The translations under genes and the position numbers were made by a program. From positions 186,001 to 250,000 of the forward strand of contig NZ_JAJGNI010000001.1 of the NCBI RefSeq assembly GCF_020781975.1: 64,000 bases of DNA, read 5' to 3'. A model generated the notes under the pieces. It worked only from the letters and a program-made list of their open reading frames with translations, had not been told where the DNA came from and made no database searches. Within the stretch, counting starts at the first letter, position 1, and each line of letters opens with the position of its first letter. The DNA is from Microbacterium schleiferi. GTDB taxonomy: Bacteria > Actinomycetota > Actinomycetes > Actinomycetales > Microbacteriaceae. Positions 1-64,000 of the stretch are shown in pieces.

Positions 1-39
1 GTCAGAAGACGTCACACGCGTAAGCGAAGGATTGGAACG

Positions 40-2196
40 ATGGTGGAAGCTGCAGTGACAGACACGGCATTTAAGACCGAGACCCGATTTGACGGGCTGG
101 ACTATCACGCGCTCAACGCGATGCTGAATCTGTACGGTCCGGACGGGAAGATCCAGTTCGACGCCGACAAGCGTGCTGCGCGGGAGTACTTCCTGCAGCA
201 CGTCAACCAGAACACCGTCTTCTTCCACTCGCTGAAGGAGAAGCTCGACTACCTGGTCGACAAGCAGTACTACGAGCCCGCCGTGCTCGAGAAGTACTCG
301 TTCGATTTCATCTCGTCGCTGCACGACCACGCGTTCGAGAAGAAGTTCCGCTTCGAAACCTTCCTCGGCGCGTTCAAGTACTACACGAGCTACACGCTCA
401 AGACCTTCGACGGAAAGCGCTACCTCGAGCGCTTCGAGGACCGCGTCGTGATGACCGCGCTCGGCCTTGCCGACGGCGACGAGGCTCTGGCCACCCAGCT
501 GGTAGACGAGATCATCTCGGGCCGTTTCCAGCCTGCGACCCCGACGTTCCTGAACACCGGCAAGGCCCAGCGCGGTGAGCTCGTCTCGTGCTTCCTGCTG
601 CGCATCGAAGACAACATGGAGTCGATCGCCCGCGGCATCAACTCCGCCCTACAGCTGAGCAAGCGCGGCGGCGGTGTCGCGCTGCTGCTCTCGAACATCC
701 GCGAGGCGGGTGCCCCGATCAAGCAGATCGAAAACCAGTCAAGCGGCATCATCCCCGTCATGAAGCTGCTCGAAGACAGCTTCAGCTACGCCAACCAGCT
801 CGGAGCGCGTCAGGGAGCGGGCGCGGTCTACCTGTCTGCTCACCACCCCGACATCCTGAAGTTCCTCGACACCAAGCGCGAGAACGCCGACGAGAAGATC
901 CGCATCAAGACGCTGTCGCTCGGGGTCGTCGTTCCCGACATCACGTTCGAGCTGGCCAAGAACGGCGAGGACATGTACCTCTTCTCGCCGTACGACGTCG
1001 AGCGCGTCTACGGCGTGCCGTTCGGCGACATCTCGGTCACCGAGAAGTACCGCGAGATGGTCGATGACCCGCGCATCAAGAAGAGCAAGATCAACGCGCG
1101 TGAGTTCTTCCAGACGCTCGCCGAGATCCAGTTCGAGTCGGGCTACCCGTACATCATGTTCGAGGACACCGTGAACCGGGCCAATCCCATCAAGGGCCGG
1201 ATCAACATGTCGAACCTGTGCTCCGAGATTCTGCAGGTCAACACCCCGACGACCTACAACGAGGACCTCTCGTACGACCAGATCGGCAAGGACATCTCCT
1301 GCAACCTCGGGTCGATGAACATCGCGCTGGCGATGGATGGCGGCGACCTGGGTCGCACGGTGGACACCGCCATCCGTGCGCTGACCGCAGTCAGCGACCA
1401 GAGCCACATCTCGTCGGTGCGTTCGATCGAGGATGGCAACGACCGCTCCCACGCGATCGGCCTCGGCCAGATGAACCTGCACGGCTACCTCGCTCGCGAG
1501 CACGTCCACTACGGCTCCGAAGAGGGCATCGACTTCACGAACATCTACTTCTACACGGTGCTGTTCCACGCACTGCGGGCCTCGAACAAGCTCGCCATCG
1601 AGCGGGGGACGGCTTTCGAAGGCTTCGCCGACTCGACCTACGCGTCGGGGGAGTTCTTCGACAAGTACACCGAGCAGGAGTGGGTGCCCCAGACCGAGCG
1701 GGTGCGCGAGCTGTTCGCCGGCCACCACATTCCCACGCAGGATGACTGGCGTGAGCTGAAGGCGTCGGTGCAGGCGCACGGCATCTACAACCAGAACCTG
1801 CAGGCCGTGCCCCCGACAGGCTCGATCTCGTACATCAACAACTCGACGAGCTCGATCCACCCGATCGCCTCGAAGATCGAGATCCGCAAGGAAGGCAAGC
1901 TCGGCCGCGTCTACTACCCGGCGCCGTTCATGACCAATGACAACCTGGAGTACTACCAGGATGCCTACGAGATCGGTTACGAGAAGGTCATCGACACCTA
2001 CGCCGCTGCCACGCAGCACGTCGACCAGGGCCTGTCTCTGACGTTGTTCTTCAAGGACACCGCGACCACTCGTGACATCAACCGGGCACAGATCTACGCC
2101 TGGAAGAAGGGCATCAAGACCATTTACTACATCCGTCTGCGTCAGATGGCCCTCGAGGGCACGACCGTCGATGGCTGCGTCTCGTGCATGCTCTAG
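40..2196 (+). CDS. nrdE: Class Ib ribonucleoside-diphosphate reductase, large (alpha) subunit NrdE
   Basis: This cytosolic enzyme reduces ribonucleoside diphosphates to deoxyribonucleotides together with the NrdF radical subunit. The 718-residue length is normal for NrdE. Visible landmarks are a Cys in GELVSCFLL (C184), NLCSEI carrying the radical-relay active-site Cys, PPTGSISYI in the C-terminal third, and the redox tail CVSCML (C713, C716), which in this family is re-reduced by NrdH glutaredoxin. An AAGGA element about 10 bases upstream supports the ATG start. Class Ib operons usually run nrdH-nrdI-nrdE-nrdF; H and I would lie before the window. Unusually, nrdF does not follow directly: an endonuclease gene starts 27 bases after the stop. 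Confidence 0.97.
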
Positions 2197-2223
2197 TTCT
2201 TCTGGATCGGTGAGAGGACACTG

Positions 2224-3991
<1,768 letters not shown>

Positions 3992-4097
3992 ATCCGGCTG
4001 TGGAGAAACGGTGATGTCCACAGATCCTGCGTCGGCGTCTGACGACGTCGCAGGCGCGGCATACCGTGAAGCTCACGCCGCATCGGAAGGGGACGAG

Positions 4098-4358
4098 ATG
4101 GCACAGCAGATGACCGACAGTGTGGATGCCGAGGAGCGGGCGCGTGAGCAGGCCATGGGTGAGGTGTCGGATGTGCTGACGAACCTCGACTATGCGCTCG
4201 AGCGCGCGCGTAAGGCGCTCGAGCGCATCCGCAAATCGGGTGCTCACCCGAACGCAGAGGCAGCCACGAAGGATCTGGTTGACGCACTCCAGGCCGAGCG
4301 CAAGCGGTTCGTTCAGCAGACCTACTTCAGCGTGCCGAACAAGACTCGGATGTTCTGA
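4098..4358 (+). CDS. Small conserved-looking hypothetical protein, helical
   Basis: The 86-residue product has no family I can name. It is almost entirely charged helix (ERAREQAMGEVSDVLTNL, ERARKALERIRK) and ends QQTYFSVPNKTRMF, so a small coiled-coil or helical-bundle cytosolic protein is likely. The ATG at 4098 is preferred over upstream in-frame ATGs (4011, 4014) because GGAAGGGGACGAG precedes it. The restriction-modification gene begins 3 bases after its stop, so the two may be translated together, but that does not show a shared function. Confidence 0.6.
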   Translation: MAQQMTDSVDAEERAREQAMGEVSDVLTNLDYALERARKALERIRKSGAHPNAEAATKDLVDALQAERKRFVQQTYFSVPNKTRMF

Positions 4359-4361
4359 GCG

Positions 4362-7127
4362 GTGGCGGATGCGGTCCGCAGCGGCGCGGAGCTTCAGCGA
4401 GCACTTACCGAGTTCGTGCGTCGATGGTCGGGGTATTCCGGCTCGGAGCGGGCAGAGGCTCAGACCTTTCTGAACGAGTTGTTCGCTGCGTACGGCTCGG
4501 ATCGCCAGTCCGTTGGTGCGCGGTTCGAAGATTTTCGCAGTTCTGCGGGCTTCATGGACCTGCACTGGCCGGGCATCATGATCGTCGAGATGAAGGCTCC
4601 CGGCATCGCCCTGGAGAAAGCCGCCGATCAACGCGATCGGTACTGGCGCGAGTCGAGTGATCCCGCCACCGACACGCCGGCTGCCCGGTGGGTCGTGCTC
4701 TGCAACTTCCAGGAGTTCGAAATCTGGGAGCCGGGTCGTTTCCCGAACCGACCGCGTTCGCGGTTCACGCTCGCGGAGCTTCCCGAGCACTACGACGCCC
4801 TGCTGTTCCTCCAAAACGAGTCGTTGGAGCCGGTCTTCAGCGAGCATCGACGTGAACTGACCGAGGATGCCGCGCGTCACGTCGCAGAGCTCTATCGCTC
4901 GATGCTCGACCGATCGGCGGCCCCGGTCGATGAGATCCAGCGCTTCACCATGCAGTTGGTCTGGTGTCTCTTCGCTGAAGATCTCGGGATGCTCGAGGGG
5001 TATCCGCTGCAGGCGACCGTCGAGGCGCTGCTCAAGGAAGACGATCCCGACTCCGCGAAGGAGATCGGCTATCTTTTCCAGCTGCTCAATCAAAAAGGCG
5101 ACCACAACCGGAAGGGTCGCTTCGCGGGTACGCGATACGTCAACGGTGACCTGTTCGCCAGGCCTGCCGCCGTCTACCTTGATCGAGCGGAACTTCTTCA
5201 TCTGAAGCAGGCCGCCGAGTTCAACTGGCGCGAGGTCAACCCGACAATCTTCGGTTCGCTCCTCGAAGGAGTGCTCGGCGATGACCGCCGCTCCGAGATC
5301 GGCGCGCACTACACGCACGAGGCCGACATCATGAAGATCGTTGCGCCGACGATCGTGCGCCCCTGGCGTGAGCGGATCGAGACGACCGCGTCGGTGACGG
5401 AGGCGGTCGCGCTTCTGGACGAGCTATGCGCCTTCCGCGTTCTTGATCCCGCCTGCGGGTGCGGCAACTTCTTGTACGTCGCGTATCGCGAGCTGCGCGG
5501 ACTCGAATTCGATCTCAAGCAGCGCATCAATCGCCTCGCCGCCGAAACCGGTGCCCCGCCTCCCACCGGCACGCTGCCCTTCTACCCGCTGTCGAACCTC
5601 TTCGGCATCGACATCGAGCGGGTCGCCGTCATGATCGCGAGGGTCACGCTCTGGATGGGGCACCGGCAGATGATCGAACGGTACGGCGAGGCTGAGCCCG
5701 TGCTGCCGCTCGTCGACCTCTCCCGCATCGCGCAGGCCGACGCGCTGCAGACCGACTGGCCCGAGGTGGATGCGATCATCGGCAACCCGCCGTTTCTGGG
5801 AGCTAAGCTCTTACGCCCCAGCCTTGGTGACGACTACGTGGATTGGCTCGTCCGTCAGTTCGGCGTTGGGGTCAAGGATCTCTGCGTGTACTGGTTCCGG
5901 CGCGCTCACGAGCATCTTCAGCCTGAACAGCGGGCGGGACTCGTGGGAACGAACTCGATCAGCCAGACAACCGGACGTCTGGCATCGCTTGCCTACATTG
6001 CCTCGACTGGTGGGGTGATCACCGATGCGGTCTCCTCGCAGAAGTGGCCGGGGGACGCGAAAGTCCACGTCAGTATCGTGAATTGGGTGAAATCGCCGTC
6101 TCGGAACCCTACAGATTTCACCCTTGACGACCAGGTCGTATCTGGGATCGCACCGAACCTGCGCGCCGGTGACGCGGCAGGTCTCGAGGTCGGCTCGATC
6201 GCTGAGAACAGAGGGCGTTGCTTTGCCGGAGTAGTTCCGCAGGGCAAGGGATTCCTCCTTGACGACTCGGTGGCGAGCGCGCTCTTGGCTTCGGATGACG
6301 CCGCCTACGAGCAGGTCGTTCGTCGATTCCTTACGGGCGCCGACATCGCGGAAGACGTCAGGCAGGCACCGTCTCGATGGGTCATCGACTTCGGTTCTCT
6401 GCCACTCGAGCGCGCTCTCACCTTTCCCGCCGCTGTCGACATCCTCCGCTCGTCGGTCAAGATCGAGCGCGAGACTTCGACAAACCGTGCCGTCGAACGT
6501 CGATGGTGGCTCTTTGGTCGACGTGTGGAGGACATGCGGGCGGCGATTGCACCGCTTCGTAGATACGCCGCGGCGGCGGCAACGGGCAAGCGACTGCTGC
6601 TTGCCTGGGCAGAACGGACGGTGGTTCCGAACAACGCGGTCGTCGTGTTCGCGTTCGATGATGATTACTCAATGGGCGTCCTGCTATCCAGCGCACACGA
6701 AGCATGGGCGAGGGCGCAATCTTCGACACTCGAGACGCGCCTCCGCTACACGAACGCCGCTGTGTTCGATACCTTCCCGTGGCCGGATCCCGTCACGCCC
6801 GAGCAGCGGGAGGCGATTGCTGCCGCATCCCGCGCGCTCTACGACCGTCGAAGCGAACTCTGTATCGATCACAGCATGGGCCTCACGAAGCTGTACAACC
6901 TCATGGATGAGGGTGGTTTCGCCGATCTCGCCGCCCTCCACCGCAGCCTCGATGAGGCTGTCGCCGCTGCGTACGGGTGGCCGAAGTCGGTGGCGCAGGA
7001 CCCCGAGCAGATCGTGAGCCGACTCACCGCGCTCAACCGTGAGATTGTCGAGGGAGGCCGGACATACGATCCGTTCGCTGGCGCCGCCGCCGACCGAGCC
7101 GGAGAGCTGAGGGCTGGAACCTCTTGA
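4362..7127 (+). CDS. MmeI-type (Type IIL) single-chain restriction enzyme / adenine methyltransferase
   Basis: At 921 residues it has the size and layout of MmeI, in which one polypeptide both cuts DNA and methylates adenine for self-protection. The N-terminal nuclease motif is D66-x9-E76-M-K78, the exact D-X9-ExK spacing of that family. A helical connector follows, then the conserved GAHYTHEADIMKIV (314-327), methyltransferase motif I DPACGCGNF (362-370) and motif IV NPPF (475-478). The remaining 440 residues would be the target-recognition domain and C-terminal helices. No separate specificity or methylase gene is needed or seen. GTG start, 3 bases after the preceding stop. All catalytic motifs look intact, so it is probably active; the recognised sequence cannot be read from this. 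Confidence 0.9.
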   Translation: MADAVRSGAELQRALTEFVRRWSGYSGSERAEAQTFLNELFAAYGSDRQSVGARFEDFRSSAGFMDLHWPGIMIVEMKAPGIALEKAADQRDRYWRESSDPATDTPAARWVVLCNFQEFEIWEPGRFPNRPRSRFTLAELPEHYDALLFLQNESLEPVFSEHRRELTEDAARHVAELYRSMLDRSAAPVDEIQRFTMQLVWCLFAEDLGMLEGYPLQATVEALLKEDDPDSAKEIGYLFQLLNQKGDHNRKGRFAGTRYVNGDLFARPAAVYLDRAELLHLKQAAEFNWREVNPTIFGSLLEGVLGDDRRSEIGAHYTHEADIMKIVAPTIVRPWRERIETTASVTEAVALLDELCAFRVLDPACGCGNFLYVAYRELRGLEFDLKQRINRLAAETGAPPPTGTLPFYPLSNLFGIDIERVAVMIARVTLWMGHRQMIERYGEAEPVLPLVDLSRIAQADALQTDWPEVDAIIGNPPFLGAKLLRPSLGDDYVDWLVRQFGVGVKDLCVYWFRRAHEHLQPEQRAGLVGTNSISQTTGRLASLAYIASTGGVITDAVSSQKWPGDAKVHVSIVNWVKSPSRNPTDFTLDDQVVSGIAPNLRAGDAAGLEVGSIAENRGRCFAGVVPQGKGFLLDDSVASALLASDDAAYEQVVRRFLTGADIAEDVRQAPSRWVIDFGSLPLERALTFPAAVDILRSSVKIERETSTNRAVERRWWLFGRRVEDMRAAIAPLRRYAAAAATGKRLLLAWAERTVVPNNAVVVFAFDDDYSMGVLLSSAHEAWARAQSSTLETRLRYTNAAVFDTFPWPDPVTPEQREAIAAASRALYDRRSELCIDHSMGLTKLYNLMDEGGFADLAALHRSLDEAVAAAYGWPKSVAQDPEQIVSRLTALNREIVEGGRTYDPFAGAAADRAGELRAGTS

Positions 7128-7136
7128 GGCGGCCAC

Positions 7137-8267
7137 TCAGCGACGTGTCGAGGCCGTGACCGTGAACTTCGGGGTGCGGGCGATCTGACGGGTCGGGCCG
7201 ACGAGTTTCTCGAGCGACGGGCGGTAGCGGAGGACCGAATTCCAGACGGTCCACAGTTCGCCACCCGGGCGCAGCACGCGAGCTGCATCGGCGAACAGGT
7301 GCCGGGCGATCGTCTCGTCGATCGCAGCACCCCGGTGAAACGGCGGGTTCAGTGCGATGAACGACGCGCTCGCGGCAGGAAGGCTCGCCAGCGCGTCATC
7401 GCGAGCCACTGTCATCCGGTCGGCGATTCCGTTGGCGGCGGCGGTCGCCCGAGCCGATGCGACGGCGGCGGCCGACTCGTCCGACGCGTAGACACGCAGC
7501 CCCGGATGCCGCAGAGCGAGGGTCGCAGCGACGATGCCGTTCCCGCACGCCAGATCAACCGCCGGATCGTCCGCGTGCCCGGGAATCGTGTCTGGCAGGT
7601 TATCGATCAACAGGCGCGTTCCGATGTCAAGCGCTGCCCCGGCGAACACGCCGCCGAAGGCGCGGACCTCGACATCCGTGTCACCGATGCGCAGCCGCGC
7701 CGCGGACGGCTCGGGATCCCGACCGTCGTGGGGACCGTGCGCGATAAGCACCCGCGACTTCTGGCGGGCGAGCGAGACATCCACGGTGTCGAAGTGCTCG
7801 CGCAGCACGTCGTTCATGCCGAGGCTCATGTGTTTGATCCGCCCGCCCGCGAACACAACGACATCGGGCGCGGCGTGCGCGGCGATCAGCCCCGCGATGT
7901 CGCGGAGCGCCTCGAGCGACCGGGGGAGCCGCACGAGCACGACACGAGCATCGCGCACCAGCTCCGGATCGAGAGGGAGCGAGGCGACGGATGCTTCGAG
8001 CCCGGTCGACCGCGCGTTGGCAGCCAGCGCGCGCTCGCCGCCGAGGGAGTCCTGATGAACGCGGACGACACCATCGCTGGCATCGCTCGCGCACGCGAGG
8101 GCCAGGGCGCCGAACGTGTCGCCGATGACGGCGATCTCGCGCCGCGCAACGCCTTGTCGCGCCTCCGCTGATTCGTCGAGCAGCAGCCGATCCGCCGCAT
8201 CGTGTGCGCGGCTATCCGGGTCGCCAGCGTCGGGATACGGGCGAAGAGTGTCGAGGTCGAGAGTCAC
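7137..8267 (-). CDS. RsmC/RlmG-type rRNA guanine-N2 methyltransferase
   Basis: This is a class I SAM-dependent methyltransferase of the duplicated RsmC/RlmG family, which methylates a guanine N2 in 16S or 23S rRNA. The C-terminal half carries motif I (VDLACGNGIVAATLAL) and the N2-methylase motif NPPFHRG; the N-terminal half is the degenerate copy without these residues, as usual in the family. The GTG at 8267 is chosen because TAGCGT ends 7 bases before it, matching the leaderless promoter pattern used elsewhere in the window; GTG at 8276 is the alternative. The gene converges on the restriction enzyme with a 9-base gap. Which rRNA is the target is not decided by the sequence. Confidence 0.85.
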   Translation of the reverse strand: MTLDLDTLRPYPDAGDPDSRAHDAADRLLLDESAEARQGVARREIAVIGDTFGALALACASDASDGVVRVHQDSLGGERALAANARSTGLEASVASLPLDPELVRDARVVLVRLPRSLEALRDIAGLIAAHAAPDVVVFAGGRIKHMSLGMNDVLREHFDTVDVSLARQKSRVLIAHGPHDGRDPEPSAARLRIGDTDVEVRAFGGVFAGAALDIGTRLLIDNLPDTIPGHADDPAVDLACGNGIVAATLALRHPGLRVYASDESAAAVASARATAAANGIADRMTVARDDALASLPAASASFIALNPPFHRGAAIDETIARHLFADAARVLRPGGELWTVWNSVLRYRPSLEKLVGPTRQIARTPKFTVTASTRR

Positions 8268-8274
8268 TGGATCC

Positions 8275-8280
8275 ACGCTA
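8275..8280 (-). promoter_or_regulatory. Putative -10 of a leaderless rsmC-like transcript
   Basis: TAGCGT read on the minus strand lies 7 bases before GTG 8267, and there is no Shine-Dalgarno. Confidence 0.45.
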
Positions 8281-8299
8281 TCCCGCGCCACGACCGCTC

Positions 8300-8551
8300 T
8301 CAGCTCTTCGCGAGCGCAGCCTTCGTATATGCCACCACCGCGTTCGCGTGGCCGTGACCCGGCCCGTGCTCCGACTTGAGGACATCGACCACAGCCATGT
8401 GGGTGCCGCCGGCATCGAGCCGCTCGACGGCGATGTCGATCCACTCCTGCACGGGACGGCCATAGGTCTTCTCGATGCTCGGGAAGTACGACGCCGGTCC
8501 TTTCGGCTTGTCGACGCCGGAAAGATCGGGGGCGAGCACGCGCGAGGTCAT
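8300..8551 (-). CDS. DUF4287 domain protein
   Basis: The 83-residue product has the DUF4287 pattern: KGPASYFPSIEKTYGRPVQ near residues 16-34, then a W-containing helix, and HGPGHGHANAVVAYTK near the end. The domain occurs alone in many actinobacteria and its function is unknown. The ATG at 8551 follows TACTGT by 6 bases, the leaderless spacing. It lies upstream of the RsmC-like gene on the same strand with a 32-base gap, in which that gene appears to have its own promoter. Confidence 0.75.
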   Translation of the reverse strand: MTSRVLAPDLSGVDKPKGPASYFPSIEKTYGRPVQEWIDIAVERLDAGGTHMAVVDVLKSEHGPGHGHANAVVAYTKAALAKS

Positions 8552-8557
8552 GGCACG

Positions 8558-8563
8558 ACAGTA
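8558..8563 (-). promoter_or_regulatory. Putative -10 of a leaderless DUF4287 transcript
   Basis: TACTGT read on the minus strand lies 6 bases before ATG 8551, with no ribosome binding site. Confidence 0.5.
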
Positions 8564-8637
8564 GCGCCCGTCCCCGACATCGTGGTTGTCGCGCATGCCA
8601 GAGTGGGTTCGTCCGCAACAGCACTGGAGGATCACCG

Positions 8638-9954
8638 ATGCCGGTTCAGGATGACTACCGCCGCAAGCTCGTGTCGGCAGCGGATGCCGCGGCATCCGTC
8701 CCCTCGGGAGTCCAGGTGCTTGTCGCGATGGGTCTGGGGGCGCCACCGGCAGTGCTCGCAGCTCTCGCCGATCGCGTACGCGCCGACGAGCTGCTCGATC
8801 TCGACCTCTACTACGGCATGGGCGGCGATGCGATCGGTGACACGATCCTGCAGCCGGGGGTCATCGAGAAGCTCCGTGCCCATACGTTCTTCGTCGCCGG
8901 GCGCGATCACCACATCATCGCCGACCCTGCCCGGGCCGACCGCGAAACCCTCGACTTCATTCCGGTCAACTTCTCGAACCTGCCGCGCGTGATCCGCGAA
9001 CACCTCGACGTCGACACGTTCCTGGTGCAGGTCAGCCCGATGGACGCGAGCGGTCACTTCTCGTTCGGCGTCGTGAACGACTACGCGAGCGTCGCGGCGC
9101 GCGCCTGTCGCCGCCTGATCGTCGAGGTGAACCCCAACATGCCGCGCGTGTTCGGTGATTCCCTCCTCCACATCGATGAAGTGGACGCGATCGTCGAGCA
9201 TGCCTCGCCCCTCCCCGAGGTCGCGGAGGCGCCTCCGACGGATGCCGACCTCGGTATCGCGGCGCACGTCGCGGCCCACATTCCCGACGGCGCGACGCTG
9301 CAGATCGGTGCTGGCCGGGTTCCCGCTGCCGTCGCTGCGGCGCTCGGCGACCACCGGGATCTCGGCATCCATTCCGCGCTCTTCTCCTCGGCGTTCGTGC
9401 CCCTGATCGAGTCGGGCGTCATCACAGGGCAGCGCAAGACCCTGCATCCGCGGCGACACGTCTGGACCTCGGCGGTCGGGGATGCCCACACCTACGCGTT
9501 CATGAACGACAACCCGTCGATGGTGAGTTTCCCGGCCGACTACGTCAACGATCCGCAGGTGATTTCACGCAACGACGCCATGATTTCGGTGAACGCAGCG
9601 ATTCAGGTCGATCTCTACGGGCAGGTCAACGCCGAGATGATCGCGGGCGTGCAGTATTCCGGGTCGGGCGGTCAGTTCGATTTCGTGACCGGAGCAGCCA
9701 AGTCACGAGGCGGCAAGTCCTTCGTGGTTCTCCCGGCCACAGCGAAGGGTGGTGCGATCTCGACGATCGTGCCGCGGGTCGACATCGTCACCGACGAGCG
9801 TATGGATGTCGAGCACGTCGTGACCGAGCACGGCATGGTGAATCTGCGGGGGCTCTCGACGCAGGAGCGGGCTCTTGCCCTGATCTCGCTTGCCGATGAC
9901 GCTCACAAGGATGCGCTCGTCGAAGCGGCACGTGCCCAGCGTCTCATCGCCTGA
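8638..9954 (+). CDS. Acetyl-CoA hydrolase/transferase family protein with an altered active site
   Basis: The 438-residue protein matches the family of 4-hydroxybutyrate/acetate CoA-transferases: VSPMDASGHFSFG (132-144), GAGRVPAAVAAAL (225-237), SVNAAIQVDLYGQVNAE, GGKSFVVLPATAKGG and VVTEHGMVNLRG. These normally move CoA between carboxylic acids through a glutamyl-CoA intermediate. The stretch that usually reads GIHSEM or GIHTEM here reads GIHSALF, so Ala247 stands where the catalytic Glu is expected. The fold is therefore secure but ordinary CoA-transferase chemistry is doubtful. GGAGG lies 8 bases before the ATG. The gene stands alone; the neighbours do not point to a substrate. Confidence 0.85.
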   Translation: MPVQDDYRRKLVSAADAAASVPSGVQVLVAMGLGAPPAVLAALADRVRADELLDLDLYYGMGGDAIGDTILQPGVIEKLRAHTFFVAGRDHHIIADPARADRETLDFIPVNFSNLPRVIREHLDVDTFLVQVSPMDASGHFSFGVVNDYASVAARACRRLIVEVNPNMPRVFGDSLLHIDEVDAIVEHASPLPEVAEAPPTDADLGIAAHVAAHIPDGATLQIGAGRVPAAVAAALGDHRDLGIHSALFSSAFVPLIESGVITGQRKTLHPRRHVWTSAVGDAHTYAFMNDNPSMVSFPADYVNDPQVISRNDAMISVNAAIQVDLYGQVNAEMIAGVQYSGSGGQFDFVTGAAKSRGGKSFVVLPATAKGGAISTIVPRVDIVTDERMDVEHVVTEHGMVNLRGLSTQERALALISLADDAHKDALVEAARAQRLIA

Positions 9955-9976
9955 GGCGCTCCCCGGCCCTGGATCC

Positions 9977-10216
9977 CTATCGGTGATGCCGATGCCCCGA
10001 GCCTGACGCAACCGGGTGCGGACCGGTCGAGGTCGGGACGGGCAGCGAGAAGAAAGAGTGAATCTCTTCGAGCACACCGGTGAGGCGCTCTACGGCTGAC
10101 TGGAGACTGTCGATCGCGTGGAGGGTGGGGTCGTCGGGGTAGCTCTGCTGGGCCTCGTGAAGCTCCGCGAGGGCCCGGCTGAGGTCCTTTCGGATTTCGT
10201 ACAGCGAGGTGTCCAT
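9977..10216 (-). CDS. Small hypothetical protein with a His-rich tail
   Basis: The 79-residue product begins MDTSLYEIRKDLSRALAELH, a long amphipathic helix, followed by a second helix and a Pro/Ser/Gly/His tail ending SGHRHHR. I do not recognise a family. It is probably a small cytosolic helical protein. It converges on the CoA-transferase gene and is divergent from the MarR gene; a 20-base inverted repeat lies 18 bases upstream of its start, so it may share control with that regulator. Confidence 0.5.
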   Translation of the reverse strand: MDTSLYEIRKDLSRALAELHEAQQSYPDDPTLHAIDSLQSAVERLTGVLEEIHSFFSLPVPTSTGPHPVASGSGHRHHR

Positions 10217-10234
10217 TTCCCGATGATGACATGA

Positions 10235-10254
10235 CCTACGCGAGGTTGCGTAGG
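10235..10254. promoter_or_regulatory. Inverted repeat in the divergent gap before MarR; possible operator
   Basis: CCTACGC - 6 bases - GCGTAGG is a perfect 7-base inverted repeat. Its size suits a MarR-family dimer and it lies between the divergent small gene and the MarR gene. Binding is inferred only from position. Confidence 0.4.
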
Positions 10255-10367
10255 GACCTTTTTCCCGGTCATTGCCGCTGACTTCTTTATCCACGACGGT
10301 CTGTCCGGTGAGTTCGGGAGGGCGCGGGCTACGATGAAGGATCTGGCGTCCCGCAAAAGGAGATCCC

Positions 10368-10811
10368 GTGGCAGCTCAGCAACGACGGTTCAGCCCGGTC
10401 ATCGCGCTGCTGACGATGTCGAGCATCTGGGAGGCGCAGCTCGGGGCGGTTCTGAAGGATCTGGGACTGACCACGCGCAAGTATGCCCTGCTCGGCCACA
10501 TCTACGGGATGCCGGGCATCTCGTTCAGTGAACTCGCACGCCGCTCCCAGATCACCGTCCAGACCGCGCACACTGCCGTGCGCACCCTCGTCGACGAAGG
10601 ATTCGTGCACGATTCGACAGCTCACGCCGGTTCGGCGTCCGAGCTGCGCGTCACAGAGAAGGGCGACTGGGCCCTGACCGAAGCCGAAAAGCGGCTGCGT
10701 GCTCTCGACCGTGAACTGTCGAAGGGTGCGCCAGAGTTGTCGCAGGCCCTGCGTGGCCTGCACGAGGAACCCGTCGAGGTTCACCCGGCTGCGGGCCGCC
10801 GCACGGCATGA
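10368..10811 (+). CDS. MarR family transcriptional regulator
   Basis: The 147-residue protein is a winged-helix regulator. Helix-turn-helix residues lie in ISFSELARRSQITVQTAHTA (about 58-77), followed by a wing reading LVDEGFVHDSTAHAGSASELRVTEKG. GTG start with AAAAGGAGA 6 bases upstream. The stop overlaps the start of the first DoxX-like gene by 4 bases (ATGA), so the regulator and that membrane protein form an operon. Members of this family usually bind palindromes near their own gene and respond to small aromatic or oxidising molecules; the ligand is unknown. Confidence 0.85.
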   Translation: MAAQQRRFSPVIALLTMSSIWEAQLGAVLKDLGLTTRKYALLGHIYGMPGISFSELARRSQITVQTAHTAVRTLVDEGFVHDSTAHAGSASELRVTEKGDWALTEAEKRLRALDRELSKGAPELSQALRGLHEEPVEVHPAAGRRTA

Positions 10812-11194
10812 GGGTGCTTCGCTGGCTCCTCGCCGCCCTCCTGGTAGCGGCGGGGGTGTCACATCTGACGTGGGGGAGACGCGGCTACCGCATCGTGGTG
10901 CCGGACTGGGCGACACGGATGCTGCATACCGACAAGGATGCGGTCGTCGTCGGCTCCGGCGCCGTCGAGATCATGCTCGGCGCGGGCCTGGTTGCGCTGC
11001 CGCGCGAGCGCACGCGACTCGGCGCAGCCGTCGCAGTGTTCTTCATCGCGGTGTTCCCGGGCAACGTGCACCAGTGGCAGACGGGTCGGTCTGCGCCGCT
11101 GCTCGACACGGATACCCGCCGCTTTGTGCGGCTCTTGCTGCAGCCGCTGCTGGTGGTCTGGGCGCTCGCCGTCGCCCTGTCTCCCCAGCGGTAA
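10808..11194 (+). CDS. DoxX-like small integral membrane protein
   Basis: The 128-residue product has four hydrophobic segments (about residues 4-20, 45-62, 71-88 and 108-124) separated by short loops, the layout of DoxX-like proteins. Characteristic local motifs are GVSHLTW, VVGSGAVEIMLGAGLVALP and FPGNVHQW. DoxX-like proteins have been linked to thiol or oxidative stress responses, but no function can be assigned here. It overlaps the MarR stop by 4 bases. A second copy of the same protein type begins 75 bases downstream. Confidence 0.7.
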   Translation: MRVLRWLLAALLVAAGVSHLTWGRRGYRIVVPDWATRMLHTDKDAVVVGSGAVEIMLGAGLVALPRERTRLGAAVAVFFIAVFPGNVHQWQTGRSAPLLDTDTRRFVRLLLQPLLVVWALAVALSPQR

Positions 11195-11268
11195 CGACCC
11201 GCGCCGGCCTCGGCTGAGCGTCCGTCTACAACGTTGACTTTCCCGGTTCGGGAGGTTTGGCTGGGCGC

Positions 11269-11649
11269 ATGCGAACAGTACTGAGGTGGATGCTGGCCGG
11301 GGCGATGGTGCTCGCGGGGGTGACGCATCTCACGGTGGCCCGCAAGGAGTTCCAGGCGCAGGTGCCTCCCTGGGCTGCCGAGCTCTCACCGCTCGACGAG
11401 GATGCGATTGTGGTGGCATCCGGTGTTGTCGAGATCATGCTCGGCACGGCACTTGTCGCGCTGCCCAAGGAGCGGCGCCGCGTCGGCGCGATCCTGGCGG
11501 CATTCTTCATCGCGATCTTCCCCGGCAACATCTCGCAGTACGTCGAGAAGCGCGATGGCTTCGGCCTCGATACCGATACGAAGCGCCTCGTTCGACTGTT
11601 CTTCCAGCCCGTGCTCGTCGCGTGGGCCTGGTGGTCGACGCGCCGCTGA
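11269..11649 (+). CDS. DoxX-like small integral membrane protein, paralogue of the preceding gene
   Basis: The 126-residue product aligns with the preceding protein along its length (RTVLRWMLAGAMVLAGVTHL against MRVLRWLLAALLVAAGVSHL, VASGVVEIMLGTALVALP, FPGNISQY, LDTDTKRLVRLFFQP), so the pair arose by tandem duplication and then diverged. It has the same four hydrophobic segments. ATG 11269 is chosen because it matches the paralogue start; a TTG at 11257 lies too close to the GGGAGG element. It probably follows the MarR-DoxX pair in one transcript. Confidence 0.65.
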   Translation: MRTVLRWMLAGAMVLAGVTHLTVARKEFQAQVPPWAAELSPLDEDAIVVASGVVEIMLGTALVALPKERRRVGAILAAFFIAIFPGNISQYVEKRDGFGLDTDTKRLVRLFFQPVLVAWAWWSTRR

Positions 11650-11703
11650 CGGCATCCGGCCTGGCACCGGGCACCGCAGAGAAGCGATGTCGGAACCCCC
11701 TCG

Positions 11704-11709
11704 TAGTGT
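11704..11709 (+). promoter_or_regulatory. Putative -10 of a leaderless DUF222/HNH transcript
   Basis: TAGTGT lies 6 bases before ATG 11716, with no ribosome binding site. Confidence 0.5.
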
Positions 11710-11715
11710 CGGGGT

Positions 11716-13104
11716 ATGGATGATTTCGGCATCACCGACCCGGGCGGGAAAACCCGTGGGACGGATGCCGCGTCCTGGACCTCACCGCGCACCGCAGACC
11801 CCGACGAGGACTTCGTCTACGACGGTGAGTACTGCGAGCACGACGAGGTAGTCGGATGGGTGCCGGCGCAGCCCGACGCTGTGGCACTCGTGCTTGAGGT
11901 CGCGACGATGGAGGCAGTGTTCGCGGCGCAGCGGCTGGCTCGCATCGACCAGCTCCGGCTCGAGGCGCTCGATGACGTCACGCGCTACGGCGGAGGAGCG
12001 CGGGAGTTGATCGAGCGCTCGGTGCGGCTTGAGCTCGCCGCAGCCCTCCGGATCACCGAGAACCAGGCCGGGATGCTGATGTACCGTGCTGAGGCGCTCG
12101 TGCACCGGTATCCGACGGTGTGGAATTCGCTCGCCCACGCGGGCATGACCGAGCGGCACGCGACGATCATCGTGGATGAACTTGCGCCCCTCGAACCTGA
12201 GGTTGCAGCGCGGCTTGTCGAGAAGGTGCGAGACCTCGCAGAAACCCTCGCGATCGGTCCGTTCCGCCGGGCACTTCGACGCCTCATCGATAAGGAACTG
12301 GCGCCGACGCTGTCGGCGCGTCACGAGCACGCCGTCCGGCGTCGGCGGATCTTCGTCGAGCCGGAGGCCGACGGGATGTCGTGGCTGCACGCGCTGCTGC
12401 CCTCGGTCGAAGCTCACGCGATCCACGGACGAATGACGGCGAAGGGCAAGGCATTGCTCGCGGCGCAGGTCGGTGGCGAAGGCGGCTCTCAGCCCGATGA
12501 CCGCACGCTTGACGAGATCCGTGCCGACATCCTGTGCGATCTTCTGCTCGACGGCGTTGTCCCGTCTCACCCGAAGGACGTGCGGGGCATCCGCCCCACG
12601 GTTGTCGTGACGGTACCCGCGCTCGCCCTCCTCGGTGCGGATGGCGACGGTCCTCATGAGCCCGCGATCGTGGAAGGCGTTGGTCCCATCCCGATCGAGA
12701 GAGCACGAGAGCTTGCGGGAACCGCGACGTCATGGATCCGGGTACTGACACATCCGGAAACGGGGGTCGTCCTGTCGGTCGGTAGAACCCGGTACCGACC
12801 ACCGCCAGACATGGTGGTGCTGACGAAGTGGCGCGCTGAGAGATGCATGGCGCCGGGGTGTGGGGTTCCCGCCTCCCGATGTCAGATCGACCACTCCCTC
12901 GCGTGGGAAGACGGCGGTGAGACCTCAGTTGTGAATACCGCCCCGCTCTGTCAGGGACACCATACCGTCAAGCACCATGGCGGGTGGCGCGTCATCCAGA
13001 CCGGAGACGGGTCGCTGCTGTGGATCTCGCCGAGCGGTCGCCAGTACACAGTTGCACCGGAGCGCCGACTTCCCGTCTTCCGGGTGGACTCGGTTGCCGC
13101 CTGA
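11716..13104 (+). CDS. DUF222 / HNH endonuclease domain protein (13E12-like family)
   Basis: The 462-residue protein has a long helical DUF222 region (about 60-330) followed by a C-terminal HNH nuclease. The HNH zinc and catalytic residues are visible: C377-x4-C382, D392-H393, N407 and C412-x2-H415-H416. Such proteins are present in many copies in actinomycete genomes and resemble the mycobacterial REP13E12 family. Their role is unknown and may include selfish or defence functions. All HNH residues are present, so it could be an active nuclease. It converges with the oxidoreductase gene. Confidence 0.85.
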   Translation: MDDFGITDPGGKTRGTDAASWTSPRTADPDEDFVYDGEYCEHDEVVGWVPAQPDAVALVLEVATMEAVFAAQRLARIDQLRLEALDDVTRYGGGARELIERSVRLELAAALRITENQAGMLMYRAEALVHRYPTVWNSLAHAGMTERHATIIVDELAPLEPEVAARLVEKVRDLAETLAIGPFRRALRRLIDKELAPTLSARHEHAVRRRRIFVEPEADGMSWLHALLPSVEAHAIHGRMTAKGKALLAAQVGGEGGSQPDDRTLDEIRADILCDLLLDGVVPSHPKDVRGIRPTVVVTVPALALLGADGDGPHEPAIVEGVGPIPIERARELAGTATSWIRVLTHPETGVVLSVGRTRYRPPPDMVVLTKWRAERCMAPGCGVPASRCQIDHSLAWEDGGETSVVNTAPLCQGHHTVKHHGGWRVIQTGDGSLLWISPSGRQYTVAPERRLPVFRVDSVAA

Positions 13105-13150
13105 GCAGACCCTCCTGAGCGGACCCGCCTGAGTCGAGACCTGAGCGGGC

Positions 13151-14131
13151 TTACTCGCCGGGGTAGCGCACGCCCAGCTGAGCGCGCAGTTCGTCGAGGA
13201 CGTGCATGATGGCAACCGATTCGTCCAGCGGAAGCAGGTCGCTGTCGGTCTTACCCTCGGCGAGCAGCCGTTCCGCGGCGAGCGCCTGGTACTGCATCCC
13301 CCGGCCCTCCACATCGCTCTGGTACTCCTCGAGAACCTCTCCGTCGGGTGCAACGACGCGGAACGACGTGGGCGTGTACCAGACGCGGTCGATGTCGATC
13401 CGCGCGTCAGTGCCCAGCACATGAGCGGTATTGGGTCCGACAGCGCGCGAGGTCGAGATCGAGGTTGAGACCGCGCCGCCGGCGTGAGTGAAGATCGTCG
13501 CTACCTCGGCATCCGCGCCCGTGTCACCGAGGCGGCCGCGAGCGGTCACCGTCTCCGGCTTCCCGAGCACATCGCAGGCGAACGAGACCGGATAGATTCC
13601 GAGGTCAAGAAGCGACCCGCCGCCGAGTTCCAGCGCGTTCAGGCGGTGGCTCGGGTCGGATGAGATCCGCTGGGTGTGGTCGGCGAAAACGGTGCGGATC
13701 TCGCCCAGCGTTCCTGCGGCGATGATCTCGCGAATCCTCACCATGTGCGGGAGGTACCGCGTCCACATCGCCTCCATGGCGAGCAGCCCCTGAGCGCGTG
13801 CGACCTCGCGCACACGCTCGGCCTCGGGGCCGGTCAACGTGAACGGCTTCTCGATCAGCACGTGCTTGCCCGCTTCGAGCGCGAGCACAGCATTGTCGGC
13901 GTGCATCGGATGCGGCGTTGCGATGTAGACGATGTCGACGTCGGGATCGGCGACGAGCTCCTCGTACGATCCGTGCGCGTGCGGAATCGCGAACTGGTCA
14001 GCGAACGCCCGCGAGGCATCCGGGCGCCGAGACCCCACCGCCGACACCGTCAGCCCGGCCGTCCGCAGGTCGCTCGTAAAGGCGTGTGCGATACCGCCGG
14101 TCGCCAGGATTCCCCATCGCAGTCCAGTCAT
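13151..14131 (-). CDS. Gfo/Idh/MocA family NAD(P)-dependent oxidoreductase
   Basis: The 326-residue protein starts with a Rossmann dinucleotide site (LRWGILATGGIAHAF), followed by DIVYIATPHPMHADNAVLAL and the family signature EKPFTL, whose Lys is catalytic in relatives. The C-terminal half is the usual open-sheet substrate domain (LGGGSLLDLGIYPVSFA). Relatives oxidise sugars, inositols or trans-dihydrodiols; the substrate is not evident. ATG 14131 is preferred over the upstream GTG at 14191 because TACGCT lies 6 bases before it and because the Rossmann strand then begins at residue 3. It is divergent from the M20 hydrolase with a 47-base gap. Confidence 0.88.
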   Translation of the reverse strand: MTGLRWGILATGGIAHAFTSDLRTAGLTVSAVGSRRPDASRAFADQFAIPHAHGSYEELVADPDVDIVYIATPHPMHADNAVLALEAGKHVLIEKPFTLTGPEAERVREVARAQGLLAMEAMWTRYLPHMVRIREIIAAGTLGEIRTVFADHTQRISSDPSHRLNALELGGGSLLDLGIYPVSFACDVLGKPETVTARGRLGDTGADAEVATIFTHAGGAVSTSISTSRAVGPNTAHVLGTDARIDIDRVWYTPTSFRVVAPDGEVLEEYQSDVEGRGMQYQALAAERLLAEGKTDSDLLPLDESVAIMHVLDELRAQLGVRYPGE

Positions 14132-14137
14132 GGTTCG

Positions 14138-14143
14138 AGCGTA
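14138..14143 (-). promoter_or_regulatory. Putative -10 of a leaderless oxidoreductase transcript
   Basis: TACGCT on the minus strand lies 6 bases before ATG 14131. It is back to back with the -10 of the divergent M20 gene, so the two promoters must overlap. Confidence 0.5.
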
Positions 14144-14166
14144 GTCCGCCCGCGCAGTGCCGCGAG

Positions 14167-14172
14167 TAGCCT
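14167..14172 (+). promoter_or_regulatory. Putative -10 of a leaderless M20 hydrolase transcript
   Basis: TAGCCT lies 6 bases before ATG 14179. The 15 bases from here through the ATG are identical to those before the gene at 58496. Confidence 0.5.
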
Positions 14173-14178
14173 CGAAGC

Positions 14179-15507
14179 ATGAGCACTCCATTGGATCGCT
14201 TCCGAGAACTCCTATCCATCCCTACCGTGTCGTACGCCGACGAGTCGCGGATGGATGCGTCGGTGTTCGACGAGTTCCACAGCGCCCTGGAGCGCCTGTA
14301 CCCGAAGACTCATGAGCGCCTCGAGCGCGACGTGATCGCCCGCCACTCACTGCTGTACCGGTGGCCGGGCGCCTCATCCGAAGATCCGCTCGTGCTCATG
14401 GCCCACATGGATGTCGTGCCCGTGGTCGAGGCGGAGTGGCAGCATCCGCCGTTCGGCGCCGAGATCGTGGGTGAGGGCGAGGATGCCGAACTCCACGCCC
14501 GCGGCGCGATCGACGACAAAGGATCGCTTGTCGCGATCTTCGAAGCCGTCGAGACCCTCGTCGCCGAAGGCTTCACGCCGGCACGCGACATCTACCTGTC
14601 GTTCGGTCACAACGAAGAGACGGCGGGAGACGGGGCGCGGGGAATCGTCGCGCACCTGGAGGAGCGCGGCATCCATCCGGGACTCGTGCTCGATGAGGGC
14701 GGCGCCGTCGTTGAGGGGATCATCCCCGGTGTCGAGGTGCCCACCGCGATGATCGGTGTCGCCGAACGTGGCGTCATGACCCTCGTCATGACCGTCCGTG
14801 AGCAGGGCGGTCACGCATCAACCCCGCCCGCGATGCCCGCCACCGCCCGGCTGGCGCGAGCTATCGACCGGCTGCGGCGCAAGCCGTTCCCGACGCGGCT
14901 CGCGCCCCCAGTGCGCGCCATGCTCGCGACGCTCTCGCCCCACGCTCCCGAACCGCTTCGGACCCTGTTCCGACGCGGTGAGATTACGGGCCCGCTGCTT
15001 GCCGGCGCCTTCACCCTCGGCGGACCCGAGACCAACGCGATGGTGCGCACCACCGCTGTCGTGACCGAGCTCAGCGGCGCACCCGGCGAGAACGTCCTCG
15101 CGACGACGGCGAAGGCGTCGGTCAACATCCGCCTGCTCACCGGCGACACCATCGACAGCGCGACGGCGCACGTTCGTCGGGCGGTGGCCGACGAGAAGGT
15201 CGAGCTCGAGATCCGTCACGCATCCAACCCGTCACCGGTCTCGCCCTGGCGAGGAGAGCCGTGGCGACGGATCGCCGGCGCGGTCGTCTCGACACTCGGC
15301 GGCGACATCGTCCCGACGCCCTACGTGCAGCTGGGAGCCAGCGACAGCCGCTGGTTCACGGCGATCAGCGACCACGTCTACCGGTTCACGCCGTTCCACC
15401 TGACCCGCTCCGAGCGTGATGCGTTGCACTCGCACAACGAGCGGATCCGCGTCGAGGTGTGGCTCCGCGGAATCGGCTTCTACCGCGCTCTCATCGAAGC
15501 GTCGTAG
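14179..15507 (+). CDS. M20/M25/M40 family metallohydrolase (carboxypeptidase or deacylase type)
   Basis: The 442-residue enzyme has the dizinc signature of the family: His and Asp in LVLMAHMDVVP, the bridging Asp in HARGAIDDKGS, and the Glu-Glu pair in SFGHNEETAGDGARG. A dimerisation domain with GGHASTPPAMPATARLARAI follows, and the catalytic domain resumes with SDSRWFTAIS near the C-terminus. Relatives hydrolyse dipeptides, N-acyl amino acids or similar amides; the substrate is unknown. There is no signal peptide, so it acts in the cytosol. It converges with metY. Confidence 0.9.
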   Translation: MSTPLDRFRELLSIPTVSYADESRMDASVFDEFHSALERLYPKTHERLERDVIARHSLLYRWPGASSEDPLVLMAHMDVVPVVEAEWQHPPFGAEIVGEGEDAELHARGAIDDKGSLVAIFEAVETLVAEGFTPARDIYLSFGHNEETAGDGARGIVAHLEERGIHPGLVLDEGGAVVEGIIPGVEVPTAMIGVAERGVMTLVMTVREQGGHASTPPAMPATARLARAIDRLRRKPFPTRLAPPVRAMLATLSPHAPEPLRTLFRRGEITGPLLAGAFTLGGPETNAMVRTTAVVTELSGAPGENVLATTAKASVNIRLLTGDTIDSATAHVRRAVADEKVELEIRHASNPSPVSPWRGEPWRRIAGAVVSTLGGDIVPTPYVQLGASDSRWFTAISDHVYRFTPFHLTRSERDALHSHNERIRVEVWLRGIGFYRALIEAS

Positions 15508-15517
15508 CCCCGTTCAG

Positions 15518-16834
15518 CTAGGCCAGCGCTTGCGCCAGGTCTGCGATGAGATCTGCCTCGTCCTCGAGCCCGATCGAGAGGCGGATCGTCCGCGGCGAGA
15601 TGCCGGCCTCGCGCAGCTGGTCAGCGGTGAGGTGAAGATGGGTCATGGATGCCGGGTGGTTCACCATGCTGCGGGCATCCCCGATATTCGCCACGAGCCG
15701 GATGACGCGCAGAGCGTCGATGACCTGCTCGACGCGGCGGTCATCGGCATCCACGTCGCCGGTGCTGGCGAGATCGAACGAGAACACCGATGACGCTCCG
15801 CGCGGCAAGTAGTGCTGCGCCGTCGCGTGCCACGGGCTCGACGCGAGGCCCGGATGCCACACCTTCTCGACGGCAGGATGCTGCTCGAGGAACCGGGCGA
15901 CAGCGAGCGCGCTCGCGGAATGACGCTGCATCCGCAGGTCGAGAGTCTCGAGCCCTTGCAGGAGCTGGAACGACGACCACGCGGGCAGGGTAGTTCCGAA
16001 ATCGTGCACGAACCGGGTCTTGATGTAGACGACAAGGGCAAGGCCCTGCTCGCCGAAACGGTCCCACAGCACGAGGTCGCCGAACCGGGGATACGGCGTC
16101 GTGAACTGGGGCCACTGCTCGGGACCGGCACCGAAATCGAACGATCCAATATCGACCACCACGCCACCGAGGGCAACGCCGTGCCCGCCGATGTACTTCG
16201 TGGCGGAATGGATGACGATGTCGGCTCCGTGCTCACCGGGACGCACGAGGTACGGAGAGGCGACAGTGTTGTCGACGACGAGCGGCACGCCCGCGGCGTG
16301 GGCGACATCGGCGATGGCACGGATGTCGAGCACGGTCGCCAGGGGATTGGTGATCGTCTCGGCGAAGAAGGCCCGCGTGCTCGGGCGCACCGCATCGCGC
16401 CACGCGTCAGTGTCGTCCTGATCGACGTAGGTGACCTCGATCCCGAGGCTCCCGAGCGAGTCCGAGAGCAGATCGACCGTGCCGCCATAGAGCTGGCGGG
16501 CAGCTACCACGTGGTCGCCGGCTGAGGCCAGCGCGAGGATCGCCGCGGCCGCAGCCGCCTGGCCGGAGGCCACCGCGACTGCTGCTCGCCCACCCTCGAG
16601 GGCAGCGATGCGCTGCTCGAACACCGCCTGGGTGGGGTTCGCGTTGCGGCTGTAGACGTTCCCGAGACTGCGAAGCGCAAAGACGTCGCGCGCCTGCGCC
16701 AGGGAGGGGAACTCGTACCCGTTGGACTGGTAGATCGGCACGACCGCCGTGTTCTGCGCGGTACCCGGCACATAGCCGGCCTGAACCTGGGCGGTCGCGA
16801 AGGACGCGGTGGGATCAGGCGCAGAAGTGCTCAC
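15518..16834 (-). CDS. metY: O-acetylhomoserine aminocarboxypropyltransferase (sulfhydrylase)
   Basis: The 438-residue PLP enzyme of the Cys/Met metabolism family makes homocysteine from O-acetylhomoserine and sulfide. Landmarks are NVYSRNANPTQAVFEQRIAA near the N-terminus, SGQAAAAAAILALASAGDHV, the VVDNTVASPYL strand, and HSATKYIGGHG containing the Schiff-base lysine. The C-terminal SIGLEDEADLIADLAQAL is typical. The length (about 430) and the insertion after the PLP lysine (VVVDIGSFDFGAGPEQWPQF) fit MetY better than the shorter MetB or MetZ enzymes. The start is a GTG. Confidence 0.9.
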   Translation of the reverse strand: MSTSAPDPTASFATAQVQAGYVPGTAQNTAVVPIYQSNGYEFPSLAQARDVFALRSLGNVYSRNANPTQAVFEQRIAALEGGRAAVAVASGQAAAAAAILALASAGDHVVAARQLYGGTVDLLSDSLGSLGIEVTYVDQDDTDAWRDAVRPSTRAFFAETITNPLATVLDIRAIADVAHAAGVPLVVDNTVASPYLVRPGEHGADIVIHSATKYIGGHGVALGGVVVDIGSFDFGAGPEQWPQFTTPYPRFGDLVLWDRFGEQGLALVVYIKTRFVHDFGTTLPAWSSFQLLQGLETLDLRMQRHSASALAVARFLEQHPAVEKVWHPGLASSPWHATAQHYLPRGASSVFSFDLASTGDVDADDRRVEQVIDALRVIRLVANIGDARSMVNHPASMTHLHLTADQLREAGISPRTIRLSIGLEDEADLIADLAQALA

Positions 16835-16911
16835 ATTCTCATGGTGGCACGCGTAGCCGCTGGCCCCTTCGCTGTGTGTCGCTGTGTGACGGACCGGCGG
16901 GCTGCCAGCGA

Positions 16912-19900
16912 TCAGGAGCCGGAGAGGGCCTTCGTCAACCGCTGCAGCGACACCGGCTCGGCAGTTCCGAGGCTCTGCGCGAACAGGCTTACGCGGTACT
17001 CCTCGAGCAGCCAGCGTCCGTGCACGAGGTTCGGTGACGCGTCTGCGGCCAGGGGAATCGTGCCGCCGGAGTCCCGATAGATCGCCGCGGCACGCTCGTA
17101 CTCGGTCAGGCGCTGGCGATCACGACCGGGGTTGTCGGCGAGCGCGGCGGTGCGGGTGAGCAGGGCCGCGAGATACCGCGGATAGTGTGCGAGGCGCTCC
17201 AGTCCTACCGCCGAGACGAACCCGGGATAGACAAGTCCCGACAGCTGTCCGCGAACGTCGGTGAGCGCTGCCAGCAGCGTCATGGCGTTGAGGTTTCGCA
17301 GGCCCCGCTCGACGTCGCGCGCCGCGGTGAGGATGCGGGCAGTCAGCGAAACTGCCGAGAACAGCGCGTCAGTCACGTCGGCCGAGAACGCATCCCGCGC
17401 TGCCTCGAACTGGGCGCGGGTGCGGATCGGGTCGGGAAAGCGCGCGAGGACCGCGTCTGCCACGGCGACCCGGCAGTCCTCGACAAGGGAGCGCGCCGAC
17501 GAGTACGGGGATGCCGCGAGCGCGAGCTTCTCGGCGGCGGTCAGGTGGTCGAGCACGTACGCGGCGGGGGAGGGGACCGCCAGCAGCAGCAGGCGACGAA
17601 GACCCGCATGGGTGGCTCGCGCGGCAGCCTCGGGCGTCGCATCGATCCGCAGCGCGACGCTCTCTCCCTCGTCGATGAGGGCGGGATAACCGCGTACCAC
17701 GCCACCGGCGACCCGCGTGTCGACGACGGCGGGAAGCTCGGAGATCGTCCAGTCGGTGAGCCCCGAGACTTCCGTGAACCCCGCGGTGTCGGCATCCGGC
17801 TTCGCTCCTGAGGGCCGCGGGGTGCGCTGGGCGGGCGCCGGGGGTCGTTTCGGGGCGGAAAGCGAGGATGCCACCGCGCCGCGGGCGGCCCCGGCCAACT
17901 CCTGCTGCAGGCGGGTGAGGTCGCGCCCGGAGCCGAGCGTGCGTCCTCGGTGGTCGACAACCCGGAACGAAATGCCGAGGTGGGCGGGGACGCGCTCGAG
18001 GTCGAAATCGTCCGCCGTGACGGGTTGGTGGGCCACGCGCTGGATGCGTGCTGCGAGGGCTGCCCGAAGGGTGGTCGGCGGGAGTCCGCCGTGATCCTCC
18101 GGGCCTTCGCCGGCAAGATCTGCCGAGAACCGAGCCGCCCAGTCGGCAGCGGGCACGACGTGACGCCGGATGGTCTTGGGCAGTGCCCGGATGAGGGCGG
18201 CGATCAGCTCGTCGCGCAGTCCCGGTACCTGCCAGTCGAACCCGGTATCGCGCAGCCCCGCGAGCAGCGCCACCGGTACCACAGCATTGACGCCGTCGTC
18301 GGGTGCACCCGGCTCGAAGCGGTAGCTGAGCGAAAGCACCTGATCGCCCTGCGTCCACCGGGAGGGATACTCGTCGCTGCGCGCTGCCGCGGCGCCCTCG
18401 GCGAGATCGGACTCGCCCATGTCGAGCAGGCGCGGTGTGCGGTTCGAGGTCTCACGCCACCAGGACTCGAACGAGCGGACGTCGAAGACCTCGCGCGGGA
18501 TCCGCGCGTCGTAGAACGCGAACACCGCCTCGTCACCGGCCAGGATGTCGCGGCGACGCTCCCGCTCCTCGAGCTTCTCCAGGCGCCGCCGCATGTCCGC
18601 GTTACGCCGGTCGAAGGCAGTGAGGCGTTTGTCGAGGTTCGCGGCATCCCATTCGCCCTGCACGAGCGCGTGGCGGATGAAGAGCTCGCGTGCGAGCGGC
18701 CGATCGAAGCGGGCCAACTGCACGCGGCGCTTCGGGATGATCTCTACCCCGAACAGGGTCACCTTCTCGTACGCGGATGCCGCACCCGCCGATCGAGACC
18801 AGTGCGGCTCGCCCAGCTGACGGTGGGCGAGCTCGCCGGCGAGCTCCTCGGCCCAGGCTGGGTCGACCGCTGCGACCGTTCGGGCGAACAGGCGCGAGGT
18901 TTCGACGAGTTCTGCCGCCATGACGGCATCCGGGCTCTTCTTGCGAAGCCCCGAGCCCGGGAAGATCGCGAAGCGCGCGCCGCGGGCTCCCCGGTATTCG
19001 GCGGTGGGGCGCCGTGGCTTCCCGGAAGCTGCACCCTTGGCTGCGGACGTCGTCGTGCGGTCATCGCGGATGCCGATCTGCGAGAGCAGCCCCGACAAGA
19101 TCGCGCGATGGACGGCATCGGGGTCGGCGTCGACCCTCGTCTTCGCGCGCCGTGCACCCATGAGATCCGCGAGTTGTCGGTGCACATCGACCCATTCGCG
19201 CACGCGCACGTAGTTGAGGAACTCGGCCCGGCACATCCGCCGAAACGCGCTCGAGCCGAGCTCTACCTGCATCTCTTGCAGGTAGTTCCACAGACCCAGC
19301 AGCGAGAGGAAGTCGCTCGTCGGGTCGGTGAACCGCGCATGCAGGCGATCGGCCTGCTCGCGCTGCTCCTCGGGACGCTCGCGGACATCCTGAAGAGACA
19401 GGCCGGCCACGATCGCCAGGACACTCGGCAGCACATCCCGCTCGCGCGCTTCGACGAGCATCCGCGCCAACCGCGGATCGATCGGGAGCCGGGCAAGCTC
19501 CCGGCCGACCTTCGTGAGTCTGCCTCCCGAGACCGCGCGGAGTTCGACGAGGAGGTCCATCGCAGCCTTCACGCCGCGTGAATCCGGGGGAGTGAGGAAC
19601 GGGAAGGCTGCGACATCCCCCATTCCGAGGGCCATCATCTGCAGCAGCACGGCGGCCAGATTGGTGCGGAGGACCTCGGGTTCGGTGAACTCCGGACGGC
19701 CTGCGAAATCCTCCTCGGCGTAGAGCCGGATGGCGATACCCGGCGCCGTGCGCCCCGCACGGCCCGAACGCTGCTGCGCGGACGCCTGCGAGATCGCCTC
19801 GATCGGGAGTCGCTGGATCTTCGACCGGGCGGAGTAGCGCGAGATGCGCGCGGTCCCGGTGTCGATCACGTACCGGATGCCGGGAACGGTCAAGCTCGTT

Positions 19901-20790
19901 TCGGCCACGTTCGTGGCAAGGATGACGCGGCGGCGCACGCCGGCGCGGGTCGACGGTTCGAAGACCCGGTGCTGCTCGGCGGCACTGAGGCGACCGTACA
20001 GCGGGAGCACCTCGGTGGGAGCGGCATCGTTCGCGTACATGCCGCGGACGGCATCCATCGCGTCGCGGATCTCGGATTCGCCGGGAAGGAACACGAGAAC
20101 ATCGCCCCGCTCCTCGCGATCCAGTTCGCGCAGCGCTGCGACGAGCCCGTCGATGTCGTCCTCGGCGTTCTCGTCGTGGGGGCGGTAGCGAATCTCGACC
20201 GGGTAGGTGCGCCCCGAGACCTCCACAATCGGGGCGGCTGCTTCGGGATCTTCCGGCCTCGGTGAGAAGTGCCGCGCGAAGCTCTCGGGATCGATCGTCG
20301 CCGAGGTCACGATGACCTTCAGGTCGGGGCGCTTGCGCAGGATCTGGCGAAGGTACCCGAGCAGGAAGTCGATGTTCAGTGACCGCTCGTGAGCCTCGTC
20401 GATGATGATCGTGTCGTACCGGCGCAGCAGCCGGTCGCGGTGGATTTCGTTCAGCAGGATGCCGTCTGTCATCAGGGTGATGCGCGTGTCCTCGCTCACG
20501 GCATCCGTGAACCGTACGCGATAGCCCACCGCGCCGCCGAGGGGCACCTGCAGTTCGCTCGCGATTCGCTCGGCGATCGAACGCGCGGCGATCCGCCGAG
20601 GTTGCGTATGGGCGATACGACCGCGACCGAGCTCCAAGCAGATCTTCGGAAGCTGGGTCGTCTTGCCCGAGCCTGTCGCCCCCGCGACGATCACGACTTG
20701 ATGGTCTTCGATGGCGCGCGCGATCTCGTCCCGGGCGGCACTGACGGGCAGTTCCGGCGGGTAGACGATGACGGGTTCTGGCGCGGGCAT
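16912..20790 (-). CDS. hrpA: DEAH-box ATP-dependent RNA helicase HrpA
   Basis: The 1,292-residue protein has the full HrpA layout. Walker A is GATGSGKTTQ (37-46), the DEAH box is IIDEAHERS (129-137), then a SATID motif, a second RecA domain with QRSGRAGRTAPG, a HA2/OB-fold region, and the long C-terminal DUF3418 region found only in HrpA. The E. coli protein has been linked to resolving stalled or collided ribosomes. The gene starts 18 bases after the stop of the transglutaminase-like gene, and that gap contains TACGAT 8 bases before the ATG, so it probably has its own promoter. Confidence 0.95.
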   Translation of the reverse strand: MPAPEPVIVYPPELPVSAARDEIARAIEDHQVVIVAGATGSGKTTQLPKICLELGRGRIAHTQPRRIAARSIAERIASELQVPLGGAVGYRVRFTDAVSEDTRITLMTDGILLNEIHRDRLLRRYDTIIIDEAHERSLNIDFLLGYLRQILRKRPDLKVIVTSATIDPESFARHFSPRPEDPEAAAPIVEVSGRTYPVEIRYRPHDENAEDDIDGLVAALRELDREERGDVLVFLPGESEIRDAMDAVRGMYANDAAPTEVLPLYGRLSAAEQHRVFEPSTRAGVRRRVILATNVAETSLTVPGIRYVIDTGTARISRYSARSKIQRLPIEAISQASAQQRSGRAGRTAPGIAIRLYAEEDFAGRPEFTEPEVLRTNLAAVLLQMMALGMGDVAAFPFLTPPDSRGVKAAMDLLVELRAVSGGRLTKVGRELARLPIDPRLARMLVEARERDVLPSVLAIVAGLSLQDVRERPEEQREQADRLHARFTDPTSDFLSLLGLWNYLQEMQVELGSSAFRRMCRAEFLNYVRVREWVDVHRQLADLMGARRAKTRVDADPDAVHRAILSGLLSQIGIRDDRTTTSAAKGAASGKPRRPTAEYRGARGARFAIFPGSGLRKKSPDAVMAAELVETSRLFARTVAAVDPAWAEELAGELAHRQLGEPHWSRSAGAASAYEKVTLFGVEIIPKRRVQLARFDRPLARELFIRHALVQGEWDAANLDKRLTAFDRRNADMRRRLEKLEERERRRDILAGDEAVFAFYDARIPREVFDVRSFESWWRETSNRTPRLLDMGESDLAEGAAAARSDEYPSRWTQGDQVLSLSYRFEPGAPDDGVNAVVPVALLAGLRDTGFDWQVPGLRDELIAALIRALPKTIRRHVVPAADWAARFSADLAGEGPEDHGGLPPTTLRAALAARIQRVAHQPVTADDFDLERVPAHLGISFRVVDHRGRTLGSGRDLTRLQQELAGAARGAVASSLSAPKRPPAPAQRTPRPSGAKPDADTAGFTEVSGLTDWTISELPAVVDTRVAGGVVRGYPALIDEGESVALRIDATPEAAARATHAGLRRLLLLAVPSPAAYVLDHLTAAEKLALAASPYSSARSLVEDCRVAVADAVLARFPDPIRTRAQFEAARDAFSADVTDALFSAVSLTARILTAARDVERGLRNLNAMTLLAALTDVRGQLSGLVYPGFVSAVGLERLAHYPRYLAALLTRTAALADNPGRDRQRLTEYERAAAIYRDSGGTIPLAADASPNLVHGRWLLEEYRVSLFAQSLGTAEPVSLQRLTKALSGS

Positions 20791-20798
20791 AGCCTTCG

Positions 20799-20804
20799 AT
20801 CGTA
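20799..20804 (-). promoter_or_regulatory. Putative -10 before hrpA
   Basis: TACGAT on the minus strand lies 8 bases before ATG 20790 within the 18-base gap. The spacing is slightly longer than at the other leaderless candidates. Confidence 0.35.
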
Positions 20805-20808
20805 ACCG

Positions 20809-23214
20809 CTACGGTCGTCGATCACGCCGGCCGCGGCGCAGTGATCGCAGCGAGAGCGTCGCCCGTACCCGATCGCGCCAGGACCCCGCTTCGCCCAGTC
20901 GCTCGCGCTCGCGGTCGACCAGCTGCCAGAACGCGGTGGCTTCCTCGTCTTGCGGCGACTCGTCGGCGAAACTGGCGTGGTCGGCGATCATCGCGAGTGC
21001 GCGAGCATCATCGGCCCCGCCGACGGCCTCGACGATCTCGGTGCGCGTGCGGGTGGCGGGCAGCGGGCCACCACTGTCGATCGTCGCGTCGACCCACTCA
21101 TCCCAGCCCCCGAGGATGCGCTCGGCAGGCAGAGCCGCCCGGCGGCGTCGACGGCGGCGCCATGCTTTGACGGCAACGATCACCGCGAGCGGCCCGAGCA
21201 GGATGGCCAGAACGAGCAGGATGCTGCCCGCGATCTGCACCCCCAGCACCAGGCTCGACAGGTCGGCCTCGCTCTCCGGATCGTCGGAGGTGCGAGGGTC
21301 AGCGTCCGCCGGGTCGGCTTCGGGCGGCTTGACGACCTCGGCGCGCTCGCTCTCGACGTCGGTGGCGTTCTCTGGGTCACGCCGTTCGTCGACGACGGCA
21401 TCCATCGGGATCTCATGCTGGGGAGTGACATCGACCGGAATCCAAGTGCCGGAGACGTCTTGGACCTCGAGCCATGCCGTGATGTTGCGCCCTCGGCACG
21501 TTCCGTCCTCGCACGGCGGGACACCTGTCGCCGAACCGTCTTCTGCCTGGAGGCGCGCGCCGACCACGATCCGGGAGGGGAAACCGAGCTGGTCGGCGAT
21601 CATCGCCGCCGCCACGGCGAACTGCTCGTCATCACCGGCAGCCGCCACAAGTTCGGCATCCGTCGCATCGGGAAGCTGGGTCTGGCGGTTCACGAGTGCG
21701 GTGAAGAGGGCGTCGATGCGGTCGGTGGAGTGTCCGGCGCGACTGGGCGCGAAGGTGTAGTCGCCGAGGTAGGCGACCCATCCGGTGCCGGGAGGCGGTG
21801 TCTCGAGGGCGTGGCTGAGATATCCGCGCTGTCGCAGCCGATCGACGAGGTCTGCCAGGCCCGCACCCGCACTCCCCGCCTCCTGCAGGCGGATCCATTG
21901 CGTGAGGCTCTCAGGGACGATGGTCTCATCCAGGGTCGGCGCCGAGCGAGGCGGTGTCGCCTCCGACAGCTCCATCGATGCGGGAGCCGCGGCGCGGAGC
22001 GTGTAGCTGGTTCCCGCACCGTAGACGGGGCTGATGTCGATGCCCGAGCCTGCCGCAGCGTCGTAGAAGAAGCCGTCGGCCAGCGCGGCGCGGTCGGGGC
22101 CGTCGAAGGCGATAGCGGCCACCGTTCCCACTGTCGGTACCCAGAGACCGGAATACTCGCCGATGACGACGTCTGCGCGCACTCCGTCGCCGCCGACGAG
22201 GCGTGCCGAGGGGAGTCGCGTGTAAGCCGTGGCGGGGTCGTTGATCCGGGCAGCTGGGTCGGTGACACGAGCCAGCTGCCCGTCGTAGAAGGCCAGGGTG
22301 GCAAGTCGCACCCGGTCGACGCCCGCTGTCGTGATCTCGAAGAGGACCTCGTCAGCGGTGTCGGCGGCGAACATCGCGCGATACGTCGACAGGGGGCTCG
22401 CCTCCTGGGCGAGACGGATGATCGGTTCGCTCGCCGAGCGGGGAACCGTGCGGGGGTGCAGTGCCGTGAGGACCGGGGTGATGCTGACAGCCGCGACAAC
22501 CGCGATGAGGAGCATGCTCGTGCCGATCGCAGCCCGGCCCATCGCCGCGCGGCGGGCCGGACGCTGACGGATGCCGCCCGCTTCGCGTAGGGCGAGGCGC
22601 CGCACCATCACCGCGCGCCACAGCATCCAGAGCAGCACTGTGCTGCACGAGGCGATGCCGATCAGCGCCTCACGGAGGCCGGGGATCGGGACTGCCGCGA
22701 GAATGCCGGCCGTCGCGGTCGTTGCGCCGAACACGATCGCGAACGTTGCCGGCGTCAGCGCGATCGGTGCCGCGAGCCCCCACCACCGGGACCTTCTCGC
22801 CCCGATGGCCAGCGCCGCACCCGGTGCCAGAAGCAGCACCAGGAAGGCGGGCGCCAGCGTCGCCTGGTACGTGCCCAGCGGCAGCTCGAGAGTGAGCAGG
22901 TTGTTCGGCCCCGTGACCGGCGCACTGAGCACTCCGATCAGAGCAGCGGGAATCTGGCTGGGGTCGGTGAGGACCGCGGGAACCGCCAAGGGCACGCCTG
23001 CCACGACGAAGACCGTTGCAAAGGCGATAGCCGTCCGCCACCACATCCACGAGCGCGCAAGCGCGATCGAGCCGATGCCGATCGAGAGTGCTATCGCTGC
23101 GGCTGCCATCACAAGGAACCAGGGGTCCTCGTAGATCGGCCACATGCCGATCGCGCCGACGGCGGCCGCGACGACCATGAAGGCTGCGGTCCCGACGACC
23201 ATTGCCGGTCTCAC
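20809..23214 (-). CDS. Transglutaminase-like multispanning membrane protein with lost catalytic residues
   Basis: The 801-residue protein has the architecture of TgpA-like proteins: about six hydrophobic helices in the first 250 residues, an extracytoplasmic region containing a transglutaminase-like domain (about 430-605), one more membrane helix (656-684), and a basic cytosolic tail. The domain is recognisable from GDDEQFAVAAAMIADQLGFPSRIVVGA and WIPVDVTPQ. However, the usual G-x-Cys-E-x-F-A motif has Asp529 in place of Cys, and the usual His-Ala-Trp has Thr579; only Asp595 of the triad remains. It is therefore probably not an enzyme. The GTG start overlaps the DUF58 stop by 4 bases. It ends the kinase/Ig/MoxR/DUF58 operon. 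Confidence 0.85.
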   Translation of the reverse strand: MRPAMVVGTAAFMVVAAAVGAIGMWPIYEDPWFLVMAAAAIALSIGIGSIALARSWMWWRTAIAFATVFVVAGVPLAVPAVLTDPSQIPAALIGVLSAPVTGPNNLLTLELPLGTYQATLAPAFLVLLLAPGAALAIGARRSRWWGLAAPIALTPATFAIVFGATTATAGILAAVPIPGLREALIGIASCSTVLLWMLWRAVMVRRLALREAGGIRQRPARRAAMGRAAIGTSMLLIAVVAAVSITPVLTALHPRTVPRSASEPIIRLAQEASPLSTYRAMFAADTADEVLFEITTAGVDRVRLATLAFYDGQLARVTDPAARINDPATAYTRLPSARLVGGDGVRADVVIGEYSGLWVPTVGTVAAIAFDGPDRAALADGFFYDAAAGSGIDISPVYGAGTSYTLRAAAPASMELSEATPPRSAPTLDETIVPESLTQWIRLQEAGSAGAGLADLVDRLRQRGYLSHALETPPPGTGWVAYLGDYTFAPSRAGHSTDRIDALFTALVNRQTQLPDATDAELVAAAGDDEQFAVAAAMIADQLGFPSRIVVGARLQAEDGSATGVPPCEDGTCRGRNITAWLEVQDVSGTWIPVDVTPQHEIPMDAVVDERRDPENATDVESERAEVVKPPEADPADADPRTSDDPESEADLSSLVLGVQIAGSILLVLAILLGPLAVIVAVKAWRRRRRRRAALPAERILGGWDEWVDATIDSGGPLPATRTRTEIVEAVGGADDARALAMIADHASFADESPQDEEATAFWQLVDRERERLGEAGSWRDRVRATLSLRSLRRGRRDRRP

Positions 23215-24560
23215 GACTGTGCTCCGCGCAGCAGGATCTGGCGCAAGTCATCCAGAACGCCGACGGAGATGACCGTCGCTTCGCCCAGTCGCCGCAGCCG
23301 TGGCTCGCCCTCGAGGTCGCAGACCACCGCCGCAACCCCGACATGGGACGGGAACGCCAGAGCGGACCGCTGCAGGCCGGCTGCCGTCATGGTCGAGCCG
23401 CACACCAGGAAGGCGAGCGAGACGTCGCTGTGCGCCTCGACGGCCAGCGCCGCGACCTCGGACAGCGGGTTGACTGCATCGTGGCTTATCACGCCGGCGA
23501 GGGCGTCCATCATGATGCGTTCGGTCATCGTCGGAAGCTCCCGGATCGCGCGCACTCGACTGCGGGCGAACTCGGGAAGTTCTTCGCCGACGACGACCTG
23601 AACATCCCGCCCGTCGCGCACGCCGCGGACCCCGAGCGAGGCTGCAACGCTGACGGCGAGTTCGAACTCCTCCTCGTCCCGGTAGCTGTCTCGATCCGTG
23701 TCGATGGCGATGACCATCCGAGACCGGCGGGTCTGCTCATACTGGCGCACCATCAGCGTGCCGGTCTTTGCCGTCGACTTCCAGTGGACATGGCGCTGCG
23801 CGTCGCCGGGAACGTACTCGCGAATCGCGTGGAAGGAGATGTCCGAATCGACCAGGACGGGGGATGGTCGACCGTCAAGGTCACGGATGAAGCCTGCAGA
23901 CGTTGGCGGAATGGCGGTGGTCCGCGGGTGGATGTAGAGCGTGCGCGACTGCGACCACGTCGCCTCCCTGCGCAGCAGACCCAGGGGGTCGCCGCGCACC
24001 GAGCTGATCGGTCCGATCGAGACGACGCCACGGCGCGGCGCGGGGATCACGACAGCCTCGACGTGGGAGGTGCCGGTACGCAAGAGGGGGACCGCGATGT
24101 CGATGATTCCCGTCCCGACCGGAATATCGATGGTTCCTGGCAGAACGACCGGTGACGTTTCGTTTCGTACCGTGATCTGCGCGTGGGCGCTGGAGCCTGC
24201 GACGACGCGGTCGTGAGCGAGAGTGAAATCGACGGTGTACGGCCGCGCGCGCAGGAGGAACGGGAGCGCGAGCAGCAGCAGCACCCCCGCGAGGGTGCCG
24301 GCAGCGATCAGTTCGGCGATCCCCAAGCTGACGCCGATACCGAGTCCCACAGTCGCGACGATCAGTGCGAGCCAGCCTCCCGGTCGCACGACGCCCCGGA
24401 GCCACCGCCACGCATTGACAACGTGCGCGGTGAGGCGGTGCCACACTCCGACTCCGCGCATGGCGATGACGGTGGTCCCGTGGGTCTGCGTCATCCGCGT
24501 TCGGCTGCTCGCCTGTGTCGCGGTCACCTCCCTGGTGAGCGGTGAGGGAGTGGGCGTCAT
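23211..24560 (-). CDS. DUF58 domain membrane protein
   Basis: The 449-residue protein has two adjacent membrane helices (about residues 60-105, WLALIVATVGLGIGVSLGI and TLAGVLLLLALPFLLRA) and then the DUF58 region. Its hallmark is FHAIREYVPGDAQRHVHWKS near residue 257, followed by a von Willebrand A-like fold beginning MVIAIDTDRDS. DUF58 proteins almost always pair with MoxR ATPases, which are thought to remodel or load them. The ATG overlaps the MoxR stop by 4 bases and the stop overlaps the transglutaminase-like start by 4 bases, so the products are probably made in fixed ratio. Confidence 0.88.
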   Translation of the reverse strand: MTPTPSPLTREVTATQASSRTRMTQTHGTTVIAMRGVGVWHRLTAHVVNAWRWLRGVVRPGGWLALIVATVGLGIGVSLGIAELIAAGTLAGVLLLLALPFLLRARPYTVDFTLAHDRVVAGSSAHAQITVRNETSPVVLPGTIDIPVGTGIIDIAVPLLRTGTSHVEAVVIPAPRRGVVSIGPISSVRGDPLGLLRREATWSQSRTLYIHPRTTAIPPTSAGFIRDLDGRPSPVLVDSDISFHAIREYVPGDAQRHVHWKSTAKTGTLMVRQYEQTRRSRMVIAIDTDRDSYRDEEEFELAVSVAASLGVRGVRDGRDVQVVVGEELPEFARSRVRAIRELPTMTERIMMDALAGVISHDAVNPLSEVAALAVEAHSDVSLAFLVCGSTMTAAGLQRSALAFPSHVGVAAVVCDLEGEPRLRRLGEATVISVGVLDDLRQILLRGAQS

Positions 24561-25522
24561 GGCGCCTCGCGCTGCGTCGGCGGAGCGACATCCAGCAGCA
24601 CCTGGCCGATCACCGCGCGGGCGGTGACGCCGTCGAACTCCGCCTCCGGGTCCAGCACGAGTCGGTGTGCGAGCACCGCCTCGGCGAGAGCCTTCACGTC
24701 GTCAGGTGTCACGAACCCGCGGCCGTGTGCGATTGCCCAGGTCTTCGCCGCACGTGTGAGGGCGATGGCGCCGCGGACGCTCACGCCCAGGCGCACCTCG
24801 ACAGCCGCGCGCGTGGCGTCGACGACCCGCGCGATGTAGTCGAGCACGACCGGGCTGACATAAACGTCGCGGGCCAGCGCCGACATCCCGCGGATGCCAT
24901 CCAGAGACACGACCGGGGAGAGTTCGACACGCTCGGTCGCGGTGCCCTCCAGGATGCGCAGCGTCGCGGCGTGGTCGGGGTACCCCAGGGTCGCCTTGAT
25001 GAGGAACCGGTCGAGCTGGGCCTCCGGGAGCCGGTAGGTTCCGGCCTGTTCGATGGGGTTCTGGGTCGCGACCACGAGGAAGGGCTGGCCGACCGGCCTG
25101 GTCACACCGTCGATCGTGACATGGCCCTCTTCCATCACCTCGAGCAGTGCAGACTGGGTCTTCGGGCTTGCCCGGTTGATCTCGTCGGCCAGCACGATGT
25201 TCGCGAAGACCGGCCCGCGGTGGAACTCGAACTCGCCGCGCTTCTGGTCGTAGACGGTGATGCCTGTCACGTCGCCCGGGAGCAGATCCGGGGTGAACTG
25301 GATGCGGGAGCTGACCCCGTCGACACTCTGCCCCATGGCTCGGGCCAGAGAGGTCTTTCCGGTGCCCGGATAGTCCTCGAGAAGCAAATGCCCTTGCGAG
25401 ATCATCGCCGTGAAGGCGAGCTCGATGACGTGGCGCTTGCCGAGAACCACACGCTCGACGTTCTCGACCAGGACGCGGAACGTGTCGTGGAACCTGGTCA
25501 CCTGGTCGGCTGTGACGGTCAT
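24557..25522 (-). CDS. MoxR family AAA+ ATPase
   Basis: The 321-residue protein is a MoxR-type AAA+ chaperone. Walker A is YPGTGKTSLA (51-60), Walker B is IVLADEINRASPKTQ, sensor 1 lies in VVATQNPIE, and the arginine-finger region follows LPEAQLDRFL. MoxR proteins act as metal-insertion or complex-assembly chaperones together with VWA or DUF58 partners. The ATG at 25522 follows GAGAGGA. It overlaps the Ig-domain gene upstream and the DUF58 gene downstream by 4 bases each. Confidence 0.93.
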   Translation of the reverse strand: MTVTADQVTRFHDTFRVLVENVERVVLGKRHVIELAFTAMISQGHLLLEDYPGTGKTSLARAMGQSVDGVSSRIQFTPDLLPGDVTGITVYDQKRGEFEFHRGPVFANIVLADEINRASPKTQSALLEVMEEGHVTIDGVTRPVGQPFLVVATQNPIEQAGTYRLPEAQLDRFLIKATLGYPDHAATLRILEGTATERVELSPVVSLDGIRGMSALARDVYVSPVVLDYIARVVDATRAAVEVRLGVSVRGAIALTRAAKTWAIAHGRGFVTPDDVKALAEAVLAHRLVLDPEAEFDGVTARAVIGQVLLDVAPPTQREAP

Positions 25523-28500
25523 GGAGTCCTCTCGGGGGTAGGGCACACCAGGCCCGTGTGGGTGTAAGCGTCCAGGCCACTCAGGCGACCAGAGAACGAG
25601 ACAGTGATCTCCCACGCCGTCTCGGTGCCGTCTGCCGACGGCGTTCCGCTGGTTGTGATGCTGTAGTCGGCTGGTGCGGCATCCACCATCGTCGCCGACG
25701 GCTGGCCGCCTGCGTCGCAGGTGGCGGGAAAGACGACCTGTGTCGTGTACGCGGCACCGGTCGGCGTGATCGTCGTCGCCTCGTCGGAGCACGCATCGCC
25801 GACGCACCACCAGGCTTGGATCGTTCCGGGGTCGGTGCCGGTGCGGAAGAGGCTCGCGAAGTCCGTCGTTCGGGGCGGGCCGTAGCGCGCCTCGTAGCGG
25901 GGATGATCGAGCGAGGGCCCACTCACTCGCGTCCAGGTGGCGGTCTGTCCCGACACCGTGGGCGCGGGGTCGACAGTGTAGGTCGTGGTTCCCGACGGGG
26001 CGGGGATCGGTTCGGTCGGTTGTGCGGTGACCGGCCCCGCCGTGGCACGGCCGAACGATGTCGATCCGATCCGGTACTCGGCGCACGCGCGGGCGGTGGT
26101 GTCCTCCCAGACGGTTCCGGGAATGACCTTCGCAACCTCACCGCTGGTCACGTTCCCGACGAACTCAAGGGAGCAGGTGGCTCCAGTGGTCACACCGACC
26201 CACAGTTCCGTACCGACCCCGTTCGAAGCGACCGTCGCCACTGCGCGGACCTCTCCACTGCCGTCATCGCTGGGGTTCAGGCGAAGCTGCAGGCGGGGTG
26301 CGCCGATCCCGTACGCGATGACGGATGCCGCCGTCCCCTCGGTGGTGCCCGGAGCGATCGGCGGATAGTCGAAACGGGAAAGCGGCGTCACGCTCAGTGT
26401 CGTCTGCTGGTTGGCTCCCACGGCGAACTCCGGGAAGACGACCTCGCCTCCACCCGACGGGACCGGGAGGGTCTCCGAGGCTCCCGTGATGGGGCTGGTA
26501 ACGCGCACCGACCCGGTCGTCGGATCGAACCCGCCCACTGTCACGGCAGCGACGTTGCCGCTGCCGTCGGCTGTCGGCACTGGCCGCGCCGACACCGACG
26601 TCGGCGCACTCGGTGCCCGATAGGGCCAGGCCGTCACGGCGCTGGTGGCGGCCCGGGACTCTCCGACGCTGTTGACGGCCCAGGCTTGGTAGCGGACCTT
26701 CGCCCCCGGTTCGGCGGTGATCGGCGGGCACAAGCCGTCGGCGCCGCAGGTGATCTCCTGACCGCCGCCGCTGACGCGGAAGGACTCCACGGCAGGGTAC
26801 GAGCCACCGGCGCCGGTGACGCGGAGGGTCACTGTCGTCGCGTCAAACGAGGTCCATTCGATTGTCGTGGGATCGGCGGGAAGGCCTCGCAGATCCAGCA
26901 CCACCGTTCCCGTGCGCTCGCCGCTCGAGAGCCGACCCTGGGCATCTGCAACCTCGAACGTGCCAGTGCAGTCCGACGCCCCAGGTGCGTCGGCCGCCCA
27001 GGTCGCCCGGACCGAGGATGCCGAAGCGACAGCGAACGTGACGTCCGAGCAGTTCGCGGGAGACGCGACCGACGCGAGCCGCAACGGTGTTCCAGGAAGC
27101 GGGTTCACTTCGCCGGCGGCCCCGATCACGGGAATCTCGCACGAGGTGGCGCCGCCGGCCTGCGAGCACTGCTGTGTCACGGTGCCGGCCTTGGGGAGCG
27201 TCGACGGCGCGGGTCCGACAACGAGCGTAAGGGCAGCCGGCTCGGCATCCGGATGGCTCGTCAAGCGCACGACCACGGCCTCGGTGCGTCCGGGACCCGC
27301 GTCGTCAGCTCCGGTGACCTCCAGCCGTGACCCGGTGAGCGAGACCTGGAACTGATCGCCCGGCGCCTCGACGGCGTATTCCAGGGAACCCCAGGCCGGG
27401 GTGCCGGTCCACGTCGTCATCTGTCGCAGATCGTAGGTCTCCGTCTGCCCGGGGCTGAGCGTGCGTGACGCGGCCGAGAGGATCGGCTGAGGCGCCTCGG
27501 CCTCGATCAGGAATCGGACGGTGAGGACCGTCCAATCGTCGCCGCCGACCAGACGCGCCTGGATGGAGCACGTATCGGTCCACGGCGCTCCGGGTCCCGC
27601 TGTATAGCGCAGCGTTCTCGCTCCCACCAGCTCGCACGTGGCACCGCCTCGCGCCCCGCCGGTTGTGGTGACGGGTGAGATCTCAAGGTCGGTGCCGCGA
27701 GGGATGGCGATGATCTCGGCCAGGTCGACCTCCACAGCCTCGTTCTCCCCCACGGTGAAAGAACCCGTGTCTGAGCGCAGGGTCGGGCGCAGTTCCGACT
27801 CGCCGGGCACCCGGAGGAATCCGTAGGACGTGACGGTGGATCCGTCGGTCGCGGTACCGGTGACGCTGAAGGGAATCACCATCGGCTCTGACTGCGCCGT
27901 TCCGGCAAGGCGGCGGCCGGACACTGTCAGGTTCGGACTCCCTCGCCACAGCGCCAGCTCTACCGAGTCAGGGTCACCGCCTGCCCACGTGACCTTGCCC
28001 GAGAGGACGTCGATGCCCTCCTCGAAACCGTCGATGGTCTCGGCGGTCAGCACCGTGTCGCGAACCTCCGGATAATCAGGGACGGGATTTCGCACGATCT
28101 TGAGGACGATGAGGCCCATCGCGGTATCACCGGCGGGGTTGCTCGCCGTGTAGATGAACGAGAACGTTCCGAGAGCCTCACCTGAGCGCACGGTGATTGA
28201 CCCGTTCTCGAGATCGACCTTTGTCAGGAGCGCTTCCAGATCGTCGTACTCGGTGGTTTCGGGCTGGGCGTTCGGTCGAACATCCACGAGACTCAGCTCG
28301 GCACCGGAGGGGTCCACGTCGTTTTCCAGTGGAGTGATCGTGGTCTCGCGCCCCGGGGACTGACCACCCTCGAGTTGGACGTAGTCCGAGAAGGTGACCG
28401 GCCGCGGGTCGGATTGAGCTTTGCGCACTCCGACGAGGGCGAGTGCTGTGGCAGTTGCTCCGCGCCCGTCCCGGACTCGATAGGTGAAGGATGCCTGCCC

Positions 28501-31401
28501 GCTCCATGACGGCGGGGCGGTGTAGATGAGGTTCGTCCCGTCAGCCGAGATGCTGGCGGTGCCGGCAGGGGAGCCGTCGGCGCTGACTGGCTGATCCACG
28601 ACAGCGTCGAGCGTGACGCTGTCGCCGTCCGGATCGATCCCGAACGAGTCGAAGCCGATGGTCGTCGATCTGCCGCTGAGCGCTCGTCCCTCAAGCGTCA
28701 CCGGCGACGGGGCAGTGTTGGTCTCATCGCCGAGCACGGTTATGGTGACCCGTGCGCTGTCGGTGAGCTCGGGGTACCCCACCCGGTAGGCGGTGTACGT
28801 CACGCTGTAGACACCGGGGCTCTCCGGCGCCAGATAGCGCAGGGTCCGGCTGGTGGCGAACGCGAGCCCGGCGTCGGTCTCATTGACGACCCGCGACGGA
28901 TCGATCGCCAGCAACCCTCCCGTGGGAGCCGAGTCGTTGGCGAGGACCGGGATGTCGATCTGTCCGCCGACGCGCACTCTGGCAGCGTCCGCTACCGCGA
29001 TCGGGGGGTCGGCAGCGGCCGCGGGCAGCAGAATCACGGTGAGCTGCCCCGTGATGGCGGCTGCCGGGTTGTCGGTACCGTCAGAAATCGTGTAGCGGAC
29101 GACACCGATCTCGCCCGGCGTGCCGTCGGCGGTCGTGCCGCTGGCGCGGATCGTGGACTGGGCTACGGGGTCGACGCTCAGCGACGCGCCCTCGGTGGCC
29201 TCGGGGCGGACGTCGCTGAGCAGCAGCACGAGACCTGCAGGATTGGAGACTGCGCTGAGGACATCGACGGTGGTGTCTTCGTTGGGTCGGACGAACGCGA
29301 CAAGGGGCGGTGCCGACAACACAGCCTCGTCCCGATCCACCGCGGTAACCCGCACGGTCGCCGTCTGCTCGGTGTCGCCGTCGCGGACCGTGTACTGCAA
29401 TACCGTCGAGCCAGGCGACTGTGCGGTGTAGGAGAACGAGAGGGCGCCGGCGTTGACGGCGATGCCGGAATCGTCGTCGGCGGAGGTCACCGCCGACAGC
29501 GTCGGTGACCCGGTTCCGCCGCGCACGCGGTCGTTCAGCTCCACCGTGACCGCCCGGCCGACCACCGCCGTTACCGCGAAGGAATCGGCCTCCAGCCGTG
29601 GGGTGGGAGCGACGCTGATCGTGAGGGCTCGGCTGGTCTCGGCGCCTCTGCTGTCGGCGACCGTGACGGTGACGGAGGCGGTGGTCGCGACCTCAGCGTT
29701 AGCGTCAGGGTGCTGGTAGGTCAGGACACCGGCCGGATCGACGGTGACCGTGCCCGGCCCCGCGTCGACAGTGGCCGATGACACGTACAGCGCATCACCG
29801 TCGGGATCCACGAAAGCATCGAGAATCGGGAACCGGACGGTACCACCGGGAGCCGTCACCGGTTCCGGCCAGTTCGCCAGGCACCGTTCGGTCCCGCACC
29901 ACAGCGGGGCAGTGTTCTCGTCTGCGGGAACCACCGTGAGAGTCACGGTGGCAAGGTCGGAGGTCAGTCCCTCCACCGCAGTGCCATCGGTCACGCGGTA
30001 CTCGAAGGTCGCGGTGCCCGATGCATCGGCCGGCACGTCGATGGTGAGAATCTGGTCGGCATCGGTCGTCACCGGTGTTCCGAACGCTGACGCTGAAACT
30101 GACTCGGGAACGACGCTCAACACGTCCTCGTTCGGATCATGGTCGTTCAGGAGGACGGGCAGGGCTATGGCCCGGCCGGCTCGGACACCGAAGGCATCGT
30201 TCTCGGCGACGGGAGGCTTCGGCTCGACGACCTCGGGAGCAACGGCATCGTCCGACTCCGCAGCGCTCACCCGGTCATCGATCTGCCATGACTGCGATGA
30301 GGGCACGAGATCGCCGGCGGGTACGGTCCACACCCACCCCGACTGCGTCTCGTTCAGAATGAGCCGCCGGTCGGTGCCCAAGAATTCGGGAAGCGGGTCG
30401 GCTCCGAGTTCTGCGCCGGCGTAGTCGAGGGCGGAATCGCCGGTTGACTGCGACCACAGCGTGCCGCCGGTCGGTCCGAGCCAGGCGGCGAAGACCTCAC
30501 CACCGAGCGTGCGGGGCGCGGCTGGCACGCCGCGCATCTCGAGTCCGCCGGTGACCTGCCGCTGCGCACCGTCGCCGAGGGCCACCGCGACGAGCCCCTG
30601 CGAATCGGCGAGGAAGACCTCGTCGCCGCCGTCACTGGATGCTGCAAGTCGCGCATCGGGCAGCATCGCCGTCTCCACCGGGGCTGGCAGGCCCTGGATC
30701 CAGAGCCGGCCGGTCTCGGCATCCAGCATCACCCACCGCTGCCCGACGAGGGTCAGTGAAGCGCCCTCGCCCGGGGCGTCGGGAACCTCATCAACGCCGA
30801 GGATGCTGCCGCTCGCGAGATCCGCGCGCACCATTTCGCCGGAATCCGCCGAGAACGCGGCGACGGTGCCGAGGGGACCGACGGCGACTGCGTCTGCGGC
30901 GAACGGATCCTCCTCGTCTCCGATGTCCAGGCGCGCAGCTCCCGGGCGTGACAGGTCGCCGATGAAGATGTCGCCGGCCTCGGTGAGGTAGGCCACCGAG
31001 GTGCCGCTGGTCGACACGGATCGCGTACCGGCGGGAGTCGCGACGAAGGCGTCGGCGCCGCCGGCGTCCAGATCCGGGGGAGTGGCGGGGTCGATGCCGG
31101 CGACGCGGGTGGCGGATGCCGCGAATGCCCACACCGCGTCAGTCGTCTGCGCGAGCGTCGTCGGCTGGCTGATCTGTTTGACAGTGTCGAGTTCGAGGAG
31201 TTCGGCATTGACGCGTGCGTAGTGTCCGCCCGCCGAGCGCTGCAGGGCCCAGATCGTGCCGTCGTCGAGGGGTGCCTGCTGCGCGTCGTAGCCGGGCCAG
31301 ACTGCCGCGAAACCCACTACGAGGACTGCAGCCAGTCCGGCCGCTGCACCCCACATCCAGCGCGAGGGTGAGCCCCGCCGGGTCGCTGCCGCGCGGGCCA
31401 C
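25519..31401 (-). CDS. Giant membrane-anchored Ig-like / fibronectin III repeat protein
   Basis: This 1,960-residue protein has a short basic cytosolic N-terminus, one membrane helix (about 17-37) and an extracytoplasmic remainder. Residues about 45-390 form repeated short strands with W/G-rich turns, possibly a beta-propeller-like domain (inference). From about 395 onwards there is a chain of cadherin-like/Ig (Big) domains, each opening with a strand such as AENDAFGVRAG and continuing LPVLLNDHDPNED; similar openings recur near PPIAVADAARVRVG and RPVTFSDYVQLEGG. Near 1,560-1,720 are fibronectin III-like modules with paired Cys. The last 400 residues contain further Cys pairs. No sortase motif is seen. 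GTG start, 1 base after the kinase stop and without a clear ribosome site, so translation is probably coupled. Confidence 0.85.
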   Translation of the reverse strand: MARAAATRRGSPSRWMWGAAAGLAAVLVVGFAAVWPGYDAQQAPLDDGTIWALQRSAGGHYARVNAELLELDTVKQISQPTTLAQTTDAVWAFAASATRVAGIDPATPPDLDAGGADAFVATPAGTRSVSTSGTSVAYLTEAGDIFIGDLSRPGAARLDIGDEEDPFAADAVAVGPLGTVAAFSADSGEMVRADLASGSILGVDEVPDAPGEGASLTLVGQRWVMLDAETGRLWIQGLPAPVETAMLPDARLAASSDGGDEVFLADSQGLVAVALGDGAQRQVTGGLEMRGVPAAPRTLGGEVFAAWLGPTGGTLWSQSTGDSALDYAGAELGADPLPEFLGTDRRLILNETQSGWVWTVPAGDLVPSSQSWQIDDRVSAAESDDAVAPEVVEPKPPVAENDAFGVRAGRAIALPVLLNDHDPNEDVLSVVPESVSASAFGTPVTTDADQILTIDVPADASGTATFEYRVTDGTAVEGLTSDLATVTLTVVPADENTAPLWCGTERCLANWPEPVTAPGGTVRFPILDAFVDPDGDALYVSSATVDAGPGTVTVDPAGVLTYQHPDANAEVATTASVTVTVADSRGAETSRALTISVAPTPRLEADSFAVTAVVGRAVTVELNDRVRGGTGSPTLSAVTSADDDSGIAVNAGALSFSYTAQSPGSTVLQYTVRDGDTEQTATVRVTAVDRDEAVLSAPPLVAFVRPNEDTTVDVLSAVSNPAGLVLLLSDVRPEATEGASLSVDPVAQSTIRASGTTADGTPGEIGVVRYTISDGTDNPAAAITGQLTVILLPAAAADPPIAVADAARVRVGGQIDIPVLANDSAPTGGLLAIDPSRVVNETDAGLAFATSRTLRYLAPESPGVYSVTYTAYRVGYPELTDSARVTITVLGDETNTAPSPVTLEGRALSGRSTTIGFDSFGIDPDGDSVTLDAVVDQPVSADGSPAGTASISADGTNLIYTAPPSWSGQASFTYRVRDGRGATATALALVGVRKAQSDPRPVTFSDYVQLEGGQSPGRETTITPLENDVDPSGAELSLVDVRPNAQPETTEYDDLEALLTKVDLENGSITVRSGEALGTFSFIYTASNPAGDTAMGLIVLKIVRNPVPDYPEVRDTVLTAETIDGFEEGIDVLSGKVTWAGGDPDSVELALWRGSPNLTVSGRRLAGTAQSEPMVIPFSVTGTATDGSTVTSYGFLRVPGESELRPTLRSDTGSFTVGENEAVEVDLAEIIAIPRGTDLEISPVTTTGGARGGATCELVGARTLRYTAGPGAPWTDTCSIQARLVGGDDWTVLTVRFLIEAEAPQPILSAASRTLSPGQTETYDLRQMTTWTGTPAWGSLEYAVEAPGDQFQVSLTGSRLEVTGADDAGPGRTEAVVVRLTSHPDAEPAALTLVVGPAPSTLPKAGTVTQQCSQAGGATSCEIPVIGAAGEVNPLPGTPLRLASVASPANCSDVTFAVASASSVRATWAADAPGASDCTGTFEVADAQGRLSSGERTGTVVLDLRGLPADPTTIEWTSFDATTVTLRVTGAGGSYPAVESFRVSGGGQEITCGADGLCPPITAEPGAKVRYQAWAVNSVGESRAATSAVTAWPYRAPSAPTSVSARPVPTADGSGNVAAVTVGGFDPTTGSVRVTSPITGASETLPVPSGGGEVVFPEFAVGANQQTTLSVTPLSRFDYPPIAPGTTEGTAASVIAYGIGAPRLQLRLNPSDDGSGEVRAVATVASNGVGTELWVGVTTGATCSLEFVGNVTSGEVAKVIPGTVWEDTTARACAEYRIGSTSFGRATAGPVTAQPTEPIPAPSGTTTYTVDPAPTVSGQTATWTRVSGPSLDHPRYEARYGPPRTTDFASLFRTGTDPGTIQAWWCVGDACSDEATTITPTGAAYTTQVVFPATCDAGGQPSATMVDAAPADYSITTSGTPSADGTETAWEITVSFSGRLSGLDAYTHTGLVCPTPERTP

Positions 31402-31402
31402 G

Positions 31403-32512
31403 TCAGATCACGCTCACAATCACGGCAGCGGCAACTCCCGCGACGATGATCGCGCCGCCCACGACCAGCGACCAGATCAGCCCTGTCCGGCGAGGCGCGG
31501 GGGCCTCGGGGAGGTCGTCGCTCGGCAGACGGTTGGCGGTGCGCTGATCGCGGGGACGTCTCCGGCGCGGAGAGTCGTGCGGCACTCGCGGGCGCACGAA
31601 CACGGGAGCTGCGTCCTGCTCGCGTTCGGGGAGGGCAACGGCGCCGGCCAACTCCAGCGGAGTGACGGGCATTCCGGTGTCGTACTGCACCAACTGCAGG
31701 GCGTGGGCGAATTCCGCGGCTGACGAGAAGCGGTCGGCGGGGTTCTTCGCGAGGGCGCGACGAAGCACGTCCTCGAGGCTCGGTGGCACGTCAGAGCGGT
31801 CGATCGGTGTGTAGCCGGCGCGGCGGATGCGGGACTTCAGGTGGTCTCGCGTGTTGTCGCTGTGCGACGGCAACTCGAACGGGCTGCGGCCGGCGAGGAG
31901 GGAGTAGACGGTGGCACCCAGGCTCCACACTTCGGCGGGCACCGAGCCGCTCGTGCGCTCATCGATGATCTCCGGCGCGCTCCAGGGAACGCTCATCGCG
32001 AAGACTTCGATGCCTTCCCGGGCTGACACCGAAGCGGCGATCCCGAAGTCCGACAGCACAGGCATCCCGTAGGCGGTCAGCAGGATGTTGGACGGCTTGA
32101 TGTCGCGGTGCAGGAGCCCCGCCCGATGCGCGGATTCGAGAGCCGACGCGACCTTCACCCCCGTTCGCAGCACTTCGTCGACGGGGATCGTCTCTCGCCG
32201 ATATCGCGACGCGAAGGAGGCCGGGCAGTACTCCATGACGATGTACGGGCGCCCATCCGGTGAAACACTGGCCTGGTAGATCGTGAGGATCGAGGGGTGT
32301 GCCGACAGGTGCGCCATCGCGTCGGCCTCTGCCGCGAACATGCGCAGCAACGACTCATCGACGATGTCTTCGAGGAGAACCTTGACCGCCACCGCGCGCC
32401 GGGGCATGTCCTGTTCGTAGAGGAAGACGTCGGCGAATCCTCCGGCCCCCAGCGGCCGCACGTAGCTGAAACCGGCAAGCGTGGGCGCTGCTGCCGGAAG
32501 CCGGCTAGGCAT
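31403..32512 (-). CDS. PknB-type Ser/Thr protein kinase with C-terminal membrane anchor and no sensor domain
   Basis: The 369-residue kinase has a glycine loop LGAGGFADVF (21-30), catalytic K44 in AVAVKVL, the loop HRDIKPSNIL with D137, and DFG (155-157), so it should be active. After the kinase domain comes a basic/Pro-rich linker, then a membrane helix that runs to the very C-terminus (about 345-368, ending AAVIVSVI). There is no extracellular PASTA or other sensor. The neighbouring giant extracytoplasmic protein is a natural candidate to supply one. ATG 32512 with GAGGG 4 bases upstream is chosen over GTG 32548, which lacks a ribosome site. Confidence 0.88.
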   Translation of the reverse strand: MPSRLPAAAPTLAGFSYVRPLGAGGFADVFLYEQDMPRRAVAVKVLLEDIVDESLLRMFAAEADAMAHLSAHPSILTIYQASVSPDGRPYIVMEYCPASFASRYRRETIPVDEVLRTGVKVASALESAHRAGLLHRDIKPSNILLTAYGMPVLSDFGIAASVSAREGIEVFAMSVPWSAPEIIDERTSGSVPAEVWSLGATVYSLLAGRSPFELPSHSDNTRDHLKSRIRRAGYTPIDRSDVPPSLEDVLRRALAKNPADRFSSAAEFAHALQLVQYDTGMPVTPLELAGAVALPEREQDAAPVFVRPRVPHDSPRRRRPRDQRTANRLPSDDLPEAPAPRRTGLIWSLVVGGAIIVAGVAAAVIVSVI

Positions 32513-32636
32513 CAGACCCTCGGATGCCGGTGCGCTTCGCGCGGGCACAGCGAGTCGCTCGACCAGCGCGCCGTGCCCCCCGATTCATGCGATAAGCCTA
32601 AATCGAGCCGCTGAGCCGGTGCTGTAGGCATCCCCG

Positions 32637-33485
<849 letters not shown>

Positions 33486-33491
33486 CCCGCG

Positions 33492-35063
33492 TCAGATCCA
33501 GGTGGGCGACCAATTGTGGAGTCGCCAGAAGTCGTAGGGCACGCTCGTCGCGGTGAGGATCGGATACCAGAACGCCGAAAGCACCAGAGCGACGATGAAG
33601 AAGACGGCGACCACCCGCTGGCCCGTTACGCGTCTTTCGGGACTGGCCCCGGCCGGATGGGCGAGATCACGCAGCGCAATCCCCAGTGCCAAGAGGAGGA
33701 ACGGCAGCATCACCACCGTGTAGAACTGGAACACCGTGCGCTCGGGGTATAGCAGCCACGGCACCCAGGTGACGGCGACGCCGGTCAGGACGAAGCCGGA
33801 GGCGAGGTCCCGGCGTCGGATGAACCTGATGACGAGGTAGACGGTAGCCGCGACGGCGGCGTACCACACGAGCGGATTCGGCATCGAGTAGATGTTCTGT
33901 ACGCATCCTGAAGCCGCTGTGCAGCCAGCCTCGCCGAGGGCATCGCTGTGATAGAACATCGAGGTCGGTCTGGCAAGGAGCGGCCACTGCCATGCAGGGC
34001 TCGCATAGCTGTGGCTTGCTGACAGGCCGACGTGGAAGCCGTACATCGACTGGTGGTAGGCCCACAGGTTCTGCAGAGACAGCGGTACCCACGACCAGAA
34101 GCCGGTAGCCGGCGAGCCGTCGACGGTGTGCCTGTCGTATCCGCCGTCGGTGGCCAGCCATCCCGTCCACGTCGCGAGATAGAGAAGGAGTGCCGGCGGC
34201 ACGAGCAGCACGAACGTCACCGGTCCCTGGCGCACCGCGGCATCGGCGGGCCAGTACTCCACGCCGCGCCGACGCCGCTCCAGGGCGTCGACGATGACGA
34301 GGTAGATCCCGATACCGGCGAGCACGTACAGGCCCGACCACTTCACGGCGGTTGCGGCGCCCGCAGCAAGGCCGGCAGCGACAACCCACGGCCTCGCCCA
34401 GAACACCGGACCCCAGCGAGACTCTGAGCTCCAGCGCCCCGTTGCCAGTCGGCGCGGCCACTCTCGCTCGCGAAGCCATCGCCGATCCAGCAGGACGAAC
34501 CAGAACGCCAGCAGCGTGAAGAACATGACGAAGGTGTCGAGCAGCGCGACGCGGCTCAGCACGATTGCCAGGCCGTCGATCGCCATCAGTCCGGCCGCTG
34601 CGGTGGCCACACCGATCGACCGGGTGAGCGTGAGCGCGACGACATAGAGCAGCAGCACGGCGAGAGTTCCGAACAGCGCCGTGGCAAAACGCCACCCGAC
34701 CGACGAGTCAGCGCCGAACAGTGCCATCCCGGCGCCGATGAGGAACTTGCCCAGTGGCGGGTGGACGACGTAGCTGCCCTCGCCCAGGAAGATGTCGGTC
34801 TCGCCTGCCGCGAACCGCGCGTCAGCCTCATCAGGCCACTTCGCGGCGAATCCGAGGTTCCACTGCGACCAGGCATCCTTCACGTAATAGGTCTCGTCGA
34901 AGACCAGTTCATGCGGGTGCCCGAGGTTCCAGAAGCGCAGGACGCCGGCAACGGCAGTCACGACTGCCGGCACCACGACCTGAAGCCGGGGGGAGATAGC
35001 GATCCGGGCGCTGACACGGTCGTACACCGTCGGACGCGCGGGGCCTTCGACGATGGTTGTCAC
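33492..35063 (-). CDS. pmt: Protein O-mannosyltransferase (dolichyl/polyprenyl-phosphate-mannose dependent)
   Basis: The 523-residue polytopic enzyme transfers mannose from polyprenyl phosphate to Ser/Thr of secreted proteins. The family's acidic pair is in LVFDETYYVKDAW (about 55), and YVVHPPLGKFLIG lies in the first large external loop. About ten hydrophobic helices follow. In Mycobacterium tuberculosis the orthologue is Rv1002c and lies beside the rsmI gene; here 6.8 kb separates them. The GTG follows TAGGCT by 6 bases, and that TAG is also the stop codon of the gene upstream. Confidence 0.92.
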   Translation of the reverse strand: MTTIVEGPARPTVYDRVSARIAISPRLQVVVPAVVTAVAGVLRFWNLGHPHELVFDETYYVKDAWSQWNLGFAAKWPDEADARFAAGETDIFLGEGSYVVHPPLGKFLIGAGMALFGADSSVGWRFATALFGTLAVLLLYVVALTLTRSIGVATAAAGLMAIDGLAIVLSRVALLDTFVMFFTLLAFWFVLLDRRWLREREWPRRLATGRWSSESRWGPVFWARPWVVAAGLAAGAATAVKWSGLYVLAGIGIYLVIVDALERRRRGVEYWPADAAVRQGPVTFVLLVPPALLLYLATWTGWLATDGGYDRHTVDGSPATGFWSWVPLSLQNLWAYHQSMYGFHVGLSASHSYASPAWQWPLLARPTSMFYHSDALGEAGCTAASGCVQNIYSMPNPLVWYAAVAATVYLVIRFIRRRDLASGFVLTGVAVTWVPWLLYPERTVFQFYTVVMLPFLLLALGIALRDLAHPAGASPERRVTGQRVVAVFFIVALVLSAFWYPILTATSVPYDFWRLHNWSPTWI

Positions 35064-35069
35064 GGTGAC

Positions 35070-35075
35070 AGCCTA
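35070..35075 (-). promoter_or_regulatory. Putative -10 of a leaderless pmt transcript, overlapping the upstream stop codon
   Basis: TAGGCT on the minus strand lies 6 bases before GTG 35063. Its TAG is the stop codon of the preceding gene. Confidence 0.5.
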
Positions 35076-35624
35076 TTCGGGCGAGGCTGCGAGCTCGGGC
35101 TGGCCCGAAGCTGCGGCCGGGGGCCGGGGCGGGGTGTCAGTGACGCCGAGCAGGAAGCCGGCTATCTGCAGCGCGGTGCCTTCCAGCACCGGGCCGTTAC
35201 CGAAGGCCCAATCGGCATCCGTTGCGCGGACGGTGTGTCCGGCGACGACGGCCCGGCGTTCGAAGGGCCCGGCGCCCTGCGCGTACAGCGCGACGGCGCC
35301 GCAGGTCATCGGATCCACCGCGAGGTCGACGCCCAGGTCATCCGCGACTCGCAGCGCTGCCGCGAGCGACCGAGATAGCACACGGATGCTGCGCCGTTGC
35401 GCCAGCACCGCGGTTCGAAAGCGGGTGATGTCTCCGTCTGCGCCGCGCCAGGGCCTCGTAAGCCCGGCATCCGTAGCGAAGGCCGCCCACGCGGTTTCCG
35501 CGTCGGTGAGCGCCGCCAGGCTCCCCAGCAGGGCATCGAGCTCGCGGCGCCGGTCGCTGGAGACCACCCGCTCGTCCCGACGTGCTCGGCCGCTGAGTGG
35601 GAGAAATCGCAGAAAGTCTGCCAC
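35073..35624 (-). CDS. Uncharacterised 183-residue protein
   Basis: I do not recognise this protein with confidence. It is soluble, Ala/Arg-rich, helical in the first 110 residues, and has a C-terminal part reading AGHTVRATDADWAFGNGPVL that faintly resembles the end domain of actinobacterial maleylpyruvate isomerase-like proteins. The GTG at 35624 is chosen because TACGCT lies 6 bases before it; a TTG start at 35684 would require translating through a 38-base palindrome. It is upstream of pmt on the same strand with a 9-base gap. Confidence 0.55.
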   Translation of the reverse strand: MADFLRFLPLSGRARRDERVVSSDRRRELDALLGSLAALTDAETAWAAFATDAGLTRPWRGADGDITRFRTAVLAQRRSIRVLSRSLAAALRVADDLGVDLAVDPMTCGAVALYAQGAGPFERRAVVAGHTVRATDADWAFGNGPVLEGTALQIAGFLLGVTDTPPRPPAAASGQPELAASPE

Positions 35625-35630
35625 CGCGCC

Positions 35631-35636
35631 AGCGTA
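35631..35636 (-). promoter_or_regulatory. Putative -10 of a leaderless transcript for the 183-residue protein
   Basis: TACGCT on the minus strand lies 6 bases before GTG 35624. Confidence 0.45.
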
Positions 35637-35646
35637 TCGGCCCGTC

Positions 35647-35684
35647 TTGCCGGGAGGGCATGTGCGCACATGCCCTCCCGGCAA
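35647..35684. repeat. Perfect 38-base palindrome
   Basis: The left arm starts TTGCCGGGAGGGCATGTG and the right arm is its exact reverse complement, meeting at a central CG, so all 38 bases form one uninterrupted palindrome. It lies between divergent genes and therefore terminates neither. The centre reads ATGTGCGCACAT, which shares ATGTG/CACAT with the LacI operators nearby. It could be a protein binding site or a hairpin that insulates the two transcripts. Confidence 0.85.
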
Positions 35685-35736
35685 TGTGACGGATGTGACA
35701 GAGGACGGTCGGACGAGGAGCGTTCCTTCGGCCCTG

Positions 35737-35751
35737 ATGTGACAGTCACAT
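35737..35751. promoter_or_regulatory. LacI-type operator upstream of the lacI gene
   Basis: ATGTGACAGTCACAT is a perfect odd-centred palindrome with TGTGAC/GTCACA half-sites, also found before the sugar operon. It sits where the -35 of a promoter with -10 TATCAT (35764-35769) would lie, which suggests autorepression. Two further TGTGAC half-sites lie at 35685-35690 and 35694-35699. Confidence 0.65.
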
Positions 35752-35803
35752 TCGGCGTGCCGCTATCATGAGCGAACGGGCGCGGAATCCCGGCACACAA
35801 CGA

Positions 35804-35819
35804 TGTGACCGTGCTCACA
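35804..35819. promoter_or_regulatory. Possible third LacI or CRP-like site next to the lacI ribosome binding site
   Basis: TGTGA-6 bases-TCACA lies directly before the GGAGGTG ribosome site of lacI. It could be a variant LacI operator or a cAMP-receptor type site; the wider gap makes the first less certain. Confidence 0.4.
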
Positions 35820-35830
35820 GGAGGTGTTCG

Positions 35831-36853
35831 ATGAGCGAGGGCACCGGCGGGCGACCGCCGAGCATCAGGGATGTCGCGCGGCTAGCGGGCGTCTCTCATC
35901 AGACGGTCTCGCGCGTCCTCAACGATCACCCCAGCATCAGGCCCGAAACGCGGGCTCGTGTCGTGCAGGTCATGAACGACCTGCGCTACACCCCCAACCG
36001 GGCGGCGCGCATGCTCGTGACCAGCCGCTCGCAGACGATCGGGATCCTCGCCGCCTCGTCGACGCAGTACGGACCCGCGTCGAGCATCGCCGCGATCGAA
36101 GAGGCAGCGCGCGAGCGCGGATACTGGGTTTCCACCGCCAACATCGACGCCGCCGATCCTGACTCGATCACTGACGGTATAGCGCATCTGAGCGCCCAAT
36201 CGATCGAGGGACTCGTGGTCATCGCGCCGCAGATGCGCGTCTTCCGCGCGCTGGCCTCACAGCGGATCGATGTTCCGTACGTCACGCTGCAATCGGCGGT
36301 ACTCGGTCCCGAACACACGCTCTCGGTCGACCAGATCGCGGGAGCCAGGATGGCAACCCGGCATCTCATCGAGCTCGGACACCGGCAGATCTACCACATC
36401 GCGGGCCCCCAGGACTGGATCGAAGCCGAGGCCCGCATGCGCGGATTCCTCGACGAGATGGACGCTCATGACCTACCGATGACGGCGCCGATCCTGGGTG
36501 ACTGGACTGCGGAGTTCGGCTATCACGCGGGGCGCGAGCTGCTGCGGGTCCGCGACTTCACCGCGGTCTTCGCCTCGAACGACCAAATGGCGCTGGGACT
36601 GCTTCACGCGGTGCGTGACGAAGGGTTGTCCGTGCCGCGCGACATCAGCATCGTGGGCTTCGACGACATCCCCGAGGCCGCGCACTTCTGGCCGCCCCTG
36701 ACCACCGTGCGGCAGGACTTCGCGGAGCTCGGACGCCGATGCGTGGCACTGTTGCTGGACGATACTGGCGGCACATCCGCGGGCGAAGCGATCGGCACGA
36801 TCGCGCCGACCTTCGTTCCTCGAGCATCCTCGGGGCCACTCGGGCGGATCTGA
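35831..36853 (+). CDS. LacI family transcriptional regulator of the sugar module
   Basis: The 340-residue regulator has an N-terminal helix-turn-helix and hinge (SIRDVARLAGVSHQTVSRVL, then YTPNRAARML) and a periplasmic-binding-protein-like sensor domain (QTIGILAASSTQYGP to VGFDDIPEAAHFWPPLTTV). ATG 35831 with GGAGGTG 5 bases upstream is chosen over the ATG at 35768. It lies directly upstream of the class II aldolase-like gene and sugar ABC transporter. The TGTGAC/GTCACA palindromes before both it and that operon make it their likely repressor, released by a monosaccharide or derivative. Confidence 0.9.
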   Translation: MSEGTGGRPPSIRDVARLAGVSHQTVSRVLNDHPSIRPETRARVVQVMNDLRYTPNRAARMLVTSRSQTIGILAASSTQYGPASSIAAIEEAARERGYWVSTANIDAADPDSITDGIAHLSAQSIEGLVVIAPQMRVFRALASQRIDVPYVTLQSAVLGPEHTLSVDQIAGARMATRHLIELGHRQIYHIAGPQDWIEAEARMRGFLDEMDAHDLPMTAPILGDWTAEFGYHAGRELLRVRDFTAVFASNDQMALGLLHAVRDEGLSVPRDISIVGFDDIPEAAHFWPPLTTVRQDFAELGRRCVALLLDDTGGTSAGEAIGTIAPTFVPRASSGPLGRI

Positions 36854-36917
36854 CGGCCCTCGACCCACGGAGATGCGCTCCGTTCGGTGCCGTTACCAAT
36901 CCGAGACTTTTCGCCGC

Positions 36918-36948
36918 TTGACACTCGGGACAGCAGCCGGTCTATAGT
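36918..36948 (+). promoter_or_regulatory. Promoter of the sugar-uptake operon
   Basis: TTGACA (36918-36923) and TATAGT (36943-36948) are separated by 19 bases, slightly longer than optimal. The operator begins 5 bases after the -10, over the expected transcription start. Confidence 0.6.
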
Positions 36949-36953
36949 TTCGC

Positions 36954-36971
36954 AATGTGACCGGTCACATT
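36954..36971. promoter_or_regulatory. LacI operator of the sugar-uptake operon
   Basis: AATGTGACCGGTCACATT is a perfect 18-base palindrome over the start of transcription. An extra GTCACA half-site follows at 36976-36981. Its half-sites match those upstream of lacI. Confidence 0.75.
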
Positions 36972-37016
36972 GACCGTCACACCGATCGCCAGTGATCGGA
37001 ACGAAGGAGTTCAGCC

Positions 37017-37784
37017 ATGCCGCCCAAGGATGTTGCGGGCACGACCGAGGGGTACGCCGCCGGTGTCAAAGCCGAAGTGGCTATCGCGCGGACCCGTGCC
37101 GATGTCGCGCACCGGCAGGCTGAGCTCGAGCAGCGTGGACTGGTCGCCTGCCCGCGCGGCAATGTCTCGGCACGAATCACCGCTGCCGACCTGTTCGTGA
37201 TCGCTCCTGCAGGGGCCTTCCTCGACAAGATCTCTCCCGAGCGGATGGTCCTGTGCGACCTCGACGGAGTTGCGCTACCCGAAGTCCTCGGTAGCGAGCG
37301 TCTCCCGTCAGCGGATGCCGCCGTGCACTCTCGCATCTACCGCGAGATTCCAACCGCGCTGGCGATCGTCCACACCGATTCGCCCTACGCGCTGGCCTGG
37401 GCAGCGCGCGCCACGACTCTGCCGTGCCTCACCGTAGCTGCCGCCGAAGTCTTCGGCGGGCCCGTGCCGGTCACCGTGACGGATCTTGCGGAACCAGCAG
37501 CACTCGGTGATGCGGTCGCCGGCGCCCTCGGATCCCAGAACTCGGTTGCCCTCGTGCGCGCCGTCGGTGTCTTCGCGGTCGGCGCGGATCTGCGCGAGGC
37601 GATGCGGATCGCGTCGACGCTCGAAGTGGCAGCGCGCCATGCGCTCCTGGTTTCACACTCCGGCCCGCTCGATGACCTGGCGCTCGACGACACCGTCGCC
37701 GCCGCGTTGCACGAGCGCGCTAGCCGCCATGCCACCTCGACCCCGGACGCGACAGCGCCCGGGTCAGGTCTCACCCACAACTGA
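37017..37784 (+). CDS. Class II aldolase/adducin-fold protein lacking two zinc ligands
   Basis: The 255-residue protein has the fold of L-ribulose-5-phosphate 4-epimerase and fuculose-1-phosphate aldolase: GNVSARI (48-54), LPSADAAVHSRIYREIPTA (96-114) and IVHTDSPYALAWA (117-129). In AraD-type enzymes the zinc is held by two His of HTH and one of NHGPFAWG. Here only H119 is kept; the second is D121, and the third position is V183 in VRAVGVFAVG. It may bind another metal, bind a sugar without catalysis, or be regulatory. AAGGAG lies 8 bases before the ATG. It opens the LacI-controlled operon. Confidence 0.8.
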   Translation: MPPKDVAGTTEGYAAGVKAEVAIARTRADVAHRQAELEQRGLVACPRGNVSARITAADLFVIAPAGAFLDKISPERMVLCDLDGVALPEVLGSERLPSADAAVHSRIYREIPTALAIVHTDSPYALAWAARATTLPCLTVAAAEVFGGPVPVTVTDLAEPAALGDAVAGALGSQNSVALVRAVGVFAVGADLREAMRIASTLEVAARHALLVSHSGPLDDLALDDTVAAALHERASRHATSTPDATAPGSGLTHN

Positions 37785-37852
37785 AAACGCACAACTGAAC
37801 ACGCACACCAAGACAACACCAAGACAACGATGTCCTTAGAAAGGAAATCACT

Positions 37853-38983
37853 GTGAAGAGCACGAAGATTCTGCTCGCCGGCGCGGCAACCCTCGCCGCC
37901 GGTGCCCTGCTGCTGTCCGGATGCTCCGGCTCCGGTGGCGGCGGTTCGACTGACGGTGGCGGAGACGGCGGCCTCGTCGGCGTCGCCATGCCCACCAAGA
38001 GCTCAGAGCGCTGGATCCAGGACGGCGACGCCGTCAAGGCCGAGCTCGAGGAGCAGGGATTCACCGTCGACCTGCAGTACGCCGAAGACGACATCCCCAC
38101 CCAGGTCTCGCAGATCGAGAACATGATCACCAAGGGCGCCGAAGCGCTGATCATCGCCTCGATCGATGGCACGACGCTCACGAGCGTTCTGCAGGAGGCA
38201 GCGGATGCCGGCATCCCCGTCATCGCCTACGACCGCCTCATCCGCGACACCGAGAACGTCGACTACTACGCGTCGTTCGACAACTACCAGGTCGGCGTGC
38301 AGCAGGCCACCTCGATCCTCAACGGCCTGGGGCTCACCGAACTGGACGGCACCCCGATCGACGGGGCGCCTGCTGGCCCGTTCAACATCGAGCTGTTCGC
38401 CGGTTCGCTGGATGACAACAACGCGTTCTTCTTCTGGAACGGCGCGATCGACACCCTGCAGCCCTACTTCGATGACGGCACCCTCGTCGTGAAGTCGGGT
38501 CAGACCGAGATCGAGCAGGCAGCAACCCTCCGCTGGGACGGCGAGACCGCGCAGAGCCGCATGGAAGACATCCTGACGGCGTTCTACTCGGATGGATCGA
38601 AGGTCAACGCGGTGCTCTCGCCCTACGACGGCATCTCGCGCGGCATCATCTCGGCTCTCACCGACGCCGGTTACACCGTCGGCGAGGGCTGGCCGATCAT
38701 CTCGGGCCAGGATGCCGAGCTCGACTCGGTCAAGGCCATCAACCGCGGTGAGCAGTACTCGACCATCTTCAAGGACACCCGCCTGCTCGCGCAGGTTGCG
38801 GTCGACATGGCGGTCGCGCTCCTCAACGGCGACACCCCCGAGGTCAACAACACCACGGACTACGACAACGGTGTGAAGGTCGTTCCGTCGTACCTCCTGG
38901 AGTCGGCGATCGTCGTCAAGGACAACATCACCGAAGTCCTCGTGGACAGCGGGTACTGGACCGAAGCCGAGATCAACGGCTAA
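37853..38983 (+). CDS. Multiple-monosaccharide ABC transporter, substrate-binding lipoprotein (ChvE type)
   Basis: The 376-residue lipoprotein has a signal peptide with lipobox LLSGC (C24), a Gly/Ser-rich linker, and a two-lobed periplasmic-binding fold of the ribose/xylose/ChvE type ([67 protein letters not shown]). It captures a monosaccharide outside the membrane for the GguA/GguB-like transporter encoded next. AGAAAGGAA precedes the ATG. A strong hairpin follows the gene, which could keep its transcript more abundant than the downstream part. Confidence 0.92.
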
Positions 38984-38996
38984 GAAGATCGAAGAT

Positions 38997-39029
38997 CGTG
39001 TCGGGCGGTGCGTTGCGCCGCCCGACACG
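38997..39029 (+). terminator. Hairpin between the binding-protein and ATPase genes
   Basis: A 12-base stem (CGTGTCGGGCGG with its complement) closes a 9-base loop. There is no U-tract and the operon continues, so partial termination or 3'-end protection of the binding-protein mRNA is more likely than a full stop. Confidence 0.6.
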
Positions 39030-39055
39030 AGGTCGAATGCTGACAAGGAGTCACG

Positions 39056-40585
39056 ATGGCGGACAACATCCTCGAGATGCGCAGCATCACCAAGACCTTC
39101 CCGGGTGTGAAGGCTCTGTCGGGCGTCACCCTCGAGGTCGAGCGCGGTGAGATCCACGCGATCTGCGGAGAGAACGGCGCCGGCAAGTCGACGCTCATGA
39201 AGGTGCTGTCAGGCGTGTATCCGCACGGCTCGTACGACGGCACCATCGTCTTCGAGGGTGAAGAGGTCGCGTTCCGAAGCCTCAGCGACAGCGAGGCCAA
39301 GGGCATCGTCATCATCCATCAGGAGCTGGCCCTGAGCCCACACCTCTCGATCGCCGAAAACATCTTCCTCAACAACGAGCAGCGGGGCGCGCTCGGTCTC
39401 ATCGACTGGAACAAGACGAATCACGCGGCTGCGCAATTGCTCGAGCGGGTGGGACTGCGCGATAACCCGATGACACCGATCAAGCGCATCGGTGTGGGCA
39501 AGCAGCAACTGGTCGAGATCGCCAAGGCGCTCTCGAAAGAGGTGAAACTGCTCATCCTCGATGAGCCGACAGCGGCTCTCAACGACGAGGACTCCGATCA
39601 CCTACTCGGCCTGATCCTCCAGCTCAAGGAGCAGGGGATCACCTCGATCATCATCAGTCACAAGCTCAACGAGATCAAAAAGATCTCAGACACCGTGACC
39701 GTCATCCGTGATGGAAAGACCATCGAGACGATTTCGAGAGACGATGTCACCGAGGATCGCATCATCAAGGACATGGTCGGCCGGGACCTCGAGCACCGGT
39801 ACCCCGACCACGACCCGCAGATCGGCGAAGAACTGCTCCGCGTCGAGAACTGGACAGCTCACCACCCGCAGGATCCGTCGCGGGTCGTCGTCGACGACGT
39901 CTCGCTGAACGTCCGCGCCGGCGAGATCGTCGGGATCGCTGGCCTCATGGGGGCCGGGCGCACGGAGTTCGCCATGAGCCTGTTCGGGCACAGCTACGGA
40001 AGCAAGATCACCGGCAAAGTGTTCATGCGCGGTCGCGAGATCAAGACCCGCACGGTTGCCGAAGCCATCGAGAACGGGCTGGCCTACGCGACGGAGGACC
40101 GGAAGACCTACGGTCTGAACCTCATCGAAGACATCAAGCGAAACATCTCGATGGCGTCGCTGACCAAGCTCGAGCGCCTGGGGCTGGTCAACGACAACCA
40201 GGAGTATGCGGTAGCCAATGAGTACCGCCGAGACCTGAACATCAAAGCCCCGAACGTGCTCGTGAAGACCGGGAAGCTCTCGGGCGGCAACCAGCAGAAG
40301 GTCGTGCTGTCGAAGTGGATCTACTCCGACCCCGACGTGCTGATTCTCGACGAGCCCACCCGCGGCATCGACGTTGGAGCGAAGTACGAGATCTACACGA
40401 TCATCAACAAGCTCGCCGCCGCAGGCAAAGGCATCATCGTCATCTCGTCCGAACTGCCGGAACTCCTCGGCATCTCCGACCGCGTCTACGCGATCTCGGA
40501 GGGCCGCATCACCGGCGAACTGCCCGTCGAGGAAGCGACACCCGAGTCGGTCCTCAAGCTCATGACCATGGAAAAGGCCCGCTGA
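39056..40585 (+). CDS. Multiple-monosaccharide ABC transporter, duplicated ATPase (GguA/MmsA type)
   Basis: The 509-residue protein contains two ABC ATPase halves. The first has Walker [13 protein letters not shown] (about 41-52), [11 protein letters not shown] and a Q-loop; the second has a degenerate Walker [11 protein letters not shown], as is usual for sugar ATPases, and signature LSGGNQQK with [19 protein letters not shown]. This is the RbsA/XylG/GguA architecture and powers uptake of monosaccharides. Ribosome site AAGGAG precedes the ATG. Confidence 0.95.
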
Positions 40586-40611
40586 CGGGCCGCGCAGGAG
40601 ATCACACGACC

Positions 40612-41850
40612 ATGTCCAACGACAATCACACGAACGAATCCACCGCTGCGGGTGCGCTCATCGATCCGCCCGACAACAGGTTCACCCGGTGGTTCAGCAA
40701 CATCCTGGCTGACCTCGGCAAGAACGGGATCTTCATCGCCCTCATCGCGGTCGTCGTGTTCTTCACGATCACGACCGACGGCATCCTGCTGCGCCCGCAG
40801 AACATCTCGAACCTGATCGTCCAGAACGGATACATCCTCGTTCTCGCGATCGGCATGGTGATGGTGATCATCGCCGGCCACATCGACCTGTCGGTCGGAT
40901 CGGTGGCGGCCTTCATCGGTGCCCTCTCGGGTGTCTTCGCGGTCCAGTGGGGACTGCCGTGGTGGCTCGCGATTGTGCTGTCGCTCCTGATCGGTGCCGT
41001 CGTGGGGGCCTGGCAGGGATTCTGGGTAGCGTTCGTCGGCATCCCGGCTTTCATCGTGACCCTCGCGGGAATGCTCATCTTCCGCGGACTCGCGCTCGTC
41101 GTCCTTGGCAACGCGAACATCGGATCGTTCCCCGAGGAGTACCGCGCGCTCGGCAACGGGTTCCTCACCGGCGTCTTCGGTGAGGGCACTCCCGACATCT
41201 TCACGCTGCTGGTCGGCGCTGCGGCGATCGTGCTGCTCGTGCTGAACCAGGTGCGCTCGCGCGCTGCGCGGGTCAAGTACGGCCAGGAGGTCGACCCGAT
41301 CGTCTGGTTCATCGTCAAGCTGCTGTTGGTGTCGGCCGCGATCGTGTTCTTCATGTTCTCGCTGGCCTCGTACAAGGGCATCCCGGTGACCCTCATCATC
41401 CTTGCCGTGCTCGTGCTCTTCTATGGAACTGTCATGAACCGGTCGGTCTTCGGGCGCCATGTCTATGCGATCGGCGGCAACCGCCACGCCGCTGAGCTGT
41501 CGGGCATCAAGACCCGCCGCGTCGACTTCCTACTGTTCGTCAACATGGGCTTCCTCGCAGCGCTCGCGGGACTCATCTTCACCGCGCGTCTGAACCTCGC
41601 AGGGCCCAAGGCCGGTGACGGATTCGAACTCGAGGCGATTTCGGCCGCGTTCATCGGTGGTGCGGCGGTCCAGGGCGGTGTGGGAACGATCGGCGGCGCC
41701 ATCATCGGTGGTCTCATCATCGGTGTGCTCAACAACGGCATGTCGATCATGGGCATCGGGATCGAGTGGCAGCAGGCGGTGAAGGGTCTCGTGCTGCTCC
41801 TTGCCGTAGCCTTCGACGTCTACAACAAGCGGCGCTCCGGAAACAGCTGA
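40612..41850 (+). CDS. Multiple-monosaccharide ABC transporter, permease (GguB/MmsB type)
   Basis: The 412-residue permease has about ten membrane helices. The family signature near the first half is ILVLAIGMVMVIIAGHIDLS with GSVAAFIGALSG, and near the end LNLAGPKAGDGFELEAISAA with GTIGGAIIGGLIIGVLNNGM. The extra helices and loop between residues 190 and 270 separate the GguB/XylH type from shorter RbsC permeases. ATG 40612 follows AGGAG; the reading frame is open further upstream but there overlaps the ATPase gene. It ends the sugar operon. Confidence 0.93.
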   Translation: MSNDNHTNESTAAGALIDPPDNRFTRWFSNILADLGKNGIFIALIAVVVFFTITTDGILLRPQNISNLIVQNGYILVLAIGMVMVIIAGHIDLSVGSVAAFIGALSGVFAVQWGLPWWLAIVLSLLIGAVVGAWQGFWVAFVGIPAFIVTLAGMLIFRGLALVVLGNANIGSFPEEYRALGNGFLTGVFGEGTPDIFTLLVGAAAIVLLVLNQVRSRAARVKYGQEVDPIVWFIVKLLLVSAAIVFFMFSLASYKGIPVTLIILAVLVLFYGTVMNRSVFGRHVYAIGGNRHAAELSGIKTRRVDFLLFVNMGFLAALAGLIFTARLNLAGPKAGDGFELEAISAAFIGGAAVQGGVGTIGGAIIGGLIIGVLNNGMSIMGIGIEWQQAVKGLVLLLAVAFDVYNKRRSGNS

Positions 41851-41867
41851 GTCAGTTGGAGTGGGCG

Positions 41868-41905
41868 CGGCCCCAGCCTGAGGCCTCCGGCCTAGGCTGG
41901 GGCCG
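41868..41905 (+). terminator. Long hairpin ending the sugar operon, interleaved with the rsmI promoter
   Basis: Outer arms CGGCCCCAGCCT (41868-41879) and AGGCTGGGGCCG (41894-41905) and inner arms AGGCC/GGCCT give about 17 base pairs with one bulge and a 3-base loop. No U-tract follows. The right arm contains the TAGGCT -10 of rsmI and the last base of the stem is the G of its GTG start. Confidence 0.65.
41893..41898 (+). promoter_or_regulatory. Putative -10 of a leaderless rsmI transcript
   Basis: TAGGCT lies 6 bases before GTG 41905, inside the right arm of the hairpin. Confidence 0.5.
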
Positions 41906-42714
41906 TGATCATCCTCGCCGCCACGCCCATCGGCAACCTCGGCGACGCGTCCCAGCGCCTCATCGACGCGTTGGAAAATGCGCAGGTGGTCGCCTCTGAA
42001 GACACCCGGACGACGCAGCGGCTCCTCGCCGCGCTCGGCATCCAGAACCGGCCCCGCCTGATCGCCCTGCACGATCACAACGAGAAAGCCCGCGCTGCCG
42101 AGCTCGTCGAGCTCGCGCGAGAGACCGACGTGCTCCTGCTGTCGGATGCCGGGATGCCGACCATCAGCGACCCGGGATTCGGGGTGGTAGCTACGGCAGC
42201 CGGCGCCGGGGTCGCGGTGAGTGTCCTCCCGGGCCCGAGCGCCGTCCTCGCAGCTCTGGCCGTCTCGGGTCTCCCGACCGACCGATTCACGTTCGAGGGC
42301 TTCGTGCCGCGGAAGGCGGGGGAGCGGCGCAGCGCACTGTCGGCTCTCGGTGCCGAGCGGCGCACGATGGTGTTCTTCGAGTCCCCGTCGCGGCTCGCGA
42401 CCACCCTCGCCGACATGGCTGCGGCCTTCGGCGCCGACCGCCCAGCCGTCGTGTGCCGCGAACTCACGAAGCTCCACGAAGAGGTACGCCGCGGCCCGCT
42501 CTCGGATCTCGCCGCCTGGGCAGACGACGGCGTCAGGGGTGAGATCGTCATCGTCGTCGGTGGCGCCGCCGGCCCCGCCATGTCGTTCGAGGACGCAGTT
42601 GCCTACGTTTCGGATCTGCTCGCGCAGGGAAAGCGCCTGAAGGATGCCTGCGCCGAGGTCGCCGCAGCATCCGGTCACTCGTCGCGCGAGCTGTACAACG
42701 CGTCGCTGTCATAG
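41905..42714 (+). CDS. rsmI: 16S rRNA (cytidine-1402-2'-O)-methyltransferase RsmI
   Basis: The 269-residue enzyme methylates the ribose of C1402 in 16S rRNA at the decoding site. It has the tetrapyrrole-methylase fold with MIILAATPIGNLGDAS at the start, VVASEDTRTTQRLL, LLLSDAGMPTISDPG and PGPSAVLAALAVSGLP, all typical of RsmI. The GTG start gives the standard N-terminus exactly. There is no ribosome site; the start is at the base of a hairpin and 6 bases after a -10 hexamer. Confidence 0.95.
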   Translation: MIILAATPIGNLGDASQRLIDALENAQVVASEDTRTTQRLLAALGIQNRPRLIALHDHNEKARAAELVELARETDVLLLSDAGMPTISDPGFGVVATAAGAGVAVSVLPGPSAVLAALAVSGLPTDRFTFEGFVPRKAGERRSALSALGAERRTMVFFESPSRLATTLADMAAAFGADRPAVVCRELTKLHEEVRRGPLSDLAAWADDGVRGEIVIVVGGAAGPAMSFEDAVAYVSDLLAQGKRLKDACAEVAAASGHSSRELYNASLS

Positions 42715-42740
42715 ACCCGCGGGGCGGCGCCGGCCCGAAC

Positions 42741-42746
42741 TAGACT
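42741..42746 (+). promoter_or_regulatory. Putative -10 of a leaderless metG transcript
   Basis: TAGACT lies 6 bases before GTG 42753, with no ribosome binding site. Confidence 0.5.
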
Positions 42747-42752
42747 TCTCGG

Positions 42753-44330
42753 GTGAGTTCCGGCAGTTCCTTCTACATCACGACGCCGATCTACTACCCG
42801 AGCGATGTTCCGCACATCGGCCACGGGTACACGACGGTCGCCGTCGACACGCTCGCGCGTTGGCACCGGCAGTCCGGCGACGACACCTGGATGCTGACCG
42901 GAACCGACGAGCACGGCCAGAAGATGCTGCGGGCTGCCGCCGCGAACGGCGCGACGCCGCAGGAGTGGGTCGATCGCCTCGTCGGTGAATCCTGGTTCCC
43001 GCTGCTTCGCACCCTGGATGTCGCCAACGACGACTTCATCCGCACGACGCAGGCTCGCCACGAAGAGCGCGTGACGCAGTTCGTCCAGGCGATCTATGAC
43101 AACGGCTACATCTACGCGGGCGAGTTCGAGGCGCTGTACTGCGTCGGGTGCGAGGAGTTCAAGACCGAGGCCGAGATCATGGACGGCACGGGGGCGTTCG
43201 AGGGCCTCAAGGTCTGTGCGATCCATTCGAAGCCGCTGGAGCTGCTGCAGGAGAAGAACTATTTCTTCAAGCTCAGCGAGTTCCAAGACCGCCTGCTCGA
43301 CCTTTACAAGAGTGTGCCCGACTTCGTGCGGCCCGAGTCTGCGCGCAACGAGGTGGCATCCTTCGTCCGCAGCGGTCTAAAGGACCTGTCGATCTCGCGA
43401 TCGACCTTCGACTGGGGCATCAAGGTGCCCTGGGATCCCTCGCACGTCATCTATGTGTGGGTCGACGCGCTCCTGAACTACGCCACGGCTGTCGGCTACG
43501 GGTCCGACCCCGAGCAGTTCGCACGGCGCTGGCCGGCCTATCACGTGGTCGGGAAGGACATCCTGCGCTTCCACGCCGTCATCTGGCCCGCGATGCTCAT
43601 GGCTGCCGGCGTCGAGGTGCCCCGCGGTGTTTTCGCGCACGGCTGGCTGCTCGTGGGCGGCGAGAAGATGTCGAAGTCCAAGCTCACGGGTATCGCGCCG
43701 ACCGAGATCACCGACGTCTTCGGCTCCGACGCTTACCGCTTCTACTTCCTCTCGGCCATCGCGTTCGGTCAGGACGGGTCGTTCTCCTGGGAGGACCTGT
43801 CTGCCCGATACCAGGCAGAGCTCGCGAACGGATTCGGGAACCTCGCCTCGCGCACGGTGGCGATGATCGGGCGGTACTTCGAGGGAATCGTGCCGCCGCC
43901 CGCGCAGTACACCGACGCCGACCTCGCGATCCAGCGGGTTGTCGCGGAGGCTGCGGCGAACGCGGATGCCGCGATCGAGCGCTTCCGGATCGACGAGGCG
44001 ATCGCCGCGATCTGGACGATCGTCGACGAACTCAACGGCTACATCACCGAGAACGAGCCGTGGACTCTCGCCAAGGATGACGCGAAGCGCGCCCGACTCG
44101 AGACCGTGCTGTACACCGCCGCCGAGGGTCTGCGCGCGCTTGCTCAGTTGCTCTCGCCGGTGATGCCTATCTCGACCGAGAAGCTCTGGATCGCCCTCGG
44201 CGCTGCTGAGACCATCGGCCGGCTGCAGGATCAGCCCCTTCGCGAGGCGGGGAGCTGGGGTCAGCTGAAGCCGGGCACCTCGGTCAATGGCTTGGCGCCG
44301 CTGTTCCCCCGGGTCGAGCAGCCCGCGTGA
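42753..44330 (+). CDS. metG: Methionyl-tRNA synthetase
   Basis: The 525-residue class I synthetase charges tRNA-Met. It starts FYITTPIYYPSDVPHIGHGYT, with the HIGH motif, and has the KMSKS loop in GGEKMSKSKLTG. A Cys pair (CVGCEEF) marks the zinc knuckle, and the anticodon-binding helical domain occupies the C-terminal third. It lacks the C-terminal tRNA-binding appendix of the longer E. coli type, which is usual in actinobacteria. The stop overlaps the tatD start by 4 bases. Confidence 0.96.
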   Translation: MSSGSSFYITTPIYYPSDVPHIGHGYTTVAVDTLARWHRQSGDDTWMLTGTDEHGQKMLRAAAANGATPQEWVDRLVGESWFPLLRTLDVANDDFIRTTQARHEERVTQFVQAIYDNGYIYAGEFEALYCVGCEEFKTEAEIMDGTGAFEGLKVCAIHSKPLELLQEKNYFFKLSEFQDRLLDLYKSVPDFVRPESARNEVASFVRSGLKDLSISRSTFDWGIKVPWDPSHVIYVWVDALLNYATAVGYGSDPEQFARRWPAYHVVGKDILRFHAVIWPAMLMAAGVEVPRGVFAHGWLLVGGEKMSKSKLTGIAPTEITDVFGSDAYRFYFLSAIAFGQDGSFSWEDLSARYQAELANGFGNLASRTVAMIGRYFEGIVPPPAQYTDADLAIQRVVAEAAANADAAIERFRIDEAIAAIWTIVDELNGYITENEPWTLAKDDAKRARLETVLYTAAEGLRALAQLLSPVMPISTEKLWIALGAAETIGRLQDQPLREAGSWGQLKPGTSVNGLAPLFPRVEQPA

Positions 44331-45208
44331 GCGACCCGAGCGCCTACGTGCGGGAGAGGTCGGCATCGGGCCGGCGTGACCTCACCTACCCCCCGCTGCC
44401 TGAGCCGCTCCCGGTGCCGGCGTACGACAACCACTGCCATCTCGAGATCGTGGACGGCGACGACCCGCTGAGCCTGTCGGAGCAACTCGCCCGCGCGGCC
44501 TCGGCGGGGATCGCGGGTGTGGTGCAGGCATCCGGTGACGTGGAGTCGTCGCGGTGGGCGGTGTGGGCCGCTGAGCACCATCCGCAGGTTCTCGCAGCGG
44601 TGGCGATCCACCCGAACGAGGCACCGACCTACGAGGCGGCGGGAGGCCTCGATGAGGCGATCGCGGCGATCGATGAGCTTGCCGCCCACCCTCGGGTGCG
44701 GGCGATCGGCGAGACGGGGCTTGACTTCTTCCGCACGGATGCCGAGGGTCAGCCGGCTCAGTACCGGTCTTTCGAGGCGCACATCGCTCTGGCCAAAAAG
44801 CACGGCATCGCAATGCAGATCCACGACCGGGACGCGCACGACGAGGTTCTGCGCCTGCTCGAGAGCGTTGGCGCGCCCGAGAAGACCGTCTTCCACTGCT
44901 TCTCGGGGGATGCCGAGATGGCGCGGATCGCCGCCGACCGCGGCTACTACCTCTCTTTCGCGGGCAACATCACGTTCAAGAACGCGCAGAATCTGCGCGA
45001 TGCGCTCGCCGTGACCCCGGTGGAGCGCATCCTGGTCGAAACCGACGCGCCCTTTCTCACTCCGGTACCCCACCGGGGGCGCCCCAACGCGCCGTATCTC
45101 GTGCCGATCACCCTGCGCTTTATGGCAGCAGAGCTGGGCGCTTCCGTCGACGAGCTCGCCGCTCAGGTGGCCGCGAACACGCTCGAGGTTTACGGTACGT
45201 TCGCCTGA
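44327..45208 (+). CDS. tatD: TatD family metal-dependent deoxyribonuclease
   Basis: The 293-residue TIM-barrel hydrolase has the metal site NHCHLE near residue 32, GETGLDFFR, MQIHDRDAHDE, HCFSGDAEMA and ETDAPFLTPVPHRGRPN. TatD proteins are 3'-5' DNases linked to DNA repair and DNA fragmentation. Its start overlaps the metG stop (GTGA). In mycobacteria rpfB, ksgA and ispE follow; here an orphan LacI gene converges on it with a 19-base overlap of coding sequence and the haem genes intervene before rsmA. Confidence 0.94.
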   Translation: MSDPSAYVRERSASGRRDLTYPPLPEPLPVPAYDNHCHLEIVDGDDPLSLSEQLARAASAGIAGVVQASGDVESSRWAVWAAEHHPQVLAAVAIHPNEAPTYEAAGGLDEAIAAIDELAAHPRVRAIGETGLDFFRTDAEGQPAQYRSFEAHIALAKKHGIAMQIHDRDAHDEVLRLLESVGAPEKTVFHCFSGDAEMARIAADRGYYLSFAGNITFKNAQNLRDALAVTPVERILVETDAPFLTPVPHRGRPNAPYLVPITLRFMAAELGASVDELAAQVAANTLEVYGTFA

Positions 45209-46275
45209 ACGGAAGCGCGCGGGACCCCGTCGTCCCGGCGGATGCGGCTCGGGGTCGCGCGGGTCGTTGATCCACCTTCCAACTCCCACGGCAGCACGAC
45301 CGGCGAGCTCGGGGTGCTCGCCGTCTCCAGCGCGTTCACGAGTTCGGGAAAGAGCAGCGCGGGAGCGAGCTCAGGGTGGACGCACACGTGCGTCACGCTC
45401 AGGCGGCGGTTGAGTGCGCAGTCGTGAAGACAGAGCGCGACAAGCTGCAGATCCCGCGGCAAGACGACATCGAGCGCGGTGAGGTCGAGGAACAGGCGTG
45501 GCCCCTCCTGCGCGAACGAGAACAGCCCGTCGACACCGTGCAGCAGGAGTTCACGGATGCTCCCCGCAAGCTCCAGGCTCGCGGCATCCACCCGGGCGAC
45601 GATCGGGGCCTGGCCGCGGCTGGCACACCACTGCTGGTAGACGCTTTCGCCGATCTCGAGACGGGGAAGCCCCGGTTCGCCGGTGAGAAGCCCGATGTTC
45701 GTGGCGCCACTGGCAGCGAGCAGGTCAAGGGCCGCGGTCGCGGCATCCTCGTATCCGGTGCGGATCCACATCCCTGCGTCCGGCGGAAGGGGAAGGTCAT
45801 TGGTGATGACGGGAATGCTCTGCGCTGCAGCGATCGCCAGCAGCGGGTCGCTCTCGCGGGCGTCGGGCGCGTACACAGCGTCAACCCGGGCGCTGCGTAG
45901 CAGGTCGGGCTTCGAGGATGGGATGACCGTGACCGTGAAGTGGTGCGCGGCTGCGGCGTCAACGAGGGCACTGAGCTGTCGCATGGCGTACTGCGCCTGA
46001 GTGGCCTCGCGAACCGGGTCAAGCGGCGGTGACGCGACGTACCCGATCGAGAGCGTTCGCCCGCGCCGGAGCGCTGCGGCGTAGCGATCGGGGGAGTATC
46101 CGAGCTCGGTCGCGGCATCGAGTATCCGCTGTCTGGTGTCGGCGCTGAGCGCGCCCCGGCCATTGAGTGCCTGACTGACCGCGGCGGTGGACACGCCAGC
46201 TCTCGCCGCGACATCCTTCACCGTGACCCGCGCGCGCGGCAACGGGATCGGTGTCTGGTCGGGCTGCTGGGTCAT
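45190..46275 (-). CDS. LacI family transcriptional regulator (orphan)
   Basis: The 361-residue protein has a LacI helix-turn-helix (TVKDVAARAGVSTAAVSQAL), the hinge YSPDRYAAALRRG and a sensor domain of the usual length. There is no adjacent sugar operon, so the target is unknown; the nearest candidate is the sugar porter 10 kb away. The ATG at 46275 is preferred; a GTG at 46281 directly after the hemA stop is the alternative. The 3' end overlaps tatD on the opposite strand. Confidence 0.85.
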   Translation of the reverse strand: MTQQPDQTPIPLPRARVTVKDVAARAGVSTAAVSQALNGRGALSADTRQRILDAATELGYSPDRYAAALRRGRTLSIGYVASPPLDPVREATQAQYAMRQLSALVDAAAAHHFTVTVIPSSKPDLLRSARVDAVYAPDARESDPLLAIAAAQSIPVITNDLPLPPDAGMWIRTGYEDAATAALDLLAASGATNIGLLTGEPGLPRLEIGESVYQQWCASRGQAPIVARVDAASLELAGSIRELLLHGVDGLFSFAQEGPRLFLDLTALDVVLPRDLQLVALCLHDCALNRRLSVTHVCVHPELAPALLFPELVNALETASTPSSPVVLPWELEGGSTTRATPSRIRRDDGVPRASVQANVP

Positions 46276-46281
46276 GCTCAC

Positions 46282-47541
46282 TCACGTGCCGGGATTCGGC
46301 GCCTCCGAGAAAACTGTCTCGACCGCTGCTGACCAGCGTTCGCCCTCCCCGGAGGAGGCCAGTGTATGGCCGCGCGCAACGACGTGATGCATGATCACGC
46401 CGGCAAAATGCCGGAGCGCCCGTTCGGTCTTCAGCGAACTCTCCGAGGGGTTCTCGGGGAGGCGCGCGATCTCAGCATCCAGGAGCTGTTGAACCCACCC
46501 TCGCGCCGCTCGAACCGCCGGCGCGACATCGTGGACCCGACCTGCCCCGGCGTGGCGGAGCGCTGCGTCGGCGACGATCGCTTTCGCATCGGCAAGCGAG
46601 GCGAACTCGTCAAGCGGTGCGTGCAAGCGAATCGTCTCGAGGTCGAGTACCTCGACGCCGTGACGCGCCTGCACGTCGGCGGCGACGTTCCGGGGCATGC
46701 CGAGGTCGATCACCAGGAGCCGCTCGGCTGCGGCTGTCACCGCGGCGCGACCGGCATCCAGCTCGTCGCCGCCGAGCACGACCCGGGTCGTGCAGGTCAC
46801 GATGACATCGGCCGACGCGATCTCGGCGGGAAACGATTCCGGGTCGACCGGGATCAGTCCGTGTCGTTGGGCGAACGCGGGGCCGCGACCGGAGGCCGAA
46901 TGAACACGGATGCCGCGCGCGCCGCGCACGCGTAGTGCCGCCAATGCTGCCGCGGCATACTGACCGGTCCCGATCAGGAGCACGCGGGCGCTTGACCAGT
47001 CGGCGATCCGTGAGGAGGCGAGCTCCAGGGCAAGTCGAACCAGAGAACGACCGGATTCCCCCACGCGCGCCGAGTTCTTGACGGTCCGCGATGTTTCTTT
47101 CGCGCGCTCGAAGAGGTGCTCGAGGGCGCGGGTCGTCATCCCCTCGCCGCGGGCGTCTTCGTAGGCGCGCGTGACCTGACCCGCGATCTCGTCCTCGCCG
47201 ACCACGACCGAGTCCAGGCCCGACGCCACGGCGAACAGATGATGCGCGACACGATTGCCGACGGTGACATCGAGCGTTTCGCGCAGCTCTCGGTAGTCGA
47301 TACCCGAGGCATCGGCCAGCTCGCCGAGCGCGGCAGTGACGGCGGACTCAGCAGAGTGGCCCTCGTCGGGGTCGATATCGAGGTAGGCCTCGAACCGATT
47401 GCAGGTGGCAAGCACGACGGCTCCGCCGATCGACTCGTGGGCGAGGGGGATGTCGCGGCGGACCTCGCCACCCACCTCGGCCAGGCGCTCAAGAGAGGCG
47501 AACGGGGTAGCCCGATGGTTGGCCGATAGGCAGACCAGCAT
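46282..47541 (-). CDS. hemA: Glutamyl-tRNA reductase
   Basis: The 419-residue NADPH enzyme reduces glutamyl-tRNA to glutamate-1-semialdehyde, the first step of C5-pathway tetrapyrrole synthesis. The catalytic Cys is in VVLATCNRFEAYL (about C47), followed by VGEDEIAGQVTRAYEDA and the nucleotide-binding ARVLLIGTGQYA. GAGGAGGAAG 3 bases upstream supports the ATG. It is divergent from hemE across a 41-base gap and is the only haem gene on this strand. Confidence 0.95.
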   Translation of the reverse strand: MLVCLSANHRATPFASLERLAEVGGEVRRDIPLAHESIGGAVVLATCNRFEAYLDIDPDEGHSAESAVTAALGELADASGIDYRELRETLDVTVGNRVAHHLFAVASGLDSVVVGEDEIAGQVTRAYEDARGEGMTTRALEHLFERAKETSRTVKNSARVGESGRSLVRLALELASSRIADWSSARVLLIGTGQYAAAALAALRVRGARGIRVHSASGRGPAFAQRHGLIPVDPESFPAEIASADVIVTCTTRVVLGGDELDAGRAAVTAAAERLLVIDLGMPRNVAADVQARHGVEVLDLETIRLHAPLDEFASLADAKAIVADAALRHAGAGRVHDVAPAVRAARGWVQQLLDAEIARLPENPSESSLKTERALRHFAGVIMHHVVARGHTLASSGEGERWSAAVETVFSEAPNPGT

Positions 47542-47565
47542 CGCTTCCTCCTCGCGTCGACTGGT

Positions 47566-47571
47566 TAGTAT
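47566..47571 (+). promoter_or_regulatory. Putative -10 of the hemE operon
   Basis: TAGTAT lies 11 bases before ATG 47583 in a short AT-rich patch of the 41-base hemA/hemE gap. It predicts a leader of only about 5 bases and no ribosome site is present. Confidence 0.4.
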
Positions 47572-47582
47572 ATCGATTAACT

Positions 47583-48704
47583 ATGCAGCTCTCCGATCAG
47601 CATCCGTTCGTTGCGCACGCGACGAAGGACTCGCACCTCATCCGCGCCTTCGTCGGACACCGACCAGCTATCACCCCCGTGTGGTTCATGCGGCAGGCGG
47701 GGCGTTCCCTTCCCGAGTACCGTGCGCTGCGTGAGGGCAGCTCGATGCTCGACGCCTGCCTCGACCCCGCGCTCGTGAGTGAGATCACGCTGCAGCCCGT
47801 GCGCCGTCACGGCGTGGATGCCGCGATCTTCTTCAGCGACATCGTCGTGCCCCTGATGCTGGCGGGGATCGACGTGCGCATCGTCGCGGGCCGGGGTCCG
47901 GTCTTCTCCCAACCGGTTCGCGCCGGTGCCGACATTGCGCGGGTCACCGCGATCGACCCGCAGACCGTCACCGAGCGGGGCGGGCCGATCATCGAGGCTG
48001 TGCGCCGCACGACCGAGATGCTCGCCGCCGAGTCCGTTACTCGCGGCACGCCGCTCCCGCTCATCGGCTTCGCGGGCGCCCCGTTCACCCTCGCTGCCTA
48101 CCTCGTCGAGGGCGGGCCCTCGAAGGACCATCTCGCCGCGCGCCGCCTGATCCACGAGGACCCGCCCGGGTGGGACGCGCTCACACAGTGGCTCGCCGAC
48201 ATCAGCGGACGCTTCCTCGCCCTCCAGATCGAGGCCGGCGCCAGCGCTGCGCAGTTGTTCGATTCCTGGGCTGGTTCTCTCTCCCCGCGCCTGTACCGGC
48301 AGGCAGCGCTCCCGGCATCCGCTCGAGCACTCGCTCACGTGCGGCAGATCGAACCGCCCGCGGACTCCGGGATGCTGCGGGTCCCGCTCTCGCACTTCGG
48401 TGTCGGCACCGGCGACCTTCTCGCCGACATCGCGAGCCTCGATCTCGACGTCGTCGGAATCGACCACCGGATCGATCTCGACGAGGCCCTGGAGCGGGTA
48501 GGGCGAGAGGTGACAGTGCAGGGGAACCTGGATCCCGCCATGCTGTTCGCTCCCGCCGAGGTCCGCGCCGCGGAGGTCTCCCGGATCATCGCCGCAGGTA
48601 AGGTCGCCCGCGCTCACGTCTTCAACCTCGGGCACGGCGTGCCACCCGAGACGGATCCAGACGTACTCACTGATCTCGTCACGATGGTGCACGATGCGCG
48701 CTGA
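47583..48704 (+). CDS. hemE: Uroporphyrinogen decarboxylase
   Basis: The 373-residue enzyme decarboxylates uroporphyrinogen III to coproporphyrinogen III. Landmarks are VWFMRQAGRSLPEYR near residue 36 (substrate-binding Arg), DAAIFFSDIVVPL with the conserved Asp, GFAGAPFTLAAYLVEGG, and FNLGHGVPPETDPD near the end. It is the first gene of the rightward haem operon. An 18-base tandem duplication begins within its last codons and runs into hemG. Confidence 0.96.
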   Translation: MQLSDQHPFVAHATKDSHLIRAFVGHRPAITPVWFMRQAGRSLPEYRALREGSSMLDACLDPALVSEITLQPVRRHGVDAAIFFSDIVVPLMLAGIDVRIVAGRGPVFSQPVRAGADIARVTAIDPQTVTERGGPIIEAVRRTTEMLAAESVTRGTPLPLIGFAGAPFTLAAYLVEGGPSKDHLAARRLIHEDPPGWDALTQWLADISGRFLALQIEAGASAAQLFDSWAGSLSPRLYRQAALPASARALAHVRQIEPPADSGMLRVPLSHFGVGTGDLLADIASLDLDVVGIDHRIDLDEALERVGREVTVQGNLDPAMLFAPAEVRAAEVSRIIAAGKVARAHVFNLGHGVPPETDPDVLTDLVTMVHDAR

Positions 48705-48728
48705 TGACACGATGCGCGCTGATGACAC
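48693..48728 (+). repeat. 18-base tandem duplication at the hemE/hemG junction
   Basis: GATGCGCGCTGATGACAC occurs twice in direct succession (48693-48710, 48711-48728). The first copy contains the hemE stop and one in-frame hemG ATG; the second copy contains another hemG ATG. Confidence 0.95.
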
Positions 48729-50082
48729 GGTGACCGCGGATGTCTGCGTGATCGGGGCCGGAATGGCGGGCCTCGTGATCGCCACCGAAACCGCCGCCGC
48801 GGGCCTTCGAACGGTGCTCGTCGAGGCCTCGGGCCAGGTCGGCGGCATGCTCGCGCCGATCGGCGTCGGTGGCCTGACCGTGGATGCCGGTGCCGAGTCG
48901 TTCGCAACGCGTACCGACGCGGTGACCGACCTCATTGGCCAGTGGCACCTTCCCGTTGCCGTCACGACGCCGAACCCCGCCGGAGCGTGGCTCGTTGCAG
49001 CAGGCGACGCCGGGGTCACCCGCGCGCCTCTGCCGCGCCGCAGCGTGCTGGGGATTCCCGCCGATCCCGACGCCGACGACATCGCACCTCTCGTTCCGGG
49101 ACGTAGCGAGAAGCTGCTCCCGGTCCCGGCCGAGGAACCGTCGCTGTTCGAGCTCGTCGCATCTCGACTCGGCCCTGATCTGGCCGACACTCTCGTCGAT
49201 ACCGTGTGCCGTGGCGTCTACTCGCGCCCCTCCCGTGACCTGAAGCTGTCGGTCGTTCATCCACAGCTCTGGCGCCGCTTCTCGCAGACCGGCTCGCTCA
49301 CTGGCGCTGTCGCCGAGCTTGCCGCCGGACCCCGCCCAGGAAGCGCGGTGGCAGGCATCGTCGGAGGCATGTGGCGGCTTCCGCGCGAGCTCGCTTCCCG
49401 TGCGCGGGCGGCAGGCGCAACGATCCTGATGGATGCGCCCGTTCGCAGCATCCAGGGGGCCGGCGCTGCAGGCGCGAGCGATGATGCGGTCATCGTGGAT
49501 GCCGGCAGTACGCCGATCCGCGCCCGAACCGTCGTCGTCGCGACCGGCCGCGAGGAGGCGCTGCGTCTGCTGGGATCGGCAGCAGACGGTGACGGTACGC
49601 CGGTCGAACTCGCGATAGCGCTCGTGCACGCGCCGGGCCTCGATGCTCATCCGGTCGGCACTGGCGCGCTCATCGCCGACGCTGCACCCATCGACGCGAA
49701 GGCGCTCACCCACGCTAACGCGAAATGGGCGTGGGTGGATGACGCGCTCAGCGAGCGCCTCGGGCCCCATCACCACATCGTTCGGTTGTCGGCGCGTGAC
49801 GGTGCCGCTGATGCGTTCGACGAGGAATCCGTCGCAGCTGCGATCACGGCAGTCACCGGCGTCACCGTTGCGCCGGTGGACGTTCGTGAGTTGCACATAC
49901 GGCGGTGGCACGCGTCGTCGTCGTCATCGTCTGTGTCTGCTGTCGCCGCCGATTCCCGCATCTACCTCGCCGGCGCCACTGTCGCCGGTACCGGGCTCGC
50001 GTCGGTCATCCCGCACGCGCGCGAGGTCGCAGCATCCCTCGTTCGCGCGCTCGCAGCGCCCCCGCTCGCGTCAGCTTCGTAA
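48694..50082 (+). CDS. hemG: Coproporphyrinogen III oxidase / protoporphyrinogen oxidase, HemY/CgoX type
   Basis: The 462-residue FAD enzyme has the dinucleotide site VCVIGAGMAGLVIATETAAA (18-37) ending with the ribose-binding Glu in VLVEASGQVGG, and a C-terminal FAD motif IYLAGATVAGTGLASVIPHA. With HemQ and ferrochelatase beside it, its natural role is most likely oxidation of coproporphyrinogen III to coproporphyrin III with oxygen. The first ATG overlaps hemE by 11 bases; ATG 48712 in the second copy of the 18-base repeat is equally possible and would remove six residues. HemY or CgoX would be a more exact symbol. Confidence 0.88.
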   Translation: MRADDTMRADDTVTADVCVIGAGMAGLVIATETAAAGLRTVLVEASGQVGGMLAPIGVGGLTVDAGAESFATRTDAVTDLIGQWHLPVAVTTPNPAGAWLVAAGDAGVTRAPLPRRSVLGIPADPDADDIAPLVPGRSEKLLPVPAEEPSLFELVASRLGPDLADTLVDTVCRGVYSRPSRDLKLSVVHPQLWRRFSQTGSLTGAVAELAAGPRPGSAVAGIVGGMWRLPRELASRARAAGATILMDAPVRSIQGAGAAGASDDAVIVDAGSTPIRARTVVVATGREEALRLLGSAADGDGTPVELAIALVHAPGLDAHPVGTGALIADAAPIDAKALTHANAKWAWVDDALSERLGPHHHIVRLSARDGAADAFDEESVAAAITAVTGVTVAPVDVRELHIRRWHASSSSSSVSAVAADSRIYLAGATVAGTGLASVIPHAREVAASLVRALAAPPLASAS

Positions 50083-50114
50083 ACCCCGCACCGCCGTCCC
50101 TACCTGGAGGAATC

Positions 50115-50810
50115 GTGACCGATCCCGCTACCCCCGACGCTTCGACGCCCGGCGACGAGTCCCTGCCCGCTGGCTACACCCTCTTCACCGTGCTCGCGGT
50201 ACCGCGCGTGGCGGCGCCGGAGTTCGGTGACCTGGAGCGCGAGGTCGCAGAGCTTCCCGCCGCCGGCGTGACCCTGCGCGGGCTCTACGACGTCACCGGC
50301 ATGCGCGCGGATGCCGACCTCATGGTGTGGCTGCACGGCGAGGACCCGGCTGCACTCCAGGCTGCACTGCGCCGGCTTCGTCGCACCTCGGCGCTGCGTG
50401 AGGCGAGCATCACGTGGAGTGCCATGGGCGTTCACCGCGAGGCCGAGTTCAACAAGCGACATGTTCCCGGATACCTGCGCGGGGAGGCACCCCGCGAATG
50501 GCTCTGCCTCTACCCGTTCGTGCGCAGCTACGAGTGGTACCTGCTGCCCGAGCAGGAGCGCTCAGCGATGCTCGCCGAGCACGGCCGCAAAGGCAGCGCT
50601 TTCCGTGATGTCGTGGCCAACACGGTCTCGACTTTCGCGCTCAGCGACTACGAGTGGCTCTTGCCGTTGGAAAGCGACAACCTGCTGAGCCTTGTCGACA
50701 TGATGCGCGATCTTCGCGCGACGGATGCCCGCCGTCATGTGCGTGAGGAAGTCCCGTTCTTCACCGGGAGACGCGTCGAGGTCGGCGAGCTCGAGGACGT
50801 CCTGTCGTGA
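50115..50810 (+). CDS. hemQ: Coproheme decarboxylase HemQ/ChdC (chlorite-dismutase family)
   Basis: The 231-residue protein converts coproheme III to haem b using peroxide. It has EFNKRHVPGY (H116), CLYPFVRSYEWYLLP (Y133) and MLAEHGRKG (H156). The spacing of these three residues equals that of the distal His, catalytic Tyr and proximal His reported for actinobacterial ChdC (118/135/158 in Corynebacterium, from memory). GTG start with GGAGGAA 4 bases upstream. The stop overlaps the hemH start by 4 bases. Confidence 0.94.
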   Translation: MTDPATPDASTPGDESLPAGYTLFTVLAVPRVAAPEFGDLEREVAELPAAGVTLRGLYDVTGMRADADLMVWLHGEDPAALQAALRRLRRTSALREASITWSAMGVHREAEFNKRHVPGYLRGEAPREWLCLYPFVRSYEWYLLPEQERSAMLAEHGRKGSAFRDVVANTVSTFALSDYEWLLPLESDNLLSLVDMMRDLRATDARRHVREEVPFFTGRRVEVGELEDVLS

Positions 50811-52021
50811 CCGCCGAGAACTTCCGGCCCAAGCCCCCGCACGCGACCGGTGCCTACTGCGCGCCGGGGGCTGCGGTGTGCGGTGCGACGCCCGCGGCGG
50901 AATCCGGCCCGGCACACGTGGAAGAACCCGTCGCGTACGACGCGCTGCTGCTGCTCGGGTTCGGTGGACCCGAGGGGCAGGATGACGTCATCCCGTTTCT
51001 ACGCAACGTCACGGCCGGCCGCGGCATCCCCGACGAGCGCCTCGAGGAGGTCGCGCACCACTACCGCCACTTCGGTGGGGTCTCACCCATCAACCAGCAG
51101 AACCGCGACCTGGTCGCCGCCCTCGATGCCGAGCTTCGCGCGCGCGGCATCGACCTGCCGGTGTACTGGGGAAATCGCAACTGGATGCCGTACGTCGCCG
51201 ACGCCGTGCAGCAGCTGCACGCCGACGGTCACCGGCGCGTCCTGGCGCTGGCAACGAGCGCCTACAGCTCCTATTCGTCGTGCCGGCAGTACCGGGAGGA
51301 CCTCGCCGATGCGCTCGAGGCGACAGGTGTCGGGGAGCAGCTGCAGATCGACAAGGTCGCCCAGTTCTTCGATCACCCGGGCTTCGTGACTCCCTTCGTC
51401 GATGGCATCCGGTCGGGGCTGGAGAAGCTGCGAGAGCACGGCATCGAGAAGCCGGACGAGGTTGAGGTGCTCTTCTCGACGCACTCGATTCCCGTCGCCG
51501 ATGCCGAACGCTCCGGTCCGCGCGACCACGACTTCGGGCCGGGCGGCGCCTATGCCGCTCAGCACACCGCCGTCGCGGAGCAGATCATGCGAACGCTCGG
51601 GTCCGAGAGCCCCTGGCAACTCGTCTACCAGAGCCGCTCAGGGCCGCCGTCGGTGCCGTGGCTCGAGCCCGACGTCAATGACGCGATCGCCGCGCTGCCC
51701 GCGCAGGGCCGGCGCGGAGTGGTGATCGTTCCCCTCGGGTTTGTCAGCGACCACATGGAAGTCATGTGGGACCTCGACACCGAAGCCATCGAGACCGCCA
51801 CCGAGCTCGGTCTTGTCGCCGTACGCACCGCGACCCCGGGAACATCGCCCACCTACGTCGCGGGCCTCGTTGACCTCATCGAGGAGCGGCTGAACGGGAC
51901 CCCGGCATCGCAGCGCCCGCGAGTCACCTCGCTCGGTCCGTGGTTCGACGTGTGCCGGCCCGGATGCTGCGAGAACGCCAGGCTGGGCTTCCGCCCGGCG
52001 CTCGCGGGGTTGACGCCGTGA
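50807..52021 (+). CDS. hemH: Ferrochelatase (coproporphyrin type), with likely [2Fe-2S] cysteines
   Basis: The 404-residue enzyme inserts iron into coproporphyrin III. The chelatase core starts at YDALLLLGFGGPEG (44-57); the metal-site His is in FSTHSIPVADAE and QSRSGPPSVPWLEPD contains the second site. Cys159 in SSYSSCRQY with C383, C387 and C388 in CRPGCC match the cluster-binding pattern reported in actinobacterial ferrochelatases. The first 43 residues, including two Cys, are an extra N-terminal extension. The GTG overlaps the hemQ stop by 4 bases. Confidence 0.94.
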   Translation: MTAENFRPKPPHATGAYCAPGAAVCGATPAAESGPAHVEEPVAYDALLLLGFGGPEGQDDVIPFLRNVTAGRGIPDERLEEVAHHYRHFGGVSPINQQNRDLVAALDAELRARGIDLPVYWGNRNWMPYVADAVQQLHADGHRRVLALATSAYSSYSSCRQYREDLADALEATGVGEQLQIDKVAQFFDHPGFVTPFVDGIRSGLEKLREHGIEKPDEVEVLFSTHSIPVADAERSGPRDHDFGPGGAYAAQHTAVAEQIMRTLGSESPWQLVYQSRSGPPSVPWLEPDVNDAIAALPAQGRRGVVIVPLGFVSDHMEVMWDLDTEAIETATELGLVAVRTATPGTSPTYVAGLVDLIEERLNGTPASQRPRVTSLGPWFDVCRPGCCENARLGFRPALAGLTP

Positions 52022-52941
52022 CCGTGCGCTTGGGGACCCGGGCCAGCACGCTGGCGATGACGCAGTCCGGGACGGTGGCACGGATGCTGACAGCATCGTC
52101 AGGCCTCGAGGTCGAGCTCGTCCCCCTCACGACGCACGGTGATGTCGCTACCGGCTCGCTCGCGTCGCTGGGCGGCACGGGTGTGTTCGCGACGGCCCTG
52201 CGCGAAGCGCTGCTCGCGGGGGAGTGCGACCTGATCGTTCACTCCCTCAAGGACCTGCCGAACGCCGCTTACCCGGGCCTGACGCTGATCGCAATTCCCG
52301 AGCGCGAAGGTCAGCGTGACGCACTGTGTTCGCGCGGCGGCGTGACCCTTGCGGAGCTCCCCGCCGGCGCGCGCGTGGGGACCGGCTCCCCGCGCCGGGC
52401 CGCTCAGGTGCTGGAGCGGCGGCCTGATCTCGTTGTCGCCGACATCCGCGGCAATGTCGACACGCGCCTGCGCAAGGTCACAGACGGCGAGTATGACGCG
52501 ATCGTCCTGGCAGAAGCGGGCCTTTGCCGGATCGGTCGGGACGGCGAGATCTCGGAGCTGTTCGACCTGCACGCGTGGCCGACCTCGGCAGGTCAAGGGG
52601 CACTGGCGATCGAGATCCGCACGGCTGATACGACCACCGAGCTGGGCCGCGCCCTGCGGGGCCTGAACGATCCTGCCGCCGCGATCCCCGCGCTCGTGGA
52701 GCGGGCGGTGCTCGCAGAGCTAGAAGCCGGCTGTGCTGCGCCTGTCGGTATCTCTGCGATCCAGAACGGCGAGAGCGTGGAGGTCGCCGCGACGGTCTAT
52801 CGCCGCGACGGGTCGCGCAGCATCCGTGTCGAGGACGCCGCGCCAGTCGCCGTCGTCGCCGAACCGGCGGGCCGGGCGGCGCTTGCTGAACGGGTCGTGC
52901 GGGTGCTCCGAGATCGCGGGGTCGATGAGCTCGATGACTGA
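52018..52941 (+). CDS. hemC: Hydroxymethylbilane synthase (porphobilinogen deaminase)
   Basis: The 307-residue enzyme joins four porphobilinogens to hydroxymethylbilane. It starts VRLGTRASTLAMTQSG, has HSLKDLP, GTGSPRRAAQV, ADIRGNVDTRLRK and the dipyrromethane-cofactor Cys in ELEAGCAAPVG (C239). The GTG at 52018 overlaps the hemH stop by 4 bases (GTGA); upstream in-frame starts would lie inside hemH. Confidence 0.96.
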   Translation: MTVRLGTRASTLAMTQSGTVARMLTASSGLEVELVPLTTHGDVATGSLASLGGTGVFATALREALLAGECDLIVHSLKDLPNAAYPGLTLIAIPEREGQRDALCSRGGVTLAELPAGARVGTGSPRRAAQVLERRPDLVVADIRGNVDTRLRKVTDGEYDAIVLAEAGLCRIGRDGEISELFDLHAWPTSAGQGALAIEIRTADTTTELGRALRGLNDPAAAIPALVERAVLAELEAGCAAPVGISAIQNGESVEVAATVYRRDGSRSIRVEDAAPVAVVAEPAGRAALAERVVRVLRDRGVDELDD

Positions 52942-53707
52942 AGCACTCGCCGGACGCACGGTGCTCGTGCCGCGCGGTGGAGCATGGGGTGAGCGCGTCG
53001 CGCGCCTTCTTGCAGACCGCGGTGCCGTGCCCGTGATTGCGCCGCTGATCGAGACCAAGCCCCCGCGCGACCTCGAGGCCCGGGACCGGTTCTTCGCCGA
53101 CCTCGCCGCCGGCACCTACGACTGGGTGTTCATCACCAGTGCCGCTGCGGTCGAACACCTGCGCGCTGCGGGCATCGAGATTCCTGCTGCCACGCGCGTC
53201 GCCGCGGTCGGGCGTGCAACCGCTCGCGCTGTCGTGGATGCCGGGTTCGAGGTCGACTTCATTCCCGCCGGGCGCTCGTCGGCGTTGGCCCTCACCCAGC
53301 AGTGGTGCTCGGCCCATGATCCTGCGGGCGTCGGGCGGTGCCTCGTGTTGCGCTCCGACCTCGCGATGGCGGTCGTCAGCGACGAGCTGGAAGTCCGCGG
53401 CTACGACGTGGAAGTCTGTATCGCTTACCGGACGGTGGGGGTCGACCTTCCGGATGAGATCGTCGACGATCTGCGATCGGGGCGGATCGACACGGTGCTG
53501 CTCACCTCGACGAGCGTCGTGCGCGAACTCAGTCACCAGGTCGGCGTGCTTCCGCCGAACACGGTCCTCGCCTCGCTCGGCCCCGGCACGACCCGGGATG
53601 CCGAACGCCGGGCCCTCACCGTGACGCTGACCGCCCCCGAACAATCCATCGAATCCCTCCTCGCCGAGCTGTCCTCCCTCTCGCCGAGTTGTCCTTCCCC
53701 CAGCTGA
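52934..53707 (+). CDS. hemD: Uroporphyrinogen-III synthase
   Basis: The 257-residue protein closes the tetrapyrrole ring with inversion of ring D. HemD sequences are poorly conserved; here the two-domain pattern is visible in [52 protein letters not shown] and [13 protein letters not shown] with [13 protein letters not shown]. The ATG at 52934 overlaps hemC by 8 bases; ATG 52925 is an alternative. The last 15 residues (from SSLSPS) are encoded by a 20-base tandem repeat and do not look like native HemD. Confidence 0.9.
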
Positions 53708-53742
53708 GTTGTCCTCTTTCCAGCCGAGTTGTCCTTCCTCTC
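53663..53742 (+). repeat. Four tandem copies of a 20-base unit across the hemD stop codon
   Basis: Units begin at 53663, 53683, 53703 and 53723 and follow GCCGAGTTGTCCTTCCTCTC with few differences; a fifth partial copy starts at 53743. The hemD stop (TGA, 53705-53707) lies in the third unit. Because 20 is not a multiple of three, each unit is read in a new frame. The remaining part fills the hemD-hemB gap. Confidence 0.9.
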
Positions 53743-53769
53743 GCCGATCTGCACCCCGGAGTTCCGTCC

Positions 53770-54771
53770 ATGACGACCTATCCCACCCACCGCCCGCGGC
53801 GCCTGCGACAGAGCCCCGCGATGCGCCGACTCGTCACTGAGCACACGCTGTCGGCATCCGCCCTCGTGCTCCCCGTGTTCGTGACCGAGCGGGACGAACC
53901 GCAGTCCATCGCGACGATGCCGGGAGTGCGGCAAGAAACGCTCGAGACGCTGCCGCAGGTCGTTGACGCGGCGGCGGATGCCGGGCTCGGCGGCGTCATG
54001 CTGTTCGGTGTGCCGCTCGTTCGTGACGCGACAGGGTCGGGCGCGACCGACCCGGACGGCATCCTCAACCGCGCTACCCGCGTCGCCCGGACAGCGGCGG
54101 CTGGACGGCTCACTGTGCAGGCGGATCTCTGCCTTGACGAGTTCACCGACCACGGACACTGCGGTGTCCTCGATGCGCGGGGTGGGGTCGACAACGACGC
54201 GACGCTCGATCGGTACACGGCAATGGCGCTCGCCCAGGCTGACGCCGGAGCCGAGATCCTGGGTCTGTCGGGAATGATGGACGGTCAGGTCGCCGCGGTT
54301 CGCGAAGCGCTCGATGCGGCGGGGCGAACGGATGTCGTGCTCCTGGCGTACTCGGCGAAGTACGCGTCTGCGTTCTACGGCCCGTTCCGCGACGCCGTGG
54401 AATCCACGCTCGTCGGTGACCGCAAGACATATCAGCTCGACCCGGCGAACGGCCGGGAGGGGCTGCTGGAGGCGTCCCGCGACATCGAGGAGGGCGCCGA
54501 CATCGTCATGGTGAAACCCGCGGGCCCCTACCTCGACGTTCTCGCGGCCGTAGCCGAGCACTCGCCGATCCCCGTGTGGGCGTACCAGGTGTCGGGGGAG
54601 TACGCGATGGTCGAGCTCGCAGCTGCGGCGGGTGCCATCGACCGTGACCGCGCGATCATCGAGTCTCTCGTCGGCATCCGTCGGACGGGAGCAGACGCGA
54701 TCCTGACGTACTGGGCCCTGGAGGTCGGGCAACTGCTGCGCGACGGGCACGGCGCTGGAGGTGCGCGATGA
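53770..54771 (+). CDS. hemB: Porphobilinogen synthase (delta-aminolevulinic acid dehydratase)
   Basis: The 333-residue enzyme condenses two aminolevulinates to porphobilinogen. The two Schiff-base lysines lie in [16 protein letters not shown] and [12 protein letters not shown]. The metal loop reads [14 protein letters not shown], with C121 and C131 but D123 where the E. coli zinc enzyme has Cys. YQVSGEYAM is also present. GGAG lies 8 bases before ATG 53770. The ATGA overlap joins it to hemL. It is the only haem gene not overlapping its upstream neighbour since the tandem repeat lies between. Confidence 0.95.
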
Positions 54772-56081
54772 CCCACAACGACGAACTCTTCGCCCGGGCT
54801 CAGATAGCGATGCCCGGGGGCGTCAATTCGCCGGTGCGCGCCTTCGGCTCGGTCGGCGGCACACCCCGGTTCTTCGTGTCCGCCCGCGGGCCGTACGTGA
54901 CGGATGCCGACGGCCGCGAGTACGTGGACCTCGTCGCCAGCTGGGGGCCGGCGATCCTCGGTCACGCGCATCCGGAGGTCGTTGCGGCCGTTCAGGATGC
55001 CGCTGCCCGCGGCCTCTCATTCGGTGCGAGCACACCGGCTGAGACCGAACTCGCCGAACAGATCGCCGCCCGGGTGGGTGCGGTCGAGCGTGTCCGCCTC
55101 GTGTCGACCGGCACCGAGGCGACCATGACGGCAGTGCGACTGGCGCGCGGCTTCACCGGCCGCGAACTCGTGGTGAAGTTCTCGGGTCACTACCACGGGC
55201 ACTCCGACGGGCTTCTCGCCCAGGCAGGCTCCGGCCTTGCCACTCTTGCGCTGCCGGGCTCGGCCGGCGTTCCCGAGGCGATTGCCGCCCACACGATCGT
55301 CGTTCCGTACAACGACCCGGATGCGCTCGCTGCGGTATTTGCGCAGCATCCGGGGCGTATCGCTGCCGTGATCACCGAAGCCGCAGCCGCCAACATGGGT
55401 GTCGTTTCTCCGCATCCGGGCTTTAACGCCCTGCTCGCGCGGGCCTGCCACGACAACGGAGCGCTGCTCATTCTCGACGAGGTGCTCACGGGCTTCCGTG
55501 TCGGCCCCGCGGGTTTCTGGGGGCTGCAGGATGCCGCGGGCGAGACCTACACGCCCGACTTGTTCACGTTCGGCAAGGTGATCGGCGGCGGCCTCCCCGT
55601 CGCAGCGGTCGCCGGGCGCGCCGAGGTCATGGAGCTCCTCGCCCCCCTCGGCCCGGTGTACCAAGCCGGCACGCTCTCGGGGAATCCGGTCGCTGTGGCG
55701 GCGGGGCTCACGACGCTCCGACTCGCGGATGCCGCCGTCTATGCGCGGCTCGACAGTGCTGCCGACGAGCTTTCGGCCGCGGTGGGGGACGCTCTGGCAC
55801 GCGAGGGCGTCGCTCACGGCATCCAGCGGGCGGGGAATCTCTTCAGCGTGTTCTGGGGCGAGGATGTCGCCACCGGCGTCGCTGACTACGAGACGGCCGT
55901 GCGGCAGGAGTCTTTCCGGTATCGGGCGTTCTTCCACGCGATGCTCGATGCGGGAGTATCGCTCCCGCCGTCTGCGTTCGAGGCGTGGTTCCTCACTGCC
56001 TCGCACGACGACGGGGCGCTCGAGCGCATCATCGCTGCTCTGCCCACCGCGGCGCGGGCTGCCGCTGCAGCCCGCGCCTGA
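54768..56081 (+). CDS. hemL: Glutamate-1-semialdehyde 2,1-aminomutase
   Basis: The 437-residue PLP enzyme converts glutamate-1-semialdehyde into 5-aminolevulinate. It starts with [17 protein letters not shown], has [41 protein letters not shown], and the PLP Lys in [13 protein letters not shown]. It ends the operon and completes, with hemA upstream, the C5 route. It converges with the sugar porter gene with a gap of only 3 bases. Confidence 0.96.
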
Positions 56082-56084
56082 GGC

Positions 56085-57548
56085 CTAGGCCGAGGCCTTG
56101 GCCTTCGGTTGGGTGAACAGCGTCTCGGTCTGTTCGAGCTCCATGCCCTTGGTCTCGGGGATGCGCCACAGCACGAAGAAGAACGACAGTGCCGCGAACG
56201 TCGCGTACATGCCGTACGTGAGCGGCAGTGACCAGCTCGACATCACGGGGAAGGTCATGGTGATCAGGAAGTTCGCGATCCACTGAGCGCCGGCAGCGAC
56301 ACCGAGCGCCTTGCCGCGGATACGGCTCGGGAAGATCTCGCCGAGGAGCACCCACACGAGCGGGCCCCACGAGGCGCCGAATCCGATGACGAAGAGGTTC
56401 GCCGCGACCAAAGCGATGGGTCCCCACGCGCCGTCCAGGTGGACGTCCTTACCCGTACCGGTAGCGAACGAGAAGGCCAGCGCCATCGTCCCGAGCGACA
56501 GTGCCATGAGCACGGAACCCGTGAGCAGGATCGGCTTTCGTCCGACGCGGTCGACCAGGAAGATCGCGATCAGCGTCACGAGCACGTTCGTGACGCTCGT
56601 GATCACGCTGATCAGCGGTGCGTTGGTCATGCCGACCGAGTTCCACAGGCTCGTCGAGTAGTAGAAGATCACGTTGATGCCCACGAACTGCTGGAACACC
56701 GACAGGATGATGCCGATCCAGACGATCGGCTGCAGTCCGAGAGCCTTGCCGCGGATCGATACCCCCGCGTTCTTCTTGTCGGTCTCGATGGCGAGGGTCA
56801 GCTCGTTCATCGTCTTGTCGAGATCGACCGCGGGAACCAGGCGTGCGAAGACGGCGCGGGCCTCGTCGCTGCGGCCCTGGCTGATCAGGAAGCGGGGAGA
56901 TTCGGGAACCGTGAACGACAGGATGCCGTAGACGGCGGCCGGAACGACGCCGACCAGGAACATCCACCGCCACGCCTCCAGCCCCCACCACAACACGTTG
57001 TCCGCGCCGCCGGCGATGCCCTCCAGCAGGGCGTCCGAGAGGAGCGCGGCGAAGATACCGATCGTGATCGCGAGCTGCTGCAGCGACGCGAGCGATCCGC
57101 GGATCTGCCGGGGAGCCACCTCCGCGATGTAGGCGGGGGCGACCACTGACGCGATACCGATCCCGATACCGCCGACCACACGCCAGAGACCGAGGTCCCA
57201 CACCGAGAAGGCGAGACCTGTTCCGATCGCACTGACGAAGAACATGATCGCGCCGAGGAACATCACCCGCAGGCGCCCCCACCGGTCAGCGAGGTTGCCG
57301 GCGATGAGCGCACCGAGTGCACAACCGAGTAGCGCGATGGCGACGATGAATCCGGTGACGAAATCGTTGAGGGCGAAATCGCTCTGGATGGACTCGACCG
57401 CGCCGTTGACGACCGAGGAGTCGAAGCCGAAGAGGAATCCACCGACAGCAGCGGCGATGGACAGGGCGACGGCACGGCGACCATAGGGACTGTTGAGATG
57501 GAACGTCCCCGTGGGGAGCGCGTCAGATGAGGATGTCACGCGACTCAC
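56085..57548 (-). CDS. Sugar porter family MFS transporter
   Basis: The 487-residue permease has twelve predicted membrane helices and the sugar-porter motifs: LADRWGRLRVM after helix 2, RQIRGSLASLQQL, PESPRFLISQGR before the central loop, QQFVGINVIFYYS in helix 7, DRVGRKPILL, and PETKGMELEQ after helix 12. It probably imports a hexose, pentose or inositol with protons. Starts: GTG 57548 or GTG 57539. It has no sugar enzyme beside it. Confidence 0.92.
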   Translation of the reverse strand: MSRVTSSSDALPTGTFHLNSPYGRRAVALSIAAAVGGFLFGFDSSVVNGAVESIQSDFALNDFVTGFIVAIALLGCALGALIAGNLADRWGRLRVMFLGAIMFFVSAIGTGLAFSVWDLGLWRVVGGIGIGIASVVAPAYIAEVAPRQIRGSLASLQQLAITIGIFAALLSDALLEGIAGGADNVLWWGLEAWRWMFLVGVVPAAVYGILSFTVPESPRFLISQGRSDEARAVFARLVPAVDLDKTMNELTLAIETDKKNAGVSIRGKALGLQPIVWIGIILSVFQQFVGINVIFYYSTSLWNSVGMTNAPLISVITSVTNVLVTLIAIFLVDRVGRKPILLTGSVLMALSLGTMALAFSFATGTGKDVHLDGAWGPIALVAANLFVIGFGASWGPLVWVLLGEIFPSRIRGKALGVAAGAQWIANFLITMTFPVMSSWSLPLTYGMYATFAALSFFFVLWRIPETKGMELEQTETLFTQPKAKASA

Positions 57549-57619
57549 CGTACTCCCGCCGCGGCGCCGTGTGACGGATTCGCCTCATCCGATTCACGAA
57601 GTCCCCGCCTGCAGCCAAC

Positions 57620-57625
57620 TACAGT
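57620..57625 (+). promoter_or_regulatory. Putative -10 of a leaderless rsmA transcript
   Basis: TACAGT lies 6 bases before ATG 57632, with no ribosome binding site. Confidence 0.5.
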
Positions 57626-57631
57626 GATCGC

Positions 57632-58486
57632 ATGCCCGTCACCCTCCTGGGCGCCGCGGAAGTGCGGGCGCTGGCCGCCGACCTCGACGTCACCCCGACC
57701 AAGAAGCTCGGCCAGAACTTCGTCGTGGACGCGAACACGGTGCGAAAAATCGTGCACCTCGCGGGCGTCCAGGCCGGGGAGCATGTCGTCGAAGTCGGAC
57801 CTGGGCTTGGCTCGCTGACGCTCGCGATCCTCGAGGCCGGCGCCAAGGTGACCGCCGTTGAGATCGACCACCGACTCGCGGAGCGACTGCCCGCCACGGC
57901 ATCCGCTCATGGTGTTCCAGACGGTGCGCTCCGGGTCATCGATCAGGATGCCCTGCGGGTGAGGGACCTCCCCGGCGACCCCGCAGTGCTTGTGGCCAAC
58001 CTGCCGTACAACGTGTCGGTTCCCGTCCTCCTGCACTTCCTCGAGACGTTCCGCTCGATCGCCCGAGGCGTCGTAATGGTCCAGGCCGAGGTGGGGGAGC
58101 GGCTTGCCGCTGCGCCCGGGTCGAAGGTGTACGGGGCGCCCAGCGCCAAGGCCGCCTGGTGGGGATCGTGGCGCCTTGCGGGGACAGTTTCGCGGCAGGT
58201 CTTCTGGCCGGTCCCGAATGTCGACAGCGTGCTCGTCGGTTTCGAACGCTCCGAACCGTTGGGCTCCGAAGACGAGCGGATGCTGACCTTCCGCATCATC
58301 GACGCCGCGTTCCAGCAGCGCCGCAAGATGCTCCGTCAGGCGCTTGCCGCGGTGCTCGGCGGAAGCGCGCTCGAGGCATCCGTCGCGCTCGAACGCGCCG
58401 GGATCGCGCCGACTGCCCGCGGCGAGGAGCTGACGGCCGAGCAGTTCCTGCGCATCGCCAGAGCAACCTCGTCGGACCCGCGCTAG
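57632..58486 (+). CDS. rsmA: 16S rRNA (adenine-1518/1519-N6,N6)-dimethyltransferase
   Basis: The 284-residue KsgA-type enzyme dimethylates two adjacent adenines near the 3' end of 16S rRNA late in 30S assembly. It has KKLGQNFVVDANTV, SAM motif VVEVGPGLGSLTLAIL, VTAVEIDHRL, and the catalytic NLPYNVSVPVL. In mycobacteria the gene follows tatD and rpfB; here the haem cluster lies between tatD and rsmA. Its TAG stop also forms part of the -10 of the next gene. Confidence 0.96.
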   Translation: MPVTLLGAAEVRALAADLDVTPTKKLGQNFVVDANTVRKIVHLAGVQAGEHVVEVGPGLGSLTLAILEAGAKVTAVEIDHRLAERLPATASAHGVPDGALRVIDQDALRVRDLPGDPAVLVANLPYNVSVPVLLHFLETFRSIARGVVMVQAEVGERLAAAPGSKVYGAPSAKAAWWGSWRLAGTVSRQVFWPVPNVDSVLVGFERSEPLGSEDERMLTFRIIDAAFQQRRKMLRQALAAVLGGSALEASVALERAGIAPTARGEELTAEQFLRIARATSSDPR

Positions 58487-58489
58487 CCT
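58484..58489 (+). promoter_or_regulatory. Putative -10 of a leaderless aldo/keto reductase transcript, overlapping the rsmA stop
   Basis: TAGCCT lies 6 bases before ATG 58496; its TAG is the rsmA stop codon. Confidence 0.5.
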
Positions 58490-58495
58490 CGAAGC

Positions 58496-59575
58496 ATGAC
58501 CGACGAGCAGCGATTCTCGCGCAGCCGAAACGACATCCACCGCCCCTACTCGGCATCCGAGGACCGCTACTCCATCACCGACTACCGCCAGGTGGGCACG
58601 TCGGGCCTCTACCTCCCGCCGATCTCGCTCGGACTGTGGTGGAACTTCGGAGACAACATCCCGTTCGACAACCAGCGGAAGCTACTGAGGCACGCTTTCG
58701 ACTCCGGGATCACGCACTTCGATCTCGCAAACAACTACGGACCCCCGTACGGGTCTGCCGAGACGAACTTCGGACGGATGATGCACGAAGACTTCGCGCC
58801 GTACCGCGACGAGCTGATCATCTCGTCCAAGGCCGGGTACGACATGTGGCCGGGGCCGTACGGCGACTACGGCTCGCGCAAGTACATCCTCGCCAGCGCC
58901 GATCAGTCGCTGCGGCGCATGGGCCTCGAGTACGTGGACATTTTCTACTCGCACCGGATGGATCCGGTGACTCCGGTCGAAGAGACGATCGCGGCGCTTG
59001 ACACGCTCGTGCGCCAGGGGAAGGCCCTCTACGTCGGCATCTCGTCGTACTCCGCAGAGCAGACAGCGATCGCGGTTGCGGTGGCTCGCAGTCTCGGTAC
59101 TCCGCTGGTCATCCATCAGCCGTCGTACTCGATGCTCAACCGCTGGGTCGAGGATGGCCTCACCGGCGTGCTGCGTCAGGAGGGTCTGGGGGCTATCGCG
59201 TTCACGCCCCTCGCGCAGGGGCTTCTGACTGACAAGTACCTCAGCGGTGCGGCCGCCGACCGAGCACAGAACCGCAATTCGGTTCCCGCCGACCGGGTGT
59301 CGGAGCACGGCCGCTCGCTGTTGGGTGGTCTCAACGAGATCGCCCGGCAGCGGGGCCAGAGCCTCGCGCAGATGGCGATCCAGTGGGTGCTGCGGGACCC
59401 GGTCGTCACCTCGGCGCTGATCGGCGCATCGCGTCCCGATCAGCTGGACGAGAACCTGGCAGCGATCGCGGGCCCGGCTTTCGACACCGAGGAGCTCGAG
59501 CAGATCGACGCTCTCACCGACGGCGTCGATCTCTCGCCGTCGGGTCCGATCTGGGCGGATCCCTCGGACTCGTGA
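58496..59575 (+). CDS. Aldo/keto reductase, YghZ / L-glyceraldehyde 3-phosphate reductase type
   Basis: The 359-residue NADPH enzyme has the features of AKR14: [23 protein letters not shown] near the N-terminus, [16 protein letters not shown] with Asp and Tyr of the active site, the Lys of [16 protein letters not shown], and YSHRMDP with the His. The [12 protein letters not shown] insertion is diagnostic of YghZ relatives, which reduce L-glyceraldehyde 3-phosphate and methylglyoxal. It sits between rsmA and ispE, two housekeeping genes that are usually adjacent; its stop overlaps the ispE start. Confidence 0.92.
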
Positions 59576-60546
59576 CGGCGCCGCTTCGCACAGACGTCGT
59601 CCGGGTGCGGGCTCCGGGCAAACTCAACGTGTATTTCGAGGTCGGTCCGCTCCTCGACGACGGCTACCACGCTGTCGCGTCCGCGTACCAGGCTGTCTCT
59701 CTGTTCGAAGACGTGTGGGCCGTGGCGGCGGACGACTTCCGGCTCGAGGTCACCGGCTCAGTCGATGTGTCGACAGTCCCGCTCGATGATCGGAACCTCG
59801 CGCTGCGGGCGGCGCGGATCCTCGCTCAACACACGGGGTACGACGGTGGGGTGCACCTCACGGTCGACAAGCACGTTCCGGTAGCCGGTGGCATGGGCGG
59901 CGGCTCCGCGGATGCTGCGGCAGCCCTCGTCGCCTGTGATGCACTGTGGGGGACCGAGGTGGGTTCCGCCGAGCTGCAGCGCCTGGCTGCCAGGCTCGGC
60001 GCCGACGTGCCGTTCGCTCTGATGGGAGGAACGGCAGTTGGCCTGGGGCGCGGAGATCGGCTCAGTCCCGCGCTCGCGACAGGCCGCTTCGAGTGGGTCA
60101 TCGTGCTCGCCGATGGCGGACTGTCCACGCCGGCGGTCTACAGCGAGCTCGACCGGCTTCGCGCGCGGACCGCGTCGGCCGGGCATCCGTCGACCGGCGC
60201 ACTTCGCCTCGACCGCATATCGGACGCTCGCCACGGCGGCGCAGACCCCGCGGTGGCGACGGGCGTGCTGCACGCCCTCCGTTCCGGCGACCCCGAGGAG
60301 CTCGCCGGTCACCTTCACAACGACCTGCAGGAGGCGGCACTGTCGCTGCGGCCCGAGCTCGGCGATGTGCTCGATCTGGGAGACCGGGCCGGCGCCTTGG
60401 CCGGGGTCGTCTCAGGGTCGGGTCCCACCACAGCGTTCCTCGCCGAGGATCTCGAATCGGCCCTGGAACTGCAGGTCACCATGTCGGCCGCGGGATATAC
60501 GGCCCTTCACGCACATGGCCCTGTTCCCGGCGCACGACTGATCTGA
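59572..60546 (+). CDS. ispE: 4-diphosphocytidyl-2-C-methyl-D-erythritol kinase
   Basis: The 324-residue GHMP kinase phosphorylates CDP-methylerythritol in the MEP isoprenoid pathway. It has [14 protein letters not shown] at the start, the ATP loop [17 protein letters not shown] (about 101-117), and [15 protein letters not shown] near the end. The GTG at 59572 overlaps the previous stop by 4 bases (GTGA). A 148-base gap follows in which I see only a promoter-like TAGCGT at 60649-60654. Confidence 0.95.
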
Positions 60547-60648
60547 CCGACTGGTCTCACAAGGCCGCGGATGCTTCTGACGGGCTGCGGACATTACCGC
60601 CGGATTTCCGCTTCGGTCAGAACCGCCCGCGATGTCCCCGGCCTCCGG

Positions 60649-60654
60649 TAGCGT
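60649..60654 (+). promoter_or_regulatory. Possible -10 for DUF427 gene
   Basis: TAGCGT lies 40 bases before ATG 60695, leaving a normal short leader with a ribosome binding site. Confidence 0.3.
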
Positions 60655-60694
60655 GATTCGAAGCCGAATCGGCCGTCCCGACGAACGGAGAACC

Positions 60695-60997
60695 ATGAAG
60701 GCTGTCATCGACAACGTTGTCATCGCGGAAGCTTCCCGCGACGATCTCCTCTCCATCGAGGGGAACTGGTACTTCCCGCCGAGCAGCATCGTAGCCGGCG
60801 CACTGGTCGAGAGTCCGACTCCCTACACGTGCCCGTGGAAGGGCGTGTGCCAGTACTACGACATCGTCGCCGACGGGGTTACTCACTCGGACGGCGCGTG
60901 GGCATACCCGACGCCGTATCCCAGCGCGTTCGAGCGTGTGGGGGCTGACTTCTCGGGCTATGTCGCCTTCGGGAAGGACGTGTCGGTCATCGACTGA
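60695..60997 (+). CDS. DUF427 domain protein
   Basis: The 100-residue product matches DUF427: MKAVIDNVVIAEASRDD at the start, IEGNWYFPPSSI, the motif TPYTCPWKGVCQYYDI (about 61-76) and AWAYPTPYPSAFER. The conserved Cys-Pro-Trp-Lys-Gly suggests a redox or metal function, but none is established. CGGAG lies 8 bases before the ATG. The osmoprotectant operon begins 12 bases after its stop, so it may be cotranscribed with it. Confidence 0.85.
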   Translation: MKAVIDNVVIAEASRDDLLSIEGNWYFPPSSIVAGALVESPTPYTCPWKGVCQYYDIVADGVTHSDGAWAYPTPYPSAFERVGADFSGYVAFGKDVSVID

Positions 60998-61009
60998 CCC
61001 GGTGCCGCC

Positions 61010-61852
61010 GTGATCATCTTCGACGACGTCACGAAGCAGTTTCCCGACGGAACCCGCGCGGTCGACGGGTTCAACCTGACGCTCCCCGCGCACAAGACGA
61101 CGGTCTTCGTCGGCTCCTCGGGCTGCGGCAAGACGACTCTGCTGCGCATGATCAACCGCATGGTGGAGCCCTCGGCCGGCGTCGTGTCCATTGATGGCGA
61201 GGACATCGCCGGCAAGGACCCCGTCAAGCTGCGCCGGGGGATCGGCTACGTCATGCAGAACTCGGGCCTCCTGCCGCACTACACCGTGATCGACAACATC
61301 GCGACGGTTCCGGTGCTGCAGGGACTGCCGCGCTCGGCGGCTCGGAGCCGCGGTCTCGAGCTCATGGACACGGTAGGTCTCGATCGATCATTCGCCAAGC
61401 GCTACCCGAGCCAGCTTTCCGGCGGCCAGCAGCAGCGCGTGGGGGTGGCGCGCGGCCTCGCGGCTGACCCCAATATCCTGCTGATGGACGAGCCCTTCGG
61501 CGCTGTCGACCCGATCGTGCGCGCCGAACTGCAGCAGGAGTTGTTGCGGCTGCAGGACGAGGTCGACAAGACGATTGTGTTTGTCACGCACGACATCGAC
61601 GAGGCGTTTCTGCTGGGTGACCAGGTGGTCATCCTCGAGAAGGGCGCGCACATCGCGCAGGTCGGTACGCCGAGTGAGATCCTCGAGAATCCGGCATCCG
61701 AATTCGTGGCCTCGTTCATCGGCGCCGATCAGGGCAAGCGCTCGCTGCGGTTAAAGAAGACCGCCACCGGCACTGCAGTGATCGATGGGCAGGGGCGCAC
61801 GCAGGGCATGCTCAGCGATCCGGACGAGAGCGCGCGAGGCGTCCCGTCGTGA
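61010..61852 (+). CDS. Osmoprotectant (betaine/choline-type) ABC transporter, ATP-binding protein
   Basis: The 280-residue ATPase has Walker A GSSGCGKTTLLR (about 36-47), signature LSGGQQQRVGVARGLA and Walker B ILLMDEPFGAVDP. The sequence around MINRMVEPSAGVVSIDGEDI is typical of OpuCA/ProV proteins. It lacks the C-terminal tandem CBS domains that sense ionic strength in OpuCA of Bacillus or OpuA, so osmotic gating must lie elsewhere or be absent. GTG start; the stop overlaps the next gene by 4 bases. Confidence 0.92.
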   Translation: MIIFDDVTKQFPDGTRAVDGFNLTLPAHKTTVFVGSSGCGKTTLLRMINRMVEPSAGVVSIDGEDIAGKDPVKLRRGIGYVMQNSGLLPHYTVIDNIATVPVLQGLPRSAARSRGLELMDTVGLDRSFAKRYPSQLSGGQQQRVGVARGLAADPNILLMDEPFGAVDPIVRAELQQELLRLQDEVDKTIVFVTHDIDEAFLLGDQVVILEKGAHIAQVGTPSEILENPASEFVASFIGADQGKRSLRLKKTATGTAVIDGQGRTQGMLSDPDESARGVPS

Positions 61853-62535
61853 GCTGGGTTCTGGAGAACCTCGGCCTGATCCTCCAGCTGTCGGTGGAGC
61901 ACCTCCGCCAGTGTCTGATCGCGATCCTCCTCGGGTTCGTTCTGTCGATTCCGCTGGGCTTTCTTGCCTGGCGGTTCCGTCTCCTCCGGGGTGCTGTCGT
62001 CACCATCACCGGATTGATGTACACCATCCCCTCGCTCGCGCTACTGTTTCTGCTCCCCGCCCTCTTCGGGTATGTAGCGTTCAGCGATCTGAACCTCATC
62101 CTCGCGCTGACGCTCTACGCGATCGCGCTTCTGGTGCGGTCGGTTGTCGACGGACTCAACTCTGTCGACGAGGGCGTACGTGGCGCTTCCACTGCTATGG
62201 GCTTCTCAGGTGCGCGTCGGTTCTTCGCCGTCGAGCTTCCGCTGGCCGGCCCCGTCATCCTCGCGGGTCTGCGGGTTGCTGCCGTGAGCACGATCGCGCT
62301 TGCACCGGTGGGCATTCTCGTGGGCGTGTCGAATCTGGGGTACCTGTTCACCAATGGTCTCCAGCGCCGCATCATCCCCGAGGTCCTCGCGGGGGTTGTC
62401 GCCGTCGTCATTCTCGCCCTCGTGATCGATCTCGTGCTGGTTCTGATCGGGCGGATACTGATGCCGTGGACGCGCCGGACGCGAGTACGGCCTCGCGCAG
62501 CCTCATCCGCTGCTCCTGCGGAGGCGAGCGCATGA
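61849..62535 (+). CDS. Osmoprotectant ABC transporter, permease 1 (OpuCB/ProW type)
   Basis: The 228-residue permease has five to six membrane helices and the conserved cytoplasmic coupling loop VRGASTAMGFSGARRFFAVE, where EAA-like residues contact the ATPase. The N-terminal HLRQCLIAILLGFVLSIPLG is typical of OpuCB. GTG start overlapping the ATPase gene (GTGA) and ATGA overlap with the next permease gene. Confidence 0.93.
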   Translation: MSWVLENLGLILQLSVEHLRQCLIAILLGFVLSIPLGFLAWRFRLLRGAVVTITGLMYTIPSLALLFLLPALFGYVAFSDLNLILALTLYAIALLVRSVVDGLNSVDEGVRGASTAMGFSGARRFFAVELPLAGPVILAGLRVAAVSTIALAPVGILVGVSNLGYLFTNGLQRRIIPEVLAGVVAVVILALVIDLVLVLIGRILMPWTRRTRVRPRAASSAAPAEASA

Positions 62536-63293
62536 ACCTTCTCATCGACGCCTGGGCCTGGATCATCGCACCCGAACAATGGTCCGGCCGATACAGCCTG
62601 CCAACGCTGCTGCTCGAGCAGCTGGGCTACACCTTCGCCGCCGTCGGAATCGCCGCTTTCATCGCCGTGCCGATCGGCTGGGCGATCGGACACACCGGCA
62701 AAGGACGCGAGGTCGCTGTTGCCGTTTCGGGCGCGGCGCGCGCCATTCCCTCGTTCGGGCTACTGATTCTTCTCGTCCTGGTCATCGGTGTGACGCGCCG
62801 GGCTGAGGCTGCGCTGATCACGTTCGTCCTCCTTGCCATCCCGTCTCTGCTGGCCGGCGCCTACACGGGCCTCCAGACAATCGATCGGGCCACGATCGAC
62901 GCGGCGCGCGCCATGGGGATGACTCGCTGGCAGATCCTGTGGCGCGTCGAGGTTCCGCTGGGTCTCCCGCTGCTGGTCGGCGGGCTGCGGACCGCCACTT
63001 TGCAGGTCGTCGCAACCGTCACCATCGCCGCCTACGTGAACCTGGGTGGGCTGGGATTCCCGATCATCCAGGGCCTTCCACTGCGGGCGTTCGATCAGGT
63101 TCTTGCCGGATCGATTCTCGTCGCCCTTCTCGCCCTGGTCCTCGATGGTCTGCTCGCGCTCCTGCAGCGCGCTGCAGTGCCGCGGGGACAGCGCGCCACG
63201 AAGACCCGGCGTACGCCATCCGACACCGGGCCCCGGTCCGCCCAAACGCCCGCTCGGGTCCCTGACACCGTCGCGTCTAGCCCGTCCACCTGA
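62532..63293 (+). CDS. Osmoprotectant ABC transporter, permease 2 (OpuCD type)
   Basis: The 253-residue permease has about six membrane helices and its coupling loop reads DRATIDAARAMGMTRWQILW. It pairs with permease 1 in a heterodimer, as in OpuC transporters. The last 35 residues are a Pro/Thr/Arg-rich tail without family similarity. The ATG overlaps the previous stop by 4 bases. Confidence 0.92.
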   Translation: MNLLIDAWAWIIAPEQWSGRYSLPTLLLEQLGYTFAAVGIAAFIAVPIGWAIGHTGKGREVAVAVSGAARAIPSFGLLILLVLVIGVTRRAEAALITFVLLAIPSLLAGAYTGLQTIDRATIDAARAMGMTRWQILWRVEVPLGLPLLVGGLRTATLQVVATVTIAAYVNLGGLGFPIIQGLPLRAFDQVLAGSILVALLALVLDGLLALLQRAAVPRGQRATKTRRTPSDTGPRSAQTPARVPDTVASSPST

Positions 63294-63331
63294 CCGCACC
63301 ATCCCGCACCACCAGAAAAGAAAGAGGCACC

Positions 63332-64000
63332 ATGACCACCACACGCACCCTCCGCGCCGCCGCGCTCGTCGGCGCCGCCGCGCTGCTGCTGGCCGGCTGC
63401 GCTTCGGGCAACCCGCTCGAGGAACCCACCGACGGAAGCGGTAGCGGCGAGATGATGTCCGACACGATCGTGGTCGGCTCGCAGGCTTACTACTCCAACG
63501 AGATCATCGCCGAGATCTACGCGCAGGCTCTCGAGAACGCCGGCTTTGATGTCGAGCGTCAGTTCAACATCGGGCAGCGGGATGCCTACATCCCGGCGCT
63601 CGAGAGCGGCGAGGTGACGCTCTTCCCGGAGTACAGCGGAAACCTCCTGCAGTACTTCGACCCTGAGACGACGGCACGCACGGCCGATGAGGTCTACGCG
63701 GCACTGCCCGACGCGCTGCCGGAAGGACTGGTTGTGCTCGACCAGTCCACCGCGACCGACCAGGACTCGTACACCGTCACCTCAGCATTCGCCGATCAGT
63801 ACGGTCTCGTCTCGATCGCCGATCTCGCTAACGTCACCGAGCCCCTGACGCTCGGCGGCCCGCCGGAGCTTGCCGAGCGCCCCTACGGGCCGACGGGGCT
63901 TGCCGACGTGTACGGCATCGACGTCGGTTTCTCGGCGACGGGCGACACCACGTTCGAGGACCTCGAAGCTGGCACGATCAACCTCGCCAACATCTACACG
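63332..64000 (+). CDS. Osmoprotectant ABC transporter, substrate-binding lipoprotein, 3' end outside the window
   Basis: The visible 223 residues begin with a lipoprotein signal (LLLAGC, C23), a Ser/Gly linker, then the OpuAC/ProX-type fold: IVVGSQAYYSNEIIAEIYAQ, IPALESGEVTLFPEYSGNLL and TLGGPPELAERPYGPTGL. It would bind betaine, choline or a similar quaternary amine. GAAAGAGG lies 5 bases before the ATG. No stop occurs before base 64000. Confidence 0.9.
   Translation, partial: MTTTRTLRAAALVGAAALLLAGCASGNPLEEPTDGSGSGEMMSDTIVVGSQAYYSNEIIAEIYAQALENAGFDVERQFNIGQRDAYIPALESGEVTLFPEYSGNLLQYFDPETTARTADEVYAALPDALPEGLVVLDQSTATDQDSYTVTSAFADQYGLVSIADLANVTEPLTLGGPPELAERPYGPTGLADVYGIDVGFSATGDTTFEDLEAGTINLANIYT

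Follow-up and report, generated by a model that had tools for sequence, protein, structure and literature searches.

A five-gene PFNA-like set in Microbacterium schleiferi includes a transglutaminase-fold membrane protein without the catalytic cysteine

The minus strand of the 64,000-nucleotide stretch of Microbacterium schleiferi DNA analyzed here (the window) carries five genes, arranged head-to-tail, for a Ser/Thr kinase, a giant Ig-like surface protein, a MoxR AAA+ ATPase, a DUF58 membrane protein and a transglutaminase-like membrane protein (Tgm) (Table 1). The explanation we favor, though tentatively, is that the products of this PFNA-like set form a single envelope-spanning assembly, in which Tgm would be a membrane-crossing adaptor that links the external giant to an internal MoxR/DUF58 motor under kinase control. 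The giant would be bound but left unprocessed by a remodelled cleft in Tgm. The inner tail of Tgm would dock on DUF58, and DUF58 would present this tail to a MoxR hexamer; the giant may be loaded, positioned or released by the hexamer's ATP hydrolysis. The kinase would set motor activity by phosphorylating MoxR or DUF58; phosphorylation of MoxR by the kinase has been reported for B. longum. A membrane FHA protein would act as the reader and a PP2C phosphatase as the eraser, both encoded elsewhere in the source genome.

The layout claimed by the sequence-only reading was confirmed on re-reading: the junctions, in order, are a 1-base gap and three 4-base overlaps (-4, -4, -4). Pfam agrees with the identities given there to the kinase, the AAA+ MoxR protein, its DUF58 partner and the transglutaminase-like protein. 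The five genes of the proposed unit are likewise confirmed, but an hrpA-type helicase gene on the same strand starts 18 bp downstream of the Tgm gene, so the transcription unit does not obviously end at 20809 and hrpA is possibly read through from the operon. A promoter and terminator scan was uninformative (no promoter-like sites; 1 terminator-like site versus 3.1 expected by shuffling). Repeat matches around the operon occur in two or three copies and do not clearly point to a mobile element. At E<=1e-5, PADLOC models match the kinase and none of the other four proteins, on which ground an anti-phage defense system was rejected. A viral origin was also rejected, as none of 31 pattern matches in a profile scan of viral contigs was confirmed.

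Table 1. Coordinates of the operon, its downstream neighbor and selected protein features in the window
Feature	Positions	Strand	Evidence
Ser/Thr kinase gene	31403..32512	-	Pkinase 1.5e-42 (Pfam)
Kinase transmembrane tail, residues 351-369	31406..31462	-	hydropathy scan
Giant Ig-like surface protein gene	25519..31401	-	Big_9 5.2e-51, 5 stretches; Cadherin_5, 3 stretches (Pfam)
Giant signal-anchor helix, residues 16-34	31300..31356	-	hydropathy scan
Predicted beta-propeller of giant, about residues 45-374	30280..31269	-	prediction
MoxR AAA+ ATPase gene, 321 aa	24557..25522	-	AAA_3 3.9e-61, AAA_lid_2 1.9e-23 (Pfam)
DUF58 membrane protein gene, 449 aa	23211..24560	-	DUF58 (Pfam)
Tgm gene, TgpA-fold transglutaminase-like membrane protein, 801 aa	20809..23214	-	Transglut_core (Pfam)
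GDDEQF, Tgm residues 527-532, replacing catalytic GxC motif	21619..21636	-	
TAW, Tgm residues 579-581, replacing catalytic HAW motif	21472..21480	-	
hrpA-type helicase gene	16912..20790	-	DUF3418 2.6e-185 (Pfam)

Relatives of the operon were listed at no fewer than 150 places, the window being one of them. We fetched 80 loci from other genomes of the source organism's family, comprising the 29 top-ranked places after the window, without omission, and 51 hand-picked further down, a choice that passed over some places, including places near contig ends (e.g. G099 and G113). All five genes lie on one strand in all 80 fetched loci. This bears out the claimed co-occurrence of the five families, goes against the possibility that the genes are mostly apart in relatives, and supports the view that they belong together, beyond what chance would give. 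Clade A and groups C and D were delimited by eye on a FastTree tree that carries no support values, and group B is the remainder of that tree, including three loci (L079, L084 and L096) that branch apart from the rest of B. One locus on a short contig (L105) and two on draft Demequina contigs with broken reading frames (L107 and L108) enter neither the tree nor the 89-copy Tgm counts given below.

The same gene order is found in Demequina and Cellulomonas, and nearly the same order in Actinomyces. The set is therefore probably older and more general than has been thought, and judged by its distribution it likely has an older, general envelope function. Neither Demequina nor Cellulomonas is known chiefly for symbiosis with animals. 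This distribution bears on the proposal, made for bifidobacterial PFNA, that the giant binds host cytokines or epithelium, which we consider very improbable as the general role of the set. Binding of TNF-alpha by B. longum fragments is described in excerpts of PMC8430577 and PMC10688814, and the gene set is carried by a 415-kb Actinomyces oris plasmid whose sample came from the human oral cavity. Against this, Tgm has a match in 128 of 150 genomes of the source organism's family (20 of the 22 Tgm-negative genomes entered a genome-size test, with sizes tallied by hand), and the set occurs in Demequina and Cellulomonas, so that host communication would be no more than a local application of a system that predates it. 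The A. oris plasmid is the only matching record among 72,556 plasmid records, and a plasmid origin was rejected.

The predicted membrane layout of Tgm begins with about seven segments near the N terminus, followed by an outer domain like that of TgpA, a further helix and a helical tail on the inside. The outer domain has the TgpA fold, with a sequence-profile E value of 2.9e-8 to 6g49. The sequences in the AlphaFold2 alignments (71 and 46) were hand-chosen from the matches. The catalytic Cys is absent from all 89 aligned copies, and the catalytic His is present in seven, all from group C; the window's protein lacks the Cys-His-Asp triad. The transglutaminase had been called degenerate from the window alone, and this now extends to every aligned copy. 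The five other transglutaminase-fold proteins of the source genome keep the Cys. In place of the old site, Arg499, Asp528, Glu530 and Arg548 are present in 89/89 copies. Loss of the Cys does not prove that Tgm lacks enzymatic activity of some kind, and His468, His495, Asp528 and Glu530 could form a new catalytic or metal site. These four residues are invariant or nearly so in the 89 sequences from four groups, and in group B the position once held by the Cys is free to vary (A, Q, E, G). The new set is not strictly invariant, however, because 2 of 71 close homologues have Asn in place of Asp528 and the A. oris protein has no equivalent of His468. We regard another kind of enzyme as improbable.

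Co-divergence analysis favors Tgm as an adaptor over the 89 operons together and within clade A, but not within group B. In group B (30 operons), the Tgm outer domain scores 0.10 with the giant and 0.13 with the inside proteins, and the tail scores 0.11 with the giant and 0.04 with the inside. The outer part of the group-B kinase co-diverges with no clear preference (29 taxa), and the exported protein used as a control covers 12 taxa only. Compartment-wide rate effects could yield the co-divergence pattern. A weak point of the adaptor model is that a cytoplasmic motor would have to act on an outside protein, for which it offers no mechanical account. In a bolder form, which we think rather unlikely, a former transglutaminase would have been converted, throughout the actinobacteria, into a transmission that spans the membrane. 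The inactive cleft, bearing the new conserved His/Asp/Glu/Arg set, would grip the propeller-Ig giant, and through the inner tail the phosphorylation-controlled MoxR/DUF58 motor could pull on this giant across the membrane, load it or release it. On that reading, what is called the 'bifidobacterial host-immunity operon' would represent the recent recruitment of an envelope machine that is itself ancient and general.

The giant contains 1,960 aa from a GTG start. Its N-terminal signal anchor is preceded by Arg residues that suggest an N-in orientation. Beyond the membrane, the initial ~340 residues, overlooked by the sequence-only reading, form a predicted beta-propeller that is probably eight-bladed. 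The predicted architecture is an N-terminal anchor, a membrane-proximal propeller, an Ig stalk that is conserved and a tip that varies (P0133, P0153 and P0156 were left out of the stalk/tip conservation comparison). The earlier assignment of Ig-like and FnIII domains holds for the Ig-type part (Big_9 and Cadherin_4/5), but Pfam detects no FnIII domain in the window's giant at E<=0.01, though fn3 is present in the giants of relatives L058 and A. oris. The surface fiber or wall-contact machine suggested earlier is conjectural, a single N-anchored chain being at least as likely as a fiber.

The kinase contains 369 aa from the ATG at 32512, with an in-frame GTG at 32548, and its translation includes HRD and DFG motifs. 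Its C-terminal transmembrane segment is the end of the protein, which has no outer domain. Among the fetched loci, the median number of residues beyond the membrane helix is 5 in clade A and 92, 108 and 111 in groups B, C and D, respectively, with a minimum of 5 in group B; as judged from sequence, the absence of an outer domain from clade-A kinases is new. A partner would therefore have to do the sensing in clade A, and a contact or ligand at the tip of the giant could be relayed through Tgm to the kinase, in which case MoxR and DUF58 would not drive the giant but would be relays controlled by phosphorylation. The variable tip and conserved stalk of the giant fit a receptor, and FHA and PP2C genes lie near the operons of most relatives (31/33 and 27/33 clade-A loci, respectively). 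Groups B, C and D, however, mostly keep the outer part of the kinase, so that in these groups sensing need not fall to the giant, and MoxR proteins have been described as chaperones (PMC8430577). We judge a primarily sensory role rather unlikely.

The window's operon itself contains neither FHA nor PP2C, as had been noted, but both genes are present elsewhere in the source genome, with the operon-type FHA gene in the rpoC-rpsL interval. The neighborhoods of relatives also raise the possibility that the set serves another envelope machine, either type IV pili in clade A or an FtsK/SpoIIIE-type membrane ATPase in group B. Of 13 clade-A genomes for which more downstream DNA was fetched, 7 have a type IV pilus cluster after the operon, and 22 of 30 group-B loci encode an FtsK/SpoIIIE protein. 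The source genome, however, has kept the five genes and encodes no PilB-like ATPase (its best T2SSE score is 151 bits, versus 401 for the PilB of G111), and the interval with the pilus genes may merely gather insertions. A pilus accessory was rejected for the source genome, and we regard an accessory role of either kind as improbable.

In the adaptor model, the motor would be the MoxR-DUF58 pair, whose genes are directly adjacent, MoxR first. To our knowledge, this pair is widespread and its substrates are mostly unknown. The position that we take to be the metal site of the vWA-like DUF58 fold is Asp in 22 of 91 sequences, and the site is therefore not conserved in the family. The bpMoxR profile (PF20030) of the MoxR-vWA-beta-propeller ternary systems scores 37 bits on MoxR, above its cut-off of 27 and far below AAA_3 at 205 bits; the propeller here is predicted to lie outside the membrane. 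The pair gains a defined candidate client in the giant and a probably non-catalytic membrane partner in Tgm.

Parts of the set have counterparts in other systems. MoxR adjoins DUF58 in the mycobacterial moxR1 operon as well, and the likeness of that operon to PFNA is already noted in PMC12067865, the relevant excerpt of which places it beside rip genes of the NlpC/P60 family and does not name the giant, the kinase or Tgm. Tgm has a fold in common with Pseudomonas aeruginosa TgpA, for which a conserved triad and measured activity are described in an excerpt of PMC3507681, but the window's protein lacks the catalytic Cys and His. A second operon of the source genome (MoxR-DUF58-TgpA, at C29) also has its TgpA gene after MoxR and DUF58 genes, and this copy keeps both residues.

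The closest counterpart is the PFNA operon of Bifidobacterium (pkb2, fn3, aaa-atp, duf58, tgm, with prpC, a hypothetical gene and fha in some species), which encodes a kinase with a membrane helix, a MoxR protein and optional PP2C and FHA proteins after tgm (PMC8430577). Functions have been proposed for it, contrary to the earlier view that such groupings have none assigned. Likened by families and order rather than protein-to-protein, the two sets match in all five gene families and in their order on one strand. The window's set differs in belonging to another actinobacterial family, in its unlinked PP2C and FHA genes, in the adjacent hrpA gene and in a giant without FnIII detected by Pfam at E<=0.01. 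The outer C-terminal region of the PFNA kinase is variable; because the kinase encoded here has nothing beyond its membrane helix, the set is a PFNA-like variant, not a plain member. Two papers describe PFNA as exclusive or unique to bifidobacteria and interpret it as an operon of host immunity. The wider occurrence of its gene order speaks against so narrow a distribution.

The operon in the window consists of genes for a kinase, a giant Ig-type surface protein with a predicted N-terminal propeller, MoxR, a DUF58 protein and Tgm, a transglutaminase-like protein of predicted TgpA fold and topology that lacks the catalytic cysteine and carries other conserved residues. Successive junctions measure +1, −4, −4 and −4 bases. 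The sequence-only reading had taken these five genes as a coupled unit; this grouping is confirmed, and many relatives share it. Its five members stand, but it omitted hrpA, which begins on the same strand 18 bp past Tgm. The FnIII domains it placed in the giant were not detected by Pfam in the window's protein; an FnIII domain is present in giants of relatives. Microbacterium sp. NPDC076895 supplies the nearest Tgm in the protein collection (98% identity), and the nearest named genome contig is from Microbacterium sp. 67-17 (89%). These relatives point to Microbacteriaceae as the window's family. Among the DUF58 proteins of this set the metal-site aspartate is not conserved, but GDxxRx[IV]HW-type and EFE[LM]AV-type motifs are mostly retained. 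Upstream of the operon come a divergent gene, for an aldo/keto reductase, and beyond it one for a protein O-mannosyltransferase. This transferase might act on the giant, although the vicinity may be accidental.

Features of the operon, its surroundings and related loci (L numbers denote fetched loci)
Feature	Sequence	Position	Strand	Remark
Kinase	window	31403-32512	-	Pfam Pkinase 1.5e-42
Giant	window	25519-31401	-	Pfam Big_9 5.2e-51, five stretches, plus cadherin-like domains
MoxR	window	24557-25522	-	Pfam AAA_3 3.9e-61
DUF58 protein	window	23211-24560	-	Pfam DUF58 8.5e-11
Tgm, transglutaminase-like	window	20809-23214	-	Pfam Transglut_core 3.0e-7
Protein O-mannosyltransferase	window	33492-35063	-	
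Inverted repeat	window	35647-35684		perfect, 19 bp, no spacer
Second kinase-like gene	L047	15559-16815	+	weak match; also in L048
RDD-FHA gene	L165	14602-17970	+	Actinomyces oris
FtsK/SpoIIIE-family ATPase	L058	1694-4477	-	
FtsK/SpoIIIE-family ATPase	L164	10703-13504	+	
Type IV pilus cluster	L132, L133, L135, L136, L137, L141, L143			

A Tgm query found matches in 128 of 150 genomes of the window's family. Stretches of about 20 kb were fetched for 80 of the 150 places listed; in every one of the 80 the five families share a strand, with the window's order in 73 and the kinase placed after Tgm in seven. Over 82 loci (these 80, the window and locus L098), four-base overlaps occur at MoxR–DUF58 in 62, DUF58–Tgm in 72, kinase–giant in 21 and giant–MoxR in 17. 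Several genomes (G111, G037, G122, G118, G025 and G142) hold two such operons. Small genomes predominate among those lacking a match: of the 20 negatives listed, 14 are at most 1.8 Mb, versus 7 of the 128 positives (Fisher p 2.3e-10, kinship ignored). Outside the family, the set occurs in Demequina and Cellulomonas (frames broken in L107 and L108). The giant, MoxR, DUF58 and Tgm genes are contiguous in Actinomyces oris, with a kinase and two FHA genes nearby on the opposite strand; the gene after Tgm there encodes RDD and FHA domains, a plan like that of clade-A DUF5684–FHA proteins.

Clade A, which includes the window, and groups C and D were read by eye from a FastTree tree, group B being the remainder. 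All 80 kinases carry an HRD-type motif, and 79 of them have DFG. Clade-A kinases have essentially no outer part, with a median of 5 residues past the membrane helix (33 loci; helix undetected in one); medians in groups B, C and D are 92, 108 and 111 (minimum in B, 5). Within the fetched clade-A stretches, phmmer matches above 35 bits were found for FHA in 31 of 33 and for PP2C in 27 of 33. The absence of both at the window's operon is therefore probably derived. The second kinase-like gene of L047 and L048 lies behind the operon, after an FHA match.

Among the 33 clade-A loci, rpoC lies upstream within the stretch in 11 and rpsL downstream in three; longer downstream stretches added rpsL for G111 and G129. 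The rpoC–rpsL interval of the window's genome (L129) holds a DUF5684–FHA gene but lacks all five operon genes. The same is seen in the genomes of L098, L099 and L100, where the interval contains an FHA gene without any operon gene. PP2C and an FHA match of 36 bits lie between Tgm and hrpA in L099, and neither is there in L098. On the simplest interpretation, the block moved beside hrpA, FHA stayed behind, and PP2C was lost from the block later. At C28 of the window's genome, a PP2C gene lies 92 bp from an FtsK/SpoIIIE gene. Many group-B operons are flanked by this pair, which makes the past loss of a group-B copy at this site likely.

FtsK/SpoIIIE-family ATPases lie near the operon in 22 of 30 group-B loci. 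Two further MoxR–DUF58 pairs in the window's genome (L131 at C29, L130 at C28), one with an intact TgpA-type gene, are natural internal controls. Of 13 genomes for which further downstream sequence was fetched, 7 have a type IV pilus cluster (pilB, pilT, pilC, pilin, pilD, pilM-O) after the clade-A operon; no PilB-like ATPase was found in the window's genome.

Co-divergence was measured by partial rank correlation between parts of 89 operons, with 200 subsamples of 60%. The Tgm outer domain correlates with the giant (mean 0.26) and not with the inner proteins (−0.01), and the Tgm tail shows the reverse (0.18 inner, −0.04 giant). Clade A alone gives 0.24 and −0.04 for the outer domain and 0.15 and −0.03 for the tail; subsample agreement was 1.00 in both sets. 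The pattern is absent from the 30 group-B operons (outer domain 0.10 giant versus 0.13 inner; tail 0.04 inner versus 0.11 giant), where 0.33 and 0.23 of subsamples, respectively, ran in the expected direction. An unrelated exported neighbour gave −0.02 with the outer domain, in 12 genomes only. These sequence correlations lend weak support to Tgm as a bridge between the giant and the inner proteins. Together with the phosphorylation of MoxR by Pkb2 reported in B. longum (PMC8430577), they led us to propose a MoxR/DUF58 motor that would be set by the kinase and linked to the giant through Tgm; we infer these contacts, the motor's action and phosphorylation in this organism.

The set resembles PFNA, an operon published from Bifidobacterium, and is likened to it by gene order and families: the five families stand in identical order. 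The bifidobacterial order is pkb2-fn3-aaa-atp-duf58-tgm, to which prpC, a hypothetical gene and fha may be added, and co-transcription was demonstrated in B. longum GT15 (PMC8430577, PMC6803598). PMC8430577 terms the cluster unique to bifidobacteria, and PMC12067865 describes the mycobacterial moxR operon as resembling PFNA; we recognised no report of PFNA from Microbacteriaceae among the papers listed by searches of open-licence PMC articles. The window's operon is of a kind already known, though published accounts confine it to bifidobacteria. What is new is the wide range beyond bifidobacteria, a Tgm whose cysteine is consistently missing and has another motif in its place, the giant's predicted propeller, and a relocated variant without a kinase sensor or linked FHA and PP2C.
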